A stretch of DNA of 64,000 nt, from positions 1 to 64,000 of the forward strand of contig JAITPR010000008.1 of assembly GCA_031289315.1 (NCBI GenBank). Direction: 5' to 3'. Of the stretch, positions 1-64,000 are shown one piece after another. Numbering within the stretch: position 1 is the stretch's first letter; the number at the start of each line of letters is the position of its first letter. The notes beneath the pieces are model-generated. The model searched no databases, was not told where the DNA came from, and saw nothing but the letters and a program-made list of their open reading frames with translations. The position numbers and the translations under genes were made by a program. The DNA comes from Clostridiaceae bacterium. Its GTDB lineage: Bacteria > Bacillota > Clostridia > Christensenellales > CAG-917.

Positions 1-2
1 CC

Positions 3-962
3 GGTTATTCATCCCAAGTAAAATATACAGGACAACAACCCACTAGCACCTTAAGGATATACATTCAACCGGATTCCGGCTATCAGGTATCCGCTTTGAC
101 AATTGACACAGTGGCGGTAAATTCTACCGCGCTGACCTCAATCAGAACCAATGGTTATTACGATTATTACGTTGACTACACGGACGGCGCTACTACTAAA
201 ATAGCAGTTTCGTTCAGTGCAATTATCACCGTAACGATAACCGCGTCCGCGACAAACGGCACTATTACCGCCGGAGGTGCGATAGCATACGGAACCGATA
301 AAACATTTTATTTCTCCCCCACCAACTCAACCTATGAGTTGACGGAGCTTAGTATCGGAGGGCTAGTTCAGTCCGGTTCGGCATTTAGTGACGCTAAATT
401 AAGCGGTTCATATACGTTTTCGAATGTTACCGCCAATACTTCAATTGCCGTGACGTTCACAAAGAAATCTCTATCGGCAGACGCGGAAAGCGCTAAAACC
501 GGTTCCGCCGACGACAACGAGTTAAACGGCAAATTAGACGAATTGATAGGCAATATGGAAAGTGGTACGGACCCCGTTGAGGCTCTCGGTGACTACGGCA
601 CATATCTTAAATCAAACCTAACCAACTTATACAACTCCTTGAAAGCTCGAGGCGGTAGCGCTGCTTTGGACGCTCAATATGAGTCGGCTCTTGCGGCTAT
701 AGACGCCGCGACAAGCTTCACCGACGCCACCAACGCCTATAAGACAAATCAAGCCGGTCTTAATGCTCTCACCGACGGCGACTCATCTCTTACGGATGGC
801 GCTATCATCGACGGAGATACGGGTGGCGCTCCCGCCGACAGGGACTCCTCGCTTACGGGCGCCGCTCTTGTCGCCGTGATAGTACTGGGCATAGTAGGAG
901 CCTTGGGCGTAGTGTCATTAGGCTTCGGAATAGCATTCAAACTGAAGAAAAGAAAAGTCTAA
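3..962 (+). CDS. Surface/membrane-anchored repeat protein, C-terminal part (5' truncated)
   Basis: The reading frame is open from the first bases of the window, with no stop before position 96, so the start lies outside. A TTG at 96 is a poor internal candidate. Visible in the product are a beta-rich segment of the bacterial-repeat/Flg_new_2 type (motif ATNGTITAGG, then YTFSNVTANTSIAVTF), a charged helical region, a Thr/Ser/Asp-rich stalk, and one C-terminal hydrophobic segment (AALVAVIVLGIVGALGVVS) followed by KLKKRKV. This is the architecture of an exported protein anchored by a C-terminal membrane helix with a positive cytoplasmic tail. No sortase LPXTG motif is present. A strong terminator follows. 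The ligand or role is unknown. Confidence 0.7.
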   Translation, partial: GYSSQVKYTGQQPTSTLRIYIQPDSGYQVSALTIDTVAVNSTALTSIRTNGYYDYYVDYTDGATTKIAVSFSAIITVTITASATNGTITAGGAIAYGTDKTFYFSPTNSTYELTELSIGGLVQSGSAFSDAKLSGSYTFSNVTANTSIAVTFTKKSLSADAESAKTGSADDNELNGKLDELIGNMESGTDPVEALGDYGTYLKSNLTNLYNSLKARGGSAALDAQYESALAAIDAATSFTDATNAYKTNQAGLNALTDGDSSLTDGAIIDGDTGGAPADRDSSLTGAALVAVIVLGIVGALGVVSLGFGIAFKLKKRKV

Positions 963-997
963 AAGGCATAAGAACTAAGCCAATCAATGCTTAATAG

Positions 998-1033
998 AAA
1001 AGCCCCTCTTTCACGTAAAGGAGGGGCTTTTTA
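998..1033 (+). terminator. Intrinsic terminator after the surface protein gene
   Basis: A perfect stem formed by AAAGCCCCTCTTT and AAAGGAGGGGCTTT with a CACG-type loop, ending in a T run. It lies about 35 nt after the stop codon at 962. Confidence 0.85.
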
Positions 1034-1222
1034 AATTAGACGGCTCAACGCCGAATGCCAGGGTTGGGTAAAAACCGGCATATTATCGATTCAATGTCAA
1101 ATGTCGGGGCGTAAAGAACGTCCACTTAACAAACTGCGCTTATTTCGGCTACTCTATTGGCGGCGCTACGGGAACCACGTCCGCAAAGATTTTTTTTAGA
1201 ACGCGAAACGGGCGTAAAATCG

Positions 1223-1251
1223 TGGACAAAACCGCGCGGATATTATATTAT
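1223..1251 (+). promoter_or_regulatory. Candidate promoter of the decarboxylase subunit genes
   Basis: TGGACA at 1223-1228 and TATTAT at 1246-1251 are separated by 17 bp, in an AT-rich stretch upstream of the gene at 1300. An inverted repeat (GACACGCGC / GCGTGTGC, 1267-1288) lies between promoter and start. The rest of 1034-1222 shows no gene. Confidence 0.45.
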
Positions 1252-1299
1252 ATATAAGTATTTTATGACACGCGCGATTAGCGTGTGCCGGAGGTTGAT

Positions 1300-1479
1300 A
1301 TGAACTTCTTAACGCTCTTATCCGTAGCAAAGGAAGATATGACGGTTATTACCGTTCCCGAAGCATTGCTTAACGCTCTGTTTGTGTTTGGCATGGTAAT
1401 ATGCGTTTTAAGCGTGCTGGCTTGTATCGTCAAGCTATTGTCGTTTCTTTTTATTAAGTTAAACGCGCCGAAAAAATAA
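1300..1479 (+). CDS. OadG-like sodium-pump decarboxylase gamma subunit (small membrane protein)
   Basis: A 59-aa protein with one membrane segment (about residues 18-48, rich in V/I/L/F) followed by a short Lys-rich tail. The start is the ATG at 1300, because GGAGG sits 5 nt upstream; an in-frame GTG at 1285 lacks such a site. Length, single helix and position directly before an OadB-type gene match the gamma subunit of Na+-translocating biotin decarboxylases, which holds the complex together at the membrane. Sequence similarity in gamma subunits is weak, so the call rests largely on context. Confidence 0.55.
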   Translation: MNFLTLLSVAKEDMTVITVPEALLNALFVFGMVICVLSVLACIVKLLSFLFIKLNAPKK

Positions 1480-1606
1480 ACCGTAATGCGAGGCTTTTGG
1501 GCTTTCGCTTATCTTTAGTATGCGCGGTTTCAACGTCAAAAACGCTTGCACCGGCGCGAAATGCGGTTGCTCCGGATTAAAACCGGCGCGTAACCGGGAG
1601 GAAAAA

Positions 1607-2740
1607 ATGGCTGATACGTTTCAAAAAATTTGGATGGGCTCCGGGCTTTCGTCTTTGTCGTGGCAACACGTGGTGATGATAGTCATTGCTTGTTTGTTTA
1701 TTTTTCTTGCAATAGCAAAGCAGTTTGAGCCTATGCTGTTGTTGCCGATAGCTTTTGGTATCCTACTCGCCAACTTACCCGGCGCCGACCTCATGGCACC
1801 GGAGGTAGACGGACAAAACGGCGGCTTGCTCTACTACCTATACATGGGCGTTAAAAAGGGCATATATCCATCGCTTATCTTTTTAGGCATAGGCGCAATG
1901 ACGGATTTCGGTCCGCTATTGTCCCGACCGTCCAGTCTTCTCTTGGGCGCGGGCGCGCAACTCGGCATAAGCATCGCGTTTATCGTCGCCGTAGCGCTTG
2001 GATTTACCGCACAAGAAGCCGCTTCCATAGCTATAATCGGCGGCGCGGACGGTCCCACCGCCATATACCTGACGTCAAGACTTGCCGACCACTTGCTATC
2101 CCCTATAGCGGTCGCCGCGTATTCATACATGGCATTAATTCCTCTGATACAGCCGCCTATAATGCGTGCGCTCACTACCAAAAAGGAACGCGTCATCGTC
2201 ATGACGCAACCCCGTCAGGTGTCTAAGCTTGAGAAAATCTGCTTCCCCATTATCATAACCGTTATTTGCGTTTTACTGCTCCCCTCCGTCGCACCGTTAC
2301 TCGGCATGCTGATGCTAGGGAACCTCTTCCGTGAGTCCGGCGTCGTGGAAAGGCTGTCCAGCGTCGCTCAAAACGGGCTTATAAACGTCGTAACAATATT
2401 CTTGGGAATTACAGTGGGAGCAACCGCGAACGCCGCCACATTCCTAAAACTGGAAACTATAGAAATAATCCTCTTAGGACTTTTCGCTTTCATGTTCAGC
2501 ACCGTGGGCGGTCTGCTTTTCGGAAAGCTCCTTTGCTTCATCACAAAGGGTAAGGTCAATCCGCTTATCGGTTCCGCCGGTGTTTCCGCCGTCCCCATGG
2601 CGGCGCGCGTCGCCCAAATAGAAGGACAAAAACACAACCCCTCAAATTATCTGCTAATGCACGCAATGGGTCCCAACGTCGCGGGCGTCATAGGCTCCGC
2701 AGTTGCCGCGGGTATTCTGTTGGCGCTGTTCGGCGCGTAG
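1607..2740 (+). CDS. oadB: Na+-translocating decarboxylase beta subunit (OadB/GcdB family)
   Basis: A polytopic membrane protein of 377 aa. In this family the beta subunit decarboxylates carboxybiotin and couples this to Na+ export. The family signature GGADGPTAIYLTSRLA is present, followed by repeated hydrophobic segments and the conserved C-terminal block VSAVPMAARVAQ...MHAMGPNVAGVIGSAVAAG. The start is the ATG at 1607, preceded by GGGAGGAAAAA; a longer frame from 1520 lacks a good ribosome binding site. It follows the gamma-like gene, but no carboxyltransferase (alpha) or biotin-carrier gene is in the window. Those subunits must therefore lie elsewhere, so the substrate (oxaloacetate, glutaconyl-CoA or methylmalonyl-CoA) cannot be told. 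Confidence 0.9.
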   Translation: MADTFQKIWMGSGLSSLSWQHVVMIVIACLFIFLAIAKQFEPMLLLPIAFGILLANLPGADLMAPEVDGQNGGLLYYLYMGVKKGIYPSLIFLGIGAMTDFGPLLSRPSSLLLGAGAQLGISIAFIVAVALGFTAQEAASIAIIGGADGPTAIYLTSRLADHLLSPIAVAAYSYMALIPLIQPPIMRALTTKKERVIVMTQPRQVSKLEKICFPIIITVICVLLLPSVAPLLGMLMLGNLFRESGVVERLSSVAQNGLINVVTIFLGITVGATANAATFLKLETIEIILLGLFAFMFSTVGGLLFGKLLCFITKGKVNPLIGSAGVSAVPMAARVAQIEGQKHNPSNYLLMHAMGPNVAGVIGSAVAAGILLALFGA

Positions 2741-2876
2741 CAAGTAATTAATATGTTTGTTGGTGCCGCTAAGTGCGTAACCGCATATATTCATATATAT
2801 TAGAGTTGATTCCGCCGGTTTTGTACCGACGGCGAACGGAGCGTAGTTTAAAAGCGCGCACGGGCGTTATCTATTA

Positions 2877-2936
2877 TACGGGGGAGTTTAACAAAACTTC
2901 CCCGTTTCCGATTAAAGGGTGCGGACAATCCGTGAT
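2877..2936 (+). repeat. Hairpin plus family A end fragment upstream of the hexosaminidase
   Basis: An inverted repeat of the form ACGGGG..AGTTT / AAACT..CCCCGT occupies about 2878-2905. It is followed at 2917-2934 by GGGTGCGGACAATCCGTG, which resembles the terminal sequence of the dispersed family A repeats described at 13287 and 20522. Confidence 0.4.
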
Positions 2937-2949
2937 TAAAGGTGTATCT

Positions 2950-4524
2950 ATGAAAATTATTCCTAAGCCAAACAAGTTTACAGTAAATCAAGGTTTCGTA
3001 AAACTGAACGATACCGGCTCCGTTTCCAACGAATTCCCGGCGTTTGCCGACGGTTTGAACGACTTCGTTGAGAAGCTTGCCGGGTTCCGATTCCGCGAAG
3101 GCAAGATAATCCGCCCCGCAATCTCCGATGCGCTTGAAGCCGACGAATACACGCTTACCGTGTCCGTCGATGGCATAGACGTGTGCGGAGGCTCTGAGCA
3201 AGGGCTGTTCTATGGGTTGCAATCTCTCAAACAACTGCTTGCCGCACGGTTTAAGGACGGCGAAATGATATTGCCGGCTTGCGAAATATCCGATAAACCG
3301 CGTTTTAAATATCGCGGATTTATGCTTGACTGCGCCCGGCATTTCTTCCCCGTCGACGAAATTAAAAGGTTTATCGCCGCTTGCGCCCTGCTTAAACTGA
3401 ATGTCTTTCACTGGCATCTCATAGACGACCAAGGTTGTCGGTTCGAAAGTAAGGCGTTTCCTCTTCTTACGGAGGTCGGCTCAAAGCGCACGGAAAGCCG
3501 CGGCGACGGCGTTCCCGTCGAGGGCTTCTATACGCAAGAAGAAATGCGCGACGTCGTAGCCTACGCCAAAGCGCGCTACATCGACGTTGTGCCGGAAATC
3601 GATGTCCCCGGTCACGCAACCGCTTTAATCGCGTCTTACCCCCGTCTGTCTTGCGACGGCAAGCCCGTGGATGTCGCCACGCGCTTCGGTATACTGCCCA
3701 ACCTCGTTTGCGCCGGCAAGCCGGAGGTCTATGATTTTCTCTACGCCCTTTTCGACGAGGTAACCGACATCTTCCCCTTCGAATATATTCACATCGGCGG
3801 CGACGAGTCCGTAAAAACCCACTGGCGTGACTGCCCCGATTGCCAAAAAACAATCGCCGACAACAACCTTAAAAATGAAGAGCAATTACAATCACTTTTC
3901 ACCGCCCGCATAATATCATACCTCGCCGATAAAAACCGTAAGGTCATCACTTGGAATGAGGCTCTTAACTCCGGAGTGCTAGACCCGCGCGCCGTCACCC
4001 ATTACTGGAACGACGGCGCAAAACCGGAACGCGTCCTAAAAGCCGTGAACTCCGGACGTAAAACAATTATATCAAAGTTTGCGCCTTTCTATTTGGATTA
4101 TCCCCACGGCATGCACACACTGCGCGCAATTTACCGCTTTAACCCGGTCATTAAGGGCGTAAACCCCGATAGCACCGATAATATTTTCGGCGTGGAAAGC
4201 CCCCTTTGGTCGGAGTATATCCCCACGCCGCATAACCTTGAACTTAAAGCCTTCCCCCGTCTGTTCGCCCTAGCCGAAACAGCATGGACCAATCAGTCCG
4301 ATAAAAAACTCCGCGAATTTAAGGCGCGCCTGAAAACTCAAGTTAAATTACTCGACCTCCTTAATGTCGCCTATACCCCCGTAAACAAAAGCGACCCCGA
4401 CCCCGTAACCGGATTAATCCAAATTATTCGCTTCGCAACCTCTCACTACTCCGTCGAAGACGCCGCCGCCGCTAAAGCCGCTAATACCGAAATGAAAAAC
4501 TCCCGCGAATCCGGAGGGGAGTGA
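2950..4524 (+). CDS. Glycoside hydrolase family 20 beta-N-acetylhexosaminidase
   Basis: A 524-aa enzyme expected to remove terminal GlcNAc/GalNAc residues by substrate-assisted catalysis. An N-terminal GH20b-like domain (to about residue 115) precedes the TIM barrel, which begins at RGFMLDCARHFFP. The barrel contains FHWHLIDDQG and the catalytic Asp-Glu pair in HIGGDES, then WNE and the C-terminal LWSEYI...ALAETAWT block. No signal peptide is visible, so it probably acts on imported sugars. The start at 2950 has AAAGGTG upstream; the longer frame from 2773 would add an unrelated basic N terminus. A terminator-like hairpin follows 12 nt after the stop. Confidence 0.9.
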   Translation: MKIIPKPNKFTVNQGFVKLNDTGSVSNEFPAFADGLNDFVEKLAGFRFREGKIIRPAISDALEADEYTLTVSVDGIDVCGGSEQGLFYGLQSLKQLLAARFKDGEMILPACEISDKPRFKYRGFMLDCARHFFPVDEIKRFIAACALLKLNVFHWHLIDDQGCRFESKAFPLLTEVGSKRTESRGDGVPVEGFYTQEEMRDVVAYAKARYIDVVPEIDVPGHATALIASYPRLSCDGKPVDVATRFGILPNLVCAGKPEVYDFLYALFDEVTDIFPFEYIHIGGDESVKTHWRDCPDCQKTIADNNLKNEEQLQSLFTARIISYLADKNRKVITWNEALNSGVLDPRAVTHYWNDGAKPERVLKAVNSGRKTIISKFAPFYLDYPHGMHTLRAIYRFNPVIKGVNPDSTDNIFGVESPLWSEYIPTPHNLELKAFPRLFALAETAWTNQSDKKLREFKARLKTQVKLLDLLNVAYTPVNKSDPDPVTGLIQIIRFATSHYSVEDAAAAKAANTEMKNSRESGGE

Positions 4525-4535
4525 ATTGAGTACTA

Positions 4536-4561
4536 GTTCCTTTTGGACACCCAAAAGGAAC
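4536..4561. repeat. Family B, copy B1: stem-loop module between convergent genes
   Basis: Arms GTTCCTTTTGG and CCAAAAGGAAC enclose ACAC. It sits 12 nt after the hexosaminidase stop and 10 nt from the stop of the convergent isomerase gene, so it could end transcription from both sides. This is a single module of the multi-hairpin family seen complete at 37154 and 54913. Confidence 0.75.
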
Positions 4562-4571
4562 TGCACTTAAA

Positions 4572-5336
4572 TTACAAGCTACGCATAAAGGAGGCATAGT
4601 GCGGGATAGCGATAGCGCTTTCTTCGAGGGAGAGGTCCCAACGTTTCACCCATTCGAGGGAATAGTAACCGTCGTAACCGATTTTTTCGAGTGCGGCAAC
4701 GGCTTCGGCGACGGGAACGGTACCGGAGCCTAACAAGCGGTATTTAACCGCCCCGTTTGTCACCACGCTGTCCTTAACATGGACGTATTTAATGAGATTT
4801 TTGAGGTTTGCGACGGTTTCGGACACGGACTCACCGCCGAACCGGAAGGGATGATGGATGTCCCATAGGGCGCCGCCGCCGGTTTTTTCTAGCACGTCGG
4901 CAAGCCTTGCGGTGTTAACGAAAAGCCCATTCGTTTCGATGAGCGGTTCCACGCCGGAACCCTCCGCATAGCGCAGAACGGCGGCATATTGACGGATAAA
5001 AAGAGCGGTATCTCCGCCGTCGTACTGCGGCGTATCGGTGGAAAGCACGCGGACGAACGGCACGGCAAGCTTTACCGCAAGGTTGATATAATCCTTGGCT
5101 TCGGCAAGCGCGTTCTTAGCGGAGTGCACCGCAAGCTGCGCCGACGACGAGAGCATGGATATTTTAACATCGCGGTCTATGAGGTTTTCCACGGTCAATT
5201 CTTTGATTTTGGGGGCGTACAGCTCACCTAAAACGCCTCGGATTTCCAGCGCGTCAAAGCCCAAATCCTTTACGGCGGATACCGTTTCGTTAAATGTCCA
5301 CGTAGGACAGGCTAATGTGGAAAAAGCAAGTTTCAT
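4572..5336 (-). CDS. Sugar phosphate isomerase/epimerase (xylose isomerase-like TIM barrel)
   Basis: A 254-aa protein of the AP-endonuclease-2/xylose-isomerase-like superfamily. Recognisable strand ends include FDALEIRG, VRVLST, PLIETNG, ALWDIHHPF, YVHVKD and YYSLEW. The acidic and histidine residues in these segments are the usual divalent-metal ligands. Such proteins isomerise or epimerise sugars, inositols or keto acids; the substrate cannot be read from sequence. GGAG lies just upstream of the ATG. The gene is convergent with the hexosaminidase, which may hint at a shared carbohydrate diet but is no proof. Confidence 0.8.
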   Translation of the reverse strand: MKLAFSTLACPTWTFNETVSAVKDLGFDALEIRGVLGELYAPKIKELTVENLIDRDVKISMLSSSAQLAVHSAKNALAEAKDYINLAVKLAVPFVRVLSTDTPQYDGGDTALFIRQYAAVLRYAEGSGVEPLIETNGLFVNTARLADVLEKTGGGALWDIHHPFRFGGESVSETVANLKNLIKYVHVKDSVVTNGAVKYRLLGSGTVPVAEAVAALEKIGYDGYYSLEWVKRWDLSLEESAIAIPHYASFMRSL

Positions 5337-5443
5337 AATTCTCCGTACCGCATAAACAACGGCTTTCCCCTATCGCATTCTTATTATATTTAACGCCGTT
5401 ATGGCTAAAACGCGGCAAGCCGGCGCAACTAGTTTACAAGAAA

Positions 5444-5558
5444 TATCGGGGTGAAAGCGGTTGCTATGCCGTTTCGATTTTATCGGGACGAAAACGGTTT
5501 TTATGCCGTTTCAATTTTGGCGGGGGTGAAAGCGGTTGTTACGCCGTTTCGATTTTGG
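5444..5558. repeat. Three tandem 37-38 bp copies covering the 3' end of the acyl-CoA synthetase gene
   Basis: Three units (about 5444-5481, 5482-5518, 5519-5558) each contain GCCGTTTC..ATTTT preceded by a GAAAGCGGTT-like block. The rightmost unit holds the last codons and stop of the synthetase gene (KIETA then stop). The other two repeat those codons and the stop downstream. The rest of 5337-5443 shows no gene. Confidence 0.8.
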
Positions 5559-7200
5559 CGGCGTCCTGAAGCTTAAACACCTCGATAGCCTCCTCACGCA
5601 ATTTATATTTTTGTATTTTGCCGCTTGCAGTGGTAGGGAAGGACGGCACAAACCTGACGTATGAGGGCGTTTTGTGGCGGGACATTTTGGAACGCACGAA
5701 GTCTTTCACCTCGTCCTCGGTCATTATTTCGCCCTCTTTGAGGATTACCGCCGCCATAATTTCCTCACCGTAACGCTTTGACGGCACCCCGACGACTTGA
5801 ACGTCGGATATTTTGGGATGAGTATACAATAATTCTTCGATTTCTTTTGGGTAGATGTTTTCGCCGCCCCTTATAATCATATCCTTAATCCTGCCCACGA
5901 CCTTGTAATAGCCGTTCTCGTCAGCGGTGCAGAGATCCCCGAAGTGTAGCCATCCGTCGACATCGATAGCCTGTTTGGTAGCCTCCGGCATCTTGTAGTA
6001 GCCTTTCATGATGTTATATCCGCGCGCGCAGAACTCGCCCGGCGTATGCGGCGGAAGCGTTTCCCCAGTTTCCGGATCTACGATTTTCGCCTCAACGCCT
6101 GGATAGCAACGCCCCACTGTGGACACGCGCAAATCAAGCGAATCCTCCGTCGTGGTAAAGGTGCTTCCCGGAGAGGACTCCGTCTGCCCGAACACGATTA
6201 TGATGTCCTTCATGTACATCTCGTCGGCGACCTGCTGCATAACCTTGATAGGACACGGCGAACCCGCCATGATACCGGTACGCAGAGAGGAAAGGTCGTA
6301 TTTTTTAAAGTCCGCATGCTCCAAAATCGCTATGAACATGGTCGGCACACCGTGTATGACGGTACATTTTTCCATGGAAATCGCGTTCATCACCGGCACC
6401 GCGCCGAAAAAGTCGACGGGTATCATGGCGACCGCGTGAGTTATTGCGGACATTGTGGCAAGCACCAACCCGAAACAGTGAAACAGCGGAACGCAGATAC
6501 AGATGCGATCCTTCTCCGTGAGTTTCATCGCGTCGCCCGTAGCCAAACCGTTGTTGAGGATGTTGTAATGCGTCAGCATTACGCCCTTTGGAAAGCCGGT
6601 GGTGCCGGAGGTATACTGCATATTAATGACGTCGTGACAGTTAAGCCCGCTCACCAGTTTTAAATACTCCGCGTCGGAAACCTTGCCGCCCAAATCAACT
6701 AAATCCCAAAAGGAACCCATGCCTTGCGGCGCCGTTTTACCGGCAAAAAGCACGTTTTTCAGTTCGGGAAATTTTTTGTTGTCGACGTCGCCGTCCTTAG
6801 AGGACGCAAGCTCCGGCAAAAGCTCGTTAACAGTTTTTATATAGTCGCTGTCCTTAAACCCGCCCGTCATTACCAAAACCTTGGTATCGGATTGCTTTAA
6901 CAAATATTCCAACTCAAATATCTTATAATTTGTGTTTACGGTCACTAGAACGGCGCCGATTTTAACCGCGGCAAACAGCGTCAAATGCCATTCCGGCACG
7001 TTTGTAGCCCAAATGGCGACCTTGTCGTCTTTGCCCACGCCTAGCGCCAAAAGCCCTTTGGCAAGCTTATCGGTAAGCTCGTCAAGCTGCTTCCACGTCA
7101 AGTGAAAGTCGCGGTCGGTGTATTTAATCGCTGTCGCGTCGGGATATTTCTCCGCAAGCCCGAGCAATGTCTGTCCGATAGTTTTTTCCGTAAATTCCAT
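5539..7200 (-). CDS. Acyl-CoA synthetase (AMP-forming, ANL superfamily)
   Basis: A 553-aa enzyme expected to activate a fatty or other carboxylic acid to acyl-AMP and then acyl-CoA. It shows the P-loop YTSGTTGFPKG (about 198-208), VPLFHCFG, the A5-type FGQTESSPG, the hinge GRIKDMIIRGGENIYPKEIE and the C-terminal catalytic lysine in TASGKIQKYKLRE. Length is normal. The start at 7200 lacks a clear Shine-Dalgarno sequence (AAACAAAAATT precedes it). The last residues, KIETA, lie in a tandem repeat whose other copies follow the stop. Chain-length specificity cannot be told. Confidence 0.9.
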   Translation of the reverse strand: MEFTEKTIGQTLLGLAEKYPDATAIKYTDRDFHLTWKQLDELTDKLAKGLLALGVGKDDKVAIWATNVPEWHLTLFAAVKIGAVLVTVNTNYKIFELEYLLKQSDTKVLVMTGGFKDSDYIKTVNELLPELASSKDGDVDNKKFPELKNVLFAGKTAPQGMGSFWDLVDLGGKVSDAEYLKLVSGLNCHDVINMQYTSGTTGFPKGVMLTHYNILNNGLATGDAMKLTEKDRICICVPLFHCFGLVLATMSAITHAVAMIPVDFFGAVPVMNAISMEKCTVIHGVPTMFIAILEHADFKKYDLSSLRTGIMAGSPCPIKVMQQVADEMYMKDIIIVFGQTESSPGSTFTTTEDSLDLRVSTVGRCYPGVEAKIVDPETGETLPPHTPGEFCARGYNIMKGYYKMPEATKQAIDVDGWLHFGDLCTADENGYYKVVGRIKDMIIRGGENIYPKEIEELLYTHPKISDVQVVGVPSKRYGEEIMAAVILKEGEIMTEDEVKDFVRSKMSRHKTPSYVRFVPSFPTTASGKIQKYKLREEAIEVFKLQDAAKIETA

Positions 7201-7229
7201 AATTTTTGTTTATGCAGACCGTGCGGTCT

Positions 7230-7420
7230 TTTTGAGGATTTTATTTTGTTGCGTTATAAGACAAATTCCTAAGAACGCGGGAGGATTTTATTTTGTTGCG
7301 CCGCAGAATAATTTTCTAAAGTGCGGAAGTTTTTTTCTTGCGCCGTAGGAAAATACCTTAAAGCACGGAAAGGGGGGTTGTGCCGTAAAAAAATATTCTA
7401 CGGAGGAGGGATTTTATTTT
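7230..7420. repeat. Degenerate tandem repeat between rluA-like and synthetase genes
   Basis: About four decaying units of 40-50 bp, built around GAGGATTTTATTTTGTTGCG followed by a CGTAGAA-like block and a GCGGA-like block. The leftover GGAGGGATTTTATTTTAAAC at the right edge overlaps the 3' end of the pseudouridine synthase gene. No gene is visible in 7201-7413. Confidence 0.65.
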
Positions 7421-8130
7421 AAACTCAAAAGCGACTCTATGTCAAATAAATCCCACGGAGCGGTATCCTCCGGCGGATAGACGCGGAACACCAAAGTTTC
7501 GCCGCTCACCGGATGCGGAAAACGCAGTTCTACCGCCCAAAGCGCAAGTTGAACCGGCGTTTTGCCCTTATAGCCGTATTTAACATCTCCTACGAGAGGA
7601 TTGCCTATAACAGACATTTGCACGCGGATTTGATGTCCGCGCCCAGTTAAAAGCTTTATCCCAAGCAGCGACACACCCTCTTTAGATTGTAGAACATTGT
7701 AGTCAAGCTCCGCGCGCTTCGCGCCTTCCGTCAACATCGGCACCACGGAAACTATATTTTTTTCCTCATTTTTTTTGAGAAAGTGTACTAGCCTGTCCTT
7801 CTTTTCGCGCGGAACGCCCGTGACAACGGCGAAATAACGCTTGTCAAAGGAGCCGTCCCGTATGCTCTCACTAATCCTTGCCGCCGCCTTTGAGGTCTTC
7901 GCAAAAACCATGACGCCTCCGGTGGGACGATCCAAACGGTGTACAAGCCCTAAATAGGCATCTCCGGGTTTGTCATACTTTTCAACGAGGTACTTCTTTA
8001 AATAGTTTAGTAGGTCGGGGTCCTTGCTCTCGTCCTCTTGAACGGGCATGTCGAACGGCTTAACGACAACCAACAAGTGATTGTCTTCAAAAAGTATTGT
8101 AGGTTTAAAATTTTCGTCGTTTTTATCCAT
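7414..8130 (-). CDS. RluA-family pseudouridine synthase
   Basis: A 238-aa enzyme converting specific uridines in rRNA or tRNA to pseudouridine. The catalytic motif HRLDRPTGG carries the conserved Asp. LLTGRGHQIRVQ and the C-terminal FPHPVSGE block are also typical. No S4 domain is present, as in the shorter RluA/YhcT-type members. The start at 8130 is ATG. The target site is not predictable. The 3' end abuts a degenerate tandem repeat. Confidence 0.88.
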   Translation of the reverse strand: MDKNDENFKPTILFEDNHLLVVVKPFDMPVQEDESKDPDLLNYLKKYLVEKYDKPGDAYLGLVHRLDRPTGGVMVFAKTSKAAARISESIRDGSFDKRYFAVVTGVPREKKDRLVHFLKKNEEKNIVSVVPMLTEGAKRAELDYNVLQSKEGVSLLGIKLLTGRGHQIRVQMSVIGNPLVGDVKYGYKGKTPVQLALWAVELRFPHPVSGETLVFRVYPPEDTAPWDLFDIESLLSLK

Positions 8131-8167
8131 TTGTTTTTATTTTTTTGCCGCTCAAGTCGGGCATATT

Positions 8168-8190
8168 TAGGGTTTGGACAATCCGCATTC
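8168..8190 (-). repeat. Family A end-like fragment
   Basis: GGGTTTGGACAATCCGC resembles the inner-facing right end of family A elements read in reverse. A short isolated match, so low confidence. Confidence 0.3.
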
Positions 8191-8279
8191 ATGGTAACGA
8201 AAAGCCCGTTCCGTCTTCTATAGCGGTGACGCTTTGACCTCGCTTCCGGCGACAAAGCAGTTTATTTTTTGCGGATTTA

Positions 8280-9527
8280 TTACTTTCTCACATGCCCGTT
8301 GCCAGTGCAAATATATTTCGCGGAGGTAAGCTCCCGCAGTCCCAAGGGTCCGCGCGCTTGCAATTTTCCGGTGCTTATGCCCATCTCCGCGCCAAAACCG
8401 AATTCGAACCCGTCCGTAAAGCGCGTCGACGCGTTGATATACAACGCCGCGCTGTCCACCCTTCTTGTAAACAAAGCCGCCGCCGCTTTATCCTTTGTCA
8501 CAATCGCTTCGCTGTGCTTAGTCGAATATTTATTTATATGCTCTATCGCCTCGTCAATTCCGGACACGACCTTTACGCTTATCTTATAGTTTTCGTACTC
8601 CGTCGCGTATTCCTTTTCGTCGGCGATGCCGGCTTTCGGAAAAAGCGCGCGCGTTTTTTCGCAACCGACTATTTCCACGCCGTGTCCGTCAAGATATTTA
8701 AGGCAATCCGGCAAAAAAGCCGCCGCAATTTTTTCATCTACAAGCAAGGACTCCGCGGCGTTACATACGCTGGGGCGTTGCAGCTTGGCATTATAAATTA
8801 TCTGCTCCGCCATTTTCAAATCCGCGCTTGACTCCACATATACGTGACAATTGCCGCCTGCGGACGCTATAACCGGTATTTTTGAGTTATCCGTAACGTA
8901 ACGCTTCAAACCCTCTCCGCCGCGCGGAATTACAAGGTCCACATACCTGTCCTGTTTTAAAAGTTCTCCGGTGGAGGCGCGGTCAACGTCGTCTATAAAT
9001 GCGACGGAATTCGCGTCAAAACCGCCTTTTTCCAAAGCCTTCCGCATTGCCGCGTATATCGCGCGGTTGCTGTTTATGGCGTCCTTACTGCCGCGCAAAA
9101 TCACCGCGTTGCCGCTCTTTATGCACAACGCCGCCGCGTCTGCGGTCACGTTGGGGCGCGCCTCGTATATTATGGCTATTACGCCTAGCGGCGCACGCAC
9201 CTTTTCTATAAATAAGCCGTTTACCGGTGAGGTCCAGCTTTCCGCCACCTCTCCCACCGGGTCGGGTAACGCCGCCACCTGACGGACTCCCTCACACATC
9301 GCGTCCACGCGCTTAGACGTAAGCATAAGCCTGTCTATAAAGGTCTTATCCTTAACGCCCTCCGCCGCGCGCACATCGATCGCATTCGCGGCTAAAATCG
9401 CCGCTTCCCCGGTCTTAATGGCATCCGCCATGAGCGTAAGCATTGTATTTTTTTGCTCCGTCGAATACGCCCCTATGACGAGGGCGGCGGCGGCGCTTTT
9501 TTGGGCGATTTCCGATACGTTAACCAT
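8280..9527 (-). CDS. proA: Gamma-glutamyl phosphate reductase
   Basis: A 415-aa NADPH-dependent enzyme that reduces gamma-glutamyl phosphate to glutamate-5-semialdehyde in proline synthesis. The aldehyde-dehydrogenase-like fold is evident from VIYEARPNVT, GNAVILRGSKDA, IPRGGEGL, the catalytic Cys in RPSVCNAAESLLV, and the C-terminal FGFGAEMGIST...RGPLGLRELTS block. The start at 9527 has AGGAACG upstream and gives the family's usual length; an extension to 9560 is not needed. The usual partner proB is not adjacent. Confidence 0.93.
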   Translation of the reverse strand: MVNVSEIAQKSAAAALVIGAYSTEQKNTMLTLMADAIKTGEAAILAANAIDVRAAEGVKDKTFIDRLMLTSKRVDAMCEGVRQVAALPDPVGEVAESWTSPVNGLFIEKVRAPLGVIAIIYEARPNVTADAAALCIKSGNAVILRGSKDAINSNRAIYAAMRKALEKGGFDANSVAFIDDVDRASTGELLKQDRYVDLVIPRGGEGLKRYVTDNSKIPVIASAGGNCHVYVESSADLKMAEQIIYNAKLQRPSVCNAAESLLVDEKIAAAFLPDCLKYLDGHGVEIVGCEKTRALFPKAGIADEKEYATEYENYKISVKVVSGIDEAIEHINKYSTKHSEAIVTKDKAAAALFTRRVDSAALYINASTRFTDGFEFGFGAEMGISTGKLQARGPLGLRELTSAKYICTGNGHVRK

Positions 9528-9565
9528 ATATGCGTTCCTAAAGTAACCGTTAAAATTCAAGCGTG

Positions 9566-9712
9566 CAAACCCGATAAAAAAATTTCTCTTATCGAAACAC
9601 TATGTACGCAGAAATCCAGTCAAGAAAAATTTCACACGGACACAAACCCGATAAAAGAAGCTTTCTCTGGCCGAATTTGGGCGTGGGGGACAAGAGGATT
9701 GCCCCCATTGGC
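9566..9712. repeat. Direct repeat and hairpin between yebC and proA
   Basis: CAAACCCGATAAAA followed by a TTTCTCT block occurs at about 9566-9589 and again at 9642-9668. A GGGGGACAA / TTGCCCCC inverted repeat occupies about 9691-9712 and could act as a weak terminator for yebC. No gene is seen in 9528-9722. Confidence 0.5.
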
Positions 9713-9722
9713 GCGCGGTGTT

Positions 9723-10466
9723 TTAGTCCTCTTCCTCGTCTTCGGGGAGTATGGCATTGTGATATACATTTTGCACGTCGTCAAGCTCGTCAAGCTTGTC
9801 TATCATCTTGAACAGCGTTTCCGCGTGAACGTCTGACGGCGTAACCTCGTTTTCCGGTATCATGGTAAACTCCGCCGAAAGCGCGTTAAGCTTTGCCGCT
9901 TCCAACGCCTCCCTCACCTTACCGAAGTCTTGCGGCAGGGTGTAAATTTCGTACACTTCATCGTCATCGGTGTTAATGTCGTCCGCGCCCGCGTCGATTG
10001 CCAACATCATGAGGTCGTCCTCACCGATGTCCGACTTGGCGACCACGATAACACCGCGCTTTTTGAACATGTAGGCGACGCAACCCGTCGAACCCAAAGA
10101 CCCGCCGTATTTGTCGAATATGTGGCGAACGTCGCCGGCGGTACGGTTTTTATTATCCGTCAACGCCTCGACTATAAACGCCGTGCCGCCTATACCGTAA
10201 CCCTCGTAGGTCATCTCCTCATAGTTGATGGAGTCGCCCTCTCCGGACGCTTTCTTTATAGACCGCGCGATGTTGTCGTTAGGCATATTGTTTGCCTTTG
10301 CGTTGGCAATGGCGTCGCGTAAACGCGAATTAGACGACTGATCAGCCCCGCCCTGCTTAACCGCAATGGCAATTTCTCTGCCTATCTTTGTGAAGACGTT
10401 GGAACGCGCCGCGTCACCCTTCGCTTTCTTGTGTTTAATGTTTGCCCATTTGCTGTGTCCGCTCAT
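9723..10466 (-). CDS. yebC: YebC/PmpR-family regulatory or translation-associated protein
   Basis: A 247-aa protein with the diagnostic N terminus MSGHSKWANIKHKKAKGDAA and the internal EEMTYEGYGIGG and GGSLGSTGCVAYMF blocks. Family members are described as DNA-binding regulators, and more recently as helping ribosomes through proline-rich stretches; sequence alone cannot choose between these. The length is normal and the C terminus is acidic (EDEEED). The start codon has only a weak upstream purine stretch. Confidence 0.92.
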   Translation of the reverse strand: MSGHSKWANIKHKKAKGDAARSNVFTKIGREIAIAVKQGGADQSSNSRLRDAIANAKANNMPNDNIARSIKKASGEGDSINYEEMTYEGYGIGGTAFIVEALTDNKNRTAGDVRHIFDKYGGSLGSTGCVAYMFKKRGVIVVAKSDIGEDDLMMLAIDAGADDINTDDDEVYEIYTLPQDFGKVREALEAAKLNALSAEFTMIPENEVTPSDVHAETLFKMIDKLDELDDVQNVYHNAILPEDEEED

Positions 10467-10762
10467 AAGAACTAAACTACCCTATTATTAAGTTTATTAC
10501 TTTATTATTATAAACTATATCATAGTTTTTTTCAAGTGATTTGCAACGGTTCCGTATTATACGCGGAGCAAACGCAAAAAATATTTTTATTCCGGACAAT
10601 AAACCCGGCATGCAGTGTAAATTAGGGGCGTAAATAAAGCGAAACACCGCGCATAAATTCATCTGAAAAAATCTGAAAAACCTTTACTATCCATGCGGTT
10701 TTCAATTAATTTTACCGGTAAATGGGTATGGACAATTAAAGGAGTGTGGGTAATTCGCAAAG
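10467..10762. other. Non-coding spacer with family A end fragments
   Basis: AT-rich spacer between yebC and the methyltransferase gene, presumably holding the yebC promoter (TATTATTATAAACTATATC around 10503-10522). At 10724-10759 there is a family A left-end-like GGGTATGGACAATT, directly followed by an inverted right-end-like GGAGTGTGGGTAATTCGC. No gene is supported. Confidence 0.5.
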
Positions 10763-11512
10763 CTATGCGCGGCGCGAAACCTCGTACATAGCCACGCCCG
10801 CGGCGACACCGGCGTTTAAGGATTCCATACGCTTCATGGGAAGCGATACGGTATATTTGCAAGCGGACAGCACCTCCGAGCTTACGCCGTGCGCCTCCGC
10901 TCCTAAAACGAGCGTAACCGCGCCGCCGAAAACGGTGTCAAAAAGACTTTTTCCGCCCATATCCAACGCCGCGCTTTCGGTTTTTTGCAACAGCTTCACG
11001 GCTTCGTTTAAAGTTATGTCGCGGATTTTAAGTTGGAACACCGCCCCCATAGAGGCACGTATCGTCTTAGGCGAAAACACGTCCGCGGTATTGAGCAGGT
11101 AAACGTCGTCAAAGCCGCACGCCGCCGCCGTCCTTAAAACCGTACCCAAATTCCCCGCATCGGATACGCCGTCCAGTAGCAGCGCGTTGCCCGTCGGAAG
11201 GGCAAACGGTGCGAACGCCGTCCTCACCGCCGCAATAATTCCGTACGGCGTTTCGGTATCCGACAGCGCGTCCATTACGTTTTGTGACACGGTGAGGATC
11301 TCCGCGTTTTTAAATTTTTCCGACACGGCTCCGGTAAATTCCGATTCCCGCTCTACTGTAACGGCTACGTACTCGACAGTCACAAGGTTCGGCAGGTCGC
11401 GCACGGCGTTTCCGCCCTCAACCAACGTAAGCCCCGTTTCCGCGCGGTGCTTTTTGTCCTTCAGTTTTCTCAAAAACCGTATTTTATCATTTGAAACAGA
11501 CGTAATAATCAT
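10763..11512 (-). CDS. SpoU/TrmH-family RNA 2'-O-methyltransferase
   Basis: A 249-aa enzyme with an N-terminal L30e-like substrate-binding domain (to about residue 95) and a SPOUT knot domain. The motifs are LLLDGVSDAGNLGTVLRTA (motif 1), LVLGAEAHGVS (motif 2) and VSLPMKRMESLNAGVAAGVAMYE (motif 3, split here by family spacing). It uses S-adenosylmethionine to methylate a ribose in rRNA or tRNA. Its place beside rplT resembles ysgA-type genes in Bacillota. The infC-rplT operon ends in a terminator just upstream, so it is probably transcribed separately. Confidence 0.88.
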   Translation of the reverse strand: MIITSVSNDKIRFLRKLKDKKHRAETGLTLVEGGNAVRDLPNLVTVEYVAVTVERESEFTGAVSEKFKNAEILTVSQNVMDALSDTETPYGIIAAVRTAFAPFALPTGNALLLDGVSDAGNLGTVLRTAAACGFDDVYLLNTADVFSPKTIRASMGAVFQLKIRDITLNEAVKLLQKTESAALDMGGKSLFDTVFGGAVTLVLGAEAHGVSSEVLSACKYTVSLPMKRMESLNAGVAAGVAMYEVSRRA

Positions 11513-11564
11513 AGTCTATTATTCAACTCCCGATTACAAATAATCATGGGTATTTCCCGGTTAC

Positions 11565-11626
11565 AAAAAACGCTTCCCGTGCGGAGCGTACAGGATATAC
11601 GCAAAGTGCCGCGGGAAGCGTTTTGA
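11565..11626 (-). terminator. Terminator of the infC-rpmI-rplT operon
   Basis: Arms AAAACGCTTCCCG and CGGGAAGCGTTTT with an internal GCGG/CCGC pair enclose about 30 nt. Read on the minus strand the stem is followed by TTTTTTG. It starts about 30 nt after the rplT stop. Confidence 0.8.
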
Positions 11627-11657
11627 ATAGAGCGTGGACTAAAAACCCGAACGGGAT

Positions 11658-12017
11658 TTATTTGCCGGCAAGAGCGGTCTTAGCCTCTAAGCACACCGCC
11701 GAAAAACCCGCCGCATCGTTCACCGCCATATCCGCCAAAACCTTACGGTTGAGCGTTATGCCGGCAGTCTTAAGCCCGAACATCAAACGGCTGTAGCTTA
11801 AATCGTTAAGCCTTGCGCCGGCGTTTATTCTGGCAATCCAAAGCTGACGGAAGTCGCGCTTTTTTCTCTTTCTGCCGACAAACGCGTACGCTTGGGATTT
11901 CATAACCGCTTGACGGGCTATTCTGTAGAGCTTCGACTTGCCGCCGAAGTAACCTTTTGCTTGCTTTAATATCTTTCTGCGTTTTTTGGCCGCGTTAACG
12001 CCTCTCTTAATTCTCAT
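11658..12017 (-). CDS. rplT: 50S ribosomal protein L20
   Basis: A 119-aa basic protein with the canonical opening [31 protein letters not shown] and [18 protein letters not shown]. It binds 23S rRNA early in 50S assembly, and in Bacillota it also represses its own operon by binding the leader. GGGAGG lies upstream of the ATG. Third gene of infC-rpmI-rplT. Confidence 0.98.
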
Positions 12018-12034
12018 AATTCAATCCCTCCCGA

Positions 12035-12235
12035 TTAGTCGTACGGCATCAGCTTTTTTCTGATGGTAGAAGCTTGCGTTTCGTTTACGTAGCCGCCCTT
12101 GCGCAATCTGCGCTTTCTCTTTGCATCCTTTTTAGTGAGGATGTGGTTTTTGTTCTGCTTGTTCTTTTTAATCAAGCCGTTTCCAGTAATCGCGAAACGC
12201 TTTTTCGCGCCGCTGTGTGTTTTTTGCTTAGGCAT
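12035..12235 (-). CDS. rpmI: 50S ribosomal protein L35
   Basis: A 66-aa very basic protein: [34 protein letters not shown] and the C-terminal KLMPYD are diagnostic. GGAGG precedes the ATG. It lies between infC and rplT with short spacers, consistent with one transcript. Confidence 0.98.
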
Positions 12236-12321
12236 GTTTAGTCCTCCATGTACTTACGCCCGTACTTAGTCCGTCCGCTTTAAGCGTCCAAAAAAATATG
12301 TGCGGTTAATGTCTTTATTGC

Positions 12322-12846
12322 TTATTTTTTTACAAGCGGCGTAATTATGAGAGCAATTGTTCTGCCCTCCAACGCCGCTTCCTTTTCCTTTGCTCCGTAA
12401 GGCGCTATCAACTCAAAAAAGTCCGCCATGACCTTCATGGCAATTTCCGGATGAGCCTGCTGCCTACCCTTTAGACGGATTGAAGCGCGCACCTTATCGC
12501 CCTCTTGTAAGAAGCCTTGCGCAGACTTGGCTTTTACCTTTAAGTCGCCCGTGTCAATTGTCGCGGACAACCAAACCTCTTTCAATTCGACGATTTTTTG
12601 GTTTTTTCTGGCTTCCTTGTCTTTTTTGGCTTGCTCAAACTTATACTTGCCGTAATCCATTATTTTGCACACCGGCGGAACGGAGCTAGGGTTAATCTTT
12701 ACCAAGTCCAGATTAGAGCTTTCCGCAAGACGGTTGGCGTCGTAAGCGGACATAACCCCGAGCATTGCGCCGTCGGCGGCAATAACTCTGACCTCTCTGT
12801 CTCTTATTTGTTCGTTGGTTTGCAGATTTTTTATGCTGTTATTGAT
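12322..12846 (-). CDS. infC: Translation initiation factor IF-3, probable AUC start
   Basis: A 174-aa factor that binds the 30S subunit and polices start-codon choice. Family blocks are TNEQIRDREVRVI, PPVCKIMDYGKYKFEQ and RIRLKGRQ-like ASIRLKGRQQAHPEI. An ATG-initiated frame from 12765 would lack the conserved N-terminal domain. The frame continues 27 codons upstream to an ATC at 12844-12846, placed 8 nt after AGGAGG, and there is no in-frame ATG, GTG or TTG in between at that spacing. Rare starts (AUU, AUC, AUA) are well known for infC and let IF-3 repress its own translation. Confidence 0.92.
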   Translation of the reverse strand: MNNSIKNLQTNEQIRDREVRVIAADGAMLGVMSAYDANRLAESSNLDLVKINPSSVPPVCKIMDYGKYKFEQAKKDKEARKNQKIVELKEVWLSATIDTGDLKVKAKSAQGFLQEGDKVRASIRLKGRQQAHPEIAMKVMADFFELIAPYGAKEKEAALEGRTIALIITPLVKK

Positions 12847-12898
12847 ATCGGTATCCTCCTACGGACGCGTTTTTCTTTACCCGTCCGATAATTGTCGG

Positions 12899-13062
12899 TA
12901 TTTACGGATAAGCCGTTTATACTTACCCTAACGATTTTGTTTAGCCGTCAAACAAGTTGTTTGATGTGCGGTTTTTTGATATTTACGGATAACTACTTTA
13001 TGCTCACCCGTAAAAATTTTTTTAGCCGTCAAACAAGTTGTTTGATGCATGGTTTTAAGGTA
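12899..13062 (-). repeat. Two tandem about 81-bp copies in the infC leader
   Basis: Two near-identical units (about 12899-12979 and 12980-13062) each carry TATTTACGGATAA, then TTTAGCCG and the palindrome TCAAACAA-G-TTGTTTGA, so the leader RNA would form the same hairpin twice. A third, much decayed copy may lie at 12860-12898 (TACGGACGCG...TTTACCCGTCCG). Confidence 0.75.
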
Positions 13063-13107
13063 ACCGTCGTTTTTTTACACCTATGGCAATTACGATTGCG
13101 AAATAGT

Positions 13108-13146
13108 CTACAAATAAAAAAAAGACGGGAGCAAAAGCTTCCCGCA
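13108..13146 (-). promoter_or_regulatory. Leader attenuator of the infC-rpmI-rplT operon
   Basis: On the minus strand GCGGGAAGC / GCTCCCGT (one bulged base) is followed directly by a T run of eight, upstream of infC. An intrinsic terminator in front of infC is the hallmark of the L20-controlled leader of Bacillota. The terminator shape is seen; binding of L20 is inferred from the family. Confidence 0.7.
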
Positions 13147-13286
13147 GACAATTTAAGGGCAATTGACTCAACGCCCAAAATTGATACCGATAACCGCCAA
13201 CCGTCACTTCGGCGCGGTGAAAGGGGAAAACCTTTACTTCATGCATCATAATACACTAACCGATAAATTCTGTCAACTGTTTTTTT

Positions 13287-13455
13287 GGGGGTGGACAATT
13301 CGCAACAAAATATTTTCAAGCTATTTTAAGGATAAAACTGTCTGAAAGCACCGCACGTCGCACCGCTACTTAACAGGCATTTCGACCGGTTTTAGACTAA
13401 AAGAGCCGAAAAGATTTTCTTAAACGGCAAGTCGTCATCGAGGATTGTACACACC
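13287..13455. repeat. Family A, copy A1
   Basis: Left end GGGGGTGGACAATTCG, interior AAAATATTTTC...AAGGATAAAACTGTCTGAAAGCACCG, right part AAAAGATTTTCTTAAACGGC then AAGTCGTC and GGATTGTACACACC. The ends form an imperfect terminal inverted repeat. It shares interior order with the copies at 17817 and 19333. Confidence 0.8.
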
Positions 13456-13479
13456 TTTTCTAAGTGGGCGTACAATCCT

Positions 13480-13632
13480 CTATGCATATTTCACGGCTAC
13501 TACACCGTCACTATAAAACGACACCACGACCTCTTTATCGGGAAAGGCGCTTCCGTCGTTGTCCGCTACGCAAGACAAAAACCTTGCGATAATAAATGTT
13601 ATAATAATAAAGACGAACCCCCATTTTCCCAT
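13480..13632 (-). CDS. Small membrane/lipoprotein-like peptide, 50 aa
   Basis: This ORF is short but looks real. GGAGAAAGAAC precedes the ATG at 13632. The product begins MGKWGFVFIIITFIIARFLS and then has C, giving one hydrophobic segment ending at a cysteine, followed by an acidic stretch and an amphipathic strand-like end. It could be a small lipoprotein or membrane peptide. It lies about 100 nt downstream of the InlB-repeat gene on the same strand. A perfect 11-bp inverted repeat (GAGGATTGTAC / GTACAATCCTC, 13439-13480) follows its stop. No family is recognised. Confidence 0.45.
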   Translation of the reverse strand: MGKWGFVFIIITFIIARFLSCVADNDGSAFPDKEVVVSFYSDGVVAVKYA

Positions 13633-13739
13633 GTTCTTTCTCCATATTTATCAAAGCGCACGCACACCCTGTTACAATTATATCATCGTTTTCTACCTAT
13701 TGCAATACTCCCGCAATTAATGCGTTTTCCCTAGCTCTA

Positions 13740-16700
13740 TTAAATCCAGTAAGCGTAAAGTTCCGTGTCTTCGGTTTTGTTCCAAGCTATGACACTTGCT
13801 CCGGTTTCGTCCGTGTAGCGCGTACCGTTACCTCCCGGCTCGTCATACCAACCGCCGAAGGTATATCCTTCTCGTGAGGGTACCGGCAGATTAAAGCTCT
13901 CTCCGTAGGTAACGGTTTCCGTACCGGAGCTTTCGCCCGCCGTGCCGCCCTCGTACGGCTCGTCGCCCTCAAAGTCCAAGCTAAAGGTGATGATTTGTCC
14001 GTAGGCGGAATAGGGATAAATCCGCAAATAATACAGTACTCCGGCGGTGACACTCATGGAATGTTCGGTTAAACTGCCGAAGCTGGACATATTCAACGTG
14101 CCGGCTACAAGATTTTTGTTTATTGTGCCGTAGAACGGATTGTAGACGTCGGTATATAACCCGACGTAATAAATATAATTTGCCGACGAATTTTCATAGC
14201 TCAGGGTGTTAAATGTCAATGTACCGCTCACCGGCGCAACAAACGCCAAATACTGCGAAAGAGTTATCGTTTGATACATGTTTCTCGCCAAAATATCTAT
14301 CTCACCGGTGCCGTAATGTTGAACCCATTTGGCAAAAAGCGTGATGTCGCCGTCGACACGCGCCGCGAAATCATACGCGCTTCCGTTGCCTTCGGAATTG
14401 CCGTACCAACCCGCGAATATGTAATCTCCGCTACGTTCGGGGGAATTGGGGTAAACCAACCCGTTGGTTTCGGTTATGACTTGCGGCGGCGGAGGCGTAC
14501 CCGCAACGCCGTTCAAATCGAAGGATACCGTAAACTGCGCCTTGCTGAAGGACACCGTATACTCGTTGGGAGTCCACAGCGCGGTAAAGGTCTTGTTGCC
14601 GGCACTTCCCTGCGGAATTACGCCGCCCTCAAGCCAGCCGTCGAACTCATACCCATCACGGGTCGGGTCCAAAAGCGTTATCGTTTCCGTTTCCTCAGTG
14701 TATCTTACCGGATTGCCCGCGGCGTTTTCTCCGCCGCCCAGTATGTAACTTATCGAATAAACGTCAAGCCAACGCGCGTAGAGGATACCGCCATGCGGTT
14801 TATCCCATATGCTCACGCCTTCCATGCGCACATTGTAATACAATTTTCCGCCGGCTTCCGCGTCATAATATCCGGCAAACACCGCATTCGCTTTGGTCGG
14901 AGCCACGGCTTGCGGCAGGTTAGCGCCGTATATTGCGGTTACGCTTTCCGTGCCTCCCGCGCCGCCCTTAAAGTCAAGGGTCACAGTGTACTCTCCGGAG
15001 TCCCATGAGGCGGTAAAAATCTTGTCGCCGGTACTGCCCTTTAAGATTGTGCCGCCATCCGACCAACCGGTAAAGTCGTAGCCCGCGCGAGTCGGGTCGG
15101 CAAGAACTACGGTATCGAACTCCACCGTATAGGTCTGCGGATTGGTCGCGGCGTTTTCTCCGCCGCCCAGTACATACGATACGGTATAGACGTGCAATTC
15201 CCACACGGCGGAATAATTTCTGTTGCCGGTGCTGCCCTTTGTTATAACGATATTATCTCCCGACCAGCTCACAAAATCGTAGCCTCTGCGCGTCGGGGGC
15301 GCAATAATGATTGTGTCGGACTCCGCCGTATACTTCGACGGATTTCCTGCGTTATTTTCTCCGCCGTTCAAATCGTAATTAATTGCATATTCCGTAGCCG
15401 TCCAAAGTGCAGTGAACATCTTATTTCCCGTACTGCCCGTCGGAATTATGCCGCCGTCCGTCCAACCGTCGAATTCGTAGCCGGCACGCGGCACGGGATT
15501 AAGCAGAGTAATTGTGGGAGAGTTCACCGTATACGCCGTCGGGTTCGGATTGTTTGCCCCGGCGTCCTCATAGGTTATGGTATAGGTCACGATGCTCCAG
15601 CCCGCGGTAAAGTTCTTATGTCCCGTGCTGCCCGTCGGGATTACGCCGCCGTTATTCCAACCGGTAAAATCATAGCCCGCGCGCGGCGCCGGATTAAGCA
15701 ATATAAGCTCCGGTGACTCTACGGTATAAGTCGACGGATTCGGGTTATTCGCCCCCGCGTTGATATAGGTTATCGTATACGTAACGACCTCCCACGTCGT
15801 CCTGAAGGTCTTATTCCCCGTGCTTCCGGCGGGAATTACGCCGCCGTCCGTCCAACCGGTAAAATCGTAGCCCACGCGCGCCGCCGGGTCAAGCAAGGTA
15901 ATCACGGACGACTCTACGGTGTATGTCACCGGGTTCGGGTTGTTCTCCCCGGCATTTATATAGGTTATGCTATAGGTTACAACGCTCCAACCCGCGGTAA
16001 AGGTCTTCGGTCCAGTACTGCCCGCCGGAATTACGCCGCCGTTATTCCAACCGGCAAAGGTGTAGCCCGCGCGTGCCGCAGGGTCAAGCAAGGTAATCGC
16101 CGGCGACTCTACGGTGTACGTCGCCGGATTCGGATTGTTCCCCCCCGCGTTTATATATGTTATCGCATACGTGACAATCTCCCACGTCGCCGTGAAGGTC
16201 TTGTTTCCCGTGCTTCCGGCGGGAATTACACCGTCGTCCGTCCAACCGGTAAAGTTATAGCCCGTACGCGCCGCCGGGGCAAGTAAGGTAATCGTAGGCG
16301 ACTCTACGGTGTATGTCGCCGGGTTGGGGTTATTCTCCCCCGCGTCCTCATAGGTTACGGTATAGGTAACGGCGCTCCATTTGGCGTACACCACGGTATT
16401 GCCGGTAATAACTCCGCCAAAGTTAAACGGCACGGTGCCGCTTGTGTCCGCATACCAGTCTACAAACGAATAACCCGGCTTTACGGGGTCGCGTGAGGGA
16501 CGCGCGACAAGCCCGGTTTCCGTGTCGCTTTTCGCGCTTGCAACCGCACTGCCGCCGGACGTATTGAAGCTAACATCGTACGCCGTATAGCCCGGAACCG
16601 TAACGCCGTAATCCCACATGGCGTTAAGGCGTATATCTCCGGTTAAAACGGTGTTCGCGTCAAAGCGCTCTCCGGTTGAGTAAAACCACCCTAAAAATTT

Positions 16701-17699
16701 ATGTGTGCCGTTAACGGGATTCTCCGGAAGCTCTATTTTGCCGGTCTTCGGGTCGGAATAACGGTAAACCACCGTCTTGTCGCCGATTTTGTTGGCGTTG
16801 GATGGAAATTCCCCGCCGTTGCCGCTTATAACCGCTTCGTAAACCGAATGCGGAGCGCTCCACTTCGCGTAAAGCGTCTTGTTACCGGAAAGGCTGTAGC
16901 CAAACCCGGAGTTATAGGCGTATCCGGAATAATCCGCGCTTTCGTACCAACCATCGAAAATCGCGCCTTCCTTAGTAGGCTCGTAAAAATATACCGTATC
17001 GCCTAAAGCATAACTAGCCGGGTTTCTAACGTCGTGAACGCCGCCGTTTAAGACGTACGTCAACTCAAACCGTCCCGTAGTGCCTGACGGAGCCTGTTGC
17101 TTGCCGTCGTCCGCCAGTCTATGTATAACGAGAACGTACAGTTTTAAGGAGCCGTCCTCCGCCGTGACCAAAACGTAATATGTGTTATCTCCGGGGACAA
17201 GCTCTACCGTTTTGCTGTTGATTACGTCGTTTGCGTCGATGTCCCTCGTCAAAATCCAACTGCTTTTGGAGTGAACCTCCACAACGTCCGAAACCGCGAA
17301 TATCCGCGCCGAATACGGAACGTCCAAAGTAAAGGTAATGGCTCCCGACTGTTTAAAGCCGTGGAAACGCGCCTGCGTCCCCGTCAATGCGTTGTGTGGA
17401 AGCCACTTTGCATATACCGCCATGTTTTCACTTAAAGGCATATCCAGCAAGGAATTTGCGGTAAATGGCTTTTGCCATGTACCCTTGTCCCAATACCAAC
17501 CGTCAAAATAAAAATCGTCCTTGACGGGGTCGGCGGGCATGCGTATTGTCTCCTCTCCGTTGGTGTTGACAGTGGCTACAACCGCGTCGTCCGAAATAAA
17601 TGAAAGCTCAAACTCTACCTTCGTATTGCACGCCGAAATCACCGCCGCAAAAGTCAACAGTGCCGCCGCTAAAGCAAGTATTTTAATTTTTATTTTCAT
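13740..17699 (-). CDS. InlB B-repeat (Listeria-Bacteroides repeat) lipoprotein, 1319 aa
   Basis: A lipoprotein signal (MKIKIKILALAAALLTFAAV, then ISAC) starts at the ATG at 17699, which has AAGGAAAA upstream. The mature protein has a Cadherin-like/beta segment, then about 14 beta-grasp repeats of the form Y.V.F..GG....P......P.R.GY.F.GW......G......T..AKW. Five of these (roughly 15.5-16.4 kb) are nearly identical units of 65 aa (195 bp), each with NNPNP and TVES blocks. A non-repeat domain of about 130 aa (LARNMYQTITLSQYLAFVAP onward) precedes the last repeat. There is no sortase motif, so lipid anchoring is expected. Probably a cell-surface adhesin or stalk; ligand unknown. Confidence 0.88.
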   Translation of the reverse strand: MKIKIKILALAAALLTFAAVISACNTKVEFELSFISDDAVVATVNTNGEETIRMPADPVKDDFYFDGWYWDKGTWQKPFTANSLLDMPLSENMAVYAKWLPHNALTGTQARFHGFKQSGAITFTLDVPYSARIFAVSDVVEVHSKSSWILTRDIDANDVINSKTVELVPGDNTYYVLVTAEDGSLKLYVLVIHRLADDGKQQAPSGTTGRFELTYVLNGGVHDVRNPASYALGDTVYFYEPTKEGAIFDGWYESADYSGYAYNSGFGYSLSGNKTLYAKWSAPHSVYEAVISGNGGEFPSNANKIGDKTVVYRYSDPKTGKIELPENPVNGTHKFLGWFYSTGERFDANTVLTGDIRLNAMWDYGVTVPGYTAYDVSFNTSGGSAVASAKSDTETGLVARPSRDPVKPGYSFVDWYADTSGTVPFNFGGVITGNTVVYAKWSAVTYTVTYEDAGENNPNPATYTVESPTITLLAPAARTGYNFTGWTDDGVIPAGSTGNKTFTATWEIVTYAITYINAGGNNPNPATYTVESPAITLLDPAARAGYTFAGWNNGGVIPAGSTGPKTFTAGWSVVTYSITYINAGENNPNPVTYTVESSVITLLDPAARVGYDFTGWTDGGVIPAGSTGNKTFRTTWEVVTYTITYINAGANNPNPSTYTVESPELILLNPAPRAGYDFTGWNNGGVIPTGSTGHKNFTAGWSIVTYTITYEDAGANNPNPTAYTVNSPTITLLNPVPRAGYEFDGWTDGGIIPTGSTGNKMFTALWTATEYAINYDLNGGENNAGNPSKYTAESDTIIIAPPTRRGYDFVSWSGDNIVITKGSTGNRNYSAVWELHVYTVSYVLGGGENAATNPQTYTVEFDTVVLADPTRAGYDFTGWSDGGTILKGSTGDKIFTASWDSGEYTVTLDFKGGAGGTESVTAIYGANLPQAVAPTKANAVFAGYYDAEAGGKLYYNVRMEGVSIWDKPHGGILYARWLDVYSISYILGGGENAAGNPVRYTEETETITLLDPTRDGYEFDGWLEGGVIPQGSAGNKTFTALWTPNEYTVSFSKAQFTVSFDLNGVAGTPPPPQVITETNGLVYPNSPERSGDYIFAGWYGNSEGNGSAYDFAARVDGDITLFAKWVQHYGTGEIDILARNMYQTITLSQYLAFVAPVSGTLTFNTLSYENSSANYIYYVGLYTDVYNPFYGTINKNLVAGTLNMSSFGSLTEHSMSVTAGVLYYLRIYPYSAYGQIITFSLDFEGDEPYEGGTAGESSGTETVTYGESFNLPVPSREGYTFGGWYDEPGGNGTRYTDETGASVIAWNKTEDTELYAYWI
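15520..16400. repeat. Five coding tandem repeats of 195 bp in the InlB-type gene
   Basis: The block encoding NNPNP recurs at about 15541, 15736, 15930, 16127 and 16321, a 195-bp period with very few differences. This points to recent expansion by unequal recombination or slippage. Confidence 0.85.
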
Positions 17700-17816
17700 A
17701 ACTTTTCCTTCGCGGCAAAACCGCATCGTTTTAGTTCTAATTTGGGCGTATACAACCCGCTGTGAATTGTCTATACTTTCCTATTTAATTATAATAAATT
17801 TATAGTGAAAAATCAA

Positions 17817-17990
17817 GGGGGGAGGACAATTCGCGGTGATAAAATATTTTTAGGTTATTTTTAAGGATAAAATTGTCTGAAAGCACAGGGCGTAGCACCG
17901 CTACGGACGAGCATTTCAGACGATTTTAGACTAAAAAGAGCCGAAAAGATTTACTTAGAAGGCAAGTCGTCTCAGAGGATTTTTCACACT
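17817..17990. repeat. Family A, copy A2
   Basis: Starts GGGGGGAGGACAATTCGC, runs through AAAATATTTTTAGG and AAGGATAAAATTGTCTG, a CGTAGC-ACC-GCTACG hairpin, GCATTTCAGACG, AAAAGAGCCGAAAAGATT and AAGTCGTC, and ends in a decayed AGGATTTTTCACACTC. It lies upstream of the InlB-repeat gene. Confidence 0.8.
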
Positions 17991-18046
17991 CAAAGTCAAT
18001 ACCCGAAGCCGAACAAATAAATGTATCGCAATAAATAAAACGGTAT

Positions 18047-18073
18047 TAAAAAAGCGGTATTTCTTAACCGCCC
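18047..18073 (-). terminator. Terminator after the exonuclease gene
   Basis: On the minus strand GGCGGTTAAGAAATACCGC is followed by TTTTTT. It lies about 45 nt after the stop at 18119. Nothing else is seen in 17991-18118. Confidence 0.7.
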
Positions 18074-18118
18074 TTTAATACTCTATCCTTTACCACAGCG
18101 CAACATTTGAGATTTAGC

Positions 18119-19186
18119 CTAACGTTTAGGCTTCTTTACGGCGCGCAGAATATCGCCTAAGGTTGCCGCAGGGGCGCCTTTGGTGCGTACGTCGGGCGGC
18201 GCCGGTTTCTTCTCGTTTAATTTATAGTCGTCGGGATTAGGCAGAATTATTTCCTCCCGCTCCTTGTTTAAAATTTGCAACAGGGCGTCCATTTCAATAA
18301 TTTGTGCGGAAAAAGTACCCGCAGACAGCCCGTCCTTCAGCGCCAAATACCGTCCGCATTCCTTTTCACCGTGTTTGACGAATATGTGCGTGTCCTCTAT
18401 CTGCCGCGAATATATGCCGCCGCCGTTGACGACCTCTTGAAGTACGCCCCATATAAAAAGCGGGTCGTCGTTTTCAAGCGCGCGGCTGAAAGTCACCCTC
18501 TTGCCATTTAGCGCGGCATTCTCCACGCTATTAACGGGCTTGACCTTAAACGCGTTATCCGCGAAAAGCTTGGCTCTGTACTTGCGTTCGCGGTTGACGG
18601 CGCGCCTTTCGCTTAAGCTTGCCGACGACGTACGGCAATGCGGAAACAGTTCGGCTAAGCCTTCCATATTCGTTTCTTTTTCCGCACAAAGCTTTTCGGC
18701 TATGCGCATAGTAGCCTCCGCGTCATCGCAACTTTTGTGCCAGTTGCTTTGCTCCACTCCCAACTGCTGGCAAATCGAACTTAGATTGAACGACTTGGCT
18801 TCCGGATGCAAGCTCTTGAATACCGTTTGCGTGTCCATAGCCTCATAGTCCATGGTGTCAAACCCGTAACGCTCGCACGCAGTGTTGATAAAGCCTATGT
18901 CGCTATCCACGGAATGTCCAGCCACAATTTGGTTTTCCGCGGTTAAAACCCTCTTTATATCCTCGTAATGTGCCGGAAACGGTGCGGAACGCAAAAACCG
19001 TTCCTTGCTATACGCAAGCGTGATTTCCGGGTCACCGCTGTACCTCCCCAGTTGAAACTGCGCCTCCGGATTCATCACAATATCTCTTTTTTCAAGCACG
19101 CCGAAAGCCCCGTCACATAAAACGTAGCCGAATGTACACATGTGCGCGCCGTCGGAGCACTCTATATCAAAAAATAAATATCTCAT
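18119..19186 (-). CDS. DEDDh 3'-5' exonuclease (DnaQ-like)
   Basis: A 355-aa protein with the exonuclease fold in residues 1-170: FFDIECS (Exo I, DxE), GHSVDSDIGFIN (Exo II) and WHKSCDDAEAT (Exo III, with His and Asp). Such domains degrade single-stranded DNA or RNA 3' to 5'. The C-terminal half has RKYRAKLFAD followed by a segment RVTFSRALENDDPLF, reminiscent of the BRCT-like or linker regions found in stand-alone DnaQ homologues; this is not certain. It is not fused to a polymerase. A terminator follows the gene. Confidence 0.8.
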   Translation of the reverse strand: MRYLFFDIECSDGAHMCTFGYVLCDGAFGVLEKRDIVMNPEAQFQLGRYSGDPEITLAYSKERFLRSAPFPAHYEDIKRVLTAENQIVAGHSVDSDIGFINTACERYGFDTMDYEAMDTQTVFKSLHPEAKSFNLSSICQQLGVEQSNWHKSCDDAEATMRIAEKLCAEKETNMEGLAELFPHCRTSSASLSERRAVNRERKYRAKLFADNAFKVKPVNSVENAALNGKRVTFSRALENDDPLFIWGVLQEVVNGGGIYSRQIEDTHIFVKHGEKECGRYLALKDGLSAGTFSAQIIEMDALLQILNKEREEIILPNPDDYKLNEKKPAPPDVRTKGAPAATLGDILRAVKKPKR

Positions 19187-19332
19187 GTAAAAGTTAAATG
19201 CGCGCCCGCAAAAAATCTACAGACACGCGGTTCCTTATATGCTTTTATCGATGAATGTATCCGTGTAAGCCCCTTTTCACTTCGACATCATAATGATAAC
19301 ATTCCTAAGTGGAAATAGCAAGATAAACATAT

Positions 19333-19496
19333 GGGTGTGGACAATTCGAGGGAATAAAATATTTTTAAGGATAAAATTGTCTGAAAGCACAGGGCATAGC
19401 ACTGCTACGGACGAGCATTTTAGACGGTTTTAGACCAAAAAGAGGCGAAAAGATTTTCTTGTCTAGCAAGTCGTCAACGCGGATTGTCCACTCCCC
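19333..19496. repeat. Family A, copy A3 (joined to a family B element)
   Basis: The best-preserved ends: GGGTGTGGACAATTCGAGG on the left and ACGCGGATTGTCCACTCCCC on the right. The interior matches A2 (AAGGATAAAATTGTCTGAAAGCACAGGGC and so on). Only about 10 bp separate it from the family B copy at 19506. Confidence 0.85.
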
Positions 19497-19505
19497 GTAA
19501 GGGCG

Positions 19506-19620
19506 GTTCCTTTTGGATAGCCCAAAGGAACTGAAAACCGCAAGCTTGAAGCTTGACACTGATAACCTGAAAACGCGATTGCCGCAAGGATTAAAATTCT
19601 TACGCTCAATCGCGTTTTTA
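19506..19620 (+). repeat. Family B, copy B2 (divergent)
   Basis: Modules in order: GTTCCTTTTGG/CC.AAAGGAAC (19506-19531), CAAGCTTGAAGCTTG (19540-19554), and the large hairpin AAAACGCGATTG / CAATCGCGTTTT with a degenerate top (19569-19620). The stem differs from other copies by a paired G-to-A/C-to-T change. This copy is not directly behind a stop codon in its own polarity. The remainder of 19187-19741 shows no gene. Confidence 0.8.
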
Positions 19621-19741
19621 AATTTATTAATGTTAATCCCCTCGCTTTTCCTTTGTTTTTTCTTTTCCGCCCTCTTGGCGAAACCATATTTTTAGGGTTA
19701 TTAGCGTTTAAACATCAAATTCTCATTTTTTAAATCTGTAT

Positions 19742-20506
19742 TTAAACGCTTACGTTATCAATAAAATTAATTATACTTGCCGCGGGTAAAGCAAAACAAG
19801 TACCGTAGTTAACATTACCCTGCGCGTCCCGCAATCTAAAGGTTGTTACACCTATCAATTCGCCCTTACCGTTAAACAGAGGTCCGCCGCTGTTCCCCTC
19901 ACTTATTATAAGAGATAACTGTATCGCTTCGATAACCTCACCTTCGTACGCAATTTCACGCAACGGTGCGGCTACATTGCCGCCGGAATACGCAAGTCCG
20001 TAACCGCTTCCGTTACCGATTGTATGAACTTCCTCTCCGAACCGCAATTTTCCCGATTCGGCAATGTTAAAATACGCCTCCGTGACACGGCTCAATTTAA
20101 GCAACGTCAAATCATACTCGTCCGATATGGCTATTATCTCCGCTTCAGAGTACTCCTCCTCGTTATAAAAACGAACGGCTATTTTCGCGTAAACCTCATA
20201 CTCTTCCGTTTGATAATTGAAACCTCTTACGACATGGCGGTTTGTTAAAATCAAGCCGTCATTACTGATTACGGTTCCGGTTGCAAGACCTATAGCATTA
20301 TCGTCGGCATCGCTTACCCGTATTTCCGTAACCGCCGGCAGATACCTTACGCAAAGCTCTTCCGCACTGTAAATTAAAGGCGTGTTTTCATTACAAGAAC
20401 TAGCAACCGCCGCCAAAAACAAGATAATCAGAAAAAGGACACAGCGCTTTTCGTATTCTCCTGTCGACGTTATTAAAGTGCCGTTATGTTTACTCTTTTT
20501 CTTCAT
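19742..20506 (-). CDS. Trypsin-like (HtrA-type) serine protease lipoprotein
   Basis: A 254-aa protein. An N-terminal hydrophobic segment (RCVLFLIILFLAAVASSC) ends in a lipobox-like SSC, suggesting a lipid-anchored extracytoplasmic protease. The catalytic triad is visible: His in ILTNRHVVRG, Asp in DEYDLTLLKL, and Ser in SEGNSGGPLF. There is no PDZ domain, so it is shorter than DegP/HtrA. The start at 20506 (MKKKSK) is preferred, because the upstream extension to 20572 runs into a family A repeat fragment. Confidence 0.85.
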   Translation of the reverse strand: MKKKSKHNGTLITSTGEYEKRCVLFLIILFLAAVASSCNENTPLIYSAEELCVRYLPAVTEIRVSDADDNAIGLATGTVISNDGLILTNRHVVRGFNYQTEEYEVYAKIAVRFYNEEEYSEAEIIAISDEYDLTLLKLSRVTEAYFNIAESGKLRFGEEVHTIGNGSGYGLAYSGGNVAAPLREIAYEGEVIEAIQLSLIISEGNSGGPLFNGKGELIGVTTFRLRDAQGNVNYGTCFALPAASIINFIDNVSV

Positions 20507-20521
20507 AGCTTCCGCCTTATA

Positions 20522-20567
20522 AGGGTGTGGACAATTTGTCGTCACCGCGGATTGCCCACACTCCCTT
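20522..20567. repeat. Family A, copy A4: ends-only internal-deletion derivative
   Basis: AGGGTGTGGACAATTTG is followed at once by TCGTCACCGCGGATTG and CCCACACTCCCT. Both terminal inverted repeats remain and the roughly 120-bp interior is missing. It lies in the upstream region of the protease gene. Confidence 0.8.
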
Positions 20568-20714
20568 ATCATATATTTAAATATTTTTTATTTTACCTTG
20601 CGTCTTCACTTGTAAACGCAAATCAGTTTTACACTTATCAATACATATTTTTTTGCTACCTCTAAAGCACGTATGAAGGGTACGGATAGTCCAAAAAGGA
20701 ATATACCTTTATTG

Positions 20715-21353
20715 CTATTTTATCGGCTCAAAAAATACGTCCGTAAATTTTACGGAAAAATTAATCCACCCATCGGAATTTGAGAAATGAGTACGTACAC
20801 AAGCCCAAAATTTTATTGCCGTCTTAACTGTAGGCGGCATTAATGACACTCTATACATACAAAATATCGGCTCTTTTGACTTCAAAGCCTCTCCCAACCG
20901 ATTGTATTCGTCAACGGAAAAATTTGGATTGATTAAAATCATCTTATTGCTAAGATCGTCGTCGTCACTGCCCGGGTAGGGTGTTGCCAACATTCGGGAT
21001 AGAATGTCCATAATCAAGACGTTTTCTTTGTATTCTATACTTTTCAGATAAACGTCATAATAACTGCATGCTAAAAGATAACGTACGCCTGCGGATTTTT
21101 TTAACATGGCGACTATTTCAAGATTTAAGCCTTTTCCAACGGCGTACGGTATAATCACTTTTTCATCTACCGTAGCACGGTCTGCCGCCTTTACCCGCCA
21201 TATAAGCCCTTCGTCAAAATTAATTCCCGATAGCTTGTGTTCTATCACCGGAATGTAACCTCCGTACAGGTAATCGTATATAAACGCCAAAAGAAAATAG
21301 TACAAATCCTCTAAATACATATGAATGGAAAAATCAGTTTGACTATATTGCAT
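20715..21353 (-). CDS. Unknown protein, candidate third immunity-type gene
   Basis: A 212-aa soluble protein that I do not recognise. It starts MQYSQTDFSIHMYLEDLYYF with GGAG 7 nt upstream, and has no signal peptide or membrane helix. It is rich in aromatic residues, with an acidic patch YPGSDDDDLS near the middle. It is the last gene of a same-strand run headed by the HYH/HAFFG-tailed membrane protein. The spacer before it contains a decayed sequence (about 21391-21420) resembling the toxin-tip remnant upstream of the neighbouring immunity-like gene. By position it may be an immunity protein, but this is inference. Confidence 0.55.
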   Translation of the reverse strand: MQYSQTDFSIHMYLEDLYYFLLAFIYDYLYGGYIPVIEHKLSGINFDEGLIWRVKAADRATVDEKVIIPYAVGKGLNLEIVAMLKKSAGVRYLLACSYYDVYLKSIEYKENVLIMDILSRMLATPYPGSDDDDLSNKMILINPNFSVDEYNRLGEALKSKEPIFCMYRVSLMPPTVKTAIKFWACVRTHFSNSDGWINFSVKFTDVFFEPIK

Positions 21354-21390
21354 ATTATGTTCTCCACTATATTTCTTTATGTAAATTATC

Positions 21391-21421
21391 GCTTATCGTT
21401 GTTTATGCAACGGTAAGCGAT
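21391..21421 (-). pseudogene. Very decayed toxin-tip remnant / inverted repeat
   Basis: The minus strand reads GCTTACCGTTG..CAACGATAAGC, closely parallel to the better-preserved remnant at 21887-21946 (GCTTGCCGTTG..CAACGGCAAGC). Both form an inverted repeat. The aligned stretch CAACGATAAGCGAT matches CAACGGCAAGCGGT. The homology is short, so confidence is modest. Confidence 0.35.
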
Positions 21422-21462
21422 AAACCCACGTTATTAGACTGATATAATTTTGTCTGCTCTAT

Positions 21463-21876
21463 TTAGCTGTTTTCCTCTTGACTTGCCCTTAACGCGAAGT
21501 ATTTGTCAAGCACTGCCCAAGCCTTTTTATCTTCTTCATTGCCCTTAATTTTCGCATCTGGAAAATACATAAGGTAGGGGAACATGCCATCAGAATAAAC
21601 GCCCAGATCGCTTGCTCGGCAAAGTAGTAGCTTTTCCTTGCCGTCTTCGCGGTATAATTCAAATTCGACAGGACCGAAGTCACCCGGAGTACAAACCTTT
21701 TCGCTATCCGGAGCTTTGCAAAGCGGGCGCTTCATAGCTTCTTTTATCTCTTTAATAACGTCGCATTCGCGAATATCTTCCGTGAATATGAATAGTCTTT
21801 CTCCGTCGTTAGACCATAATATTGATGCCGCAAACACGTCCTCATAAAAAATACACACTTTTTCTATCTTAGTCAT
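21463..21876 (-). CDS. Immunity-like protein, paralogue 1
   Basis: A 137-aa soluble acidic protein: MTKIEKVCIFYEDVFAAS, ILWSNDGERLFIFTEDIREC and KVCTPGDFGPVEF. It is clearly paralogous to the next gene (21994-22410) over its first about 75 residues, with the C-terminal third diverged. Such duplicated small genes behind a toxin-tailed gene are typical of polymorphic-toxin immunity arrays. The start at 21876 is chosen over an upstream ATG because the alignment with the paralogue begins there and the upstream codons belong to a toxin-tip remnant. The fold is not recognised. Confidence 0.65.
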   Translation of the reverse strand: MTKIEKVCIFYEDVFAASILWSNDGERLFIFTEDIRECDVIKEIKEAMKRPLCKAPDSEKVCTPGDFGPVEFELYREDGKEKLLLCRASDLGVYSDGMFPYLMYFPDAKIKGNEEDKKAWAVLDKYFALRASQEENS

Positions 21877-21886
21877 ATTTTCTCTC

Positions 21887-21931
21887 TTATACCGGCAATC
21901 CGAAAAATGCGTGATACCGCTTGCCGTTGTA
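21887..21931 (-). pseudogene. Orphan toxin C-terminal tip
   Basis: Between two stop codons on the minus strand lie the codons for YNGKRYHAFFGLPV, then TAA. The end HAFFGLP-V/A is the same as the C terminus of the full-length gene at 22424-23554 (HAPHAFFGLPA). It sits directly upstream of an immunity-like gene, as the full-length toxin tail sits upstream of the paralogue. Confidence 0.7.
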
Positions 21932-21993
21932 TTAAACAACGGCAAGCCACATATCAGTTACTGACGGCAAAATTAAGCCGCAAGAAGCTTAAA

Positions 21994-22410
21994 CTATTCT
22001 TCGCTAATTTGTTTTAGCCGCAGTTCAAAGTAATCGTCTAACAGCTTTTTTATTTTTTTGCCGTTCTTATATGTTTCTATTTGGCGATTGAGAAAATAAT
22101 CAAGATACGGAAACATATTCATAGAGTAGTATCCTTGATCTAACTCATTATACAGCCAGTAGCATTCAACCCCGTTAATATCATTATATCTTGACACCTC
22201 AATAGGACCGAAGTCACCCGGAGTACAAACCTTTTCGCTATCCGGAACTTTGCGAAGCGGGCGCTTCATAGCTTCTTTTATCTCTTTAATAAAGTCGCAC
22301 TCTCTAATATCTTCCGTGAAGATATAAAGTCTTTCTCCGTCGTTAGACCACAATATTGATGCCTCAAATACGTCTTCATATAACATGCACATTTTTTCAA
22401 GATTTGTCAT
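21994..22410 (-). CDS. Immunity-like protein, paralogue 2
   Basis: A 138-aa soluble protein: MTNLEKMCMLYEDVFEAS, ILWSNDGERLYIFTEDIREC and KVCTPGDFGPIEV. Nearly identical to the gene at 21463 over residues 1-75, it then diverges to YWLYNELDQGYYSMNMFPYLDYF. It begins only about 14 nt after the stop of the toxin-tailed membrane protein, so the two are probably co-transcribed. I infer that it neutralises the C-terminal domain of that protein; no domain is recognised. Confidence 0.65.
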   Translation of the reverse strand: MTNLEKMCMLYEDVFEASILWSNDGERLYIFTEDIRECDFIKEIKEAMKRPLRKVPDSEKVCTPGDFGPIEVSRYNDINGVECYWLYNELDQGYYSMNMFPYLDYFLNRQIETYKNGKKIKKLLDDYFELRLKQISEE

Positions 22411-22423
22411 ATTTCACCTATTT

Positions 22424-23554
22424 TTATGCCGGCAACCCAAAAAACGCGTGCGGAGCATGTGTACCCGGTGAACCTCTTAATGGAATTTCAGATATTGAGT
22501 GATAGTGAAACATATATCCACTTTCAATAGTGCCATGATTTTCCGGATAATACTTTGGCGTTCGCGAAGAATATCCCACAACGTCAAGTACCATAAAAAT
22601 ATAAGTTTCACTAACTGAATAAATACTTCCAATCATATCTTTATTTGGTTCAACAATACTAGGTACGGCTATGGGTACATTCATTATATACGTAGCCATT
22701 GCAGCACTAATCGGCGAAACCGATAGATATATCTGACCTTTGGGATCAACAAAACACAGCCAATATTGCCCCTTTGGCAATACTTTTATATTTTCCTTTG
22801 TTCTTGCTTGCGTTTGCACTTTTGTTCCGCTTATTGTGACGGTCGGTGTTTGGGCTATTGTAAAGGAAGACTTAACAAGATTAAATATATCTTGCGCTTT
22901 ATTGGTTAAATCTGAAAACAAGCCGCCAATCGCCCCTTGAAAGTCGGGATTTATCGCAACAGATATAACAACTACGCCAAGCAGAACAAGAGCAAGAGAC
23001 AGCGCCACGCTTGCAGAAAACGTTAATACCAAGCACTCGTTTACGCCGTCGGTATTAAACGTTTCTAATAAATATACTCTTTCGCCGTCATGTTCCACAT
23101 AGACGTCGTTTCTCTCCTCGTCTAAGGTAGGTTCGACCGCTTTATTGAAAACTTCTATAATCCCGTTATCATCGTAGTACGTTACCGTAAGATATAACTG
23201 CCCGGTTGAAAGATTGTAGTACGTATCGTATTTTTTTCTTACCGCCTCTCCGCTTGCCAAATAATCAAATCCGGATAACTCACCTAAGGAAGCCAACTTT
23301 TCACCGGAAAACCTCAATCCGCCGTCTTCCACGCCCGCATCGTATGTGTCAAACTCTGAAATTATCTCTCTCATTTGTTCTTCGTAGGTAACACCTATAG
23401 ACTCAATTGTTCTGACGCTATAGTCCGTAAGCTCCTCCGGCACGGGTATGTACGTATTTATTCCCATCATTTTCGGAAGTATAAACATTCCGGCAAGGAC
23501 TATAATTGCCGCTATACAGACAATTAAAAATCCTCTTTTTTTCAAGGCTCTCAT
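22424..23554 (-). CDS. Membrane protein with polymorphic-toxin-like C terminus
   Basis: A 376-aa protein starting at the ATG at 23554, which has GGAG 9 nt upstream; a TTG at 23569 overlaps that site. It has an N-terminal membrane helix (about 8-27), an extracytoplasmic part of about 150 aa, a second helix (about 178-202, VALSLALVLLGVVVISVAI) and a soluble C-terminal region. The last residues, MFHYHSISEI..HAPHAFFGLPA, match the HYH...H.FFG tail common at the ends of Rhs/LXG-type and other contact-dependent toxins in Bacillota. Two paralogous small genes and toxin-tip remnants follow. No catalytic domain can be assigned, so toxin activity is inferred. Confidence 0.55.
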   Translation of the reverse strand: MRALKKRGFLIVCIAAIIVLAGMFILPKMMGINTYIPVPEELTDYSVRTIESIGVTYEEQMREIISEFDTYDAGVEDGGLRFSGEKLASLGELSGFDYLASGEAVRKKYDTYYNLSTGQLYLTVTYYDDNGIIEVFNKAVEPTLDEERNDVYVEHDGERVYLLETFNTDGVNECLVLTFSASVALSLALVLLGVVVISVAINPDFQGAIGGLFSDLTNKAQDIFNLVKSSFTIAQTPTVTISGTKVQTQARTKENIKVLPKGQYWLCFVDPKGQIYLSVSPISAAMATYIMNVPIAVPSIVEPNKDMIGSIYSVSETYIFMVLDVVGYSSRTPKYYPENHGTIESGYMFHYHSISEIPLRGSPGTHAPHAFFGLPA

Positions 23555-23761
23555 ATAAACTTTCTCCAAAAAAAATATTTTTTCTTTATGCTATCAAACG
23601 TAGTTGCCGTTGTCAAGCATTACTTTGATTTTTGCAATTTGCCTTTCAATCCCGTATCCCAATTTCCGCATATTTGCGCGAATTAATCGGTTCGGGCGGT
23701 GGTTTCATGTCTGCATGGGTAGAGTTCTCCTTTATAAGGTATTTTCTATCGACTTAATGAT

Positions 23762-23781
23762 AACACTCTATATATAGAGTG
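23762..23781. promoter_or_regulatory. Perfect 20-bp palindrome, likely operator of the XRE gene
   Basis: ACACTCTATATATAGAGTGT is perfectly symmetric. It lies 40 bp upstream of the HTH gene start in the divergent spacer to the toxin-tailed gene, and its centre could serve as a -10 element. XRE regulators bind such sites; binding here is inferred. Confidence 0.6.
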
Positions 23782-23820
23782 TCAAGTACTGCGCTCAATA
23801 TATTTAGTAAAATAATCTAT

Positions 23821-24033
23821 ATGAAAGAATTTGCGGTAAAGTTTTTAGAATTGCGAAAAGAAGCAAAATTAAGTCAGGCGCAAATTGCGAAAGCTTTAGG
23901 CGTTAGTTTTAGCATAGTTTGTTATTGGGAAACGGATAAAAGTGAGCCGTCCATTGTAAATCTTGTTAAAATCGCTAAATTCTTCAACGTATCTGCGGAT
24001 TATCTTTTAGGTCTATCGGATTTTGAGTGGTAG
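23821..24033 (+). CDS. XRE-family HTH transcriptional regulator
   Basis: A 70-aa protein that is essentially one Cro/C1-type HTH domain: LRKEAKLSQAQIAKALGVSF, SIVCYWETDKSEPSIVNLVK and the C-terminal VSADYLLGLSDF. The start at 23821 gives the standard domain; an upstream start at 23779 would overlap the palindrome. No strong Shine-Dalgarno is seen, so it may be translated from a nearly leaderless message. It is divergent from the toxin-tailed gene, so it may control that operon or itself. Confidence 0.85.
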   Translation: MKEFAVKFLELRKEAKLSQAQIAKALGVSFSIVCYWETDKSEPSIVNLVKIAKFFNVSADYLLGLSDFEW

Positions 24034-24224
24034 CACGGCGTACTTGCGCGGAGTTGCCACCTTAAGCACAATCAAAAGGTTCTATATCCCAAAGGCGTAA
24101 ATCCGGTCAACTTCGACACGCGATTCCGTGAAGAATAAACACACGGTAAGCGGAGCGAATACTAATAAATTTAGAACACTGTTCAGTAAGAATTAATCAG
24201 ATACACGGTAAGACTGATGACTTA
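24034..24224. other. Non-coding spacer with direct repeats of a family B edge
   Basis: CACGGTAAG...ACTAATAAATTTA occurs at about 24134-24166 and again at 24203-24237, the second running into the family B hairpin. The same edge (ACGTAAG...TACTAATAAATTTAAAAA) flanks copy B7 at 37990. No gene is seen. Confidence 0.5.
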
Positions 24225-24385
24225 CACTAATAAATTTAAAAACGCGGTTGACGCTAAGGATATAATCCTGCGTCAACCGCGTTTTTCAAGTGATCAGTGT
24301 CAAGCGTCACGCTTGCGTTTTTTCGGTTCCTTTTGGGCACCCAAAAGGAACAAGGGCGTTCTTTTTGACGTATGTCAAAAAGAAC
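24225..24385 (-). repeat. Family B, copy B3, directly behind mnmA
   Basis: Read with mnmA (leftward), 10 nt after its stop: GTTCTTTTTGAC/GTCAAAAAGAAC (24385-24358), GTTCC..GGAAC stem (24351-24326), CAAGCGTGACGCTTG (24317-24300), then the large hairpin AAAAACGCGGTTGACGC / GCGTCAACCGCGTTTTT (24286-24238) with a T run. The first stem and the small stem each differ from other copies by paired changes. Confidence 0.85.
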
Positions 24386-24394
24386 AGCGGCTCA

Positions 24395-25735
24395 CTACCG
24401 TATAACGCCGCCGCCTATGCAGAGATTGCCGACGTAGAGAACGCAATACTGTCCGCTTGCCACGGCTCTTTGCGGGGACGCAAACGTGACGCGAACACAG
24501 CCGTCCTTAGTAACGGTGGCAAACGCCTCTTGCAACGGCTGACGGTGGCGTATGCGCGCAAGGCAATTAAAACCCGTTTCACGGGAAACCGCTTCAGCAA
24601 CAGTTATGAAACTTAAATTATCGGGAGGGAGCGTGTGCGGCTCAAAACTCCTACATGCGCCCTTATCAATGTCTGCGCGCGGTGTGACGGATTGCCCGTT
24701 AGCATGCGTATCTTTATTATCAGCGCCGTTACACGCACCGTTAAAGGGTTTCCCGTTTGTATTCGTGCCGTCCTTACACGCGCCGCTAGAAGCTTGCTCA
24801 TGAGTATGCGCGCCATCCTTATAATCGCCGTTACACGCGCCGCTATCGGGGACGGGGACGCCGGATATGAAGTTAAAGCCGTCCGTTTCTAACGCGTCGG
24901 AGAACAGCTCCGGAGGTTCGCCCTGCGACACGTAGAGAATATTTTTTTCGACGTCGCGCCGCACCACAAACCACGGCTCACCGTTGCCCGCACCGCCTAT
25001 TCCCAATCCGTGACGCTGCCCGTTCGTGTAATAGAACACCCCGTTATGCCGTCCTACGGTTTTACCGTTGCGGACGTCCACCATGTCGCCCTCTTTCATG
25101 GGAATGTATCCCTGAAGAAACCGGCGGAAATCGCGTTCACCGATGAAGCAAATACCAGTGCTGTCCTTTTTAGCCGCCGTGGGAACACCGTGCGCCTCCG
25201 CATACACGCGCACCTCCGGTTTCGTCATGTTCCCTATCGGGAACAGTATCCTGTCAAGCTGCGCGTTCGTCAACTGATTTAAGAAATACGTCTGGTCTTT
25301 ATTCCCGTCTGCGGCGCGCATTAAGTAGTTCACTCCGCCGCGCGTCACAGACTGCGCGTAATGCCCCGTAGCTACGAACTCCGCGCCCAGTTCCATGGCA
25401 AACCGCTTGAACGGTCCGAACTTTACCTCACGGTTGCATAAAACGTCCGGGTTTGGCGTGCGCCCTTTCTTGTACTCGTCTACGAAAAGCTTAAATACCC
25501 TGTCCCAATATTCCCGTGAAAAATCCGTCGTGTAGTACGGTATTCCTATAACGTCCGATACCGCGCGTACGTCCGCGTAGTCTTCCTCCGCCGTGCAACA
25601 TCCGTTCTCGTCCGTTTCCTTCCAGTTAGTCATGAAAAGCCCAACAACGTCAAAACCTCGCTCCTTTAAAAGAAGCGCCGCTACGGAGCTGTCTACCCCG
25701 CCACTCATTCCTACTACAACACGCTGTTTTTTCAT
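24395..25735 (-). CDS. mnmA: tRNA 2-thiouridylase MnmA with internal low-complexity insertion
   Basis: A 446-aa enzyme that thiolates U34 of Lys, Glu and Gln tRNAs. It has the PP-loop [15 protein letters not shown], the catalytic cysteines in [10 protein letters not shown] (Cys100) and STGICFIGE (Cys196), and the C-terminal barrel end [17 protein letters not shown]. It is about 80 aa longer than usual because residues about 295-371 are an insertion rich in G, A, C, N, D and T, with repeated GAC-(N/K)-G and T-(N/H)-(T/A/E)-(N/H) blocks. The insertion splits the C-terminal barrel before [17 protein letters not shown]. The start at 25735 ([13 protein letters not shown]) is canonical; the longer frame runs into a family B repeat. 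Confidence 0.93.
24623..24853 (-). repeat. In-frame repetitive insertion in mnmA
   Basis: Encodes about 77 residues with repeats such as [39 protein letters not shown] and DKGACRSF. The DNA shows a recurring GCGCCGTTACACGCGCCG-like word, so the stretch probably arose by local tandem duplication in frame. Confidence 0.8.
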
Positions 25736-25765
25736 TTTAGTTGGTTTGGTTAGTTTGTTTATTAG

Positions 25766-25829
25766 GGTTCTTTCTTGCGCGTGCAAAAAAGAACAGCTTT
25801 GTTCCTTTTGGGCGCTCAAAAGGAACCGA
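25766..25829 (+). repeat. Family B, copy B4: two stem-loop modules only
   Basis: GTTCTTTCTTGC..GCAAAAAAGAAC (25766-25794) then GTTCCTTTTGGGC..CTCAAAAGGAAC (25800-25829). The small stem and the large hairpin are absent. It lies just upstream of mnmA. Confidence 0.75.
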
Positions 25830-25983
25830 AGTTGGTGCGCCTTACGAAGCTACACATTTCTATTTCATTAATAGATAATTCAATAAGGCAATTTATTTAG
25901 TTACTTCTTACGAAGCGTATGGCTTAAAATCGTACCATATACGAGAGGAGCAAACGACGAATGCATGAGAGTTGATACGGATA

Positions 25984-26104
25984 ATTTTAAAAACGCGGTT
26001 GACGCTAAGGATATAATCCTGCGGCAACCGCGTTTTTCAAGTAATCGGTGTCAAGCTTCAAGCTTGCGGCTTCTTGGGTTCTTTCTTGCCGGCAAGAAAG
26101 AACG
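25984..26104 (-). repeat. Family B, copy B5, directly behind the gene at 26121
   Basis: Read leftward from the stop at 26121: GTTCTTTCTTGCC/GGCAAGAAAGAAC (26103-26078), CAAGCTTGAAGCTTG (about 26067-26052), then the large hairpin CGCGGTTG / CAACCGCG with a T run (26036-25988). The GTTCC module is missing. Confidence 0.8.
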
Positions 26105-26120
26105 ATAACAAGAACAATGA

Positions 26121-27203
26121 CTATGCGGCAATTTCCTTGCGTTTCTTGTGTTCGACGGCAACGAAGACCGTGAAAACAAATGCACCGAGGGCGAAGACCA
26201 CGCTCCAAAGCCAAAAGAACTGTCCTTTAAAGAGGTTTTGGGCGAAGGTGTGGTTGTGTATGAAACGGAACACGACGGCGGCTATTGTTAACACAACGGC
26301 AAGCAGTGCGGGTATAAACGCGCTAGCATACTTGTTGCTGATTAAGCCGATTAATGCGAGTATGAACACGATGACATCGGCAAGAAGTGCAATTGTAAGC
26401 AATATAATGTCGTAGTTAGCCAAATTGGTGAACACCGCGCCGAAATCGGAGGTATTATTGAGGATAAACCCGATAGCGTCGATATTGCCGAAGGGGAAGT
26501 TAATCCCGCCCGTCGGAGAATAACTTCCGTGGAGGACATATCCGAGCACTATGGGAAGCGCAAAGAAAAGTGAAAGGATCAAGAGCAACAAGCTCTTACC
26601 GCGGAACTTTTCCGGACCGTCAAAGGCGGCTATCGAGGGAGCGGCAGCCGCCGGAGCGACCTCCGCACCTGCGGGATTGTAAGCGGCATTATCGCCCGGA
26701 TAGGCACCGCCGTAAGCCGCTTGCGCTTCGGGATCGGGACCGTAGTCACCGCCGAAGTACTCGTCCTGCCCGCCTGCGCCTTGCTGCGAAGCCGGTGCGC
26801 CGTTCGAAGCCGCACGCGCCGCGGAACTATACGCCGCGCTACCTTCCGCCGTATATTGTAATACAGGCTGGTTTTGCGTAGCGTACGGCACAATCGCAAT
26901 CGGAACGATTATCGGAGAAAGCTGCACGGGATTTTGAGGAGAGATAATGGGCACGCCCCCTATATTCCTCACATACGCGTTCTTATATTTAGGATTAGCG
27001 TATTGTGTTTTCGCGGCGGGTTCCGCAGGCTGTTCGTCCTTTGCGGGGGCGGCATCGACGGTAATATCCTCGTCGTAAACGCCGTCTTCATAAAGGACAT
27101 CGTCGGACTGTGTGAAATCCACCGGGGGTTCGCCGCCGAAAACGGGCTGTTCGACAAAAAATGCTTCATCTTGTCTTGCCTGCTTTTTCTTTTTCTTACT
27201 CAT
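26121..27203 (-). CDS. Membrane protein with Pro/Ala-rich cytoplasmic arm (three-gene unit, third gene)
   Basis: A 360-aa protein of unknown family. It starts MSKKKKKQARQ with GGAGG upstream. An acidic stretch leads to the motif LSPIIVPIAIVPYATQNQP (about residues 94-112), then an Ala/Gly/Tyr/Pro-rich disordered part (to about 195) and four hydrophobic helices (about 205-345), and a basic tail EHKKRKEIAA. The Pro/Ile motif recurs in the two upstream genes of the same strand. Helix layout suggests a small polytopic domain of the DUF4190/TM2-like kind, but no assignment is safe. A family B element follows its stop. Confidence 0.6.
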   Translation of the reverse strand: MSKKKKKQARQDEAFFVEQPVFGGEPPVDFTQSDDVLYEDGVYDEDITVDAAPAKDEQPAEPAAKTQYANPKYKNAYVRNIGGVPIISPQNPVQLSPIIVPIAIVPYATQNQPVLQYTAEGSAAYSSAARAASNGAPASQQGAGGQDEYFGGDYGPDPEAQAAYGGAYPGDNAAYNPAGAEVAPAAAAPSIAAFDGPEKFRGKSLLLLILSLFFALPIVLGYVLHGSYSPTGGINFPFGNIDAIGFILNNTSDFGAVFTNLANYDIILLTIALLADVIVFILALIGLISNKYASAFIPALLAVVLTIAAVVFRFIHNHTFAQNLFKGQFFWLWSVVFALGAFVFTVFVAVEHKKRKEIAA

Positions 27204-27414
27204 ATATAACCTCCGAATACAATAGCTATATTCTAAATGAAGATTGCAACCCGTTTCCGTTTTTACACGGAAACGCGTTTCTTTTACGGTTGATATAAGC
27301 GGTTTCGCTTCGACCGGAACGATTTTACCGTCTTCCAGCGAACGCCTAGGTTATTTTCGGGCTTACCGTAATAACCGCTTCACGGTGTTTAGCCGTTTAA
27401 GCTAAGGTTAAGGC

Positions 27415-28665
27415 TTAATAGCCCTTTTTGCGCTTTGTCACGGCGGAGGCGATTATGCTGATTATCAACAACAGCAAGGAGAGCGCCGCCATCACGAGGA
27501 TACGCGAACCGGAACCTAACAACAAGTCTTTCAATATATCGGCTTCCTCGCCCGGCTTTGCAAAGCCTAAGAAGGACAACCCTATTATACTGAACACTGC
27601 CACTGCCGCCACCGACAGGAATGTGAGAAGTGCGGTTATGAAGAACAGCGGACGTTTGCCGTTTTTACCGCCGCCCGATATGAGGGCGATTAAGCCGGTC
27701 AAGAAGGTGACAAGGGCGAACAGTAACGCTAAGGTCGTAAACAGTAAGGGGGATTGAACCAGTCCTACCGTGCGGGCGGTAATCGTATAACCTCCGCCGT
27801 TGGCGAGTTCGACGATTTCTATGGTTTCTACAATTGCGCCTATGGCAATCAAATCATCAATGGACAACTTTTCAGCGTCTTCATCGGAAAGCTTTTCAAT
27901 GGCTTCGTCGGTCGGCGTTGTCATATGGATATAACCCCAAATCGTAGTTCCGTCGGGCGCGCCGTAATATGAGGATAAGTCAACCAACTTGCGTGCCGCG
28001 ATATACCCATCTAAAGTGTAATCGGTGTCATTGTAGGTCAATTTTAAATTCCTGTATTCGTCCACAGTGAGTGTGGCTTTATTGCCGTCAAACCCTACGG
28101 GTACTCCGCCTATAAGAAGCTGTAAGAAGTCGGGGGCTTCAATATCTTCGGGCGCTTCGCCGGTAGCTAACGCGGCGGCATCTTGATAATACTTTCCGCT
28201 GAACCAGTCGATAAGAGCCGTGAGCGTGTACGGGTCGGACAAGGACAACTTGATTTTCCTAGCGTAATCCGCATCTACTTTGTTGTCAGGATCGGCCTCA
28301 ACTGCCGGGATTATCTCAAACGACAGCGTACCGGGCGCCAAATTGAACATAGGCAACACGAACGGTGCGATGAACAAGAGCGCAAACAGCATCACTAAGA
28401 ATCCCATACCGCGTATTCTGCCACGGCGTGACTTGTACTTAGCCGCATCCTCTGCGCGGGGCTGATAGTCGCTCGCGGAGTTGTAATAATCGGAGTCGGC
28501 TTGCTTAAGCACGACGGATTCCTGCAACGTGACGAGAGGGGACAGCGCAATCGGCTGAACAATCGCCGGCATCTGTATCTCCGCCGAGGGGCGGGGAATA
28601 GGTACGGGCTTTGACACCGGTAGGACGTCAAAGACAACCTGATTGTCAAATTTTTGATTTTCCAT
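27415..28665 (-). CDS. Membrane protein with extracytoplasmic loop (three-gene unit, second gene)
   Basis: A 416-aa protein, family not recognised. AAGGAG precedes the ATG. Near the N terminus is MPAIVQPIALSPLVTLQES, the same motif type as in both neighbours. After a basic patch (KYKSRRGRIRG) comes one helix (about 88-110), a loop of about 190 aa facing out (acidic, ending ELANGGGYTITA), and three C-terminal helices (about 305-410) with a KRKKGY end. It may form a membrane complex with the flanking genes; this is inferred only from shared motif and operon. Confidence 0.6.
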   Translation of the reverse strand: MENQKFDNQVVFDVLPVSKPVPIPRPSAEIQMPAIVQPIALSPLVTLQESVVLKQADSDYYNSASDYQPRAEDAAKYKSRRGRIRGMGFLVMLFALLFIAPFVLPMFNLAPGTLSFEIIPAVEADPDNKVDADYARKIKLSLSDPYTLTALIDWFSGKYYQDAAALATGEAPEDIEAPDFLQLLIGGVPVGFDGNKATLTVDEYRNLKLTYNDTDYTLDGYIAARKLVDLSSYYGAPDGTTIWGYIHMTTPTDEAIEKLSDEDAEKLSIDDLIAIGAIVETIEIVELANGGGYTITARTVGLVQSPLLFTTLALLFALVTFLTGLIALISGGGKNGKRPLFFITALLTFLSVAAVAVFSIIGLSFLGFAKPGEEADILKDLLLGSGSRILVMAALSLLLLIISIIASAVTKRKKGY

Positions 28666-28749
28666 ATTTCACTCCTTATATACGCCGCTTTCGCGACCGG
28701 TGAACGATGTTATAAAACGCGGAGGGTTCTTACGGCAAGACCGTATGTA

Positions 28750-29961
28750 CTACGCGTCCTTATTGCCTAAAATTTCATTAACCGCGTCCGTATCGTCCGG
28801 CGAAACCTGCCATAATGGCTGATCCGTGGAAACGAAAGGCACGAATGTAACGGGCTGAATAATCGGGGGCATCTGATACGCCTCTCCGGGCGCGGCGCCG
28901 GCAAAACCGGGAGCCATCATGATGGGACCGCCGCCGTAGCCGTAGGACGCGGGAGCCGGCGCATATTGTTGTTGATATTGCGGGTACGGCGCCGGAGCGT
29001 ATTGCGGTTGAGGCGCATATTGAGGCGCGCTTGCCGCAACATACTGCGGTTGCGGCGCATATTGAGGTTGCGGTTGAGGTGCATACTGCGGTTGCGGTTG
29101 AGGTGCATACTGCGGTTGAGGCGCGTACACGGGGGCGACAACTGCTTCCGCAACGGCTTCCGTCGTTTCTTCGGCTACGTTATCGTAGTAATCACCCTCT
29201 TCCTCCGGCGGTTCCCCGTCAAAGCCCTCAAGCGTTAAATCAAGCTCGGGCTTCTCGACGAATTCCGGTTCTTCGGGAATGGGGTCGAACTTCCCCACCT
29301 CGACGGGCTGCGCCTCTCTAAACGAGATGATGCGCCTTTTGGCGATTAACTCAGCGGTTCTCAGCTTATCCCTTCCGCAACGGATACAAATCTTGCTTTC
29401 GCGTGAATTGACCTTCCCGCAGAACGGACAGACATACCCGGCAAGCTCACGGTCGAAATCCGCCGCGTTTGCCATCGGATCCGAAAGGGCGATGTTTTGA
29501 GCCTTGATAGCCTCGTTCGCCTCCTTCAGCTTTCTGATGTCGTCCGTGTCGAAGCGAGAGTACAGGTCTCTGTACTTCTCGAAGCGTTTGACGCGTTCAC
29601 CAAGCTCGTTTTCCAACTTTTTGATGCGTCTTTCTTCCAACAACGCCGCCTTGTTTTTGGCGATGATGTCCTCCTCGACTTGCTCTGGGGTGTGAGTATC
29701 GGCGGAAATCGGAACAAGTCCGCCGCAAAAACGGCAGAACTTAGACCCGGGATAGTTTTCCTTCCCGCAGGTGGGGCAAACCGGCTTTCTTATTAAAGAC
29801 AGCGTAGCGCCGCATTTAACGCAAAAGAGGCTTCCGCCTATGTTATGGGTGCCGCACTTAGGACAGACGGCGTCGTAATTCTCGACAACGTCTTTACCGC
29901 ACCTTCCGCAGAAGGATTCACCGGGCCCTACTTTATTGCCGCAATTTCTACATACAAACAT
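28750..29961 (-). CDS. Multi-zinc-ribbon protein with coiled coil and PQ-rich tail (three-gene unit, first gene)
   Basis: A 403-aa protein starting at the ATG at 29961, which has AAGGAG upstream. Three CxxC...CxxC zinc ribbons fill residues 1-80 (CRNCG/CGRCG, CPKCG/CVKCG, CPTCG/CRFCG). A charged coiled coil (about 95-165) and a fourth ribbon (CPFCG...CIRCG, about 177-198) follow, then an acidic linker, a repeated APQPQY/PQPQ tract, and the motif MPPIIQPVTFVPFVSTDQP near the C terminus. The architecture suggests a scaffold or adaptor. The last motif is shared with the two membrane proteins downstream, which could be its partners. Confidence 0.7.
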   Translation of the reverse strand: MFVCRNCGNKVGPGESFCGRCGKDVVENYDAVCPKCGTHNIGGSLFCVKCGATLSLIRKPVCPTCGKENYPGSKFCRFCGGLVPISADTHTPEQVEEDIIAKNKAALLEERRIKKLENELGERVKRFEKYRDLYSRFDTDDIRKLKEANEAIKAQNIALSDPMANAADFDRELAGYVCPFCGKVNSRESKICIRCGRDKLRTAELIAKRRIISFREAQPVEVGKFDPIPEEPEFVEKPELDLTLEGFDGEPPEEEGDYYDNVAEETTEAVAEAVVAPVYAPQPQYAPQPQPQYAPQPQPQYAPQPQYVAASAPQYAPQPQYAPAPYPQYQQQYAPAPASYGYGGGPIMMAPGFAGAAPGEAYQMPPIIQPVTFVPFVSTDQPLWQVSPDDTDAVNEILGNKDA

Positions 29962-30110
29962 AAGCACTCCTTATCTTCTTGACACGGCGCCGGCGCGCCG
30001 CTCGATGATTGTCGCATTAACAATTATACACCATGATTTATTGGATATCAAGACTTTATCCAATAAAATTTTTTACAAACCGCGTTTAAGTATAAAATGC
30101 GCTTAAACAC

Positions 30111-31757
30111 TCACTTTTTGAAGCCGTCTTTTAACCCCGCAATTAGGTTGAAAGCCGGATTTTTCTTACTGAAGTCTGACCGTGCGCAAAAGTAACCTTC
30201 GCGCATAAATTGATATTTATCATACGGTTTTGACTTAAGAAGTCCCTTATCTGCTTTTGCATGCTCCAGAATTACCAACGAATGAGGGTTGATTCTGTCC
30301 ATGAAATCGCCGTTGCCGTCCAAAAGTAAGTAGTCGTACATATAAAGTCTAACATCGGAAAAATTTTTCGCGTCGACCCAATGAATTGTACTTTTTACCT
30401 TCATACCAGCATTTTCGCCTCCGGATTTGCTATCCGAAATGAGTTCAGCTCTTACGAGAACGGGTTTTCCGTCTTTATCGGTTTCCGCACCCGTACACTT
30501 TATTACGTAGCTTCCCTTCAACCGAACGGTGCCGTCCGGTCTTAATCTAAAGAATTTAGGAGGAGGATTCAACTCAAAATCCTCTTCCTCAATAAATATT
30601 TCCTTAGAAAAAGTAACCGTGTGCGAACCCGCTTCCGGTTTGTCGGGGTGGTTGAGTATCGTTACTTTTTCGGACGCACCGTCCGGAAAGTTCTCTATTA
30701 TCACCTTTAACGGCTTGGTCACTACCATGCGGCGGAAGGCGTTTGCGTTTAAATCGTCGCGCACGCAATGTTCCAGCATCTGTATGTCAACCTCGGACAC
30801 CGCCTTGGCAACGCCGATTTTGCCGCAAAAGTCGCGTATCGCCACGGCGGGATAACCCCGTTCCCTCATACCGCTTATGGTATGCAAGCGCGGGTCGTTC
30901 CACCCGTCGACGACCTTTTCGTCAACCAACCGCTTCAAAAAGCGTTTGCTCATTATCGTGCGGTTTATGTTCAGCCTTGCAAACTCTATTTGGCGCGGCT
31001 TCGGGTCGTACCCGCAGTTCTCCGTAAACCAATCGTACAAAGGACGGTGGTCCTCAAATTCCAACGAGCAGAGCGAGTGCGTAATGCCCTCTACGGCGTC
31101 TTCTATCGGATGCGCGAAGTCGTACATGGGATAAATCAACCACTTGTTACCGACGTGCGGGTGAACCGCGCGTAAAATACGGTATATAACGGGGTCGCGC
31201 ATGTTCATGTTAGGCGCCGCCATATCTATTTTAGCGCGAAGCACTTTTTCACCGTCGGCGAATTCACCGTCGCGCATTCTTTTGAATAAATCCAAATTTT
31301 CCGCCATGCTTCTGTTGCGGTACGGGCTGGAAACCCCCGGAACGGTAAGCGAACCGCGCGTATTTTTTATTTCTTCCGCTGGGAGGTCGCACACGTACGC
31401 CAACCCCTTTTTAATGAGCAACACGGCGCGCTCGTACATTTCCCCAAAGTAATCGGAGGCGTAGTACAGATTATCCCACGTAAAGCCCAACCATTTTATG
31501 TCCTCTTGAATGGAGTCCACATATTCGTTGTCCTCTTTAACCGGGTTGGTATCGTCAAAGCGCAGATTACAACGTCCGCCGTACTTCGCCTTGATACCAA
31601 AATTTATACATATCGCTTTGGCATGCCCTATATGAAGATATCCGTTAGGTTCGGGAGGAAACCGCGTGACTATTTCGTCGTGCTTGCCGGCTAGTATATC
31701 CTCGTTTATGAAGCTCTCTATAAAGTTGGAAGGCTCCGGCAAATTAGTTTTATCCAT
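30111..31757 (-). CDS. glnS: Glutaminyl-tRNA synthetase
   Basis: A 548-aa class I synthetase charging tRNA-Gln. It has the HIGH motif in PPEPNGYLHIGHAKAI, the GlxRS block RFDDTNPVKEDNEYVD, the KMSKS counterpart in RTIMSKRFLKRL, and the GlnRS anticodon-binding barrel from about residue 340 (FPDGASEKVTILNHP...FSKEIFIEEEDF). Its presence suggests direct Gln-tRNA formation rather than sole use of GatCAB. The start at 31757 gives the usual length. A weak hairpin (GTTTAAG / CTTAAAC, 30084-30107) lies just after the stop. Confidence 0.95.
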   Translation of the reverse strand: MDKTNLPEPSNFIESFINEDILAGKHDEIVTRFPPEPNGYLHIGHAKAICINFGIKAKYGGRCNLRFDDTNPVKEDNEYVDSIQEDIKWLGFTWDNLYYASDYFGEMYERAVLLIKKGLAYVCDLPAEEIKNTRGSLTVPGVSSPYRNRSMAENLDLFKRMRDGEFADGEKVLRAKIDMAAPNMNMRDPVIYRILRAVHPHVGNKWLIYPMYDFAHPIEDAVEGITHSLCSLEFEDHRPLYDWFTENCGYDPKPRQIEFARLNINRTIMSKRFLKRLVDEKVVDGWNDPRLHTISGMRERGYPAVAIRDFCGKIGVAKAVSEVDIQMLEHCVRDDLNANAFRRMVVTKPLKVIIENFPDGASEKVTILNHPDKPEAGSHTVTFSKEIFIEEEDFELNPPPKFFRLRPDGTVRLKGSYVIKCTGAETDKDGKPVLVRAELISDSKSGGENAGMKVKSTIHWVDAKNFSDVRLYMYDYLLLDGNGDFMDRINPHSLVILEHAKADKGLLKSKPYDKYQFMREGYFCARSDFSKKNPAFNLIAGLKDGFKK

Positions 31758-31892
31758 GTTATACGGAATTATCTCCTTTAGTATATAACGGTGTATTTAT
31801 TTTACTCGTGTGCGGGCTGATTGTCAACAACAATTTGCGAACACTTCAATAATTTTACTTTTAGCCGCACAAAACGTGTTTTTTTACGGATT

Positions 31893-32459
31893 TTACACGT
31901 TTTTTTTGATTTTTTTCCTTATGCTCTGCAACGAATTGTCTACCGCCTTGACATTTATGCCGGTCGCGTCGCCGATTTCTCCGTAGGACAAGCCCTGCAT
32001 AAAGCCCCGCAACACCGCAAGCTCCCTCTCCGTAAGAATAGCTTTTAGCTTGTCGTTTAGGATTGTATTCTCCTCCGCCGCCAAAACGTATAACTCCGGG
32101 TCTATCCCGCGGTTGTCCCGCCGCCCCGATGCCTGCTCGTCCGCGCTTACGTCAAGCGGCGAATATCCGTTAAGCGGAGCATGTTTTTTACGGTTCGCCG
32201 CTTTCACCGCGTCGGCAATCTGGCGGTTTATACAAATCGACGCAAAGGTTTTAAAGGCGGCTTCCTTGCCGGGCGAATATTCTCTTATCGCCTTGCACAA
32301 GCCTATCATACCTTCTTGTATTAAATCCTCATAGTCGCCGCCGGTAAGAAAATATCCGCGTGAATACGTCTTAACTCTGTCCTTGTACCGATAGAGTAAT
32401 TCGCTTTCGGCTTCGTAGTCCCCCGACCGGGCTTTTATCACTAATTCTTCGTCCGTCAT
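31893..32459 (-). CDS. sigH: RNA polymerase sigma factor, SigH/Spo0H type
   Basis: A 188-aa sigma-70 family factor. Region 2 reads AESELLYRYKDRVKTYSRGYF, LTGGDYEDLIQEGMIGLCKAIREY, AFKTFASICINRQIADAVK; region 4 has LTERELAVLRGFMQGLSYGEI and a C-terminal HTH ending SLQSIRKKIKKNV. Placement next to rlmB and mrnC is the Bacillota order for sigH, the sigma factor for entry into sporulation and stationary phase. The ATG at 32459 (MTDEELV) matches the family start; a TTG 54 nt upstream is possible. Confidence 0.88.
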   Translation of the reverse strand: MTDEELVIKARSGDYEAESELLYRYKDRVKTYSRGYFLTGGDYEDLIQEGMIGLCKAIREYSPGKEAAFKTFASICINRQIADAVKAANRKKHAPLNGYSPLDVSADEQASGRRDNRGIDPELYVLAAEENTILNDKLKAILTERELAVLRGFMQGLSYGEIGDATGINVKAVDNSLQSIRKKIKKNV

Positions 32460-32649
32460 AGTTTGCGACTTCTTATACGTTTCTTTTAAGGTTTCACGCG
32501 CGCTCACGCGCAACGCGTCTATAACTTATATAACTTAACATTATAGCCTTGTAAGTTGCATTAAGCTTTCCGTTGTCACACGCGCTCATAAGCATTATAC
32601 CACAAGTATTGCAGATACGGCACTGCGAATTCGTTATTTCAAAGCCGTT

Positions 32650-33375
32650 TTAAGCCTTTCGTTGGCGCGCGCACTCATAAAGCATTATACCGGCGGCTAC
32701 GGACGCGTTAAGAGAGTTGATTTTGCCGTTCATGGGTATTGACAAAACTCCGTCACAAAGCTCACGCGTCAAGCGTTTTACGCCTTCGCCCTCTCCCCCT
32801 ATCACTATCGCGGTACTGCCTTTTAAGCTCACGCCGTCTGCGGGGACGCCGTCCGCTTCCGCCGCGTAGACGGTAAAGAAGTTATCCTTTAGCTCCCTTA
32901 TAACGTCGTTGACGTTTGTGGCTTTAACGCACAAAACATATTCCGCGGCTCCGGCGGAGGTTTTAACGACGGTTTCATTTACCGAAACGGCACGGTGCTT
33001 TCCAATAACTACGCCGTGCGCACCTAAGCATTCCGCCGAACGCAAAACCGCTCCCAAGTTCATAGGGTCTTGCACACCGTCCAAAATCAGTATAAGCGGT
33101 TCCTCGCCGCGTTCGGCGGCACACTCTAACACGTCGCCTAACTCCGCATATTTATATTCCGAAAGCTCCGCGACCGCGCCTTGATGTCTTCCGTCCGGCG
33201 CAAGCTTGTCAAGCGCCGCCTTTTCCGAATAGATTACCCGCGCTCCGCCGTCCTTAGCCAGCCTCACTATTTCGCCTAGTTGCCTATCCGTATTGCCGGA
33301 TAATATATATACCTTGTCGCACGTCTTGCCGGAAAGCAAGGCTTCCTTGACGCTGTTTTTTCCGGAAATAAGCAT
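32650..33375 (-). CDS. rlmB: 23S rRNA (guanosine-2'-O-)-methyltransferase RlmB
   Basis: A 241-aa SPOUT enzyme. The N-terminal substrate-binding domain starts ISGKNSVKEAL; the knot domain has LILDGVQDPMNLGAVLRSAE, VIGGEGEGVKRLTRELCD and SIPMNGKINSLNASVAAGI. It follows mrnC with a 3-nt gap, so the two are very likely translated from one message, in the mrnC-rlmB-sigH order of Bacillota. Confidence 0.93.
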   Translation of the reverse strand: MLISGKNSVKEALLSGKTCDKVYILSGNTDRQLGEIVRLAKDGGARVIYSEKAALDKLAPDGRHQGAVAELSEYKYAELGDVLECAAERGEEPLILILDGVQDPMNLGAVLRSAECLGAHGVVIGKHRAVSVNETVVKTSAGAAEYVLCVKATNVNDVIRELKDNFFTVYAAEADGVPADGVSLKGSTAIVIGGEGEGVKRLTRELCDGVLSIPMNGKINSLNASVAAGIMLYECARQRKA

Positions 33376-33378
33376 GTA

Positions 33379-33789
33379 CTATTCCATATCCTTTAGAAAA
33401 TCAAAAAGTGCGCTCAGTCTTTCGCGGTTACCCGAAAGATACAAGTAGCCCACTACGGCTTCAAAGCCCGTTGCGCGTTTATATTCCGTTTCTTTTGCAT
33501 TTTTAGCGTAATGTGTCAGTTTAGCATTGCGCGCGCGCCGATAAACGTCCGTTTCCTCTTCGTTCAGGAATGCGGACAAGCGTTCCGCAATAAGCGATTG
33601 ATTCACAGCACTCACCTCTTTAGAGGCGGTCGAATGCAACGCCCCCGCCTTTGCGTTCGACGATGAGGCAAGGCGACAACGCACGCAAAGAGAATGCACG
33701 GCATCCCCCACATACGCTAACACAAGCGGGCTTAAAAAGCGCGCCTTTCCCTCTATCATAGGTTCGGAAAAAATGGGTTCGTAGTTCAC
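33379..33789 (-). CDS. mrnC: Mini-ribonuclease III
   Basis: A 136-aa RNase III-like protein without a dsRNA-binding domain. LAYVGDAVHSLCVR carries the catalytic Asp region and EVVGYLYL-like FEAVVGYLYLSGN the second acidic residue. It matures the 5' and 3' ends of 23S rRNA in Bacillota. The start is a GTG at 33789 with only a weak purine-rich upstream region. First gene of the rlmB unit. Confidence 0.92.
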   Translation of the reverse strand: MNYEPIFSEPMIEGKARFLSPLVLAYVGDAVHSLCVRCRLASSSNAKAGALHSTASKEVSAVNQSLIAERLSAFLNEEETDVYRRARNAKLTHYAKNAKETEYKRATGFEAVVGYLYLSGNRERLSALFDFLKDME

Positions 33790-33868
33790 CTTTTTATTGT
33801 AACAGAAGCCGGCGCGATAAGCAAGTATTAAAATGAAAACAATTTATACTAAACGCAAAAATCGTTTT

Positions 33869-33920
33869 AAGGGTGTGGACAATTTGCGATTGCAAAATAT
33901 TTTTAGGCTATTTGGGGGAT
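33869..33920. repeat. Family A, copy A5: left half only
   Basis: AAGGGTGTGGACAATTTGCG followed by AAAATATTTTTAGGC matches the left end of the full copies. The homology then stops at TATTTGGGGG. Nothing gene-like is seen in the rest of 33790-34045. Confidence 0.7.
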
Positions 33921-34045
33921 CGCACCCCTTTTTAATTTACTTGCGACAATGCCGCGTTGCCTCTTACGGACGGTTATTTTTCGCTTTCGGCAAGGGCTAA
34001 AATAAAAAAACCAAAAAAAACCGCTCGCTTTAGCGCGTACGGGTA

Positions 34046-34075
34046 TTGACATAAGACACTCATATGTTGTATCAT
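34046..34075 (+). promoter_or_regulatory. Promoter of the transglutaminase lipoprotein gene
   Basis: TTGACA (34046-34051) and TATCAT (34070-34075) are 18 bp apart. The expected transcription start falls at or next to the ATG at 34082, so the message could be leaderless; no Shine-Dalgarno is visible. Confidence 0.6.
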
Positions 34076-34081
34076 ATACAT

Positions 34082-37000
34082 ATGAAAAAGCCGAATTTTA
34101 TAAGAAACCATTTTAGAATATTTTTAGCCGTCGCGGCGTTTGCCATCTTATCGGTAGCGCTCACCGCATGCGGTCTTTTCGATATGCCCTTACAAAGCAT
34201 ATCCTTTGACGAAAGTTACATAGAACTTTTCGTTGGGCAGGAGTCGACCGTAAACTATCGGCTCAACCCGCTCACCGCTTCGGATAAAGTAACGCTTACC
34301 TCCGATGACCCGACGATAGCCACGGTGGACAAGAACGGCAATACCAAGGGCGTCAAAGCGGGTTCCACCAAATTCCGCGTAAAATCGGAAAACGGAAAGG
34401 TATCTGAGGAAATAGAGGTATCCGTTACATACGACAAGCTGAAACACGCCTCGCTAACGGCGGATACCAACAAAGTACAGTATTACGATAAAATTTCCTC
34501 CGCAACGCCGGCGGGAGTGCAACTGACGGTTGCCGTCAATCAGCCGAACGACTACACCAACAACACCTATTTCTCATATGAATGGTTCCTATATAGAGGT
34601 GACAACTACGAGATAACCAAAGAAGAAATCGCGGCTATGGTCACCGCAAACGAAACCGACAAGTATATTCCGTGGACGGCTTTCGAGTCTTATTCGGAAA
34701 TCTTCCGCCCCCAAAAGATATTAGGCGAAGCCATAAGCATGTTTGTGCGCGTTACGGAGAACGGCGGCGAAACGCCTAAAGCCGTATATACCAACCTCGT
34801 TACATTCGGCGTTTACAACGAGATGAGCGGCGTCACCATAGAAGTGCCGCAAGACAGCGGTTTGGAATACGACCCGTCGTCGGGATACACCGCACAGGTC
34901 GGCAGACCCGTTATCCTAACCTTAAAATGGAACGCCAACTGCAACGCCGCGCCCGATATAAAATGGCTCTTCGGCGAAAAGTTTTCGGTTGCCGGCAGTT
35001 TTACCAGCGCGGCGGTCATAGAAGGACAGATAAGCCGTCAGCTTTGGTTTATTCCCACCTCGTTAAACGCGCAGTACGAGATTTCCGCGCGCGCCGACGA
35101 CGCTAACAGCCTTAACACGGTTCAGTTCGCAACAAGAAAGGCGGACGTGGCGGACGTTATTCTTACCCCCGCTACCGCGGACGGCACCGTCTTAGACAAG
35201 ACACGGCTTAATCAGCAAACATCCTCCGTCTTCCCCGTAACGTTTACGGTAGACTGGAACAAGGAATACGCCGGCGCGGATAAAGCCGTGCGTTGGTATG
35301 TAAACGGCGCCGAGCAAATAGGCAGAACCGGCTTGACGTTCACTGTAACCCCCACTGTTGGCGTAACCGCAAGCTATGAGGTATACGCAAAGGTGTTCTT
35401 CAACGACGCTCCCGACGGAACCACCGGCTTTACCCTGTCCGAAAAGCTTGTCTTGCGCGTCAACGAACACTTCGACGCCATAAACAGCGCTCGCATCTCC
35501 GCCGAAAACGACGACTATCTACAACAAAATCTGTCCTCGTTCACAAGCTTTAAAATTAATCTGAACTCCGCTCCCGCCACCACGGTTAATCCCAACGCTA
35601 CGGCCGTTTGGTACAACAACGGTAAGGTCATATCCGGCGCGACATGCAAGGCGTTCGGATACATAGTATTTACTCCGACGGCGGGCGAAAACAACGTCTA
35701 CGCCGTCATAGACAACGTAAGAACCAACACCCTGACGATATTCGTCGTAACCGCGCAAGAAGTCATCGACCGCGAAGCTTATATGCGCGGCTCCTACCTC
35801 TGGAACGGCGAGCTTAAAAACGATTGGATTTCCTATCCCGAAGAGGTTTCCACCGTCGTGCAGTATATGCTAGTAAACAAAATTGCCTCCAAGAGCGTCT
35901 TCTTCCCCTTCTCTCCGAACTTCCCGGACGGTACTACTATGGAATCCGCACTTGACATAGCCGTGCATACCTTCGACGTGGGTATGGGGGCAATCGGTTG
36001 CGGCGTAACAAAACAAGGAAATATCTTTACCTTTAATCTGACGCCCCTGTGTATTGCCGTTCCCGCCGGTCCCTCCGAACCTATCGTTCCTAAAACCGAC
36101 GCGAATGTGCCGCAAGCTCCCTCCGACGTCAATATAGACGGCGTTCCCTACGACGACGCCGAAAATGCACGCACGCTGTTTATAGACTCCGCGCCGCTGT
36201 CACCTGCCGTCGTTACTAACTCAAACATGCTCTTCCTTACCGTGCAGTCCGGTTATAGACCCAAGTTCGACAGCGACGCGAACGGTCAAAAGCTTGCGGC
36301 TCTCTACGCGGATGCCCGTACAATAGCTCTCACGATAATGCGCGACGATATGTCCGACTTTGAAAAGGTACTCGCCATCCACGATTGGATTGTCTACTTC
36401 GTCGAATACGATACCCCAACGGCAAATACCAACGCCTCAACCGATATCTATGTGACTAACAATTCCTTCTACCTAGAGGGCGTGTTCAACACCGTAAACC
36501 GCCTTGCCGTCTGCGACGGTAAGTCTAAAGCCTTCGTCCTCCTCTGCGCAATGGAAAACATTACCGCCTTGCGTATAGCCGGTACCGCTAACGGCGGCGG
36601 TCACGCTTGGAATAAGGTCTTAATCGACCCCGATACCAACGACGATACCGCTATCAAACAATGGTACGTCGTCGATACCACTTGGGGCGACCGCAACGGT
36701 CTAACAAGCAACGGCAGCGAATATGAGTTCCTTACCCATACCTATTTCCTCGTGTCCGATGAGGATATAGCCGCCACACACACCGAAATGAGCTATATCA
36801 AAAACTCTACGGAATATGTAAACTACCCCGTTGCCTCTAACGATGCCTCCTCACTCTACTACAAGAACAAAACCTTTACCTACAACAACACTACGTATTC
36901 ACACTACATCACAACCGACGCCGAACTGGATGCCCTGATTTTATCCCTGAAAGCACAATCCACCGCTAACGGCGGACAGGCTTCCTTCTGCGAAATTCAA

Positions 37001-37141
37001 GTCAACCGCAATTCTTCCACGATTGTAATAAATCAATGGCTGCGTACCGCCGCTACTCGTAACGGCGTGGATGTAGACTACCTAAGCAATGTCGGCGAAG
37101 CAGACGACCTCCCCGTGTATATCATCCGCATTAAACTGTAA
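34082..37141 (+). CDS. Transglutaminase-like lipoprotein with Ig-like domains
   Basis: A 1019-aa exported protein. The signal (MKKPNFIRNHF...FAILSVALTAC) ends in a lipobox. A BIG2-type domain follows (LPLQSISFDESYIELFVGQE...GVKAGSTKFRV), then several beta-sandwich segments. The C-terminal third is transglutaminase/protease-like, with Cys in AVCDGKSKAFVLLCAM, His in GGGHAWNKVLID and Asp in YVVDTTWGD. Such proteins cross-link or cleave cell-surface proteins or peptidoglycan. The MKK start at 34082 is preferred over the ATG at 34064, since the promoter overlaps the latter. A family B multi-hairpin element starts 13 nt after the stop. Confidence 0.82.
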   Translation: MKKPNFIRNHFRIFLAVAAFAILSVALTACGLFDMPLQSISFDESYIELFVGQESTVNYRLNPLTASDKVTLTSDDPTIATVDKNGNTKGVKAGSTKFRVKSENGKVSEEIEVSVTYDKLKHASLTADTNKVQYYDKISSATPAGVQLTVAVNQPNDYTNNTYFSYEWFLYRGDNYEITKEEIAAMVTANETDKYIPWTAFESYSEIFRPQKILGEAISMFVRVTENGGETPKAVYTNLVTFGVYNEMSGVTIEVPQDSGLEYDPSSGYTAQVGRPVILTLKWNANCNAAPDIKWLFGEKFSVAGSFTSAAVIEGQISRQLWFIPTSLNAQYEISARADDANSLNTVQFATRKADVADVILTPATADGTVLDKTRLNQQTSSVFPVTFTVDWNKEYAGADKAVRWYVNGAEQIGRTGLTFTVTPTVGVTASYEVYAKVFFNDAPDGTTGFTLSEKLVLRVNEHFDAINSARISAENDDYLQQNLSSFTSFKINLNSAPATTVNPNATAVWYNNGKVISGATCKAFGYIVFTPTAGENNVYAVIDNVRTNTLTIFVVTAQEVIDREAYMRGSYLWNGELKNDWISYPEEVSTVVQYMLVNKIASKSVFFPFSPNFPDGTTMESALDIAVHTFDVGMGAIGCGVTKQGNIFTFNLTPLCIAVPAGPSEPIVPKTDANVPQAPSDVNIDGVPYDDAENARTLFIDSAPLSPAVVTNSNMLFLTVQSGYRPKFDSDANGQKLAALYADARTIALTIMRDDMSDFEKVLAIHDWIVYFVEYDTPTANTNASTDIYVTNNSFYLEGVFNTVNRLAVCDGKSKAFVLLCAMENITALRIAGTANGGGHAWNKVLIDPDTNDDTAIKQWYVVDTTWGDRNGLTSNGSEYEFLTHTYFLVSDEDIAATHTEMSYIKNSTEYVNYPVASNDASSLYYKNKTFTYNNTTYSHYITTDAELDALILSLKAQSTANGGQASFCEIQVNRNSSTIVINQWLRTAATRNGVDVDYLSNVGEADDLPVYIIRIKL

Positions 37142-37153
37142 TGTTTTTATTAT

Positions 37154-37310
37154 CGTTCCTTTTGGGCGCCCAAAAGAAACCGAAAAACCGCAAGCTTGAA
37201 GCTTGACACCGATTACTTGAAAAACGCGGTTGCCGTAAGATTATATCCTTAGCGGCAACCGCGTTTTTAAATTTCTTAGTGTTTAATCCCCAATCCTTAC
37301 GTATTTATTA
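37154..37310 (+). repeat. Family B, copy B6, directly behind the transglutaminase gene
   Basis: Order after the stop: GTTCCTTTTGGGC/GCCCAAAAGAAAC (37155-37180), CAAGCTTGAAGCTTG (37191-37205), then the hairpin AAAAACGCGGTTGCCG / CGGCAACCGCGTTTTT (37220-37268) with a T run. The conserved outer edge, AAATTTCTTAGTG.TTAATCCCCAA.CCTTACGTATTTATT in imperfect form, continues to about 37310. Confidence 0.85.
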
Positions 37311-37400
37311 GTTACTTCTCCACGTTACCCACATGACCGGCGACCGCGTTTTTAAATTTTACCTCCGCCACCGTATTTATTAGTTACTTCTTTACATTAC
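37311..37400. repeat. Tandem echo of the family B outer edge
   Basis: CGTATTTATTAGTTACTTCT occurs at about 37300 and again at 37371, with a stray GACCGCGTTTTTAAATTTTA in between. It looks like a duplicated, shortened end of B6. No gene is present in 37142-37504. Confidence 0.55.
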
Positions 37401-37504
37401 CATATTTGCCTATTCCTTTCAATTAGCCGCATATTTGAGCCTATTCGGTTTATCCTATTATTCGGGGGAACTGTTTTCAATACATATTTTCGGAGCGTGA
37501 TATT

Positions 37505-37921
37505 ATGCGGATAATAAAACAAGTTAAAAAAAATACGGGGACGGCAATTGAAACCATAAACGGTATTCGCCCCTACGCCAAAGACGAGGAACTTATACAT
37601 TCGATTATCGCACAGAGAGAACGCTTGCAAGATATAAGCAACCGCGCGGAACAAGGGCTGTCCGAAAGCGAAAGAAGCGACGCGGAACTTGGTACACTGC
37701 AAAAAACCGCGCTTAAGGGCAGTATCTTTTTGTCGTCGCTTGCCGGACGCAGTAATAAAAAAATTGCCGCCCTGCTGATAGACAGCGCAAACGACAGCAT
37801 AAATAATATAACGGAAGAAATAAACAAGCTTAACGATTTGGGCGCACCCGTCCCACCCATCGCGAATGAGCTTGTCGGCATATATAACCGCAATATCGGC
37901 GAACTTAGGAATTTTTTATAA
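37505..37921 (+). CDS. Small helical protein of unknown function
   Basis: A 138-aa soluble protein, not recognised. GGAG precedes the ATG. The sequence is almost entirely amphipathic helix (for example AKDEELIHSIIAQRERLQDI, SANDSINNITEEINKLNDL), suggesting a three- or four-helix bundle. There is no signal peptide, membrane segment or cysteine. It lies between two family B elements in opposite polarity that belong to the 3' ends of its two neighbours, so it is transcriptionally isolated. Confidence 0.6.
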   Translation: MRIIKQVKKNTGTAIETINGIRPYAKDEELIHSIIAQRERLQDISNRAEQGLSESERSDAELGTLQKTALKGSIFLSSLAGRSNKKIAALLIDSANDSINNITEEINKLNDLGAPVPPIANELVGIYNRNIGELRNFL

Positions 37922-37984
37922 TTCCCGTTTGGCAATGTAAACTTTTTTATGTCTTCACCCACAATGTAAATAAGACACCGACAA

Positions 37985-38142
37985 AGTAAATAAATACGTA
38001 AGGGTTGGGGATTAATACTAATAAATTTAAAAACGCGGTTGCCGCTAAGGATATTATCCTGCGTCAACCGCGTTTTTCAAGTGATCCGTGTCAAGCTTCA
38101 AGCTTGCGGTTTTTCGGTTCCTTTTGGGCGCCCAAAAGGAAC
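37985..38142 (-). repeat. Family B, copy B7, directly behind the DUF4011 gene
   Basis: Read leftward from the stop at 38150, 8 nt away: GTTCCTTTTGGGC/GCCCAAAAGGAAC (38142-38117), CAAGCTTGAAGCTTG (about 38107-38093), large hairpin CGCGGTTG / CAACCGCG with a T run (38077-38028), then the same outer edge as B6 (TTAGTATTAATCCCCAACCC...TACGTATTTATTT). Confidence 0.85.
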
Positions 38143-38149
38143 TTTAACC

Positions 38150-41100
38150 TTAGAATGTAATTTTATTATCGAGAGCGACGAGGAACATACCTTTTTTGAC
38201 ACCTTCGTCTATACAATAGTTGATATACTCGGCGCTATCGCCGGTGGGTTTAGTGAAGCCCATAATTTTAGCCGTTTCGGCGACGAGGTCGGCGCGCGGC
38301 ACGGAAACGTAGCGTTCCACTATGCAGCGGGCGGCGGCGATGAACTCGGAGGGATGTATTTCACCGATTGCGCGTTTGCCGGTGCCGTCGTTTTTGGGAC
38401 GGTAGTAGTCGTAGGTAACGACTTCAGGCGCGGTATAGAACACGGTATCCTCGAACACGGTTTTGATAGAGGAGAAGTCCTCCAAAAGCTCGTTGATTTT
38501 AGCGACGGCTTTTGTGTTTGTGCGATTTATGCCGTATATGGTAAACAGCTTACGTTGGAGAACGCTCTCGGCGATGGGCTGTTCAAGGGCGATTATCGAC
38601 TCCGCCTTTTGTTTCATTGCGGCTTCGTTTTTGACGTTTAATACGAAGTCAATACCGCCTTTGACGATTGCCTTAATGGGGACGGCTTTATATTCGCGTT
38701 TAAACTTAGAAGCGGCATTTTCGGGAAGCGATTTAAACTTACCGGACTGCACTGCCGCAAGACGCTCAATGTAGGCTTTGACGCGTTTAATTTCGCGCTT
38801 GGGATTTTGGAGGAAGTTAACCGTCCACATACGGTAGAGGTTCCAGCCCAACAGCTTAAGTGTTTTAACCTCTAGCACGTACTTATCGCGCACGGACTTA
38901 ACCTCACCGGCTTGCAGGCTATCACAGAGAATACCTAACAGGTACTTGTTTTCGTCAATCGGGTCTATGACGCCGACGTCGATTTTGAACCCGCTATCAC
39001 CGACATTGCATTCACAGCGTATGCCCTCTTTTTTGAGTTCTTCGGCTATATACATACCGACGGTATTTTTATCCTCTCGCACCTCGCTTGCGTCTAATGC
39101 AAGCATTGTCTTGCCCTTATCCGCGAATTCTAAGAACGCCTTAAGCCCTAACACGCCTTTGGAGGTGGTTTTGGCAAGGTCTATCATATCGGAGGTGATG
39201 GACGAGAACATGTGCATTTCGCTCTTAGCTCTCGTAACGGCGACGTTCAGTCTTCTGAAACCGCCTTGTTTGTTTAGGGGACCGAAGTTGAGTGACAGGC
39301 GGCAATATTTGTCCGGACCGTAACCTACGGAGAAATAAATTATGTCGCGCTCATCGCCTTGCACGTTTTCAAGGTTCTTGACGAACAGGGGTTCGTCGCC
39401 GGACATCGCGCGCCCTTCAAGCTTGTGCTTAGAGATTGCGGCGGTAAGCCTATCCTCGATGAGCGACCTTTGCGCGCTAGAGAATGTCACAATACCTATA
39501 CTTGATTTATCAAGCGGGTCGGACAGCTTGGATATAACGGCGTTTATCAACGCTTCGGCTTCTTCGGAGTTGGTCTTTGCTCCGCCGCGGTCGTACACGC
39601 CTTCTACGTAATGGAACATAACCTTTGAGGAAAGCTCGTTCGGTGACGGGAAGGTGAGAAGCTTGTTCTCGTAGTACATGGCGTTGGAGAAAGATATTAA
39701 GCTCTCGTGTTTGCTTCTGTAGTGCCATAAGAGGTGGTGTTCGGGAAGCCCTACGGCGATTGCCTCGTCCAGTACGCTTTCCAAATCCTCGTCTTCTAGG
39801 TTGTCCTCGTCCACGTAATCCGAAACGAAGAACGACGTCGGCGGCAGCTGATTGGCATCGCCGACTATGACGACGGTTTTGCCGCGCGCCATAGCTCCTA
39901 CCGCTTCCGCGGTGGGAACCTGCGACGCTTCGTCGAATACTACGATGTCAAACTTATCGTCGTTAATTTCAAGGTATTGCGCCACTGAAATGGGGCTCAT
40001 CAGCATACACGGCGCGGCAATTTTGACGATTTCCGGTATGTCCTTGAACAACTGACGCAGGGTAAGCCCTTTCATTTTGGACTTGACGGCGCGGGCAAGC
40101 ATAAGCCGCTCTAGTGCGAAATCGTCGGTGTCCTTGCTTAATCCGCCGATAAGCCGCGCGCGGATTTCTCTTCTGGTGATGTCTTGGAACTCGTCGTTGA
40201 AACGGCGGAAGCGGTCTATCGACTCCTCCGTAACTGCGGCGGAGAACTCGTTGAGCCGGTCGTCAAGCGCGATTTCCGTTTCCACGAAGTTCTTATATAC
40301 CTTTTTGCGGAAGCTACGCACTAAATCGTCGCTTCTCAAACGTCCTTCCGTGAGTGCCTTGACTGCAAAGCTTAAGCCTTCGTCGTGGCAACGTTTAGCA
40401 AGGTGGTTGAAGCGCACCCAACTGGGCATGAGATACAAGCTTTCTTTGATGGCGCTCAACTTCTTTATCATGAACTCAAAGTAATCTTCCTCTAAGTTTT
40501 CCAGTCCGCCGGTATAGCAGAACTGTTTGATAAACGAGTGCTCCGTAGAAAGCAACATCTTGTAGGAATTCATGAACAGCAGTAAGGAGTCGTACGCCTC
40601 GCTGACGGTAACCTCTTCAATAACCGCTTCAAACGCCTTGCGGTCAAAATCGGTGTAGATGGTTTCGGCAAGCTCGGCTAAATGCTCAAGCGCCTCCTCC
40701 GACTTTAGTATCCGCTCTAGCGGAATATCCTTTATTTGCGGAACGGCTTTTATCAGCTCTTGCGCTTTTTCGTCGACCGTCTGCTTGCAGCTGCGGCGCA
40801 GTAGCAACAGCCGTAAGTAATAATCCTTTTTCTCCTTGAGAAGCGTATGAACTTGGAACTGCTCCAGCTTTTTAAGCGTGGCGGCGCAACAATTGCGGCG
40901 TTTGCCGGTCTCGTCTTCAAGTTCTATTTGCAGTAACTCATAGTTTATCTTTTCGGGTACGCCGTTAAAATCTTGGTCATAGCGTTCCACTACCTGTGTG
41001 TAGCGCTCAACGGCGTTTTTATAGTCGTTCAAAAGCTTTTCCTGCGCGGGGGTGCCGGTGACGGACATAAGCTCTTTGATTTCCGGACCGGACTTTATCA

Positions 41101-43822
41101 AAAGCTTTGCAAATTCGTACAGCGAATTAAGCTTGCTCTTGGAAAGCTTTCTAACGCGCGTACCTATTTCGCTTAAGCATATGTCGGTTATGCGGCGCGT
41201 ATAGGGAAGCTGTTCAAGATAAAGTCCCAACATGCCCTCGCTTCTTCTCTTCCACTTGCCGGAGAACTCAAGCAACTCGATGTTCCTAAACGGCGTACGT
41301 CTTACGTCGCCGATTTCCGTGGCGCAAGCCGCCATTTCTAAGAGGGTGTCCTCATAGCCCTTAAAGGACGCCGCGTTAAGCCTCTCGAAGAAGGTGTTGT
41401 CTATTTCCAGTATGTCGGGCGCGTCCTGATACTCTAAGTACCGCACGATGCCGTCGTAGACCGAAACTCCCAAACGTCTTTCCTTATGCACGGCGTCGTT
41501 TACGTCGGCAAGCTCCTGCGCAAGCGCGGCAAGCTCCTCCGCCTTTTTTGCGAACGCGTCGCCTTGTCCGTCGTCGGCAAGCTTCAAGGTTTCGCCTATT
41601 CTTTCGGCAATTTCCGTCTTGTTCGCCTTGTTGCTATGCAACTCTAGGCAGAAGTCCGCAATGCCGATTTCCGTAAGTCTGTTTTTAACGACCGACAACG
41701 CCGCCATTTTTTCCGCGACGAAAAGGACGCGTTTCCCGCGGGCAAGCGCGCACGCAATCATATTGGTTATGGTTTGCGATTTGCCGGTTCCCGGAGGTCC
41801 GTGTAATACAAAGCTTTCTTTTCCGCTGTCCACCACCGCGGCGAACTGTGAGCTGTCCGCGTTTATCGGCAAGAAAACCTTGTCGGAGGTGTAGGCGCTG
41901 TCCGGGTTGGCGTTTTTGGAGAGCGCCACGCCCTTAAAGGAAATACCGTTGATAATCGAAGAAACGACGGGGTTGTTCCGTATGTCTTCTATCTTGTACC
42001 GCACGTCGTGCCACATCATGTAGCGTGAGAACGTAACCGAACAGAGATATACGTCGTTGACGATATTCCAACCGTTTAACGCCATTATTTCGTTTCTTAT
42101 CAAACCGAAAACGTAATTTATGTCGATTTTCCCTTCGGATAAGTTTGTTAAACCGCGCAAATCAAGGTTGAATTCCTGTTTCAAGAATTCCAACAACGTC
42201 ATATTAATGCTGACGTCCTCTTCACGCAAAGTAATTTTAAAGCCGCGTGCCACGCCCTCCCGTGTTATGGAAACGGGATAAAGTAAAATCGGAGCGTACT
42301 TCGGGGTCTTATCGTCGCGTGCATACCACTTCAAAAAGCCGGATGCCAAAAACAGGGAATTTGCGCCGGTTTCTTCCACGAAAGTGCGTTCCTTTCTGTA
42401 AAGGTTCATTATCGCGGGTTCCAGTTTTTTAGCGGGATAGAAAGCGTGTATACGCTTGTTTTTAAATTCTATGGAAACCAGTTCGGGAAGCGGGTTAACG
42501 TTTACCTTCGTTTCGAAGCTTTCCACGTCGGAAACAATTTTGTCAAGTTCAACGGGCGCGTCCGCAATCGAGTAGCCCTCGCCGCTTGAAATCATTTCGT
42601 CAAGCTCCGTCAAATCCGTGACCAGAAGATGTATGGCTCCGGACTCCTTAAAGTTCAAAAGCGCGTTCTTCTGCGAAAGGTCTAAAAGTCTGCGTTCCCA
42701 CTGCTTTTCGCGGCTACCTTCAACTTTCAAGTTTATGTTGTCGTAGGTTTTTATAGCCGTAGGCGCTTTGGTTATATCGAAGCTTTCTTCCGCGACGACC
42801 TGCCAACCTTGTTTGGTCTTAATGCGTTCGGGTATCGGCTTCACGCCGCCCACACGCGCACGCTTGACGTCTAAAATAAAGTCTATTTTTTTAGGTTGGC
42901 TTAGCTTACGCATAGCGTCCTTGGCGGAAGCTTCTAAATTGACGCTCTCACCGTCGAACAAACTGGCGACGTTGAAAATTTCCATTTCGTTGACGCCGGC
43001 TCCTACGCGCCGCACAAGCTGCCCTATGTCGTCGACGATAGGCTCGTTAAAGCAACGGTCGGCAAGCCATACCGCCACGAAAAACTCACCGTCCGCCTGT
43101 ACAAGCACCGGATTGAAGCCCGCCGCACGGATTGCCGACGACACTAAAATCGCCATTTCCGCAAGCGTCGCCTTTTTGCCGCTTAAAATTTGTGCCGCTT
43201 CCGTGAAAACTACCGGCGTTTCTAAGCTTACCTCTTGGTCCCTGCTTATGGCTAAATCCTGAACGGAAGCCATAATTGCCGCGGTGGCAAAACGCACCTC
43301 GTTGTTGTCAAGCGTCTTATAGCCGCCCTCCAACTTGAACTTCATCTTCCAGTTTTCCAGCACGCTTGAGGCACCCTTGAGGATTTTGGTGGCTATGGGC
43401 GACTTGTCGCTGACGTAAGCCGCCAAAAGCTCCGTTTGAAACGCGGTACCGAAAAATTCGTTGTATCCGCGCAAGGTTACGGAAAGGTTGGACGTGCCTA
43501 TTACTCTGCCGTCCGCCTTGACCTCTATGGCAATGTTGGCGCTCACCGCTTCCGATATAGTTACAAAAAACGAGGGCGAAAAACAAATCGCGGGGTTGAA
43601 GTTGACCGTAGTCTTCGCCGGTAAAAGCTCCTGCTTTATGGTGAGCGGCAACGTAAAATCGGAGGAGATTGTTATCTCTACATCCCTCACTGGGACTTCC
43701 GACGTGTTCCTTATGTAAAATCTTCTGAACAGGGGTAAATTACTTTGATAATTTATATACCCTATGTTCGGAGCTATCTGGCATTCTATCGTTATGCTTG
43801 CCTTAGCCGTGGGTTTAGCCAT
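38150..43822 (-). CDS. DUF4011-helicase-nuclease-DUF3320 protein (Hhe-like single-gene defence candidate)
   Basis: A giant protein of 1890 aa, starting at the ATG at 43822 with AAGGAG upstream. A beta-rich N-terminal part precedes the DUF4011 block (REKQWERRLLDLSQKNALLNF). An SF1 helicase follows: Walker A in VLHGPPGTGKSQTITN, Walker B in IVVFDEASQVPTAEAVG, VGDANQLPPTSFF, and the late motifs VQGDERDIIYFSVGYG and RRLNVAVTRAK. Then comes a Vsr/MTES_1575-type nuclease segment (GFKIDVGVIDP..., YLLGILCDS, KTLKLLGWNLYRMWT) and a C-terminal DUF3320. The same domain order occurs in a reported single-gene anti-phage system (Hhe). It is flanked by an unrelated peptidase, not by other defence genes. Confidence 0.85.
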   Translation of the reverse strand: MAKPTAKASITIECQIAPNIGYINYQSNLPLFRRFYIRNTSEVPVRDVEITISSDFTLPLTIKQELLPAKTTVNFNPAICFSPSFFVTISEAVSANIAIEVKADGRVIGTSNLSVTLRGYNEFFGTAFQTELLAAYVSDKSPIATKILKGASSVLENWKMKFKLEGGYKTLDNNEVRFATAAIMASVQDLAISRDQEVSLETPVVFTEAAQILSGKKATLAEMAILVSSAIRAAGFNPVLVQADGEFFVAVWLADRCFNEPIVDDIGQLVRRVGAGVNEMEIFNVASLFDGESVNLEASAKDAMRKLSQPKKIDFILDVKRARVGGVKPIPERIKTKQGWQVVAEESFDITKAPTAIKTYDNINLKVEGSREKQWERRLLDLSQKNALLNFKESGAIHLLVTDLTELDEMISSGEGYSIADAPVELDKIVSDVESFETKVNVNPLPELVSIEFKNKRIHAFYPAKKLEPAIMNLYRKERTFVEETGANSLFLASGFLKWYARDDKTPKYAPILLYPVSITREGVARGFKITLREEDVSINMTLLEFLKQEFNLDLRGLTNLSEGKIDINYVFGLIRNEIMALNGWNIVNDVYLCSVTFSRYMMWHDVRYKIEDIRNNPVVSSIINGISFKGVALSKNANPDSAYTSDKVFLPINADSSQFAAVVDSGKESFVLHGPPGTGKSQTITNMIACALARGKRVLFVAEKMAALSVVKNRLTEIGIADFCLELHSNKANKTEIAERIGETLKLADDGQGDAFAKKAEELAALAQELADVNDAVHKERRLGVSVYDGIVRYLEYQDAPDILEIDNTFFERLNAASFKGYEDTLLEMAACATEIGDVRRTPFRNIELLEFSGKWKRRSEGMLGLYLEQLPYTRRITDICLSEIGTRVRKLSKSKLNSLYEFAKLLIKSGPEIKELMSVTGTPAQEKLLNDYKNAVERYTQVVERYDQDFNGVPEKINYELLQIELEDETGKRRNCCAATLKKLEQFQVHTLLKEKKDYYLRLLLLRRSCKQTVDEKAQELIKAVPQIKDIPLERILKSEEALEHLAELAETIYTDFDRKAFEAVIEEVTVSEAYDSLLLFMNSYKMLLSTEHSFIKQFCYTGGLENLEEDYFEFMIKKLSAIKESLYLMPSWVRFNHLAKRCHDEGLSFAVKALTEGRLRSDDLVRSFRKKVYKNFVETEIALDDRLNEFSAAVTEESIDRFRRFNDEFQDITRREIRARLIGGLSKDTDDFALERLMLARAVKSKMKGLTLRQLFKDIPEIVKIAAPCMLMSPISVAQYLEINDDKFDIVVFDEASQVPTAEAVGAMARGKTVVIVGDANQLPPTSFFVSDYVDEDNLEDEDLESVLDEAIAVGLPEHHLLWHYRSKHESLISFSNAMYYENKLLTFPSPNELSSKVMFHYVEGVYDRGGAKTNSEEAEALINAVISKLSDPLDKSSIGIVTFSSAQRSLIEDRLTAAISKHKLEGRAMSGDEPLFVKNLENVQGDERDIIYFSVGYGPDKYCRLSLNFGPLNKQGGFRRLNVAVTRAKSEMHMFSSITSDMIDLAKTTSKGVLGLKAFLEFADKGKTMLALDASEVREDKNTVGMYIAEELKKEGIRCECNVGDSGFKIDVGVIDPIDENKYLLGILCDSLQAGEVKSVRDKYVLEVKTLKLLGWNLYRMWTVNFLQNPKREIKRVKAYIERLAAVQSGKFKSLPENAASKFKREYKAVPIKAIVKGGIDFVLNVKNEAAMKQKAESIIALEQPIAESVLQRKLFTIYGINRTNTKAVAKINELLEDFSSIKTVFEDTVFYTAPEVVTYDYYRPKNDGTGKRAIGEIHPSEFIAAARCIVERYVSVPRADLVAETAKIMGFTKPTGDSAEYINYCIDEGVKKGMFLVALDNKITF

Positions 43823-44060
43823 TTTTCTTATCTCCTTGTTCCTTAAAGACGGCGCCGTAAATAAGCGCACGCCGCCGCGCAATCTTTATATATAATAACA
43901 CATTAATTTCTATAAAGCAATAAGTGAATACCGGCAAGACGGCAAAAATATCACCGTCTTGCCAAAATTAATCAAAACACAGCTAAATTTGCGTTGCAAC
44001 CACGAGAAAACGGTTCCGGCGCAAGAGGTTTAGGCGCTTTGATACGCACTCAAACCTTTA

Positions 44061-45359
44061 TTATTGTTCGTCCGGATGTTCGTCATCCAACTGTACGTTC
44101 GGTTGAATGTTCGGTTGAACCTCCTGCCGTCCGCCGCGTTGTGCGCCGATTTTTTGAATCAAACGGTATACAACCTCAAGCCCAGTTGCCACGGTATCAA
44201 CGGAAAAACGTTCACTCTTATCGTTGCAGGTATGGTAGTAGGTTGTGGAACGCGGGTCTTGCGCCGCTATAGTAAGCGTGGGAACGCCTTCGTTGCTGAA
44301 CGGAGTGGAGTCGCAACCGCCGATGGGATTTACAATGGTTTTGGGGCTTGCTATGCCGCTTTCACGCATTGCGTCCAAGGTCAAGCTTATCATGTTTTCG
44401 TCGAAGTGACTTCCCTGCCACGGGTCGCCTTTAACCGCCTCAAAATGCTCCGGGTCCGCAATCGAATCAATGTTAATTACGTAACAGTTTTTAAAATCGG
44501 GGTCGCTTTTGTGTTTTGCCACGTACGCCTTGGCACCCTTCAAGCCCGCTTCCTCCGAAGCAAAGCCGACGTTGACTAAGCGGCAATTTTCGGGAAGCGC
44601 CTCCGGATGCTCGTTAAAGTACTTCATGAGCTGTATGTTTATGCCGATACCGGTGAGGTTGTCCATTGCGCCCGGCGAACCGATTGTCTTGTCTTGAGAG
44701 GTGAACTGCGTCACAAAGAACATGCCGGGAATAAACACAAGAGGTAAAATTAACGTAATTAAATTTACCGCATGATAAGCGTCCGCGGATATAGGAAAGG
44801 TTGCGTATCCGAAAGTGATTTTTAAAATCGAAAGCCCAATAAGCACGACTATGCCTACCACGCCGTAAGCGGTCTTTAAAATTGCAGTGTTCGGATTTTT
44901 AACCGCTAGCTTCCAACACCAGCTACTGTCGTAGTGCGCGCCCAAGAAAATGGAATAATCCGTTTTTCCGCTTTGCGGTTGCACTTCCGAAATTATGTTT
45001 TTGGCTTTTTCTTGCTTAAAAACAAAATCCCACATGCCGGTGTAGCGTATTATTTGCGTCAGGGCAAATACAAGTATTCCGACGAAACCCAACAGCGCCA
45101 CAAGCGCCGCCGACACGGATATATAATATACCCCGGTGAATATGAGCGCCGCCCAACCCAACTTATTGATAATGCCTATTCCTGCGTTGGGCGCATAAAT
45201 AAACTCCTCCGTGCGCGGCTCTAACCCCGTTTCCTTTATCTCGGCTTGAATTTTCTCACAAGCGACCTTTTCCTCCGGGCTTCCGGGAAAACGGCAACCG
45301 TCCGCTTCAAGACGTCTGATAAAATCCATAGCGTCGTCCGCATGTTTTTTGTAGTCCAT
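44061..45359 (-). CDS. M28 family zinc peptidase with membrane segments
   Basis: A 432-aa protein. Metal-binding residues of M28 aminopeptidases are in place: FLGAHYDSS, GAMDNLTGIG, VGFASEEAG, VINIDSI and TTYYHTCND. Three to four hydrophobic stretches (about 65-105 and 165-220) interrupt the catalytic domain, as in Fxna-like membrane-embedded members. The C-terminal tail has a short QPNIQPNVQ repeat. Start at 45359, with AGGAGGTTATTTTT upstream. A GGCAAGACGG/CCGTCTTGCC hairpin (43932-43963) lies beyond the stop but has no T run. Confidence 0.82.
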   Translation of the reverse strand: MDYKKHADDAMDFIRRLEADGCRFPGSPEEKVACEKIQAEIKETGLEPRTEEFIYAPNAGIGIINKLGWAALIFTGVYYISVSAALVALLGFVGILVFALTQIIRYTGMWDFVFKQEKAKNIISEVQPQSGKTDYSIFLGAHYDSSWCWKLAVKNPNTAILKTAYGVVGIVVLIGLSILKITFGYATFPISADAYHAVNLITLILPLVFIPGMFFVTQFTSQDKTIGSPGAMDNLTGIGINIQLMKYFNEHPEALPENCRLVNVGFASEEAGLKGAKAYVAKHKSDPDFKNCYVINIDSIADPEHFEAVKGDPWQGSHFDENMISLTLDAMRESGIASPKTIVNPIGGCDSTPFSNEGVPTLTIAAQDPRSTTYYHTCNDKSERFSVDTVATGLEVVYRLIQKIGAQRGGRQEVQPNIQPNVQLDDEHPDEQ

Positions 45360-45488
45360 AAAAATAACCTCCTAAGTTTTGCTTTTGTTTGCTAAAAAAA
45401 TATGCGGGTATTTTTGTTAGACGAATTTTAAAATCCGCCTAAATAATAACCGCATACAGTCGCCATTGTCTATATCCGTACGGAGTGG

Positions 45489-45550
45489 CATGTGAGGTCG
45501 CACAAAAGCTTGCTTTGCCGCTCCGCAAAAATTTATTTTGTCACATGCCG
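45489..45550. repeat. Inverted repeat in the spacer before the peptidase gene
   Basis: GGCATGTGA and TCACATGCC flank about 43 nt with inner ACAAAA/TTTTGT pairing. It could be a terminator or regulatory hairpin between the S-component gene and the peptidase gene. Confidence 0.45.
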
Positions 45551-45616
45551 TCAAAAAGACACGCGTTTTTCCTCAGCCTTTTATATTATACAAGAAATCT
45601 TCGGCTTTTGCAATAC

Positions 45617-46537
45617 TTAAAATGTTACCCGTAAGATTTTTTTTAAGAGAACGCGTAATCTGCCGTAAGAAAACACCAATATAAATACATTGGAAACGAA
45701 ATGAACGCCATAAAACCAAAGCCCGCGCACATAAAATACTACGAACAGCCGGTTTAACTGCGCCGCAGGAACTCCCCCCGCCGCCGCAAACAACACGTCT
45801 ACGCCGGAGGACAGCACGCCGAAGAACACGGTAAACACGGCGGCAAGCACCGACGCCCTAAACGTATACTCCGCAAAAATTCGCTTTACGGCTCTTTTAA
45901 ATTTTACCAAAACGGCATACGCGGTTTTTCGGAGCGGTTCGGATAAAGCAATTTCCCCTCTCATGTCGTCCGTTACGTCCGTATCAGCTTGTATAACCGT
46001 ATCCGCCGCCGCGTCGCGTTTTTCGGTAAGACCGCTCACGTCGTCCGTTATGCCCGTATCCGCTTGTTTACCCGTATCCGCCTCCGCGTCGCATTTTTCG
46101 GTAAGACCGCCCGCGTTATCAAAAAAATCCTCACCGTCAACGGCATGCTTGGTATTATTTACCAAAGGCTCACGCTTCCTTGAAGCGGCGTTTTTCGGAA
46201 GCACGTTAAGCAAAAGCCACGCGGCAAACCCTAGTAGGTTCCAATATATATAGTAAAGCGGAACCCACGTGCCGAAACCGTATATCGCGAACTCTATAGT
46301 GCAGAAAACCGTAACGGCACAAAAAACCGCCCTGCCGCCGGCAAAGCTTGCGTATAGGATAATCAAGAGAGTAACTACTTCTACGTTCGGAATTACCCTA
46401 AGCGCAAGCTTTGCGCCGGACAAAAGCGCCGCGAAAACCCCCGCATACACCAGTTCCTTTGCGGTTCTTGCGTGTGCGTTACCCGCCGCGCCGTCAAGCG
46501 CGGCGGGAGCTTTATAACTCATATACCGTGAGCGCAT
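45617..46537 (-). CDS. ECF transporter S component, with duplicated cytoplasmic loop
   Basis: A 306-aa polytopic protein. The N-terminal half, AGVFAALLSGAKLALRVIPN, VEVVTLLIILYASFAGGRAV and GTWVPLYYIYWNLLGFAAW, is typical of substrate-binding S components; further helices follow after residue 225. A charged loop (about 118-205) contains two tandem 25-aa copies (GLTEK.DA.ADT..QADT..TDD) that are not expected in the family. GGAG precedes the start. The gene lies 16 nt after a DUF4430 lipoprotein gene and just downstream of EcfT/A2/A1, so it probably uses that module. Confidence 0.75.
   Translation of the reverse strand: MRSRYMSYKAPAALDGAAGNAHARTAKELVYAGVFAALLSGAKLALRVIPNVEVVTLLIILYASFAGGRAVFCAVTVFCTIEFAIYGFGTWVPLYYIYWNLLGFAAWLLLNVLPKNAASRKREPLVNNTKHAVDGEDFFDNAGGLTEKCDAEADTGKQADTGITDDVSGLTEKRDAAADTVIQADTDVTDDMRGEIALSEPLRKTAYAVLVKFKRAVKRIFAEYTFRASVLAAVFTVFFGVLSSGVDVLFAAAGGVPAAQLNRLFVVFYVRGLWFYGVHFVSNVFILVFSYGRLRVLLKKILRVTF
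45959..46108 (-). repeat. Two in-frame 75-bp copies in the S-component gene
   Basis: Each copy encodes GLTEK(C/R)DA(E/A)ADT..QADT..TDD. The DNA words TTTTTCGGTAAGACCGC and CCCGTATCCGC recur. Located in a predicted cytoplasmic loop. Confidence 0.8.
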
Positions 46538-46553
46538 TATTATTCTCCGCGCC

Positions 46554-47045
46554 TCAGAAGGAGTAAGTCTCCGCTTGAAACACGTAGACCGCGCCTTCCT
46601 CCACCGGTAAAAGCGAAATGCCTACGCCGGAGAAGAAATAGGTGTTGCCGTTTATTTCTTTGGTGATGACGCTGTAATCCACCGCGTCAAAATCGTGTAA
46701 TCCGATATCGTCTATGTTGTGATATACGGCGATGTACACGCCGCCTAAGGCATCTTCTTTAAGCGCATCCAGCTCCGTTACGTACGCGCCGTATTTAGAC
46801 CCGCTATACACAAACGCCGAAATTTTGCCCTCGTTTTTAAGGTCGGTGAGTAAATCTATAACCTTATCGGCGTTTGTTTCAACCTCAAGCGTTTTTTCTC
46901 CTATTATCACGGTGACGGAAACGGGTTCTGTTTTTTCGTTCGTGCCGCACGCGGTGAATGCGAATACCAGTGTCGCTGTGATTGCTATCGCGACAAATAA
47001 CGCCGCTAGATTTTTAAATTTTTTATTTCCTTTTGTAGTTTTCAT
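46554..47045 (-). CDS. DUF4430 lipoprotein, likely ligand-binding partner of the S component
   Basis: A 163-aa lipoprotein. The signal KNLAALFVAIAITATLVFAF ends in TACG (lipobox). The mature part has the DUF4430 pattern: SVTVIIGEKTLEVETNADK, VIDLLTDLKNE, then GVGISLLPVEEGAVYVFQAE. This is the fold of the C-terminal domain of transcobalamin, and in Bacillota such lipoproteins often accompany ECF S components, pointing to a corrinoid or similar cofactor; the actual ligand is not shown by the sequence. AAGGAAAA lies before the ATG, and a family A derivative ends about 25 nt upstream. Confidence 0.78.
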   Translation of the reverse strand: MKTTKGNKKFKNLAALFVAIAITATLVFAFTACGTNEKTEPVSVTVIIGEKTLEVETNADKVIDLLTDLKNEGKISAFVYSGSKYGAYVTELDALKEDALGGVYIAVYHNIDDIGLHDFDAVDYSVITKEINGNTYFFSGVGISLLPVEEGAVYVFQAETYSF

Positions 47046-47070
47046 TTTGTTTTCCTTTTAATTTTATAGA

Positions 47071-47140
47071 TAGTGGACAATTAGAGGTGGCAAAATATTT
47101 TCTTGCCTAGCAAGTCGTCACCGCGGATTGCATGCTCCCA
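47071..47140. repeat. Family A, copy A6: internal-deletion derivative
   Basis: ATAGTGGACAATTAGAGG runs into AAAATATTTTCTTGCC, AGCAAGTCGTCACCGCGG and ATTGCATGCTCCC. The left AAAATATTTT has been joined to the right AAGATTTTCTT, as expected for recombination between these similar words. It sits in the upstream region of the DUF4430 gene. Confidence 0.8.
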
Positions 47141-47325
47141 ATTTTATAATTCCGCTTGAATTTTTGCATTTACAAGCGGTTTTACGCCGAATTTATGTTT
47201 TATCCGGCGGCGGTTAATTAAGTTTTAATATCGGTGGCTTATGGCGCGTTGATACTACGGCAAGGTTTAGTGAATTTAATACTCGTCAACACACCGTAGC
47301 AAAAAGCTAAAGGGGATACAAAATA
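47141..47325. other. Non-coding spacer
   Basis: Contains two inverted repeats, CCGCTTG/CAAGCGG (47152-47179) and TACTACGG/CCGTAGCA (about 47258-47301). No cobalamin riboswitch box could be recognised on either strand. Confidence 0.4.
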
Positions 47326-47418
47326 TTACCGGTCGGGAGAAGGTATGAACGGAAATGCGGTCTTGCGCGGTATAGATATAAGCGCGGCAATTCCGTTAAA
47401 ATTATCATTTGCTTGCAT
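47326..47418 (-). CDS. Possible 30-aa peptide after ecfT
   Basis: MQANDNFNGIAALISIPRKT then AFPFIPSPDR. The ORF is short, but GGGGAGGTG lies 7 nt before its ATG, one of the strongest ribosome binding sites in the window, and it begins about 20 nt after the ecfT stop on the same strand. It might be a real small protein or a leader peptide for the downstream DUF4430 gene. No homology can be claimed. Confidence 0.35.
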   Translation of the reverse strand: MQANDNFNGIAALISIPRKTAFPFIPSPDR

Positions 47419-47438
47419 GTCAACACCTCCCCTTATTT

Positions 47439-48284
47439 TTATTTCTTGAAAATCAAGCCGTAAATAATACCGTCCATGGCACCGCCCCAAAGATACTTAT
47501 CAAGGATGATAAGCGTTATGAACGCGGCAAAAATCAAAAGTACGGCTATATCAACCATGTTTATTTTAAATTGTCTGCGCCTCGTGCGGTTGGGAGTGGC
47601 GTCGTAGCAACGCGAATCCATGGCAAGCGCCAGCTCCTCGGCTCTGCGAAACGCGGAAACGAACAGCGGTATGAGGACGGGCAGCAGGGCTTTCACGCGC
47701 TTCAAAAGATTTCCCGTGTCGAAACTTGCGCCTCTAGCCTTTTGTGCGTTCATTATTTTGGTGGTTTCCTCCATGAGCGTGGGTATAAACCGAAGCGCTA
47801 TACTCATGATAAGCGCTATGTCGCGGACGGGAAAGCGGACTGCTTTAAGGGGAGTCATAAGGCTCTCCAAACCGTCCGTGAGTTCCATGGGCGTGGTCGT
47901 AAGCGTAAGCAGACTTGTGCCGGTTATGAGCAGAAACAGCCTAAACGCCATGCGTACGGCGTAATCAAGCCCCGTCGCGGTAATTTTTATGAATTTCCAA
48001 CTCCACAGAACCTTATCGCCGGACACTAAAAACAGGTTAAGCGCAAAAGTGAGCAGAATTAAAAATAACACGCTTTTTACCGTTTTCAACACGGTTCCGA
48101 TTGGCACGCGTGAAAGCGCTATCACCGTTATACCGAACAGTAACACGGCGGCGTAAACAAAATAGCTGTCTACAAAAAAGATTGCCGCTACATATATAAC
48201 CGCGCAAATAAGTTTTACTCGCGGGTCTAAGCGGTGTATAAAGGAGTTTGAGGGGTAGTATTGCCCAAAGGAGATGTTATTCAC
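47439..48284 (-). CDS. ecfT: ECF transporter transmembrane subunit EcfT
   Basis: A 281-aa membrane subunit that couples the ATPases to S components. Helices occupy about 25-115 and 240-265. The two cytoplasmic coupling motifs are MNAQKARGAS and AMDSRCYDA (Ala-Arg-Gly type). The start is taken as the GTG at 48284, 7 nt after AAGGAG, overlapping the ecfA2 stop by 8 nt, so translation is probably coupled; the longer ATG frame from 48347 lies inside ecfA2. Confidence 0.92.
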   Translation of the reverse strand: MNNISFGQYYPSNSFIHRLDPRVKLICAVIYVAAIFFVDSYFVYAAVLLFGITVIALSRVPIGTVLKTVKSVLFLILLTFALNLFLVSGDKVLWSWKFIKITATGLDYAVRMAFRLFLLITGTSLLTLTTTPMELTDGLESLMTPLKAVRFPVRDIALIMSIALRFIPTLMEETTKIMNAQKARGASFDTGNLLKRVKALLPVLIPLFVSAFRRAEELALAMDSRCYDATPNRTRRRQFKINMVDIAVLLIFAAFITLIILDKYLWGGAMDGIIYGLIFKK

Positions 48285-49149
48285 GCCGTTCTCCTTTTCC
48301 GCCGCCGGCGTAATCCGCAAACATTGCGGCGAATTCCTCGGGTACAAGCGGCAATAATGGCATTTCCGCCCCCGCCGCTTTAAGCAGGTTCCAAAGCTTC
48401 GCCGAAACGGGTACGCCTAAGCCCAACTCCTCCAACATAGCCTCTTGCTTGAAAAGCTCCCGCGGCGGAAGCACTGTTTTTATTCCGCCGTCTGCCAACA
48501 CCGCCACGCGGTCCGCATGCCGCGCAACCTCGTCCATATTGTGGCTCACCATTATCACGGTGGGCGACGCCTCTCTTTGCAAGGAACGCGCAAGCTCCAA
48601 AATATCACGCCGTCCCTCCGGGTCCAAACCAGCGGTCGGCTCGTCTAAAATAAGTATCTCCGGACGCATGGCGACGACCCCGGCTATTGCCGCGCGGCGC
48701 TTCTGCCCGCCGGAAAGCTCAAACGGCGAACGATCCTTTATCTCGTCGTAATCCAAACCGCAAAGCCTTATCGCCTCGCGGACGCGCACCGCAATTTCCT
48801 CTTGCGGCAAACCCATATTTTTAGGACCAAAGGCGACGTCCTTCGCCACGGTTTCCTCAAACAATTGATATTCAGGGTACTGGAACACCATGCCTACCTT
48901 ACCGCGCAAGCGGCGCAAATCCACCCTTTTGGCGTGAAGAACCATGTCGTCCACCGTCATCTCGCCGCTTTCCACACGGATAAGCGCGTTCATGTGTTGT
49001 ATCAGCGTAGACTTGCCGCTACCCGTAGCGCCGATTATACACAAAAACTCGCCGTCGTTTACGGTGAGCGTCAAACGGTCAAGCGCCTTTTTTTCATAGG
49101 GCGTTTTCCGCATGTATGTGTAGGTTAGGTCTTTTATAACTATCGGCAT
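48277..49149 (-). CDS. ecfA2: ECF transporter ATPase EcfA2
   Basis: A 290-aa ABC ATPase: Walker A GATGSGKST, Q-loop VFQYPEYQLFEETV, signature LSGGQKRRAAIAG, Walker B ILILDEPTAGLD and the switch His in MVSHNMDE. The YPEYQLFEETV form of the Q-loop region is typical of EcfA2 (EcfA'). It overlaps ecfT and follows ecfA1 by 22 nt. Confidence 0.95.
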   Translation of the reverse strand: MPIVIKDLTYTYMRKTPYEKKALDRLTLTVNDGEFLCIIGATGSGKSTLIQHMNALIRVESGEMTVDDMVLHAKRVDLRRLRGKVGMVFQYPEYQLFEETVAKDVAFGPKNMGLPQEEIAVRVREAIRLCGLDYDEIKDRSPFELSGGQKRRAAIAGVVAMRPEILILDEPTAGLDPEGRRDILELARSLQREASPTVIMVSHNMDEVARHADRVAVLADGGIKTVLPPRELFKQEAMLEELGLGVPVSAKLWNLLKAAGAEMPLLPLVPEEFAAMFADYAGGGKGERRE

Positions 49150-49171
49150 TCCGTTTTGGTATTCCGTCCTT

Positions 49172-50008
49172 TTACAATAAATTAATTAGCCGCTCCGAAA
49201 GCTCGGCTTCCGTGAACACGGGCTCTCCCGTGCAGTAGCCGGCAATCACTAGCAAACGCTGTATCTCTAACAGAGGCGGCAACACAAGACGATTTTTATT
49301 AAGCGTTTCCGCATCCGTAAAAATCTCTTTCGGTGTCCCTACCGCAGTAATATGCCCCTCGTTCATAATCACGATACGGTCGGCAAAAAAAGCTTCCTCC
49401 GTATTGTGGGTTATCAGTACGACGGTTATGCCCTCTTTATTCAGCTTCCGCGCCGTTTCAACCACCTCTTTTCTGCCGCGCGGGTCAAGCATGGAGGTGG
49501 ATTCGTCTAAAACTAAAACGCGCGGTTTCATGGCAAGTACGCCGGCAATCGCAATGCGTTGCTTTTGTCCTCCGCTCATCTTCTGCGGTGTGGACTTTCT
49601 GTGTCCGCTCATTCCTACCGCCGCCAAAGCCTCGTCTATGCGTCGTTCTATTTCCTCACGCGGCACGCCTAAATTCTCCGGTCCAAAGGCGATATCGTCT
49701 TCGACAAAGGTCGCCACCGTCTGATTGTCGGGGTTCTGAAAAACCATTCCCACAGCGCTTCTGATTTCAAAAATCCGCGCGTCGTTCGTGGTCGGTATTC
49801 CGTTTACCCTAACCTCCCCGGACGTCGGAAGTAACAGCCCGTTCATATGCTTTGCAAGCGTCGACTTGCCGCTGCCGTTATGCCCCGCGATAACCAAAAA
49901 TTCGCCCTTAAAGACGTCTAAACTCACGCCCCTTAATGCTTCCACATCTACTCCCTCGGCGGCACCGTATTTGTAGCTTATGTTTTTGATTTCGATTACT
50001 TTATCCAT
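49172..50008 (-). CDS. ecfA1: ECF transporter ATPase EcfA1
   Basis: A 278-aa ABC ATPase: Walker A GHNGSGKST, Q-loop VFQNPDNQTVATFVEDDIAF, signature MSGGQKQRIAIAG, Walker B VLVLDESTSMLD (with ES instead of EP) and the switch His in LITHNTEEA. The FQNPDNQ.V.T.VEDD pattern marks EcfA1. With EcfA2 and EcfT it forms the energising module shared by vitamin S components. Confidence 0.95.
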   Translation of the reverse strand: MDKVIEIKNISYKYGAAEGVDVEALRGVSLDVFKGEFLVIAGHNGSGKSTLAKHMNGLLLPTSGEVRVNGIPTTNDARIFEIRSAVGMVFQNPDNQTVATFVEDDIAFGPENLGVPREEIERRIDEALAAVGMSGHRKSTPQKMSGGQKQRIAIAGVLAMKPRVLVLDESTSMLDPRGRKEVVETARKLNKEGITVVLITHNTEEAFFADRIVIMNEGHITAVGTPKEIFTDAETLNKNRLVLPPLLEIQRLLVIAGYCTGEPVFTEAELSERLINLL

Positions 50009-50014
50009 AGGTGA

Positions 50015-50221
50015 TTATAATAACATAAATACGGCGGCATTGCAACAACGCGGACGGATTTTAATGCCGCAGTAACGGAATTCTTCTTTATGCGGCACTT
50101 TGTTTGCAATCTGCAACGCGCTTAATGCCTTTGTTTCGTCCGCCGACGCTTTCAATGTCTTGTTTAGGTTCTTAACCTTGTTGTCGATTTCCTCTAAACT
50201 GCGCCCGATTTCGGTTGCCAT
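50015..50221 (-). CDS. Small unknown protein, phage-remnant neighbourhood
   Basis: A 68-aa protein starting MATEIGRSLEEIDNKVKNLN at the ATG at 50221, with GGAGGTAAACGA upstream. The first 45 residues look like a coiled helix. The C terminus turns Cys/Arg-rich (RYCGIKIRPRCCNAAVFMLL) and ends 6 nt before ecfA1, which suggests a truncated frame running into unrelated DNA. It follows the 62-aa gene and a broken phage tail gene. Confidence 0.45.
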   Translation of the reverse strand: MATEIGRSLEEIDNKVKNLNKTLKASADETKALSALQIANKVPHKEEFRYCGIKIRPRCCNAAVFMLL

Positions 50222-50308
50222 TCGTTTACCTCCTTTTTTCGTTTTTGGGTATGAAAAAAGCGACCTCCGTTTGAAAGTCGCTCTTTTCAACAAGAATTTT
50301 CTACTGTC

Positions 50309-50497
50309 TTAGTGAGAAGAATGAGAAGAAATTTGTTGACCTTTCTCGTTATAAGTATACACCATGTTACCATTTTTAACGGAAACTGTCGAACCGGTAT
50401 AACCTACAAGTTCGCCACTTTTAGAAAAACTCTGTTGATTTTTCTCATTGTAAGCGTAGACCATTGGGCCTTTTTGCACCGCTACTGAAATTGCCAT
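50309..50497 (-). CDS. Small two-repeat protein (YNEKxQQ)
   Basis: A 62-aa protein with two similar halves: VAVQKGPMVYAYNEKNQQSFSK-type and VSVKNGNMVYTYNEKGQQ-type, each likely a beta-hairpin unit. AAGGAGGTGAATTAAA precedes the ATG. No family name can be given with certainty. A TTGACA word and two hairpins lie upstream at 50527-50574. The context is a decayed phage tail module. Confidence 0.6.
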   Translation of the reverse strand: MAISVAVQKGPMVYAYNEKNQQSFSKSGELVGYTGSTVSVKNGNMVYTYNEKGQQISSHSSH

Positions 50498-50526
50498 TTT
50501 AATTCACCTCCTTTTAAAGATTTGTT

Positions 50527-50574
50527 TGTGTGTTTGCTGTCAAGCAAATACACACAAGTAGTGTACTACTTGTG
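50527..50574. promoter_or_regulatory. Two adjacent hairpins upstream of the 62-aa gene
   Basis: GTGTGTTTGCT/AGCAAATACACAC (50527-50555) and CACAAGTAG/CTACTTGTG (50553-50574). On the minus strand TTGACA lies in the first hairpin, so this may be a controlled promoter. Confidence 0.4.
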
Positions 50575-50591
50575 ACGATTCTTTTTTTGCG

Positions 50592-50987
50592 TTATTTCTT
50601 CAACATCTCCTCCCACCGTTTTGCCGCCCTATCATCTAAGCCTTTGAGCTTTCGCACGGCTTTGGTTATAAACCGCTTCGGATTTATCTTGCTTGTGCCG
50701 CTGTTGAGGACGTTTGCAATCTTGGCGTACGGTGTGCCGTCGGGCGCGTTGCCCTCGTATTCCAAACGTTAGCCGTAGCGGTTGCCCATCGTGATTTTTG
50801 TTCGGCGCAGGCTCGCTTTCAAACCGCCCATGCTTTCGGGTGTGTTGTCGGTGAGGTCGCGTTCCACGCCGTCCGCCTCGATGTCGATTTGTTCCTTTAA
50901 CGCCTCCGTCGCCGCGTCGCCCACTTTGGTTAGTTTCATAAAGTAGTCGCCGAGGGCTTGCGTCAAGCCGTCATTGTATTCGCTCAT
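50592..50987 (-). pseudogene. HK97-gp10-like phage tail gene interrupted by an in-frame stop
   Basis: The frame starts MSEYNDGLTQALGDYFMKLT, carries VERDLTDNTPESMGGLKASL as in gp10/tail-completion proteins, stops at TAA (50769-50771), and continues in the same frame with RLEYEGNAPDGTPYAKIANV, LNSGTSKINPKRFITKAVRK and a proper stop at 50592. Read through, it has the family's usual length of about 130 aa. The premature stop follows NRYG, where a Tyr (TAC) would fit. Confidence 0.7.
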
Positions 50988-51104
50988 AATCTCGTCTTGC
51001 CTCCTAGCGTCAAATCCGCTAAACTTCGCGGAGCGGACTTCTTGACGCCCTTCACGGATAGGAACATAGGCGAAACACTTCGCGCATATCAATTGGATTT
51101 CCAA

Positions 51105-51272
51105 AGGCTGTTGGGCATGGCAAAGATATACTTATCCGCAAAAGATCGTGGACACACCGATAGACACCGCAGTAAAGAGTGCGGAAGTACGGACGTACAC
51201 GAACAAACGGTGCGGTAAGGACTAAATTTTCGAAGATGCGCGCTTGTACGTGTTTTTTTACACGCTTTTTGT
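51105..51272. other. Non-coding stretch between phage remnant and PFOR promoter
   Basis: No supported ORF. It may hold further decayed phage sequence. GTACGTGTTTTTTTACACGC near 51247-51266 forms a weak hairpin. Confidence 0.3.
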
Positions 51273-51301
51273 TTGACTTATATAGCTTAAGTATATATAA
51301 T
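51273..51301 (+). promoter_or_regulatory. Strong promoter of the PFOR gene
   Basis: TTGACT (51273-51278), 17 bp, TATAAT (51296-51301). The start of transcription would be near 51308, leaving an untranslated leader of about 87 nt with a CGGCGGAT/ATCCGCC hairpin just before the ribosome binding site. Confidence 0.8.
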
Positions 51302-51322
51302 ACTAGCGGACTAAAAACTTAA

Positions 51323-54907
<3,585 letters not shown>

Positions 54908-54910
54908 GTT

Positions 54911-55066
54911 CGTGTTCTTTCTTGCACACGCAAGAAAGAACACCCTTGTTCCTTTTGGGCGCCCAAAAGGAACCGAAAAACCGCAAGCGTGACGCTTGAC
55001 CCTAATCACTTGAAAAACGCGGTTGACGCTAAGGATATTATCTTGCGTCAACCGCGTTTTTAAATT
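54911..55066 (+). repeat. Family B, copy B8: complete, directly behind PFOR
   Basis: The most complete copy: GTGTTCTTTCTTGC/GCAAGAAAGAACAC (54911-54942), GTTCCTTTTGGGC/GCCCAAAAGGAAC (54948-54973), CAAGCGTGACGCTTG (54984-54998), and AAAAACGCGGTTGACGC / GCGTCAACCGCGTTTTT (about 55014-55062). The last hairpin plus T run has the form of an intrinsic terminator. Confidence 0.9.
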
Positions 55067-55105
55067 ACTTCAAAGTTATCATCTGTATGCTTTCTAAAAT
55101 GTACA

Positions 55106-55615
55106 CTATGAAAAAATCCCGACAATTGTCAAAATAATTGTAATTATACCAAATCCTATTATGCAACCGAGAGTAAATTTCTGCTTTTTATTCGCGCTTT
55201 TTTCGGATTCTTTTTGCCTTTCTTCGATGATATTGAGATGCTTCGCTATGTTACCATCTACCTTTTGAAGTTCAACTATAAAACATTCCGTCTTGGAATT
55301 GATTGCCGAAAGCCCCGCCGAAATGACCTGATTACGCGCTTGCTCCGCTTGTGATGCAATTTTTGTAAATAGTTGCAGTTCGCGCGACAAAGAATCAATT
55401 TCGCCTTTAATCTTAGCTAACTTCTCAATATTTTCTAAAAGCGACCTCTTCATTTCAATTTGAACATCTGACGATTTCGCGATAATCTGTCGGATTTCGG
55501 AAAGCCTTTCAATACTTTTTTCAAGACTCGACTGAGTTTGTGAAACGCTCTTTAGCCCTTCGACATATTTTTCAAGGTCATAAATCACCTTCTTTATATC
55601 ATCATAGTTTATCAT
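55106..55615 (-). CDS. Coiled-coil protein with C-terminal membrane helix, partner of the RecQ fusion
   Basis: A 169-aa protein. Residues 1-140 are predicted helical and heptad-like (YDLEKYVEGLKSVSQTQSSL...SLLENIEKLAKIKGEIDSLS). A KKQK patch precedes one hydrophobic C-terminal helix (FTLGCIIGFGIITIILTIVG). This is a tail-anchored coiled coil, most likely facing the cytoplasm. The gene overlaps the end of the helicase gene by 14 nt, so the two are translationally coupled and probably act together. No family is recognised; a membrane-directed effector or sensor is a guess. Confidence 0.65.
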   Translation of the reverse strand: MINYDDIKKVIYDLEKYVEGLKSVSQTQSSLEKSIERLSEIRQIIAKSSDVQIEMKRSLLENIEKLAKIKGEIDSLSRELQLFTKIASQAEQARNQVISAGLSAINSKTECFIVELQKVDGNIAKHLNIIEERQKESEKSANKKQKFTLGCIIGFGIITIILTIVGIFS

Positions 55616-58600
55616 TTGCCATGCCTCCTAGTTCCATAATCTTATGAATAAAATCAATAAGTAGATATTGCTCACAAACGTCACTGTACGTTTTGCCATA
55701 TATCCACTCCGCGTCTAAATTGCTGTTTTTGAGCCAAGCCTCAACAAATTGCTCGAAATGCTTCGCTTGATAGTTTTCACGTTTTTTATCGGCAAGTAAC
55801 CTATGTGTCATGACAAAAAGCTGTTGCCGCTCCGGCTGATTCCATTCCGAGAGATCTTTTATTGCAAGCGATAACCTGCTTTCTCCGTCCGGATCATCAA
55901 ACTCATCTGAAATTAATCTTACGATTCCGGAGACATAATTTAACGAAGTGATTTGCCCATAAGATTCAAGAAGCCGTGCCAACCTCAATTTTACCGTTTT
56001 AGCCGGACCTTTTAATGCTGAAAACCATGCCTCTGTTTCGGTATTTTTATCAATGAGCCGTACAAATATCGGGTCATTCATGAAATATTCGTTTAAAAGA
56101 TCCATAAATGCGTCCGAATCGGAGAAGCCAAGGCATTGCTCATACAAGGTTTTCATTGATTGAATGCGCTCACTCAAAAAATTCCTGTTTGACCAATCAA
56201 TCAAAAACATAGTGCGGTTTTCAAGGGTGTTTTCCGGAGTTCTCTCCCTTGTATCATCCGCAGCATTTCCGCCGACTATAGAAAATCGAAACTTAGACTC
56301 ATACCGCTCAATATGATTTTTAAGCCTTTCAAACTTTTCTTCTTCCGTTAATTCTGTAGGTCTTAAATTGCAAAACATGGGATTATCAATACTGTCGCCG
56401 TAGGTAAGCGACCACATTTCAATTTCACCCAGCAAAAATAATCTATAAAGTGCGCGCTCAATAATCGTTTTTGCCGAACCCATAGTCCTAAACAACGTGG
56501 ATAAATGTTCATCGTTAACATCGCTTAAAATAGTGGCTCTTATCGTTTCTGCCGAAGCTTCTTGGCTTTCATACTTTTCGTAACGAAGCTTTATCCCTTG
56601 AAGAATTCGCAGTATCACGTCTTTTTCGGGTTTAATGTCGATATTTGCGTTTTGGATAAAATAGAAATTGGTTTGCAGTTCGTCAAGACCCTTAAAATTC
56701 TTAGCCAATTCGGAAATGCTAATACACGGCAGCTTAAATATCGCGCGCAGCAACGCTTCCTTCTTTTCTCTTTTGAAAAACACATAGCAATGCGACAGTT
56801 TTCCGTCACGTCCTGCACGCCCGATTTGCTGATACAAGCTTTCAAAGGACGATGGAAGTCCGTAATGAATTGTAGTTCTTATATCGGAAACGTCCACGCC
56901 CATACCAAAAGCCTTAGTCGCAAAAACTATTTGTGTTTCTCCGGTCTTGAAATTACGCAGCAAATCGGTTTTTTGTATATCGTTAAGCGCCTCTCCTCCG
57001 GCATAATATTCTAAACCGCAAAGTATTCGACGGTCTTCTTGGGCAAAATCATTTTTTATCTCTTCTACAAGTGAAATGCACGCAGAGTCGTGCGGATGAT
57101 AAATCTGATTACCATTTTTCTTTTTAGTAAAAACCAAGATTTTATCATTTTTCACTCCGATAAGCGTCGGCAAAATAGTCGAAACTGTTGCATTGTAAAT
57201 GTCTTCAACGCATTCGACCAAAACTTTTAGATTCTTTCGGCGCATACTTTCCGCTTGTACAACATAGGTGTCCTTCTTCTTGAAATAAAAAAACTCGTTT
57301 TTTATGTCCTCGTAAACCCTATGTGAAGCCGTACCCGTCAATGCCATTAAATACGTATCCGCAGGTAAAAGTAAACTCAAATTATGAGTTAAACATAAGT
57401 AAGAAGTGCGGAAATCGTGTCCCCATTCCGACAGGCAATGTACCTCATCGATAACGATAAAGCCGATAGAAAGGGTTTTTCTGCTCAAAAAAGCAGCCCT
57501 GAATTTTTCACTGAAAAATCGCTCGGGAGAAACAATGGTAATAATTGACTGGTTGCGTAAGAATATATCTAAATTACGATTTTTTCCCGCTTGAATAACC
57601 GTAATATTCCGCATTCCTAAATTAGCTATAATATTATCTCGCTGATCGTCCATTAAAAGACGTAACGGCGCGATCGTTACCGTCAATTGCGGAATCAACA
57701 AGCTGCATAACTGATAGCAAAGCGACTTTCCCGAACCCACCGGCAGAATACCTATAACACAACGATTATTAAGGCACTCCGTAATAATGTCCAGCTGATT
57801 GGTGCGGAACTCGGTATACGTAACGGAAATGTCCCTTAAAAATCTTCTTAGGGCAATTCCGTGTTCGGGTATATTTATCGCGTATTCCGCCAACGCATAC
57901 TCCACATGAAAATAATTCCGCTCCCATGCGTGCTTATCGCAATTTATTGAAAACTGAAAGTAATCATTCCTTACATAAACCGTATGCTCGTCTTTGGGAT
58001 ACGAGTACAACTCAAATAACGAAATATCAAGCCTTATCCCATTAAACGCCGGCAATTCTCTTTCGTTATTAAATAAAAACAATTGCATTTTAGGAATGTC
58101 AAACTCAATATTTTGCAGACACAAAATGTTCTTCCACCATTTATAAAAATCCTTAATTGCGCACCTTACTACAACCTCCGGAATCTCTTCGCGGCAAAGA
58201 ATACCAATGTTAATCTCCTTATCCGTAATTTGTATTCTACCCGTTCCGTAAAGGCGCAACAGCACTTGTTCTATACGCATGGCATATGCGTAATCCAACT
58301 CATGTATATCAATGCTATCAATTTCAACCGTATTTTTATCGAAACCGTCCGTATCGATTGCAAACAACTCGCTCAACTGTTTTCTAACAGTTTCAAAATT
58401 GTATACCTCGGAAGTTTTTATTCGTATAAGCGTTATCCCTTTGCTGCTAAAAAGTCTGTTCCTCTCATAGTCTTTTGCCCGCTGTTCGCCATAGTCATGT
58501 TGTTCTCCGTCAATTTCAATAACGGCATTGTAGACAGGCGAATAAAAGTCAACCTGTCCAAAGCTCTTCGCCCCCTGAATAATGTCACTTACCGGAAACT

Positions 58601-58943
58601 CCGGAATAAATGATTTCGCCAAGTGTTCGGGTAATATACTCGGAAGCACCTTATTGTAGAAATGAAGTGCCGGATTAAAAGTAGTTCCGCCCTTAATAAT
58701 TGGTGCCCAATCTATTTCTTTATAGCTATAGCAATATCTAAACGGAGTATCTTTCACAAACTCAAATGAAAATTCCTCCCTCAAATATTCGGAGGGTATT
58801 GTCGGACACCCCCGCGCAAATATGTTATTCAGAACAGCATACGCAACACCAATAGGAGCGTCTTTATCCAAGACACTCTCGCCTATGTTTTGTATTACAA
58901 AGTTCGGATTAACCGAACAATATGCCGCCGAAACCTTTATCAC
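55602..58943 (-). CDS. PDDEXK nuclease-RecQ helicase fusion
   Basis: A 1113-aa protein with a GTG start 7 nt after AAAGGG. Residues about 125-180 form a DUF559/Vsr-like endonuclease core: FGQVDFYSP, NAVIEIDGEQHD, then YERNRLFSSKGITLIRI. A RecQ-type SF2 helicase follows: Walker A LPVGSGKSLCYQL (about 400), DEVH box with FIVIDEVHCLSEWGHDFRTSY (about 497), ALTGTAS (about 535), and motif VI YQQIGRAGRDG (about 704-714). No RQC zinc or HRDC domain is visible. About 370 C-terminal residues are unassigned. With its membrane-anchored partner and divergent regulator it resembles a defence module. AT-richer codon use than the flanking housekeeping genes suggests acquisition. Confidence 0.8.
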   Translation of the reverse strand: MIKVSAAYCSVNPNFVIQNIGESVLDKDAPIGVAYAVLNNIFARGCPTIPSEYLREEFSFEFVKDTPFRYCYSYKEIDWAPIIKGGTTFNPALHFYNKVLPSILPEHLAKSFIPEFPVSDIIQGAKSFGQVDFYSPVYNAVIEIDGEQHDYGEQRAKDYERNRLFSSKGITLIRIKTSEVYNFETVRKQLSELFAIDTDGFDKNTVEIDSIDIHELDYAYAMRIEQVLLRLYGTGRIQITDKEINIGILCREEIPEVVVRCAIKDFYKWWKNILCLQNIEFDIPKMQLFLFNNERELPAFNGIRLDISLFELYSYPKDEHTVYVRNDYFQFSINCDKHAWERNYFHVEYALAEYAINIPEHGIALRRFLRDISVTYTEFRTNQLDIITECLNNRCVIGILPVGSGKSLCYQLCSLLIPQLTVTIAPLRLLMDDQRDNIIANLGMRNITVIQAGKNRNLDIFLRNQSIITIVSPERFFSEKFRAAFLSRKTLSIGFIVIDEVHCLSEWGHDFRTSYLCLTHNLSLLLPADTYLMALTGTASHRVYEDIKNEFFYFKKKDTYVVQAESMRRKNLKVLVECVEDIYNATVSTILPTLIGVKNDKILVFTKKKNGNQIYHPHDSACISLVEEIKNDFAQEDRRILCGLEYYAGGEALNDIQKTDLLRNFKTGETQIVFATKAFGMGVDVSDIRTTIHYGLPSSFESLYQQIGRAGRDGKLSHCYVFFKREKKEALLRAIFKLPCISISELAKNFKGLDELQTNFYFIQNANIDIKPEKDVILRILQGIKLRYEKYESQEASAETIRATILSDVNDEHLSTLFRTMGSAKTIIERALYRLFLLGEIEMWSLTYGDSIDNPMFCNLRPTELTEEEKFERLKNHIERYESKFRFSIVGGNAADDTRERTPENTLENRTMFLIDWSNRNFLSERIQSMKTLYEQCLGFSDSDAFMDLLNEYFMNDPIFVRLIDKNTETEAWFSALKGPAKTVKLRLARLLESYGQITSLNYVSGIVRLISDEFDDPDGESRLSLAIKDLSEWNQPERQQLFVMTHRLLADKKRENYQAKHFEQFVEAWLKNSNLDAEWIYGKTYSDVCEQYLLIDFIHKIMELGGMANDKL

Positions 58944-59085
58944 TGCAATACCCTTTCAGAACTTACCGCCGCCCCCTCGCGCATTATATATTAAATCCGT
59001 CCCTAAAATTTACGGCAGATTCAAAGCGATGACGCGCAATTGGTCGTTTCTATTCCATTTTCTCCATGTAATGATGCCTCATCAA

Positions 59086-59130
59086 TCATTATATGGCTAT
59101 TTTTATAATTAGTCAATCATTGTGTGATTG
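59086..59130. promoter_or_regulatory. Repeated TCAATCATT and inverted repeat in the divergent promoter
   Basis: TCAATCATT occurs at about 59082-59090 and 59113-59121. The second is part of CAATCA-TTGTG-TGATTG (59114-59130). The position between the helicase operon and the HTH gene fits an operator of the latter. Confidence 0.5.
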
Positions 59131-59221
59131 CTTTAGCGACAAATTTACAATATATGGTTCATTCTATGCACGTATGTAAAAGGTGAAATCATTTAAACTT
59201 ATATTACGGAGGAACGCTGTA

Positions 59222-59533
59222 ATGAAAATCGACTATAATGAAGTCATCAACCGTATGGGCTATTTTAGGAGCAAGGCGAATCTATCGGCACGGGAAACGA
59301 GTTTCAGACTGGGCTATACCGAACAGTTCTTCAAAAGAATTGAAAATAAAAGTGTGGAATTAAAGGTCTGCACCTTGCTTGATTTCTTTGACGTTGTAGA
59401 CATCACACCGCAGGATTTTTTCTATCTTGGCAAGGAATATAACAAAGATGACAAAAATCTACTCGAAGCATTCTCCGCACTATCTCTTGAAGGCAAAAAT
59501 ATAGTCATCAATTTAATGAAAAACATGCGCTAA
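59222..59533 (+). CDS. HTH regulator, divergent from the RecQ-fusion operon
   Basis: A 103-aa protein starting at the ATG at 59222 with GGAGGAACGCTGTA upstream. Residues 5-65 look like an XRE-type domain: NRMGYFRSKANLSARETSFR, LGYTEQFFKRIENKSVEL, LLDFFDVVDITPQDFFYLGK. The C-terminal 35 residues are helical. It is transcribed away from the helicase operon across a shared spacer with repeated operator-like words, so autoregulation and control of that operon are likely. Confidence 0.75.
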   Translation: MKIDYNEVINRMGYFRSKANLSARETSFRLGYTEQFFKRIENKSVELKVCTLLDFFDVVDITPQDFFYLGKEYNKDDKNLLEAFSALSLEGKNIVINLMKNMR

Positions 59534-59880
59534 GAAAAGAAATAGGAAACAAAAGACACCCTAAAACAACACCTCCTAATGACGTTGAAACAAAATAAGT
59601 AAAATGCGGTTAACGCAACAATTTTGTTATCGTAAACCGCGTTTTTAAGTTAAAAAAATGCAACACCTTCCCTATTTTCTGTTACGTTCCGACATTTATT
59701 ATGGAGCTAAAATTTATCAGACTGAAATAAGTTGATATTTTTATGCTTTAGGACTTGCAAAAAGTTGCAAACCGCTAACCCGTATCGACAATTATCTACC
59801 TCCGGAAAATATTCGAAGTTTTTCCTTGTTTTAAATTTGCTTCGACGGTTTTTATTGCTTCGGTGCTTTACCGAATTATT
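59534..59880. other. Non-coding stretch with a degenerate family B hairpin
   Basis: At 59604-59647 GCGGTTAACGCAAC...GTTATCGTAAACCGC with a T run resembles the large hairpin of family B, about 70 nt after the regulator stop. The remaining sequence up to the insertion element shows no gene. Confidence 0.5.
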
Positions 59881-60900
59881 TTAGAGGAGTGGACAAAAGG
59901 TGTCCTCTATGATATAATATAAGAAATGAGAACAACGAAGATACAAGAAGGGCGAAGATGCCCAAAGTGCGGACGGATAGAAAACCAACGGAACGCCGGA
60001 TATAATAAGTCCGGCACGCAAAGGTGCATATGCAACTTTTGCAACTACAAATATACGCTCAACCCAAAGGCACGCGAATATTCCGAAGAAGTAAAGCAAA
60101 CGGCTATAAAGATTTATTATTCGGGAGTAAGCGGGCGTGGAGTGGGAAAGGTGCTTCATATGAGCAAAGCGAACGTATATAATTGGCTAAAAAAAAGCGG
60201 GGAAGATGTGGATAAGTCCGAAGACTGATTTCGAGGTTTTTGAGTTGGATGAACTATATTGGTTCATAAACAAGAAAGCACGTACGGAAACCCGAGAAAA
60301 CACCTATATAATGACGATGATAAGCCGAATTCCTAGGCAAATAACGGGATTTGCGGTGGAAATAGACAAGAGTTCCCACAGGTTGCAAAAAATCGTGGAC
60401 AGCGTAGCCCCTGCGAATAGATATTGCACGGATGGTTATTTTGGGTATATGGACGTGAATTTTCCCGGCAAACATTTGCGCAACGTATACGATAAAAGTG
60501 ACACGCACAATGTGGAAAGCATAAACTCAGATTTAAGGCATTATATTCCTGGGCTTGCCCGACGAAGCCGATGTTTTTTTAGAAACATTGAAACACTGCG
60601 TGCGGTGCTGGGAGTGTTCATAGAAGCGTACAATAAATACGGAGAAGCAAAGCAAAAATACCGCGTTCTCGTTAAACACAAGAGTGCGAATCCGGCAAAA
60701 CATCTACACGAATATCGCGACTTACCGTTTAGCGTCTTTGATTTTTCTATAAGGACGCGCTTGTGCCACTCCCCCGATTTAACAGCGCTTGCATGTTTCT
60801 GCATGTTGTGTTATAATTTTATATATCACGAGGGAATGAGGGATAGAATGATATTCCAAGAGAAAAATCAAGAAGTTAGACGGCAGTTGTATTTAACATA
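59881..60900 (+). mobile_element. IS1-family insertion sequence
   Basis: Two overlapping reading frames (59926-60228 and 60206-60901) encode an InsA-like zinc-ribbon/HTH protein and an InsB-like DDE transposase. A promoter (TGGACA 59890, 17 bp, TATAAT 59913) ends at the first ATG. A GAGGA/TCCTC inverted repeat spans it. Terminal inverted repeats or a target duplication could not be identified, so the borders are approximate. Confidence 0.75.
59926..60228 (+). CDS. IS1-family InsA-like protein (zinc ribbon and HTH)
   Basis: A 100-aa DNA-binding protein: zinc ribbon CPKCGRIENQRN...CNFCNYKYTL (residues 10-43), then a helix-turn-helix SGRGVGKVLHMSKANVYNWL. In IS1 this part binds the element's ends, alone as repressor or fused to the transposase. 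The expected transcription start is next to the ATG, so the message may be leaderless. The frame passes a run of eight A residues (60189-60196) just before it overlaps the transposase frame. Confidence 0.8.
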   Translation: MRTTKIQEGRRCPKCGRIENQRNAGYNKSGTQRCICNFCNYKYTLNPKAREYSEEVKQTAIKIYYSGVSGRGVGKVLHMSKANVYNWLKKSGEDVDKSED

Positions 60901-60901
60901 G
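60206..60901 (+). CDS. IS1-family transposase (InsB-like, DDE)
   Basis: A 231-aa frame with the three acidic residues of the catalytic site: FELDELYWFI, YCTDGYFGYMD and HNVESINSDLRHY, and the IS1-type block IPGLARRSRCFFRNIETL. It lies +1 relative to the first frame and begins inside it. Reading one A less in the A8 run would fuse the two (LKKAGKMWISPKTD), so a slippage product or a broken single ORF are both possible. The last about 20 residues (MIFQEKNQEVRRQLYLT) belong to a neighbouring decayed HTH gene rather than to the transposase. Confidence 0.78.
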   Translation: MWISPKTDFEVFELDELYWFINKKARTETRENTYIMTMISRIPRQITGFAVEIDKSSHRLQKIVDSVAPANRYCTDGYFGYMDVNFPGKHLRNVYDKSDTHNVESINSDLRHYIPGLARRSRCFFRNIETLRAVLGVFIEAYNKYGEAKQKYRVLVKHKSANPAKHLHEYRDLPFSVFDFSIRTRLCHSPDLTALACFCMLCYNFIYHEGMRDRMIFQEKNQEVRRQLYLT

Positions 60902-61041
60902 GAACAGCTTGCTAAAGAGTTAGGCGTGTCGTTTTCGATGCTTAACCGCTAGGAGCGCGGGCACTATAAACTGATGTTTTCGCTAGGTGTAAGATTGACG
61001 GTTTTTGCAAGACGCACAGCATAATTTTTGAGGAGAAGTAA
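60848..61041 (+). pseudogene. Decayed XRE HTH gene upstream of the GIY-YIG gene
   Basis: From the ATG at 60848 the frame reads MIFQEKNQEVRRQLYLT-stop-EQLAKELGVSFSMLNR-stop-ERGHYK. Both stops are TAG, where Gln and Trp would fit a standard HTH. After a frameshift near 60990 another frame gives KIDGFCKTHSIIFEEK and TAA at 61039, again HTH-family-like. The remnant ends 3 nt before the next gene, so it was once co-transcribed with it. Confidence 0.7.
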
Positions 61042-61044
61042 ACA

Positions 61045-61992
61045 ATGGCAGATGTAATATCTATAAGACTTGAAACTGAGGAAAATACAACAGTAAAAGT
61101 GGTTGGCGTTGACGGGCGCAATATTAGGGCGCTTATGTTTTTGCGTTCCGCGTTGTCGTTTGTTTCCAAACGGTATAAGAACTTTCCTAACGAGTATGCA
61201 GACTACTATTTGGCGACGCCCGGTATTTACGTATTGATTAGCGACGACGGCAAAACAATTTACATCGGCAAAAGCAACAACGTTTCAGAACGGCTTAATA
61301 CGCATTTTAGTAGCAAAGATAAAACGGAATTTTGGACAAACACTATGGTTTTTGTCAGCGACGGAGCTATGCCGCTTAACGACTCACAAATAAGCCATTT
61401 GGAATACCGACTGATTGAGCTTGCAAAAACTGCTTCAAATGTTGATGTGGAAAGCGATGCGCCTTATGAGTTACGAAACAAGCAAATCGCACGACAACAA
61501 AATATAAATGCAAACGATAGAACAGCGGCAAACAATTTTTTAGCGGTTTTACTTTTGATTACAAAGGCATTGGGCTTAAATTATTTTGACACCGCAAAGA
61601 AATCGATAGATGAAAGCGTGGTGGAAGCGAAGCAGGAAAATAGGGAAATATTCTATTTAAAAAACGCTGGAGCCGATGCAATGATGATTGTTGACGGCGA
61701 CGAGTACATAGTCTTAAAAGGTTCCGTTGCCCGTGGCGATTACGCACCGTCCTTTGCTACTCACGGCGGCGGCATGAATTTGAAAAAGCGTGAGCTTTTA
61801 GAAAAGAACGGACAACTTGTCCGCGACGGGAACAAACTTATTGTGGCGGATGATATTTCGTTTACCAGTCCGTCCGCCGCCGGTTCCGTTTTTGCAGGGC
61901 ATTCAATCAACGGTCGTATCGAATGGAAAACCAAAGACAAGCAAACCTTAAAAGACATAGAGAATAAGACAATGGTAAGCGTTGGGGAGTAG
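61045..61992 (+). CDS. GIY-YIG nuclease with C-terminal DUF4357
   Basis: A 315-aa protein. A short N-terminal extension precedes the GIY-YIG domain at about 65-150: PGIYVLISDDGKTIYIGKSN, NVSERLNTHFSSKD, then Glu in ISHLEYRLIELA. The C-terminal DUF4357 region (about 225-310) has GSVARGDYAPSF, RELLEKNGQLV and SPSAAGSVFAGHSINGRIEW. Such proteins are common in restriction and phage-defence neighbourhoods and are presumed to cut DNA. AGGAG precedes the ATG. Neighbours on both sides (HTH gene and next ORF) are broken, so this may be the survivor of a larger operon. Confidence 0.82.
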   Translation: MADVISIRLETEENTTVKVVGVDGRNIRALMFLRSALSFVSKRYKNFPNEYADYYLATPGIYVLISDDGKTIYIGKSNNVSERLNTHFSSKDKTEFWTNTMVFVSDGAMPLNDSQISHLEYRLIELAKTASNVDVESDAPYELRNKQIARQQNINANDRTAANNFLAVLLLITKALGLNYFDTAKKSIDESVVEAKQENREIFYLKNAGADAMMIVDGDEYIVLKGSVARGDYAPSFATHGGGMNLKKRELLEKNGQLVRDGNKLIVADDISFTSPSAAGSVFAGHSINGRIEWKTKDKQTLKDIENKTMVSVGE

Positions 61993-61995
61993 CTG

Positions 61996-62078
61996 ATGGC
62001 GAAAACAAAGCTACTTGACTGAATCAACAAAACAGACACAAGTGGGACAAAAAGTTTGGTATACTTGTTCGGTCGTGC
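61996..62078 (+). pseudogene. Truncated, stop-containing gene after the GIY-YIG gene
   Basis: An ATG 3 nt after the GIY-YIG stop opens MAKTKLLD, then TGA, then in frame INKTDTSGTKSLVYLF before the frame enters the 3' end of the convergent amidase gene. LLDW-INKTD would be read if TGA were TGG. This is probably the start of a lost downstream gene cut off at the island edge. Confidence 0.5.
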
Positions 62079-62777
62079 TTATGCCGTGTAGAGGTAGGCT
62101 AAAATTCCGGAGAAAATATTGTAGGCAAGCTTATCTTGATATTCCTCCGTCATTAGCAGGCGCTCGTCCGCGGGGCTGGAGAGGAAGCCGCATTCTACTA
62201 TTATTGCCGTGCAAGGCACATCGCGCACTATGTAGTAGTCGCCGGACAGTGCTTCGTAATTGCGCCCGTTTTCGTTTGCATTAACACGTTTGTTGAGCAT
62301 TCCTTGCATGAGTTCGCCGAAGTATTTTGACGAGGAGCTGTCCTTGTTGTAGAACACTTGACAACCGCGCCGCGTTTCCGACGGATAGAAATTCATATGT
62401 ATACTTACCGCGGCGGTTGCCCGTCCGCGCGTTATTATTTCCGCTCGTTTTTGCAAGTCGCGTAGTTTAAAGCCCGGTTCGGTCGTGCCATACAGCCCTT
62501 CCTTATCGCGGCGCGTCATTATCACGCCGATGTCGGCGGATAATAAATGGGCTTCGATTTTTTCGGCAATGATCAAATTTAAATCACTTTCCTTTACGCC
62601 CGTTTTTATGCCCGTTACACCTCCGTCTATACCGCCGTGTCCCGCGTCCAACGCCACGACATACACGGGAGATGGAATGTTTGCACGTACGGCAAGGGGA
62701 ACGGCTACCGCGCATATTACGACAAAAACCGTAGTTGCCGTGATTATTAAGTTGCGTTTAATTTTGCTTTTTCTCAT
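62079..62777 (-). CDS. N-acetylmuramoyl-L-alanine amidase, CwlD-like
   Basis: A 232-aa Amidase_3 enzyme with an N-terminal signal anchor (about 9-30). Zinc ligands and catalytic residues: VVALDAGHGGIDGG (His), KESDLNLIIAEK (Glu), AAVSIHMNFYP (His), IIVECGFLSSPADE (Glu). It cleaves the amide between N-acetylmuramic acid and the peptide. Size and the FLSSPADE.LL end match CwlD, which helps form muramic-lactam in spore cortex; other Amidase_3 roles remain possible. Its 3' end abuts the truncated island gene. Confidence 0.85.
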   Translation of the reverse strand: MRKSKIKRNLIITATTVFVVICAVAVPLAVRANIPSPVYVVALDAGHGGIDGGVTGIKTGVKESDLNLIIAEKIEAHLLSADIGVIMTRRDKEGLYGTTEPGFKLRDLQKRAEIITRGRATAAVSIHMNFYPSETRRGCQVFYNKDSSSSKYFGELMQGMLNKRVNANENGRNYEALSGDYYIVRDVPCTAIIVECGFLSSPADERLLMTEEYQDKLAYNIFSGILAYLYTA

Positions 62778-63220
62778 TTTAGACCTTAAAAATCCTTTAG
62801 AAAGTTTTTATACGCAAAAAGCGATGGTTTCGCCGTAAATGAATAAAAATGCAGACTTGTCCACATAGTTATCAACAATATCAGCCCGCCGTGTGGATAA
62901 CTGCGAGGAGGCTTCCGCGCCGTAATTCCCCCGGACACTCTAATTTATAGGCGATTAAGGGCAAATATGCCTATTTTTTTATTCGACCTTTTTCCACATT
63001 TTTCTTAAAAACTTGAGCATAAATTCATTTATGGCGGTTTTGGCGTATGTCGTTTTATGCAATGCTCCGGAGTGGTTATAAATTGCGCGCATATACATAT
63101 CGACGGCAAGCGGAACGGTGCGGAGTAAACGGAAAATTGTTTTAGAATTTGCGCGAGTGCGCGTTATCGATGGCAGGCTTATTCTTCCGTCGGTGAAAAA
63201 TACTAAGTTTGGCGGCAGAA
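62778..63220. other. Non-coding stretch with DnaA-box-like 9-mers
   Basis: TTGTCCACA (62858-62866, one mismatch), TTATCAACA (62869-62877, one mismatch), TGTGGATAA (62892-62900, perfect reverse DnaA box) and TTTTCCACA (about 62991-62999, one mismatch). No dnaA or dnaN is nearby. No gene is supported in this stretch. Confidence 0.35.
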
Positions 63221-63221
63221 A

Positions 63222-63385
63222 AAAAGCATTAAAAATTTAATGCTTTTAATGTTTCTAGAAAAAAAACTTTAAATCAATCCGGTTTAGGGCAGTGCATTTG
63301 AAAGTCAATGCTTTTAATTCTACTAGAAAAAAATCGTCCAATCAATCGGTTTCGGCGGCGCCTTAAAATATCAATGCCTTTAACG
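63222..63385. repeat. Tandem copies of the 3' end of the M20 peptidase gene
   Basis: (T)CAATGC(T/C)TTTAA recurs at about 63238, 63305 and 63371, each followed to the right or left by TCTAGAAAAAAA and an AATCAATC-GGTTT block, a unit of about 67 bp. The copy at 63371 encodes the last residues (ALKALIF). The far-left end adds a palindrome AAAAGCATTAAA/TTTAATGCTTTT (63222-63247). Confidence 0.75.
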
Positions 63386-64000
63386 CTTCGCGATAGATGT
63401 TGAAGATGGTTTTGAAGTCCTCTAAGGAGATGTGTTCGTCGGGGGAATGGATTGTCGACTTGCGTCCCGGCAGTTCCGGACCGAAGGCTACGCCCAGCGG
63501 CACGGCGCGTGCATAGGTTGCGCCCCCTATGGCTATCGGTGCGGCTTTTTCGCCGGTGGCTTTTTCGTAGGCGGCGAGCAAGGCTTTTATCAAAAAGTGG
63601 TCTTTTGGCACGTAAAGCGGCGGGTGAGAGTGTATTTTATGCAGAACCGCATTAGGGAAAGCGGACTTTAGGCGGTTTAAAACTTCCTCCTCCGCAAAGG
63701 TTACCGGATAGCGTATGTCCAAAGTGACCGTTACCGAACGCGCGTCGGAGCGTATTATGCCGGCGTTTTGCGTAAGTGCGCCGCTTTGAGCGTCGCGTAG
63801 CGCCAGATTGCAATCGCCGCCGTAGCAATCGTTTAATTTCTCGTACAACAGCTTGAGAGAGGCGTCCTCGGTCGCAAGCGCGGCAAGCATTTTTACGATT
63901 GCGTTTTCGCCGTCCTGCGGTCTTGAGCCGTGCGCCGAAACGCCGGTAGTTACGCGTTTAACTCCGCGCACCTCCGCCGTGCAGCTTGCCGGCACGACGT
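63363..64000 (-). CDS. M20 dipeptidase (PepV/Sapep type), C-terminal part, 5' truncated by the window
   Basis: The frame is open to the window edge; the N-terminal catalytic segment is missing. What is present is the lid/dimerisation domain (GVSAHGSRPQDGENAIVKML, then VTVTLDIRYPVTF) and the end of the catalytic domain: GGATYARAVPLGVAFGPELP and the metal-binding His in STIHSPDEHISLEDF. This matches PepV-like dipeptidases that cleave diverse dipeptides, some with D-residues. The 3' end is part of a tandem repeat. Confidence 0.85.
   Translation of the reverse strand, partial: VVPASCTAEVRGVKRVTTGVSAHGSRPQDGENAIVKMLAALATEDASLKLLYEKLNDCYGGDCNLALRDAQSGALTQNAGIIRSDARSVTVTLDIRYPVTFAEEEVLNRLKSAFPNAVLHKIHSHPPLYVPKDHFLIKALLAAYEKATGEKAAPIAIGGATYARAVPLGVAFGPELPGRKSTIHSPDEHISLEDFKTIFNIYREALKALIF

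Follow-up and report, generated by a model that had tools for sequence, protein, structure and literature searches.

Why should a zinc-ribbon protein and two membrane proteins, encoded side by side, each carry one copy of the same short peptide? The question arises from the window analysed here, a stretch of 64,000 nucleotides from a contig (JAITPR010000008.1) of a Clostridiaceae bacterium. Its minus strand carries gene A (29961..28750; 403 residues), followed after 84 bases by gene B (28665..27415; 416 residues) and, after a further 211 bases, by gene C (27203..26121; 360 residues). As a preliminary description had claimed, each product contains one copy of the motif: QMPPIIQPVTFVPFVSTDQPLWQ at residues 363-385 of A (28807..28875, minus strand) and QLSPIIVPIAIVPYATQNQPVLQ at residues 94-116 of C (26856..26924, minus strand), both supported by profile search and alignment, and QMPAIVQPIALSPLVTLQESVVL at residues 31-53 of B (28507..28575, minus strand), supported by profile search and by its score against a profile of the A motif. 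The locus is flanked by a gene that we take, from the look of its sequence, to be glnS (31757..30111) and by mnmA (25819..24395), the identity of whose product is backed by Pfam and NCBIfam searches. Further neighbours are labelled below in the same way, presumably as yycJ-like (metallo-beta-lactamase fold), acetyltransferase-like, secE, nusG, rplK and asnS. Upstream of A lies a promoter-like TTGATA-17-TATAAT (30023..30051, minus strand) with 11 of 12 consensus bases, which is weak on its own because the region holds 10 such sites against a mean of 7.4 after shuffling. A terminator-like 13-base inverted repeat with a 23-base loop, AAAAACGCGGTTG ... CAACCGCGTTTTT (25989..26037, minus strand), was read by eye after C; it is absent from the list of an automated scan that admits loops of 3-8 only. 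No RNA element was found in positions 20000-36000 of the window. In the window's family (hereafter f1), the operon contains A, B and C, and nothing further that could be a receptor or an enzyme.

Gene A begins at 29961 with an ATG preceded by AAGGAG, and its relatives share the same first residue. Pfam, AlphaFold2 and a 34-row orthologue alignment describe a protein with three N-terminal CxxC...CxxC zinc ribbons (residues 4-79; 29725..29952, minus strand), a coiled coil, a fourth zinc ribbon (residues 178-195; 29377..29430, minus strand), a low-complexity tail rich in P, Q and Y, and the motif near the C-terminus. The cysteines of the first three ribbons are invariant in 34 orthologues, and the fourth ribbon, whose cysteines are invariant too, is homologous to that of proteins in a related family, f24. 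Pfam Zn_Ribbon_1 matched A in four stretches (E 5.8e-20), and two zinc-ribbon families exceeded their curated cut-offs (PF13240, 70.9 bits against 25; PF12773, 57.2 against 27.3). In the AlphaFold2 model, ribbons occupy residues ~1-85 and 175-198 and helices lie within 92-172 (92-136 and 139-160), while the tail is disordered, with a pLDDT of ~48-58 over the motif. Pfam, sequence and AlphaFold2 agree with the four ribbons, coiled coil and PQ repeat given in the preliminary description, and its placing of the motif in disordered regions stands as well, for A and for C (see below). In this model of A alone, built on a shallow alignment of 34 rows, the motif docked neither on the ribbons of A nor on its coiled coil, leaving docking onto A's own domains unsupported, although 34 rows make weak evidence. 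Together with the fact that no partner was found, the undocked state counts against docking in general.

Sequence comparison indicates that B and C are paralogous four-helix membrane proteins. Their kinship over the four helices reached an hhalign probability of 99.5% (E 8.9e-23) with the tails included and 97.9% (E 4.9e-13) when restricted to the membrane part; of the 45 pairs that ten groups of four-helix proteins allow, 17 reached a probability of at least 90%, a figure that membrane composition may inflate. The three proteins had been described as otherwise unrelated, which is right for A against B and C, whose folded parts are unlike, and wrong for B against C. Some of what B and C share may simply descend from their common ancestor, a consideration that counts against docking. 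In B, the N-terminal tail with the motif precedes four predicted transmembrane helices, with a long loop between TM1 and TM2 that lacks a counterpart in most relatives. C has a long N-terminal tail, disordered and with a motif pLDDT of 48-52, followed by a four-helix membrane bundle modelled by AlphaFold2 at a block pLDDT of 64-97. Judging from loop charges, the N-terminal tails of both proteins would face the cytosol.

Within its own genome, the motif is confined to these three genes. A six-frame search with a 23-column profile, built from 17 stretches with the window's own copies included, matched A, B and C alone (E 5.8e-12, 1.3e-11 and 2.6e-8), the next best hit having an E value of 0.61. 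Because this main profile includes the window's copies, we repeated the comparison with an A-motif profile made from other genomes only (8 distinct rows, window left out). It gave 26.4 bits for the window's C and 18.0 for its B, against a maximum of 11.0 for shuffled tails (10,800 shuffles, of which 8,390 were scored). The same profile scored 33 relatives of C at 9.9 to 19.7 bits (median 17.4), the weakest not above the best shuffle, and gave any score for 20 of 34 relatives of B, at -5.5 to 5.3 bits. Chance likeness of the copies is rejected by the genome-wide search and the shuffled-tail test. The motif has prolines at positions 4, 8, 13 and often 20 and a hydrophobic core, PIVxPxAxVPY. P8 and P13 are present in all 99 distinct matches, rows that were picked by profile (at least 12 bits in f24 and in f13, a second related family), so that invariant columns are partly selected thereby. 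Y14 and T/S16 are common, and position 7 is gene specific, with Q in A and V in C. An upstream element, approximately PVPI-x-x-P-x-x-x-I, precedes the motif in C, in the window's B and in many small proteins of f24 and f13. The best peptide match in solved structures, a stretch of tryptophan synthase alpha (E 0.62), was taken as chance.

The preliminary description had staked its reading on orthologues conserving the motif beyond composition-matched disordered regions, and here the three genes part ways. In 34 A proteins, the mean pairwise identity of the motif is 0.94, against 0.20-0.71 in other stretches of the tail. In 34 C proteins it is 0.85, with 0.80-0.89 in the stretch just before it and, motif-overlapping windows aside, 0.16-0.6 in the remainder of the protein (about 0.2-0.4 in the membrane domain). 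Since the synonymous sites of these conserved motif codons vary freely, the motif in A and C is under protein-level selection, and sharing through recent DNA duplication is rejected on the same ground. For A and C, the condition that would have refuted the preliminary reading therefore did not hold, whereas in B the motif is degenerate in most relatives, with an identity of 0.39 across 35 proteins that is no better than the remainder of B. The full B motif is kept in the window and in two other genomes (G008 and G001), and partially in a third (G005); by alignment, it has drifted in most relatives to a variant form, in which Q37 is invariant and P33 and P43 nearly so (34 rows). This decay in most f1 relatives suggests that not every member needs the motif.

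A search of relatives traced the motif to three families of one order. It was matched at E <= 0.001 in 39 of 43 sampled f1 genomes (the exceptions being G003, G004, G009 and G012), and in all 6 sampled genomes of f13 and 39 of 40 of f24. Across the order, 66 of 396 genomes matched, all 66 within f1, f13 and f24, and the window's own genome was the single match in both the class sample (1 of 391; E <= 0.01) and the phylum sample (1 of 398; E <= 0.001). Carriers include uncultured Clostridia, Candidatus Limadaptatus and assemblies named 'Christensenella sp.'. The expectation that the three genes occur together was upheld: 36 named loci show the A-B-C order as far as their contigs reach, with A and B in 36/36 and C in 34/36, the other two (L091 and L113) ending before C. 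Conversely, A, B and C are all absent from G003, whose genus is shared with carriers and in which the next gene after the presumed glnS is the one with a metallo-beta-lactamase fold that lies behind C in other loci, suggesting that the assembly is dispensable there. G004 also lacks all three genes, and for G012 and G009 the assemblies are too broken up for the site to be assessed.

Larger loci were found in f24 and f13, where 25 loci hold 2 to 6 motif proteins each, as called by a simple ORF picker. In f24, these calls place the motif in 42 of 94 four-helix proteins and in 40 small proteins without membrane helices; in f13, in 6 of 22 four-helix proteins and 16 small ones. The 52 four-helix proteins of f24 that lack it, like the decayed B motif in most f1 relatives, count against docking. 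The small motif proteins have about 63-133 residues, and many consist of a basic start, the upstream element and the motif. Nine zinc-ribbon proteins were picked by hand for comparison, and all 8 of those from f24, encoded near the presumed glnS, matched the profile of A (E 6.6e-22 to 6.8e-11). In several f24 homologues of A, a single fused chain comprises zinc ribbon, motif and a four-helix domain, and further f24 members carry a second tail motif, PYxxxY. A small gene that we take to be acetyltransferase-like stands ahead of the locus in f1 and f24 and in 3 of 6 f13 loci, which suggests one ancestral place, and many f24 loci end at what are presumably secE, nusG and rplK.

What might the shared peptide do? 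We see an even chance that the products of the locus form a membrane-associated assembly built around a single docking peptide, to which a putative common cytosolic receptor would bind. B and C would be four-helix membrane proteins with their N-terminal tails hanging in the cytosol, and A would be soluble, its zinc ribbons and coiled coil followed by a flexible tail. Each of them would present the same peptide to the same kind of site on the receptor, and binding would bring A together with the membrane proteins; we infer both the binding to one receptor and the scaffolding role. In the two related families, additional membrane paralogues carry the peptide as well, and so do small soluble proteins, which could serve as bridges or competitors. 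Such docking is suggested because the motif is confined to three genes and is near-invariant in the otherwise diverging tails of A and C with synonymous codons free to change. The constant A-B-C order, the clean joint absence in G003 and the limits to three families point the same way, as do the fusion chains and small soluble carriers of f24, the loop charges and the constancy of P8 and P13.

The main rival, which we regard as unlikely, dispenses with a separate receptor and has the copies of the motif pair among themselves, as strands or fibrils. Nearly all carriers do possess two or more copies, the f1 operon offers no receptor candidate besides A, B and C, and small proteins made mostly of tail and motif would serve as chain links. 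However, prolines at 4, 8, 13 and often 20 suit stacked strands poorly, Q7 in A versus V7 in C suggests distinct contexts, and 4 of 40 f24 genomes have one match only at E <= 0.001, weaker copies being seen in one of them, G172 (locus L130). The peptide could also be a substrate tag, modified or cleaved by one enzyme common to all members, since a long and nearly invariant peptide in an accessible tail would suit an active site too, and Y14 and T/S16 are frequent. Most modification sites nevertheless need fewer residues than the ~20 conserved here, many of which are hydrophobic or proline positions, and with no enzyme in the f1 operon we consider this explanation quite improbable. A role as a peripheral hydrophobic anchor on the membrane surface would fit the core PIVxPxAxVPY, but B and C are already held in the membrane and contact with lipid would not require precisely these Q and P residues, and we give this role very little credence. 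Hardly credible, finally, is plain inheritance, with the copies as relics of duplicated tails devoid of their own function: it draws on B and C being paralogues and on the decay of B's copy in most f1 relatives, where it may indeed apply. For A and C, conservation contradicts it: C keeps its motif at 0.85 against about 0.2-0.4 in the membrane domain, the peptide recurs on A (0.94), which is unrelated, as well as on small soluble proteins, and synonymous sites vary freely.

Extending the docking assembly to all three families, we tentatively propose, with slightly less than an even chance of being right, an expandable membrane organiser. Four-helix paralogues, a zinc-ribbon scaffold and small soluble adaptors would share one interchangeable cytosolic docking peptide, with PYxxxY on further f24 members, at an ancestral locus that three gut-dwelling families of Clostridia would have inherited and that some lineages could do without. 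Much is known about short docking motifs in eukaryotes and, on the bacterial side, about those of a few hubs. Here, in uncultured bacteria from the gut, a single peptide on membrane and soluble proteins appears to wire an entire gene cluster, in a copy number that varies by family.

Neither the system nor its membrane family nor its motif has a match in the libraries searched (Pfam, NCBIfam, PADLOC and PHROGs), and for B and C no Pfam or NCBIfam family passed its curated cut-off. For B, Pfam gave nothing for the window protein and the best NCBIfam match among 35 members had an E value of 0.013; for C, the best Pfam match had an E value of 2.2e-4, no family appeared in more than 2 of 34 members, and NCBIfam gave nothing for the window protein. 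Searches of 8 proteins against PADLOC defence models returned no convincing match, with none for B and C, E 0.0052 for A and, at best, E 8e-5 (20 bits) between a methyltransferase model and an f24 membrane protein, a second such protein giving E 0.0011. PHROGs phage families matched neither B nor C nor any of five f24 proteins, and A only weakly (best E 1.7e-6), and a literature search found nothing on this locus. A resembles zinc-ribbon proteins (PF13240, PF12773) in its four such ribbons and differs from them in its coiled coil, low-complexity tail and motif, which match no described family. The membrane bundle shares its four-helix arrangement with tetraspans (TARP/claudin, synaptogyrin), and in VIA-align the chains of TARP and synaptogyrin reached Z scores of about 10; first place, however, went to a designed, unrelated bundle of four helices (Z 10.9), so that the likeness reflects a common arrangement only. 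Foldseek returned nothing for the bundle at E <= 0.001, and no kinship with tetraspans is shown, the matches of one f24 paralogue to Pfam SUR7 (E 0.0024) and LHFPL (E 0.012) both being weak and below cut-off.

In amyloid signalling motif systems, partner genes are adjacent and a nucleotide-binding receptor (NLR-type) is among the partners. Motif sharing between adjacent genes is likewise present at the A-B-C locus, whereas no Pfam match to an NLR-type receptor was obtained for A, B and C of the window, eight f24 and two f13 cluster proteins. Amyloid signalling motifs occur in receptors and effectors of fungi and bacteria, and the resemblance extends to a ~20-residue motif at the flexible ends of otherwise unlike proteins (PMC12261475). 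The present locus differs in its proline-rich motif, its four-helix membrane and zinc-ribbon carriers and its several copies per locus. In bacteria, the sliding clamp and the clamp-binding motif of its partners form a hub based on short linear motifs (PMC11139829), and many proteins reaching one partner by one short conserved motif is also what we propose here. Unlike the clamp-binding motif, ours is longer and nearly confined to one gene cluster, and its hub is putative. Motif-based assembly is nonetheless a known principle (PMC11139829, PMC12261475).

Four-helix membrane proteins at the f24 loci (one of the three families of the order that carry motif loci) that are devoid of the first motif, the 23-residue peptide of the disordered tails, often bear a second tail motif, which reads roughly SPYxxxYxAAR. 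The pattern P[YQF]xxx[YF] was present in 18 of 49 such tails, whereas 500 shuffles averaged 3.6 and peaked at 11. Examples are found at L120:5493-6473, L067:11621-12508, and L128:4585-5520. An additional paralogue lacking the first motif, in which a zinc ribbon is combined with the four-helix architecture, was observed in two loci (L099:13234-14178 and L104:13234-14178), on the strand opposite to the membrane protein gene C and approximately 3.3 kb past it. The window's other four-helix protein, B (27415..28665), is 416 aa long, against about 260 aa for most relatives in f1, the window's own family, and its TM1-TM2 loop is long and acidic.

In the third family, f13, small motif genes are arranged as tandem pairs with identical motifs (L065:8369-8578 with L065:8673-8882, and L133:822-1034 with L133:1229-1441). 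One genome harbors a motif copy within a 91-residue frame (G255:C8:38913-38981) on a contig different from that of its main locus, a possible exception to the rule of one locus per genome.

Elsewhere in the window, a 381-aa open frame (22424..23569) inside an AT-richer stretch had no match in Pfam or NCBIfam. MnmA (24395..25819) contains a low-complexity insert of ~100 residues, with repeated GACNG/DGTNTNG-like stretches, that separates its central and C-terminal domains. A large tandem repeat at 15419..16379, with 75-82% matches at periods of 195 and 390 bases, may encode a repeat-domain protein.

What the first reader, a model, noticed from the sequence alone, without database searches (positions are those of the whole stretch)
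54911..55066. Family B: a dispersed, modular multi-hairpin 3' element with covarying stems
Nine full or partial copies (4536, 19506, 24225, 25766, 25984, 37154, 37985, 54911, 59604). The order from the stop codon is fixed: an optional GTTCTTTCTTGC stem, a GTTCCTTTTGGG stem, an AAGCTTgAAGCTT stem, then a long CGCGGTTG hairpin with a T run. Behind PFOR, mnmA, the 26121 gene, the transglutaminase and the DUF4011 gene the element starts 6-16 nt after the stop with the same polarity. Several stems change in paired fashion (AAGCTT/AAGCTT to AAGCGT/ACGCTT; GGTTGCC/GGCAACC to GGTTGAC/GTCAACC; CGGTTG/CAACCG to CGATTG/CAATCG; TTCTTGC/GCAAGAA to TTTTGAC/GTCAAAA). This suggests selection for structure, as terminator, mRNA 3' stabiliser, or a REP/BIME-like element that targets gene ends.
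Basis: partly seen in the sequence, partly recalled or inferred. Interest (0 to 1): 0.78.

Follow-up and report, generated by a model that had tools for sequence, protein, structure and literature searches.

The report
Triplex-pseudoknot hairpin cassettes ending bacterial genes
About a hundred near-identical clusters of DNA/RNA hairpins, each finishing in a two-way transcription stop signal, sit just after the stop codons of genes in one uncultured bacterium, and their hairpins carry an unusual triple-strand-plus-pseudoknot signature that also turns up in distant bacteria and virus-derived contigs.

Summary
The element has about 108 places in the 2.18 Mb genome. Each is a stack of modules: 1-3 near-perfect 26-28 nt hairpins ("caps", four arm types), a small UGA-loop hairpin, then a long terminator hairpin. 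Of 50 copies read, 40 start within 55 nt after a same-strand stop codon, usually 5-17 nt (null 9.7%, P about 1e-31). The last two hairpins show strong compensatory change.

Two things were not in the finding. (1) The A-rich stretch 3' of the last cap is the mirror image of the cap's purine arm (AAAAG/GAAAA, AAGAAA/AAAGAA, AAAAA/AAAAA), the signature of a purine-motif intrastrand triplex. The stretch after it can pair with the cap loop, giving a pseudoknot. (2) Both rules hold in Bacteroidota, Ignavibacteria and virus-collection contigs; in the last they were tested with the linker left free.

It works like a REP/BIME-type 3'-end element fused to a bidirectional terminator. It is not shown to be a member of REP: no Y1 transposase was found and no GTAG/CGTC tag was seen. 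The composite was not found in other genomes searched. Function (termination, exonuclease barrier, ribosome stalling) is inferred; nothing was measured.

The parts
54914..54941 (+). cap hairpin type B (GTTCTTTCTTGC/GCAAGAAAGAAC), 6 nt after the PFOR stop
   Evidence: sequence; fold; stop distance
54948..54973 (+). cap hairpin type A (GTTCCTTTTGGGCGCCCAAAAGGAAC)
   Evidence: sequence, fold
54974..54982 (+). linker CGAAAAACC: mirror of the cap's purine arm (AAAAG-GAACC-GAAAA), the proposed third strand
54984..54998 (+). small hairpin M3, CAAGCG-TGA-CGCTTG (CAAGCT-TGA-AGCTTG in most copies)
   Evidence: covariation T-A 30 / G-C 12 at the closing pair
55013..55061 (+). M4 terminator hairpin, A-tract - 17 bp stem - T-tract, usable from either strand
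24220..24385 (-). full copy (caps D + A, M3, M4) behind mnmA, 9 nt after the stop
25971..26103 (-). full copy (cap B, M3, M4), 17 nt after the stop of the 26121-27203 gene
37155..37286 (+). full copy (cap A, M3, M4), 13 nt after the stop of the 34064-37141 gene
38011..38142 (-). full copy (cap A, M3, M4), 7 nt after the stop of the DUF4011 gene
19506..19637 (+). full copy not behind a same-strand gene (an exception to the 3'-end rule)
4536..4561 (.). single cap A filling the 47-nt gap between convergent genes 2773-4524 and 4572-5336
25767..25826 (+). two caps (B, A) followed by a different tail (CGAAGTTGGTGCGCC) instead of M3/M4

Best explanation
This is a dispersed 3'-end cassette. Shown: (a) it starts a few nt after stop codons in the sense orientation; (b) it ends in a long A-tract/T-tract hairpin that is normally the only terminator-like structure there; (c) M3 and M4 are kept by compensatory change; (d) the cap's downstream linker mirrors its purine arm, and the following bases can pair with the cap loop. 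Inferred mechanism: M4 ends transcription from both sides, which is why the element is common between convergent genes. The caps fold into triplex-pseudoknots (pyrimidine arm - loop - purine arm - hinge - purine third strand - loop-pairing tail) on the nascent mRNA and/or on extruded single-stranded DNA. There they form a rigid block right behind the stop codon that would hinder 3'-to-5' exonucleases and may slow the terminating ribosome, as E. coli REPs within 15 nt of a stop do. Modules spread and swap by copying or recombination; the agent is unknown.
For: About 108 places. 40/50 copies within 55 nt of a same-strand stop, null 9.7%, P about 1e-31. No second terminator in 36/39 and convergent enrichment. 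Covariation 0/500 shuffles and collapse when partners are slid. Relatives' PFOR (21) and mnmA (18) 3' ends carry no caps, and the PFOR ends mostly have one ordinary intrinsic terminator. Mirror rule in own genome: arm AAAAA to linker AAAAA 15/17, AAAAG to GAAAA 12/15, AAGAAA to AAAGA 7/9. Free-linker scans of virus contigs: arm AAAGAAA to linker AAAGAAA 8/12 against 2/27 for another arm (P 3e-4); arm AAGAAAA to AAAAGAA 8/27 against 0/12 (P 0.04). Loop-tail pairing 4.9 bp against 3.6 when tails are swapped, 0/2000, and in Bacteroidota/Ignavibacteria 6.05 against a swap maximum of 5.67 in 500. Second lineage with the same placement: MAG E01, first units mostly 2-22 nt after a same-strand stop.
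Against: No expression or 3'-end data; every functional step is inference. Loop-tail pairing is weak in the window's own copy (cap A, 3 bp) and only slightly above swapped tails within this genome (3.84 against 3.63, reached by 3/1000 swaps). One-sided (G-U) changes are rare against two-sided ones (7 against 51 cells), so the constraint could be on DNA or on both strands rather than on the mRNA, or whole blocks may have been exchanged. In Pontibacter and Ignavibacteria the cap unit has no stop-codon bias, so a 3'-end role is not a property of the cap itself. Own-genome arm types are few lineages, not independent events. The terminator scan did not list M4, probably because of a bulge.
Confidence: 0.58

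Rival explanations
1. Selfish non-autonomous mobile element (MITE/REP-like) that lands in or replaces terminators. Structure is kept because the mobilising enzyme reads folded single-stranded DNA, and gene ends are simply where insertions are tolerated.
For: About 108 dispersed copies, several contigs ending inside copies, mosaic and doubled units, absence at the same genes in relatives, scattered phylogeny of the cap unit, few G-U intermediates. For pneumococcal repeats, convergent-gene enrichment is read as a sign of parasitic mobility (PMC3049150).
Against: No Y1_Tnp in the genome; no target duplications or terminal repeats identified by eye; the uniform sense orientation and 5-17 nt spacing after stops exceed mere tolerance; the element supplies the only terminator-like hairpin in 36/39 cases.
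Confidence: 0.25
2. Ordinary intrinsic terminators spread by local gene conversion; the caps are incidental palindromes kept perfect by hairpin-templated repair, with no structural role.
For: M4 looks like a normal terminator; perfect palindromes can be maintained by template switching (general knowledge); few G-U pairs.
Against: Arm correction does not explain the mirror linker or the loop-tail pairing, which lie outside the palindrome and recur across phyla; caps are present at nearly all copies and sit next to the stop.
Confidence: 0.12
3. RNA pseudoknot only: the A-rich linker lies in the minor groove of the cap stem, as in viral H-type pseudoknots, and there is no DNA triplex. (Differs from the best explanation in the fold, not in the 3'-end role.)
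For: Geometry is canonical (stem 10-11 bp, 1-nt first loop, 6-7 bp second stem, 7-8 nt A-rich third loop); linker length follows arm length (AAAAAAA/AAAAAAA, AAAAAAAA/AAAAAAAA).
Against: G residues in the linker sit opposite C-G pairs in mirror register, which A-minor contacts do not require but a purine-motif triplex does; Bacteroidota units show no gene-end or strand bias.
Confidence: 0.3

Closest known systems
Purine-motif (class II) intrastrand triplex repeats, TMECO / ITxF motifs (Holder et al. 2015, PMC4666352)
   Same: Order pyrimidine stem - loop - purine stem - short hinge - second purine stem, dispersed in many copies and intergenic
REP / BIME elements (E. coli and others; GTAG/CGTC super-families, PMC3733652; RepRanger survey PMC12306157)
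   Same: 20-40 nt palindromes in clusters, mostly downstream of genes, some within 15 nt of the stop where they stall ribosomes
   Different: No GTAG/CGTC tag seen, no RAYT, mirror linker and loop-tail pairing, own terminator attached
Pneumococcal BOX and SPRITE repeats (PMC3049150)
   Same: BOX: modular with a variable number of an inner module; SPRITE: terminator-like repeat; both enriched between convergent genes
   Different: No sequence relation seen; no cap array followed by a terminator and no fixed spacing to stops reported in the passages read

Membership tests
REP/BIME | short palindromes in many intergenic copies, mostly downstream of genes | tested here: met
REP/BIME | GTAG or CGTC unpaired tag at one end | tested here: not met
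   units begin GTTC, preceded by GCCCTT/GGCTCT-like spacers; read by eye, no tag scan run
REP/BIME | associated RAYT (Y1_Tnp) in the genome | tested here: not met
   PF01797 absent; the genome is 89.6% complete
Purine-motif intrastrand triplex repeat | Y - R - R arrangement with mirror-related purine stretches | tested here: met
Purine-motif intrastrand triplex repeat | triplex formed in vitro (CD, NMR, thermal melting) | not testable with these tools
   needs oligonucleotides
H-type pseudoknot | loop pairs with sequence 3' of the stem, kept by covariation | tested here: met
   across species; inconclusive inside the window's own genome
Intrinsic terminator | G/C-rich hairpin followed by a T run at the gene end, no other terminator there | tested here: met
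   M4; RNA 3' ends not measured
MITE | terminal inverted repeats and target-site duplication, empty sites | tested here: inconclusive
   none seen by eye; no second genome of the genus among the relatives searched
Any Rfam 15 family | match at gathering score | tested here: not met
   window and 17 loci with the cap unit

The most novel reading that the evidence does not exclude
The cap is a so far undescribed, widely spread structural class: an A/T-rich intrastrand triplex locked by a loop-tail pseudoknot. In at least two unrelated lineages (this genome and MAG E01) it has been recruited in tandem arrays directly behind stop codons as a dedicated mRNA 3'-end module.
Probability: 0.4. Interest if true: 0.8.

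Novelty: new variant of a known kind. Interest (0 to 1): 0.62.

Why it matters
If right, it links two puzzles that were studied apart: why bacterial genomes keep repeated triplex-forming motifs, and what palindromic repeats directly behind stop codons do. It offers a family with natural compensatory variants (arm, linker, loop and tail change together), so triplex and pseudoknot formation can be tested by simple swaps. It also gives a ready covariance/mirror rule for finding such units elsewhere.

Tried and rejected
Integron attC reading rejected: core boxes do not fit and copies are dispersed (sequence, own knowledge). Two pattern searches were mistyped (the pattern misses the own genome) and are not used as evidence. 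A scan of genome contigs for the composite M3-M4 core found nothing (the own genome may be left out there). Linker folding back onto the pyrimidine arm as an alternative duplex rejected: type A would need its G on the other side. Literature searches by sequence string gave nothing relevant. G018/G020 elements (L102-L109) share the mirror cap (AAAAG-GAAGC-GAAAA) but look like another repeat and were not pursued. Virus-contig hits of the TTCCTTTTG pattern (L258-L264) mostly do not follow the mirror rule and count against it. Weak Rfam matches to the window copy are eukaryotic microRNA hairpins far below cut-off: chance.

Full report
OBSERVATION. The window is C21 of a 2.18 Mb, 63-contig assembly. 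The sequence at 54908-55070 folds into four hairpins with z = -10.7, and the last alone has z = -8.7. The DNA query gives 129 matching pieces in the genome. A covariance model made from 42 copies gives 146 hits, which merge to 108 places or about 50 per Mb. Cap hairpins alone number 83 for types B/C/D and 28 for type A, with zero in the reversed-pattern control.

ANATOMY. From the stop codon: one to three caps separated by 6-nt spacers (GCCCTT, GGCTCT, ACCCTT), an A-rich linker, the M3 hairpin with a UGA triloop, a link (GACACTGATTACTTGA), then M4 with an A-tract before and a T-tract after its stem. Cap + linker + M3 can be doubled with a GAGCCTCT spacer. M4 comes in at least three stem versions (CGCGGTTGACGC, GCGCGGAATACGC, ACGCGTAATACGA), each paired.

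POSITION. Of 50 copies read with flanks, 40 lie within 55 nt after a same-strand stop, 31 within 20 nt; random intergenic positions would give 9.7% and 4.0% (P about 1e-31 for both; the null uses the window's gene map only). The downstream neighbour is convergent in 27 and tandem in 16, against 8:38 for genes of the window. Only 3 of 39 have another terminator-like hairpin within 150 nt downstream, so the element is normally the gene's own terminator. PFOR orthologues in 21 relatives and mnmA orthologues in 18 have no caps; the PFOR ends mostly carry one ordinary terminator.

COVARIATION. For M3 + M4 (22 pairs, 42 copies), 97.1% of cells pair, 13 pairs change on both sides, and 51 cells are doubly changed against 10.5 in shuffles (0/500). 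Sliding the partners destroys the signal. Only seven cells changed on one side by a wobble. A G-U pair on one strand is an A-C mismatch on the other, so this fits a hairpin needed on both strands, as in a bidirectional terminator, or block exchange; I cannot separate these.

THE CAP UNIT. There the eight loop bases and the bases after the linker are complementary and change together: TCTTGAC/GTCAAGA, TCTTGAT/ATCAAGA, TCTTGAA/TTCAAGA, TCTTGGC/GCCAAGG. The mean longest pairing is 6.05, against 5.31 (maximum 5.67) with tails swapped. This is an H-type pseudoknot arrangement. In this genome the pairing is good in type C (TGCGCG/CGCGCA) and type D (CACGT/ACGTG), and weak in A and some B.

THE MIRROR RULE. 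The linker mirrors the purine arm about the hinge GAACC: AAAAA-GAACC-AAAAA, AAGAAA-GAACC-AAAGAA, AAAAG-GAACC-GAAAA. To test this without choosing the linker, virus contigs were scanned with only the arms fixed. Arm AAAGAAA is followed by AAAGAAA in 8 of 12 distinct hairpins and arm AAGAAAA by AAAAGAA in 8 of 27; the reverse combinations occur in 2 of 27 and 0 of 12 (Fisher P 0.0003 and 0.04). Loop-tail pairing in the 26 rule-following sides is 4.92 against 3.61 (0/2000). Related contigs were reduced to distinct sequences, not corrected for phylogeny. Identity mirrored about a short hinge is what a purine-motif intrastrand triplex needs; Holder et al. 2015 (PMC4666352) showed such a fold for a G/C-rich E. 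coli repeat and found no gene-position rule.

SECOND LINEAGE AND SPREAD. In MAG E01 (labelled Williamsia; 47% G+C in the 100 kb read, so the label is doubtful) first units sit mostly 2-22 nt after same-strand stops, with second units about 60 nt further on. Pontibacter and Ignavibacteria copies show no such bias. In 398 genomes of the window's phylum only this one has B/C/D caps in the exact form searched, and in 43 of the family two others (G018, G020) have cap-A-like hairpins. So the unit is patchily distributed, and the composite was seen in this genome only.

HOW IT LIKELY WORKS. M4 as terminator for both flanking genes is the safest step (about 0.8). That the caps form a stable 3'-end block is plausible from position and structure; ribosome effects are argued from E. 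coli REPs within 15 nt of stops (PMC12306157). Dispersal is unexplained: no Y1 transposase.

VERDICT. A real, strongly structured, 3'-end-targeted composite repeat. In function it is closest to REP/BIME plus terminator, and in cap architecture to intrastrand triplex repeats with an added pseudoknot. It is a new variant of known kinds, with an untested possibility of a new structural class.

Noticed in passing
window 13321, 17856, 19360, 33860, 47058: Another dispersed repeat family (GTGGACAATTCGAGG...AAAATATTTTTA ... AAAAGATTTTCTTG..GCAAGTCGTC), about 130 nt, 74-86% alike in the full copies.
   Followed up: no
window 25827-25850; L040:1750-1780; L060:2440-2476: Some caps are followed by another tail, AGTTGGTGCGCCTTACGAAG, instead of M3/M4: a second partner module.
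   Followed up: partly
G018/G020 loci L102-L109: Same-family genomes carry a different dispersed repeat whose hairpin follows the same mirror rule (AAAAG-GAAGC-GAAAA).
   Followed up: partly
L273-L292 (MAG E01): Tandem cap units with CTTC, CTAC and GTTC arms right behind stop codons; the element start ACTCCGT often abuts the stop codon.
   Followed up: partly
window 38150-43882 and 55602-58943: Large helicase/nuclease proteins: DUF4011 + MTES_1575 (PADLOC PDC-S37/Hhe) and a DEAD helicase with DUF559/DUF2726 (DpdF-like matches), possible anti-phage genes.
   Followed up: partly
window 21665-21880 and 22199-22414: 216-nt direct duplication, 89% identical, in adjacent small genes.
   Followed up: no
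window 15410-16379; 45957-46106; 5444-5561: Tandem repeats: 195-nt units in the 1328-aa gene, 75-nt units, and 37-38-nt units upstream of 5539-7200.
   Followed up: no
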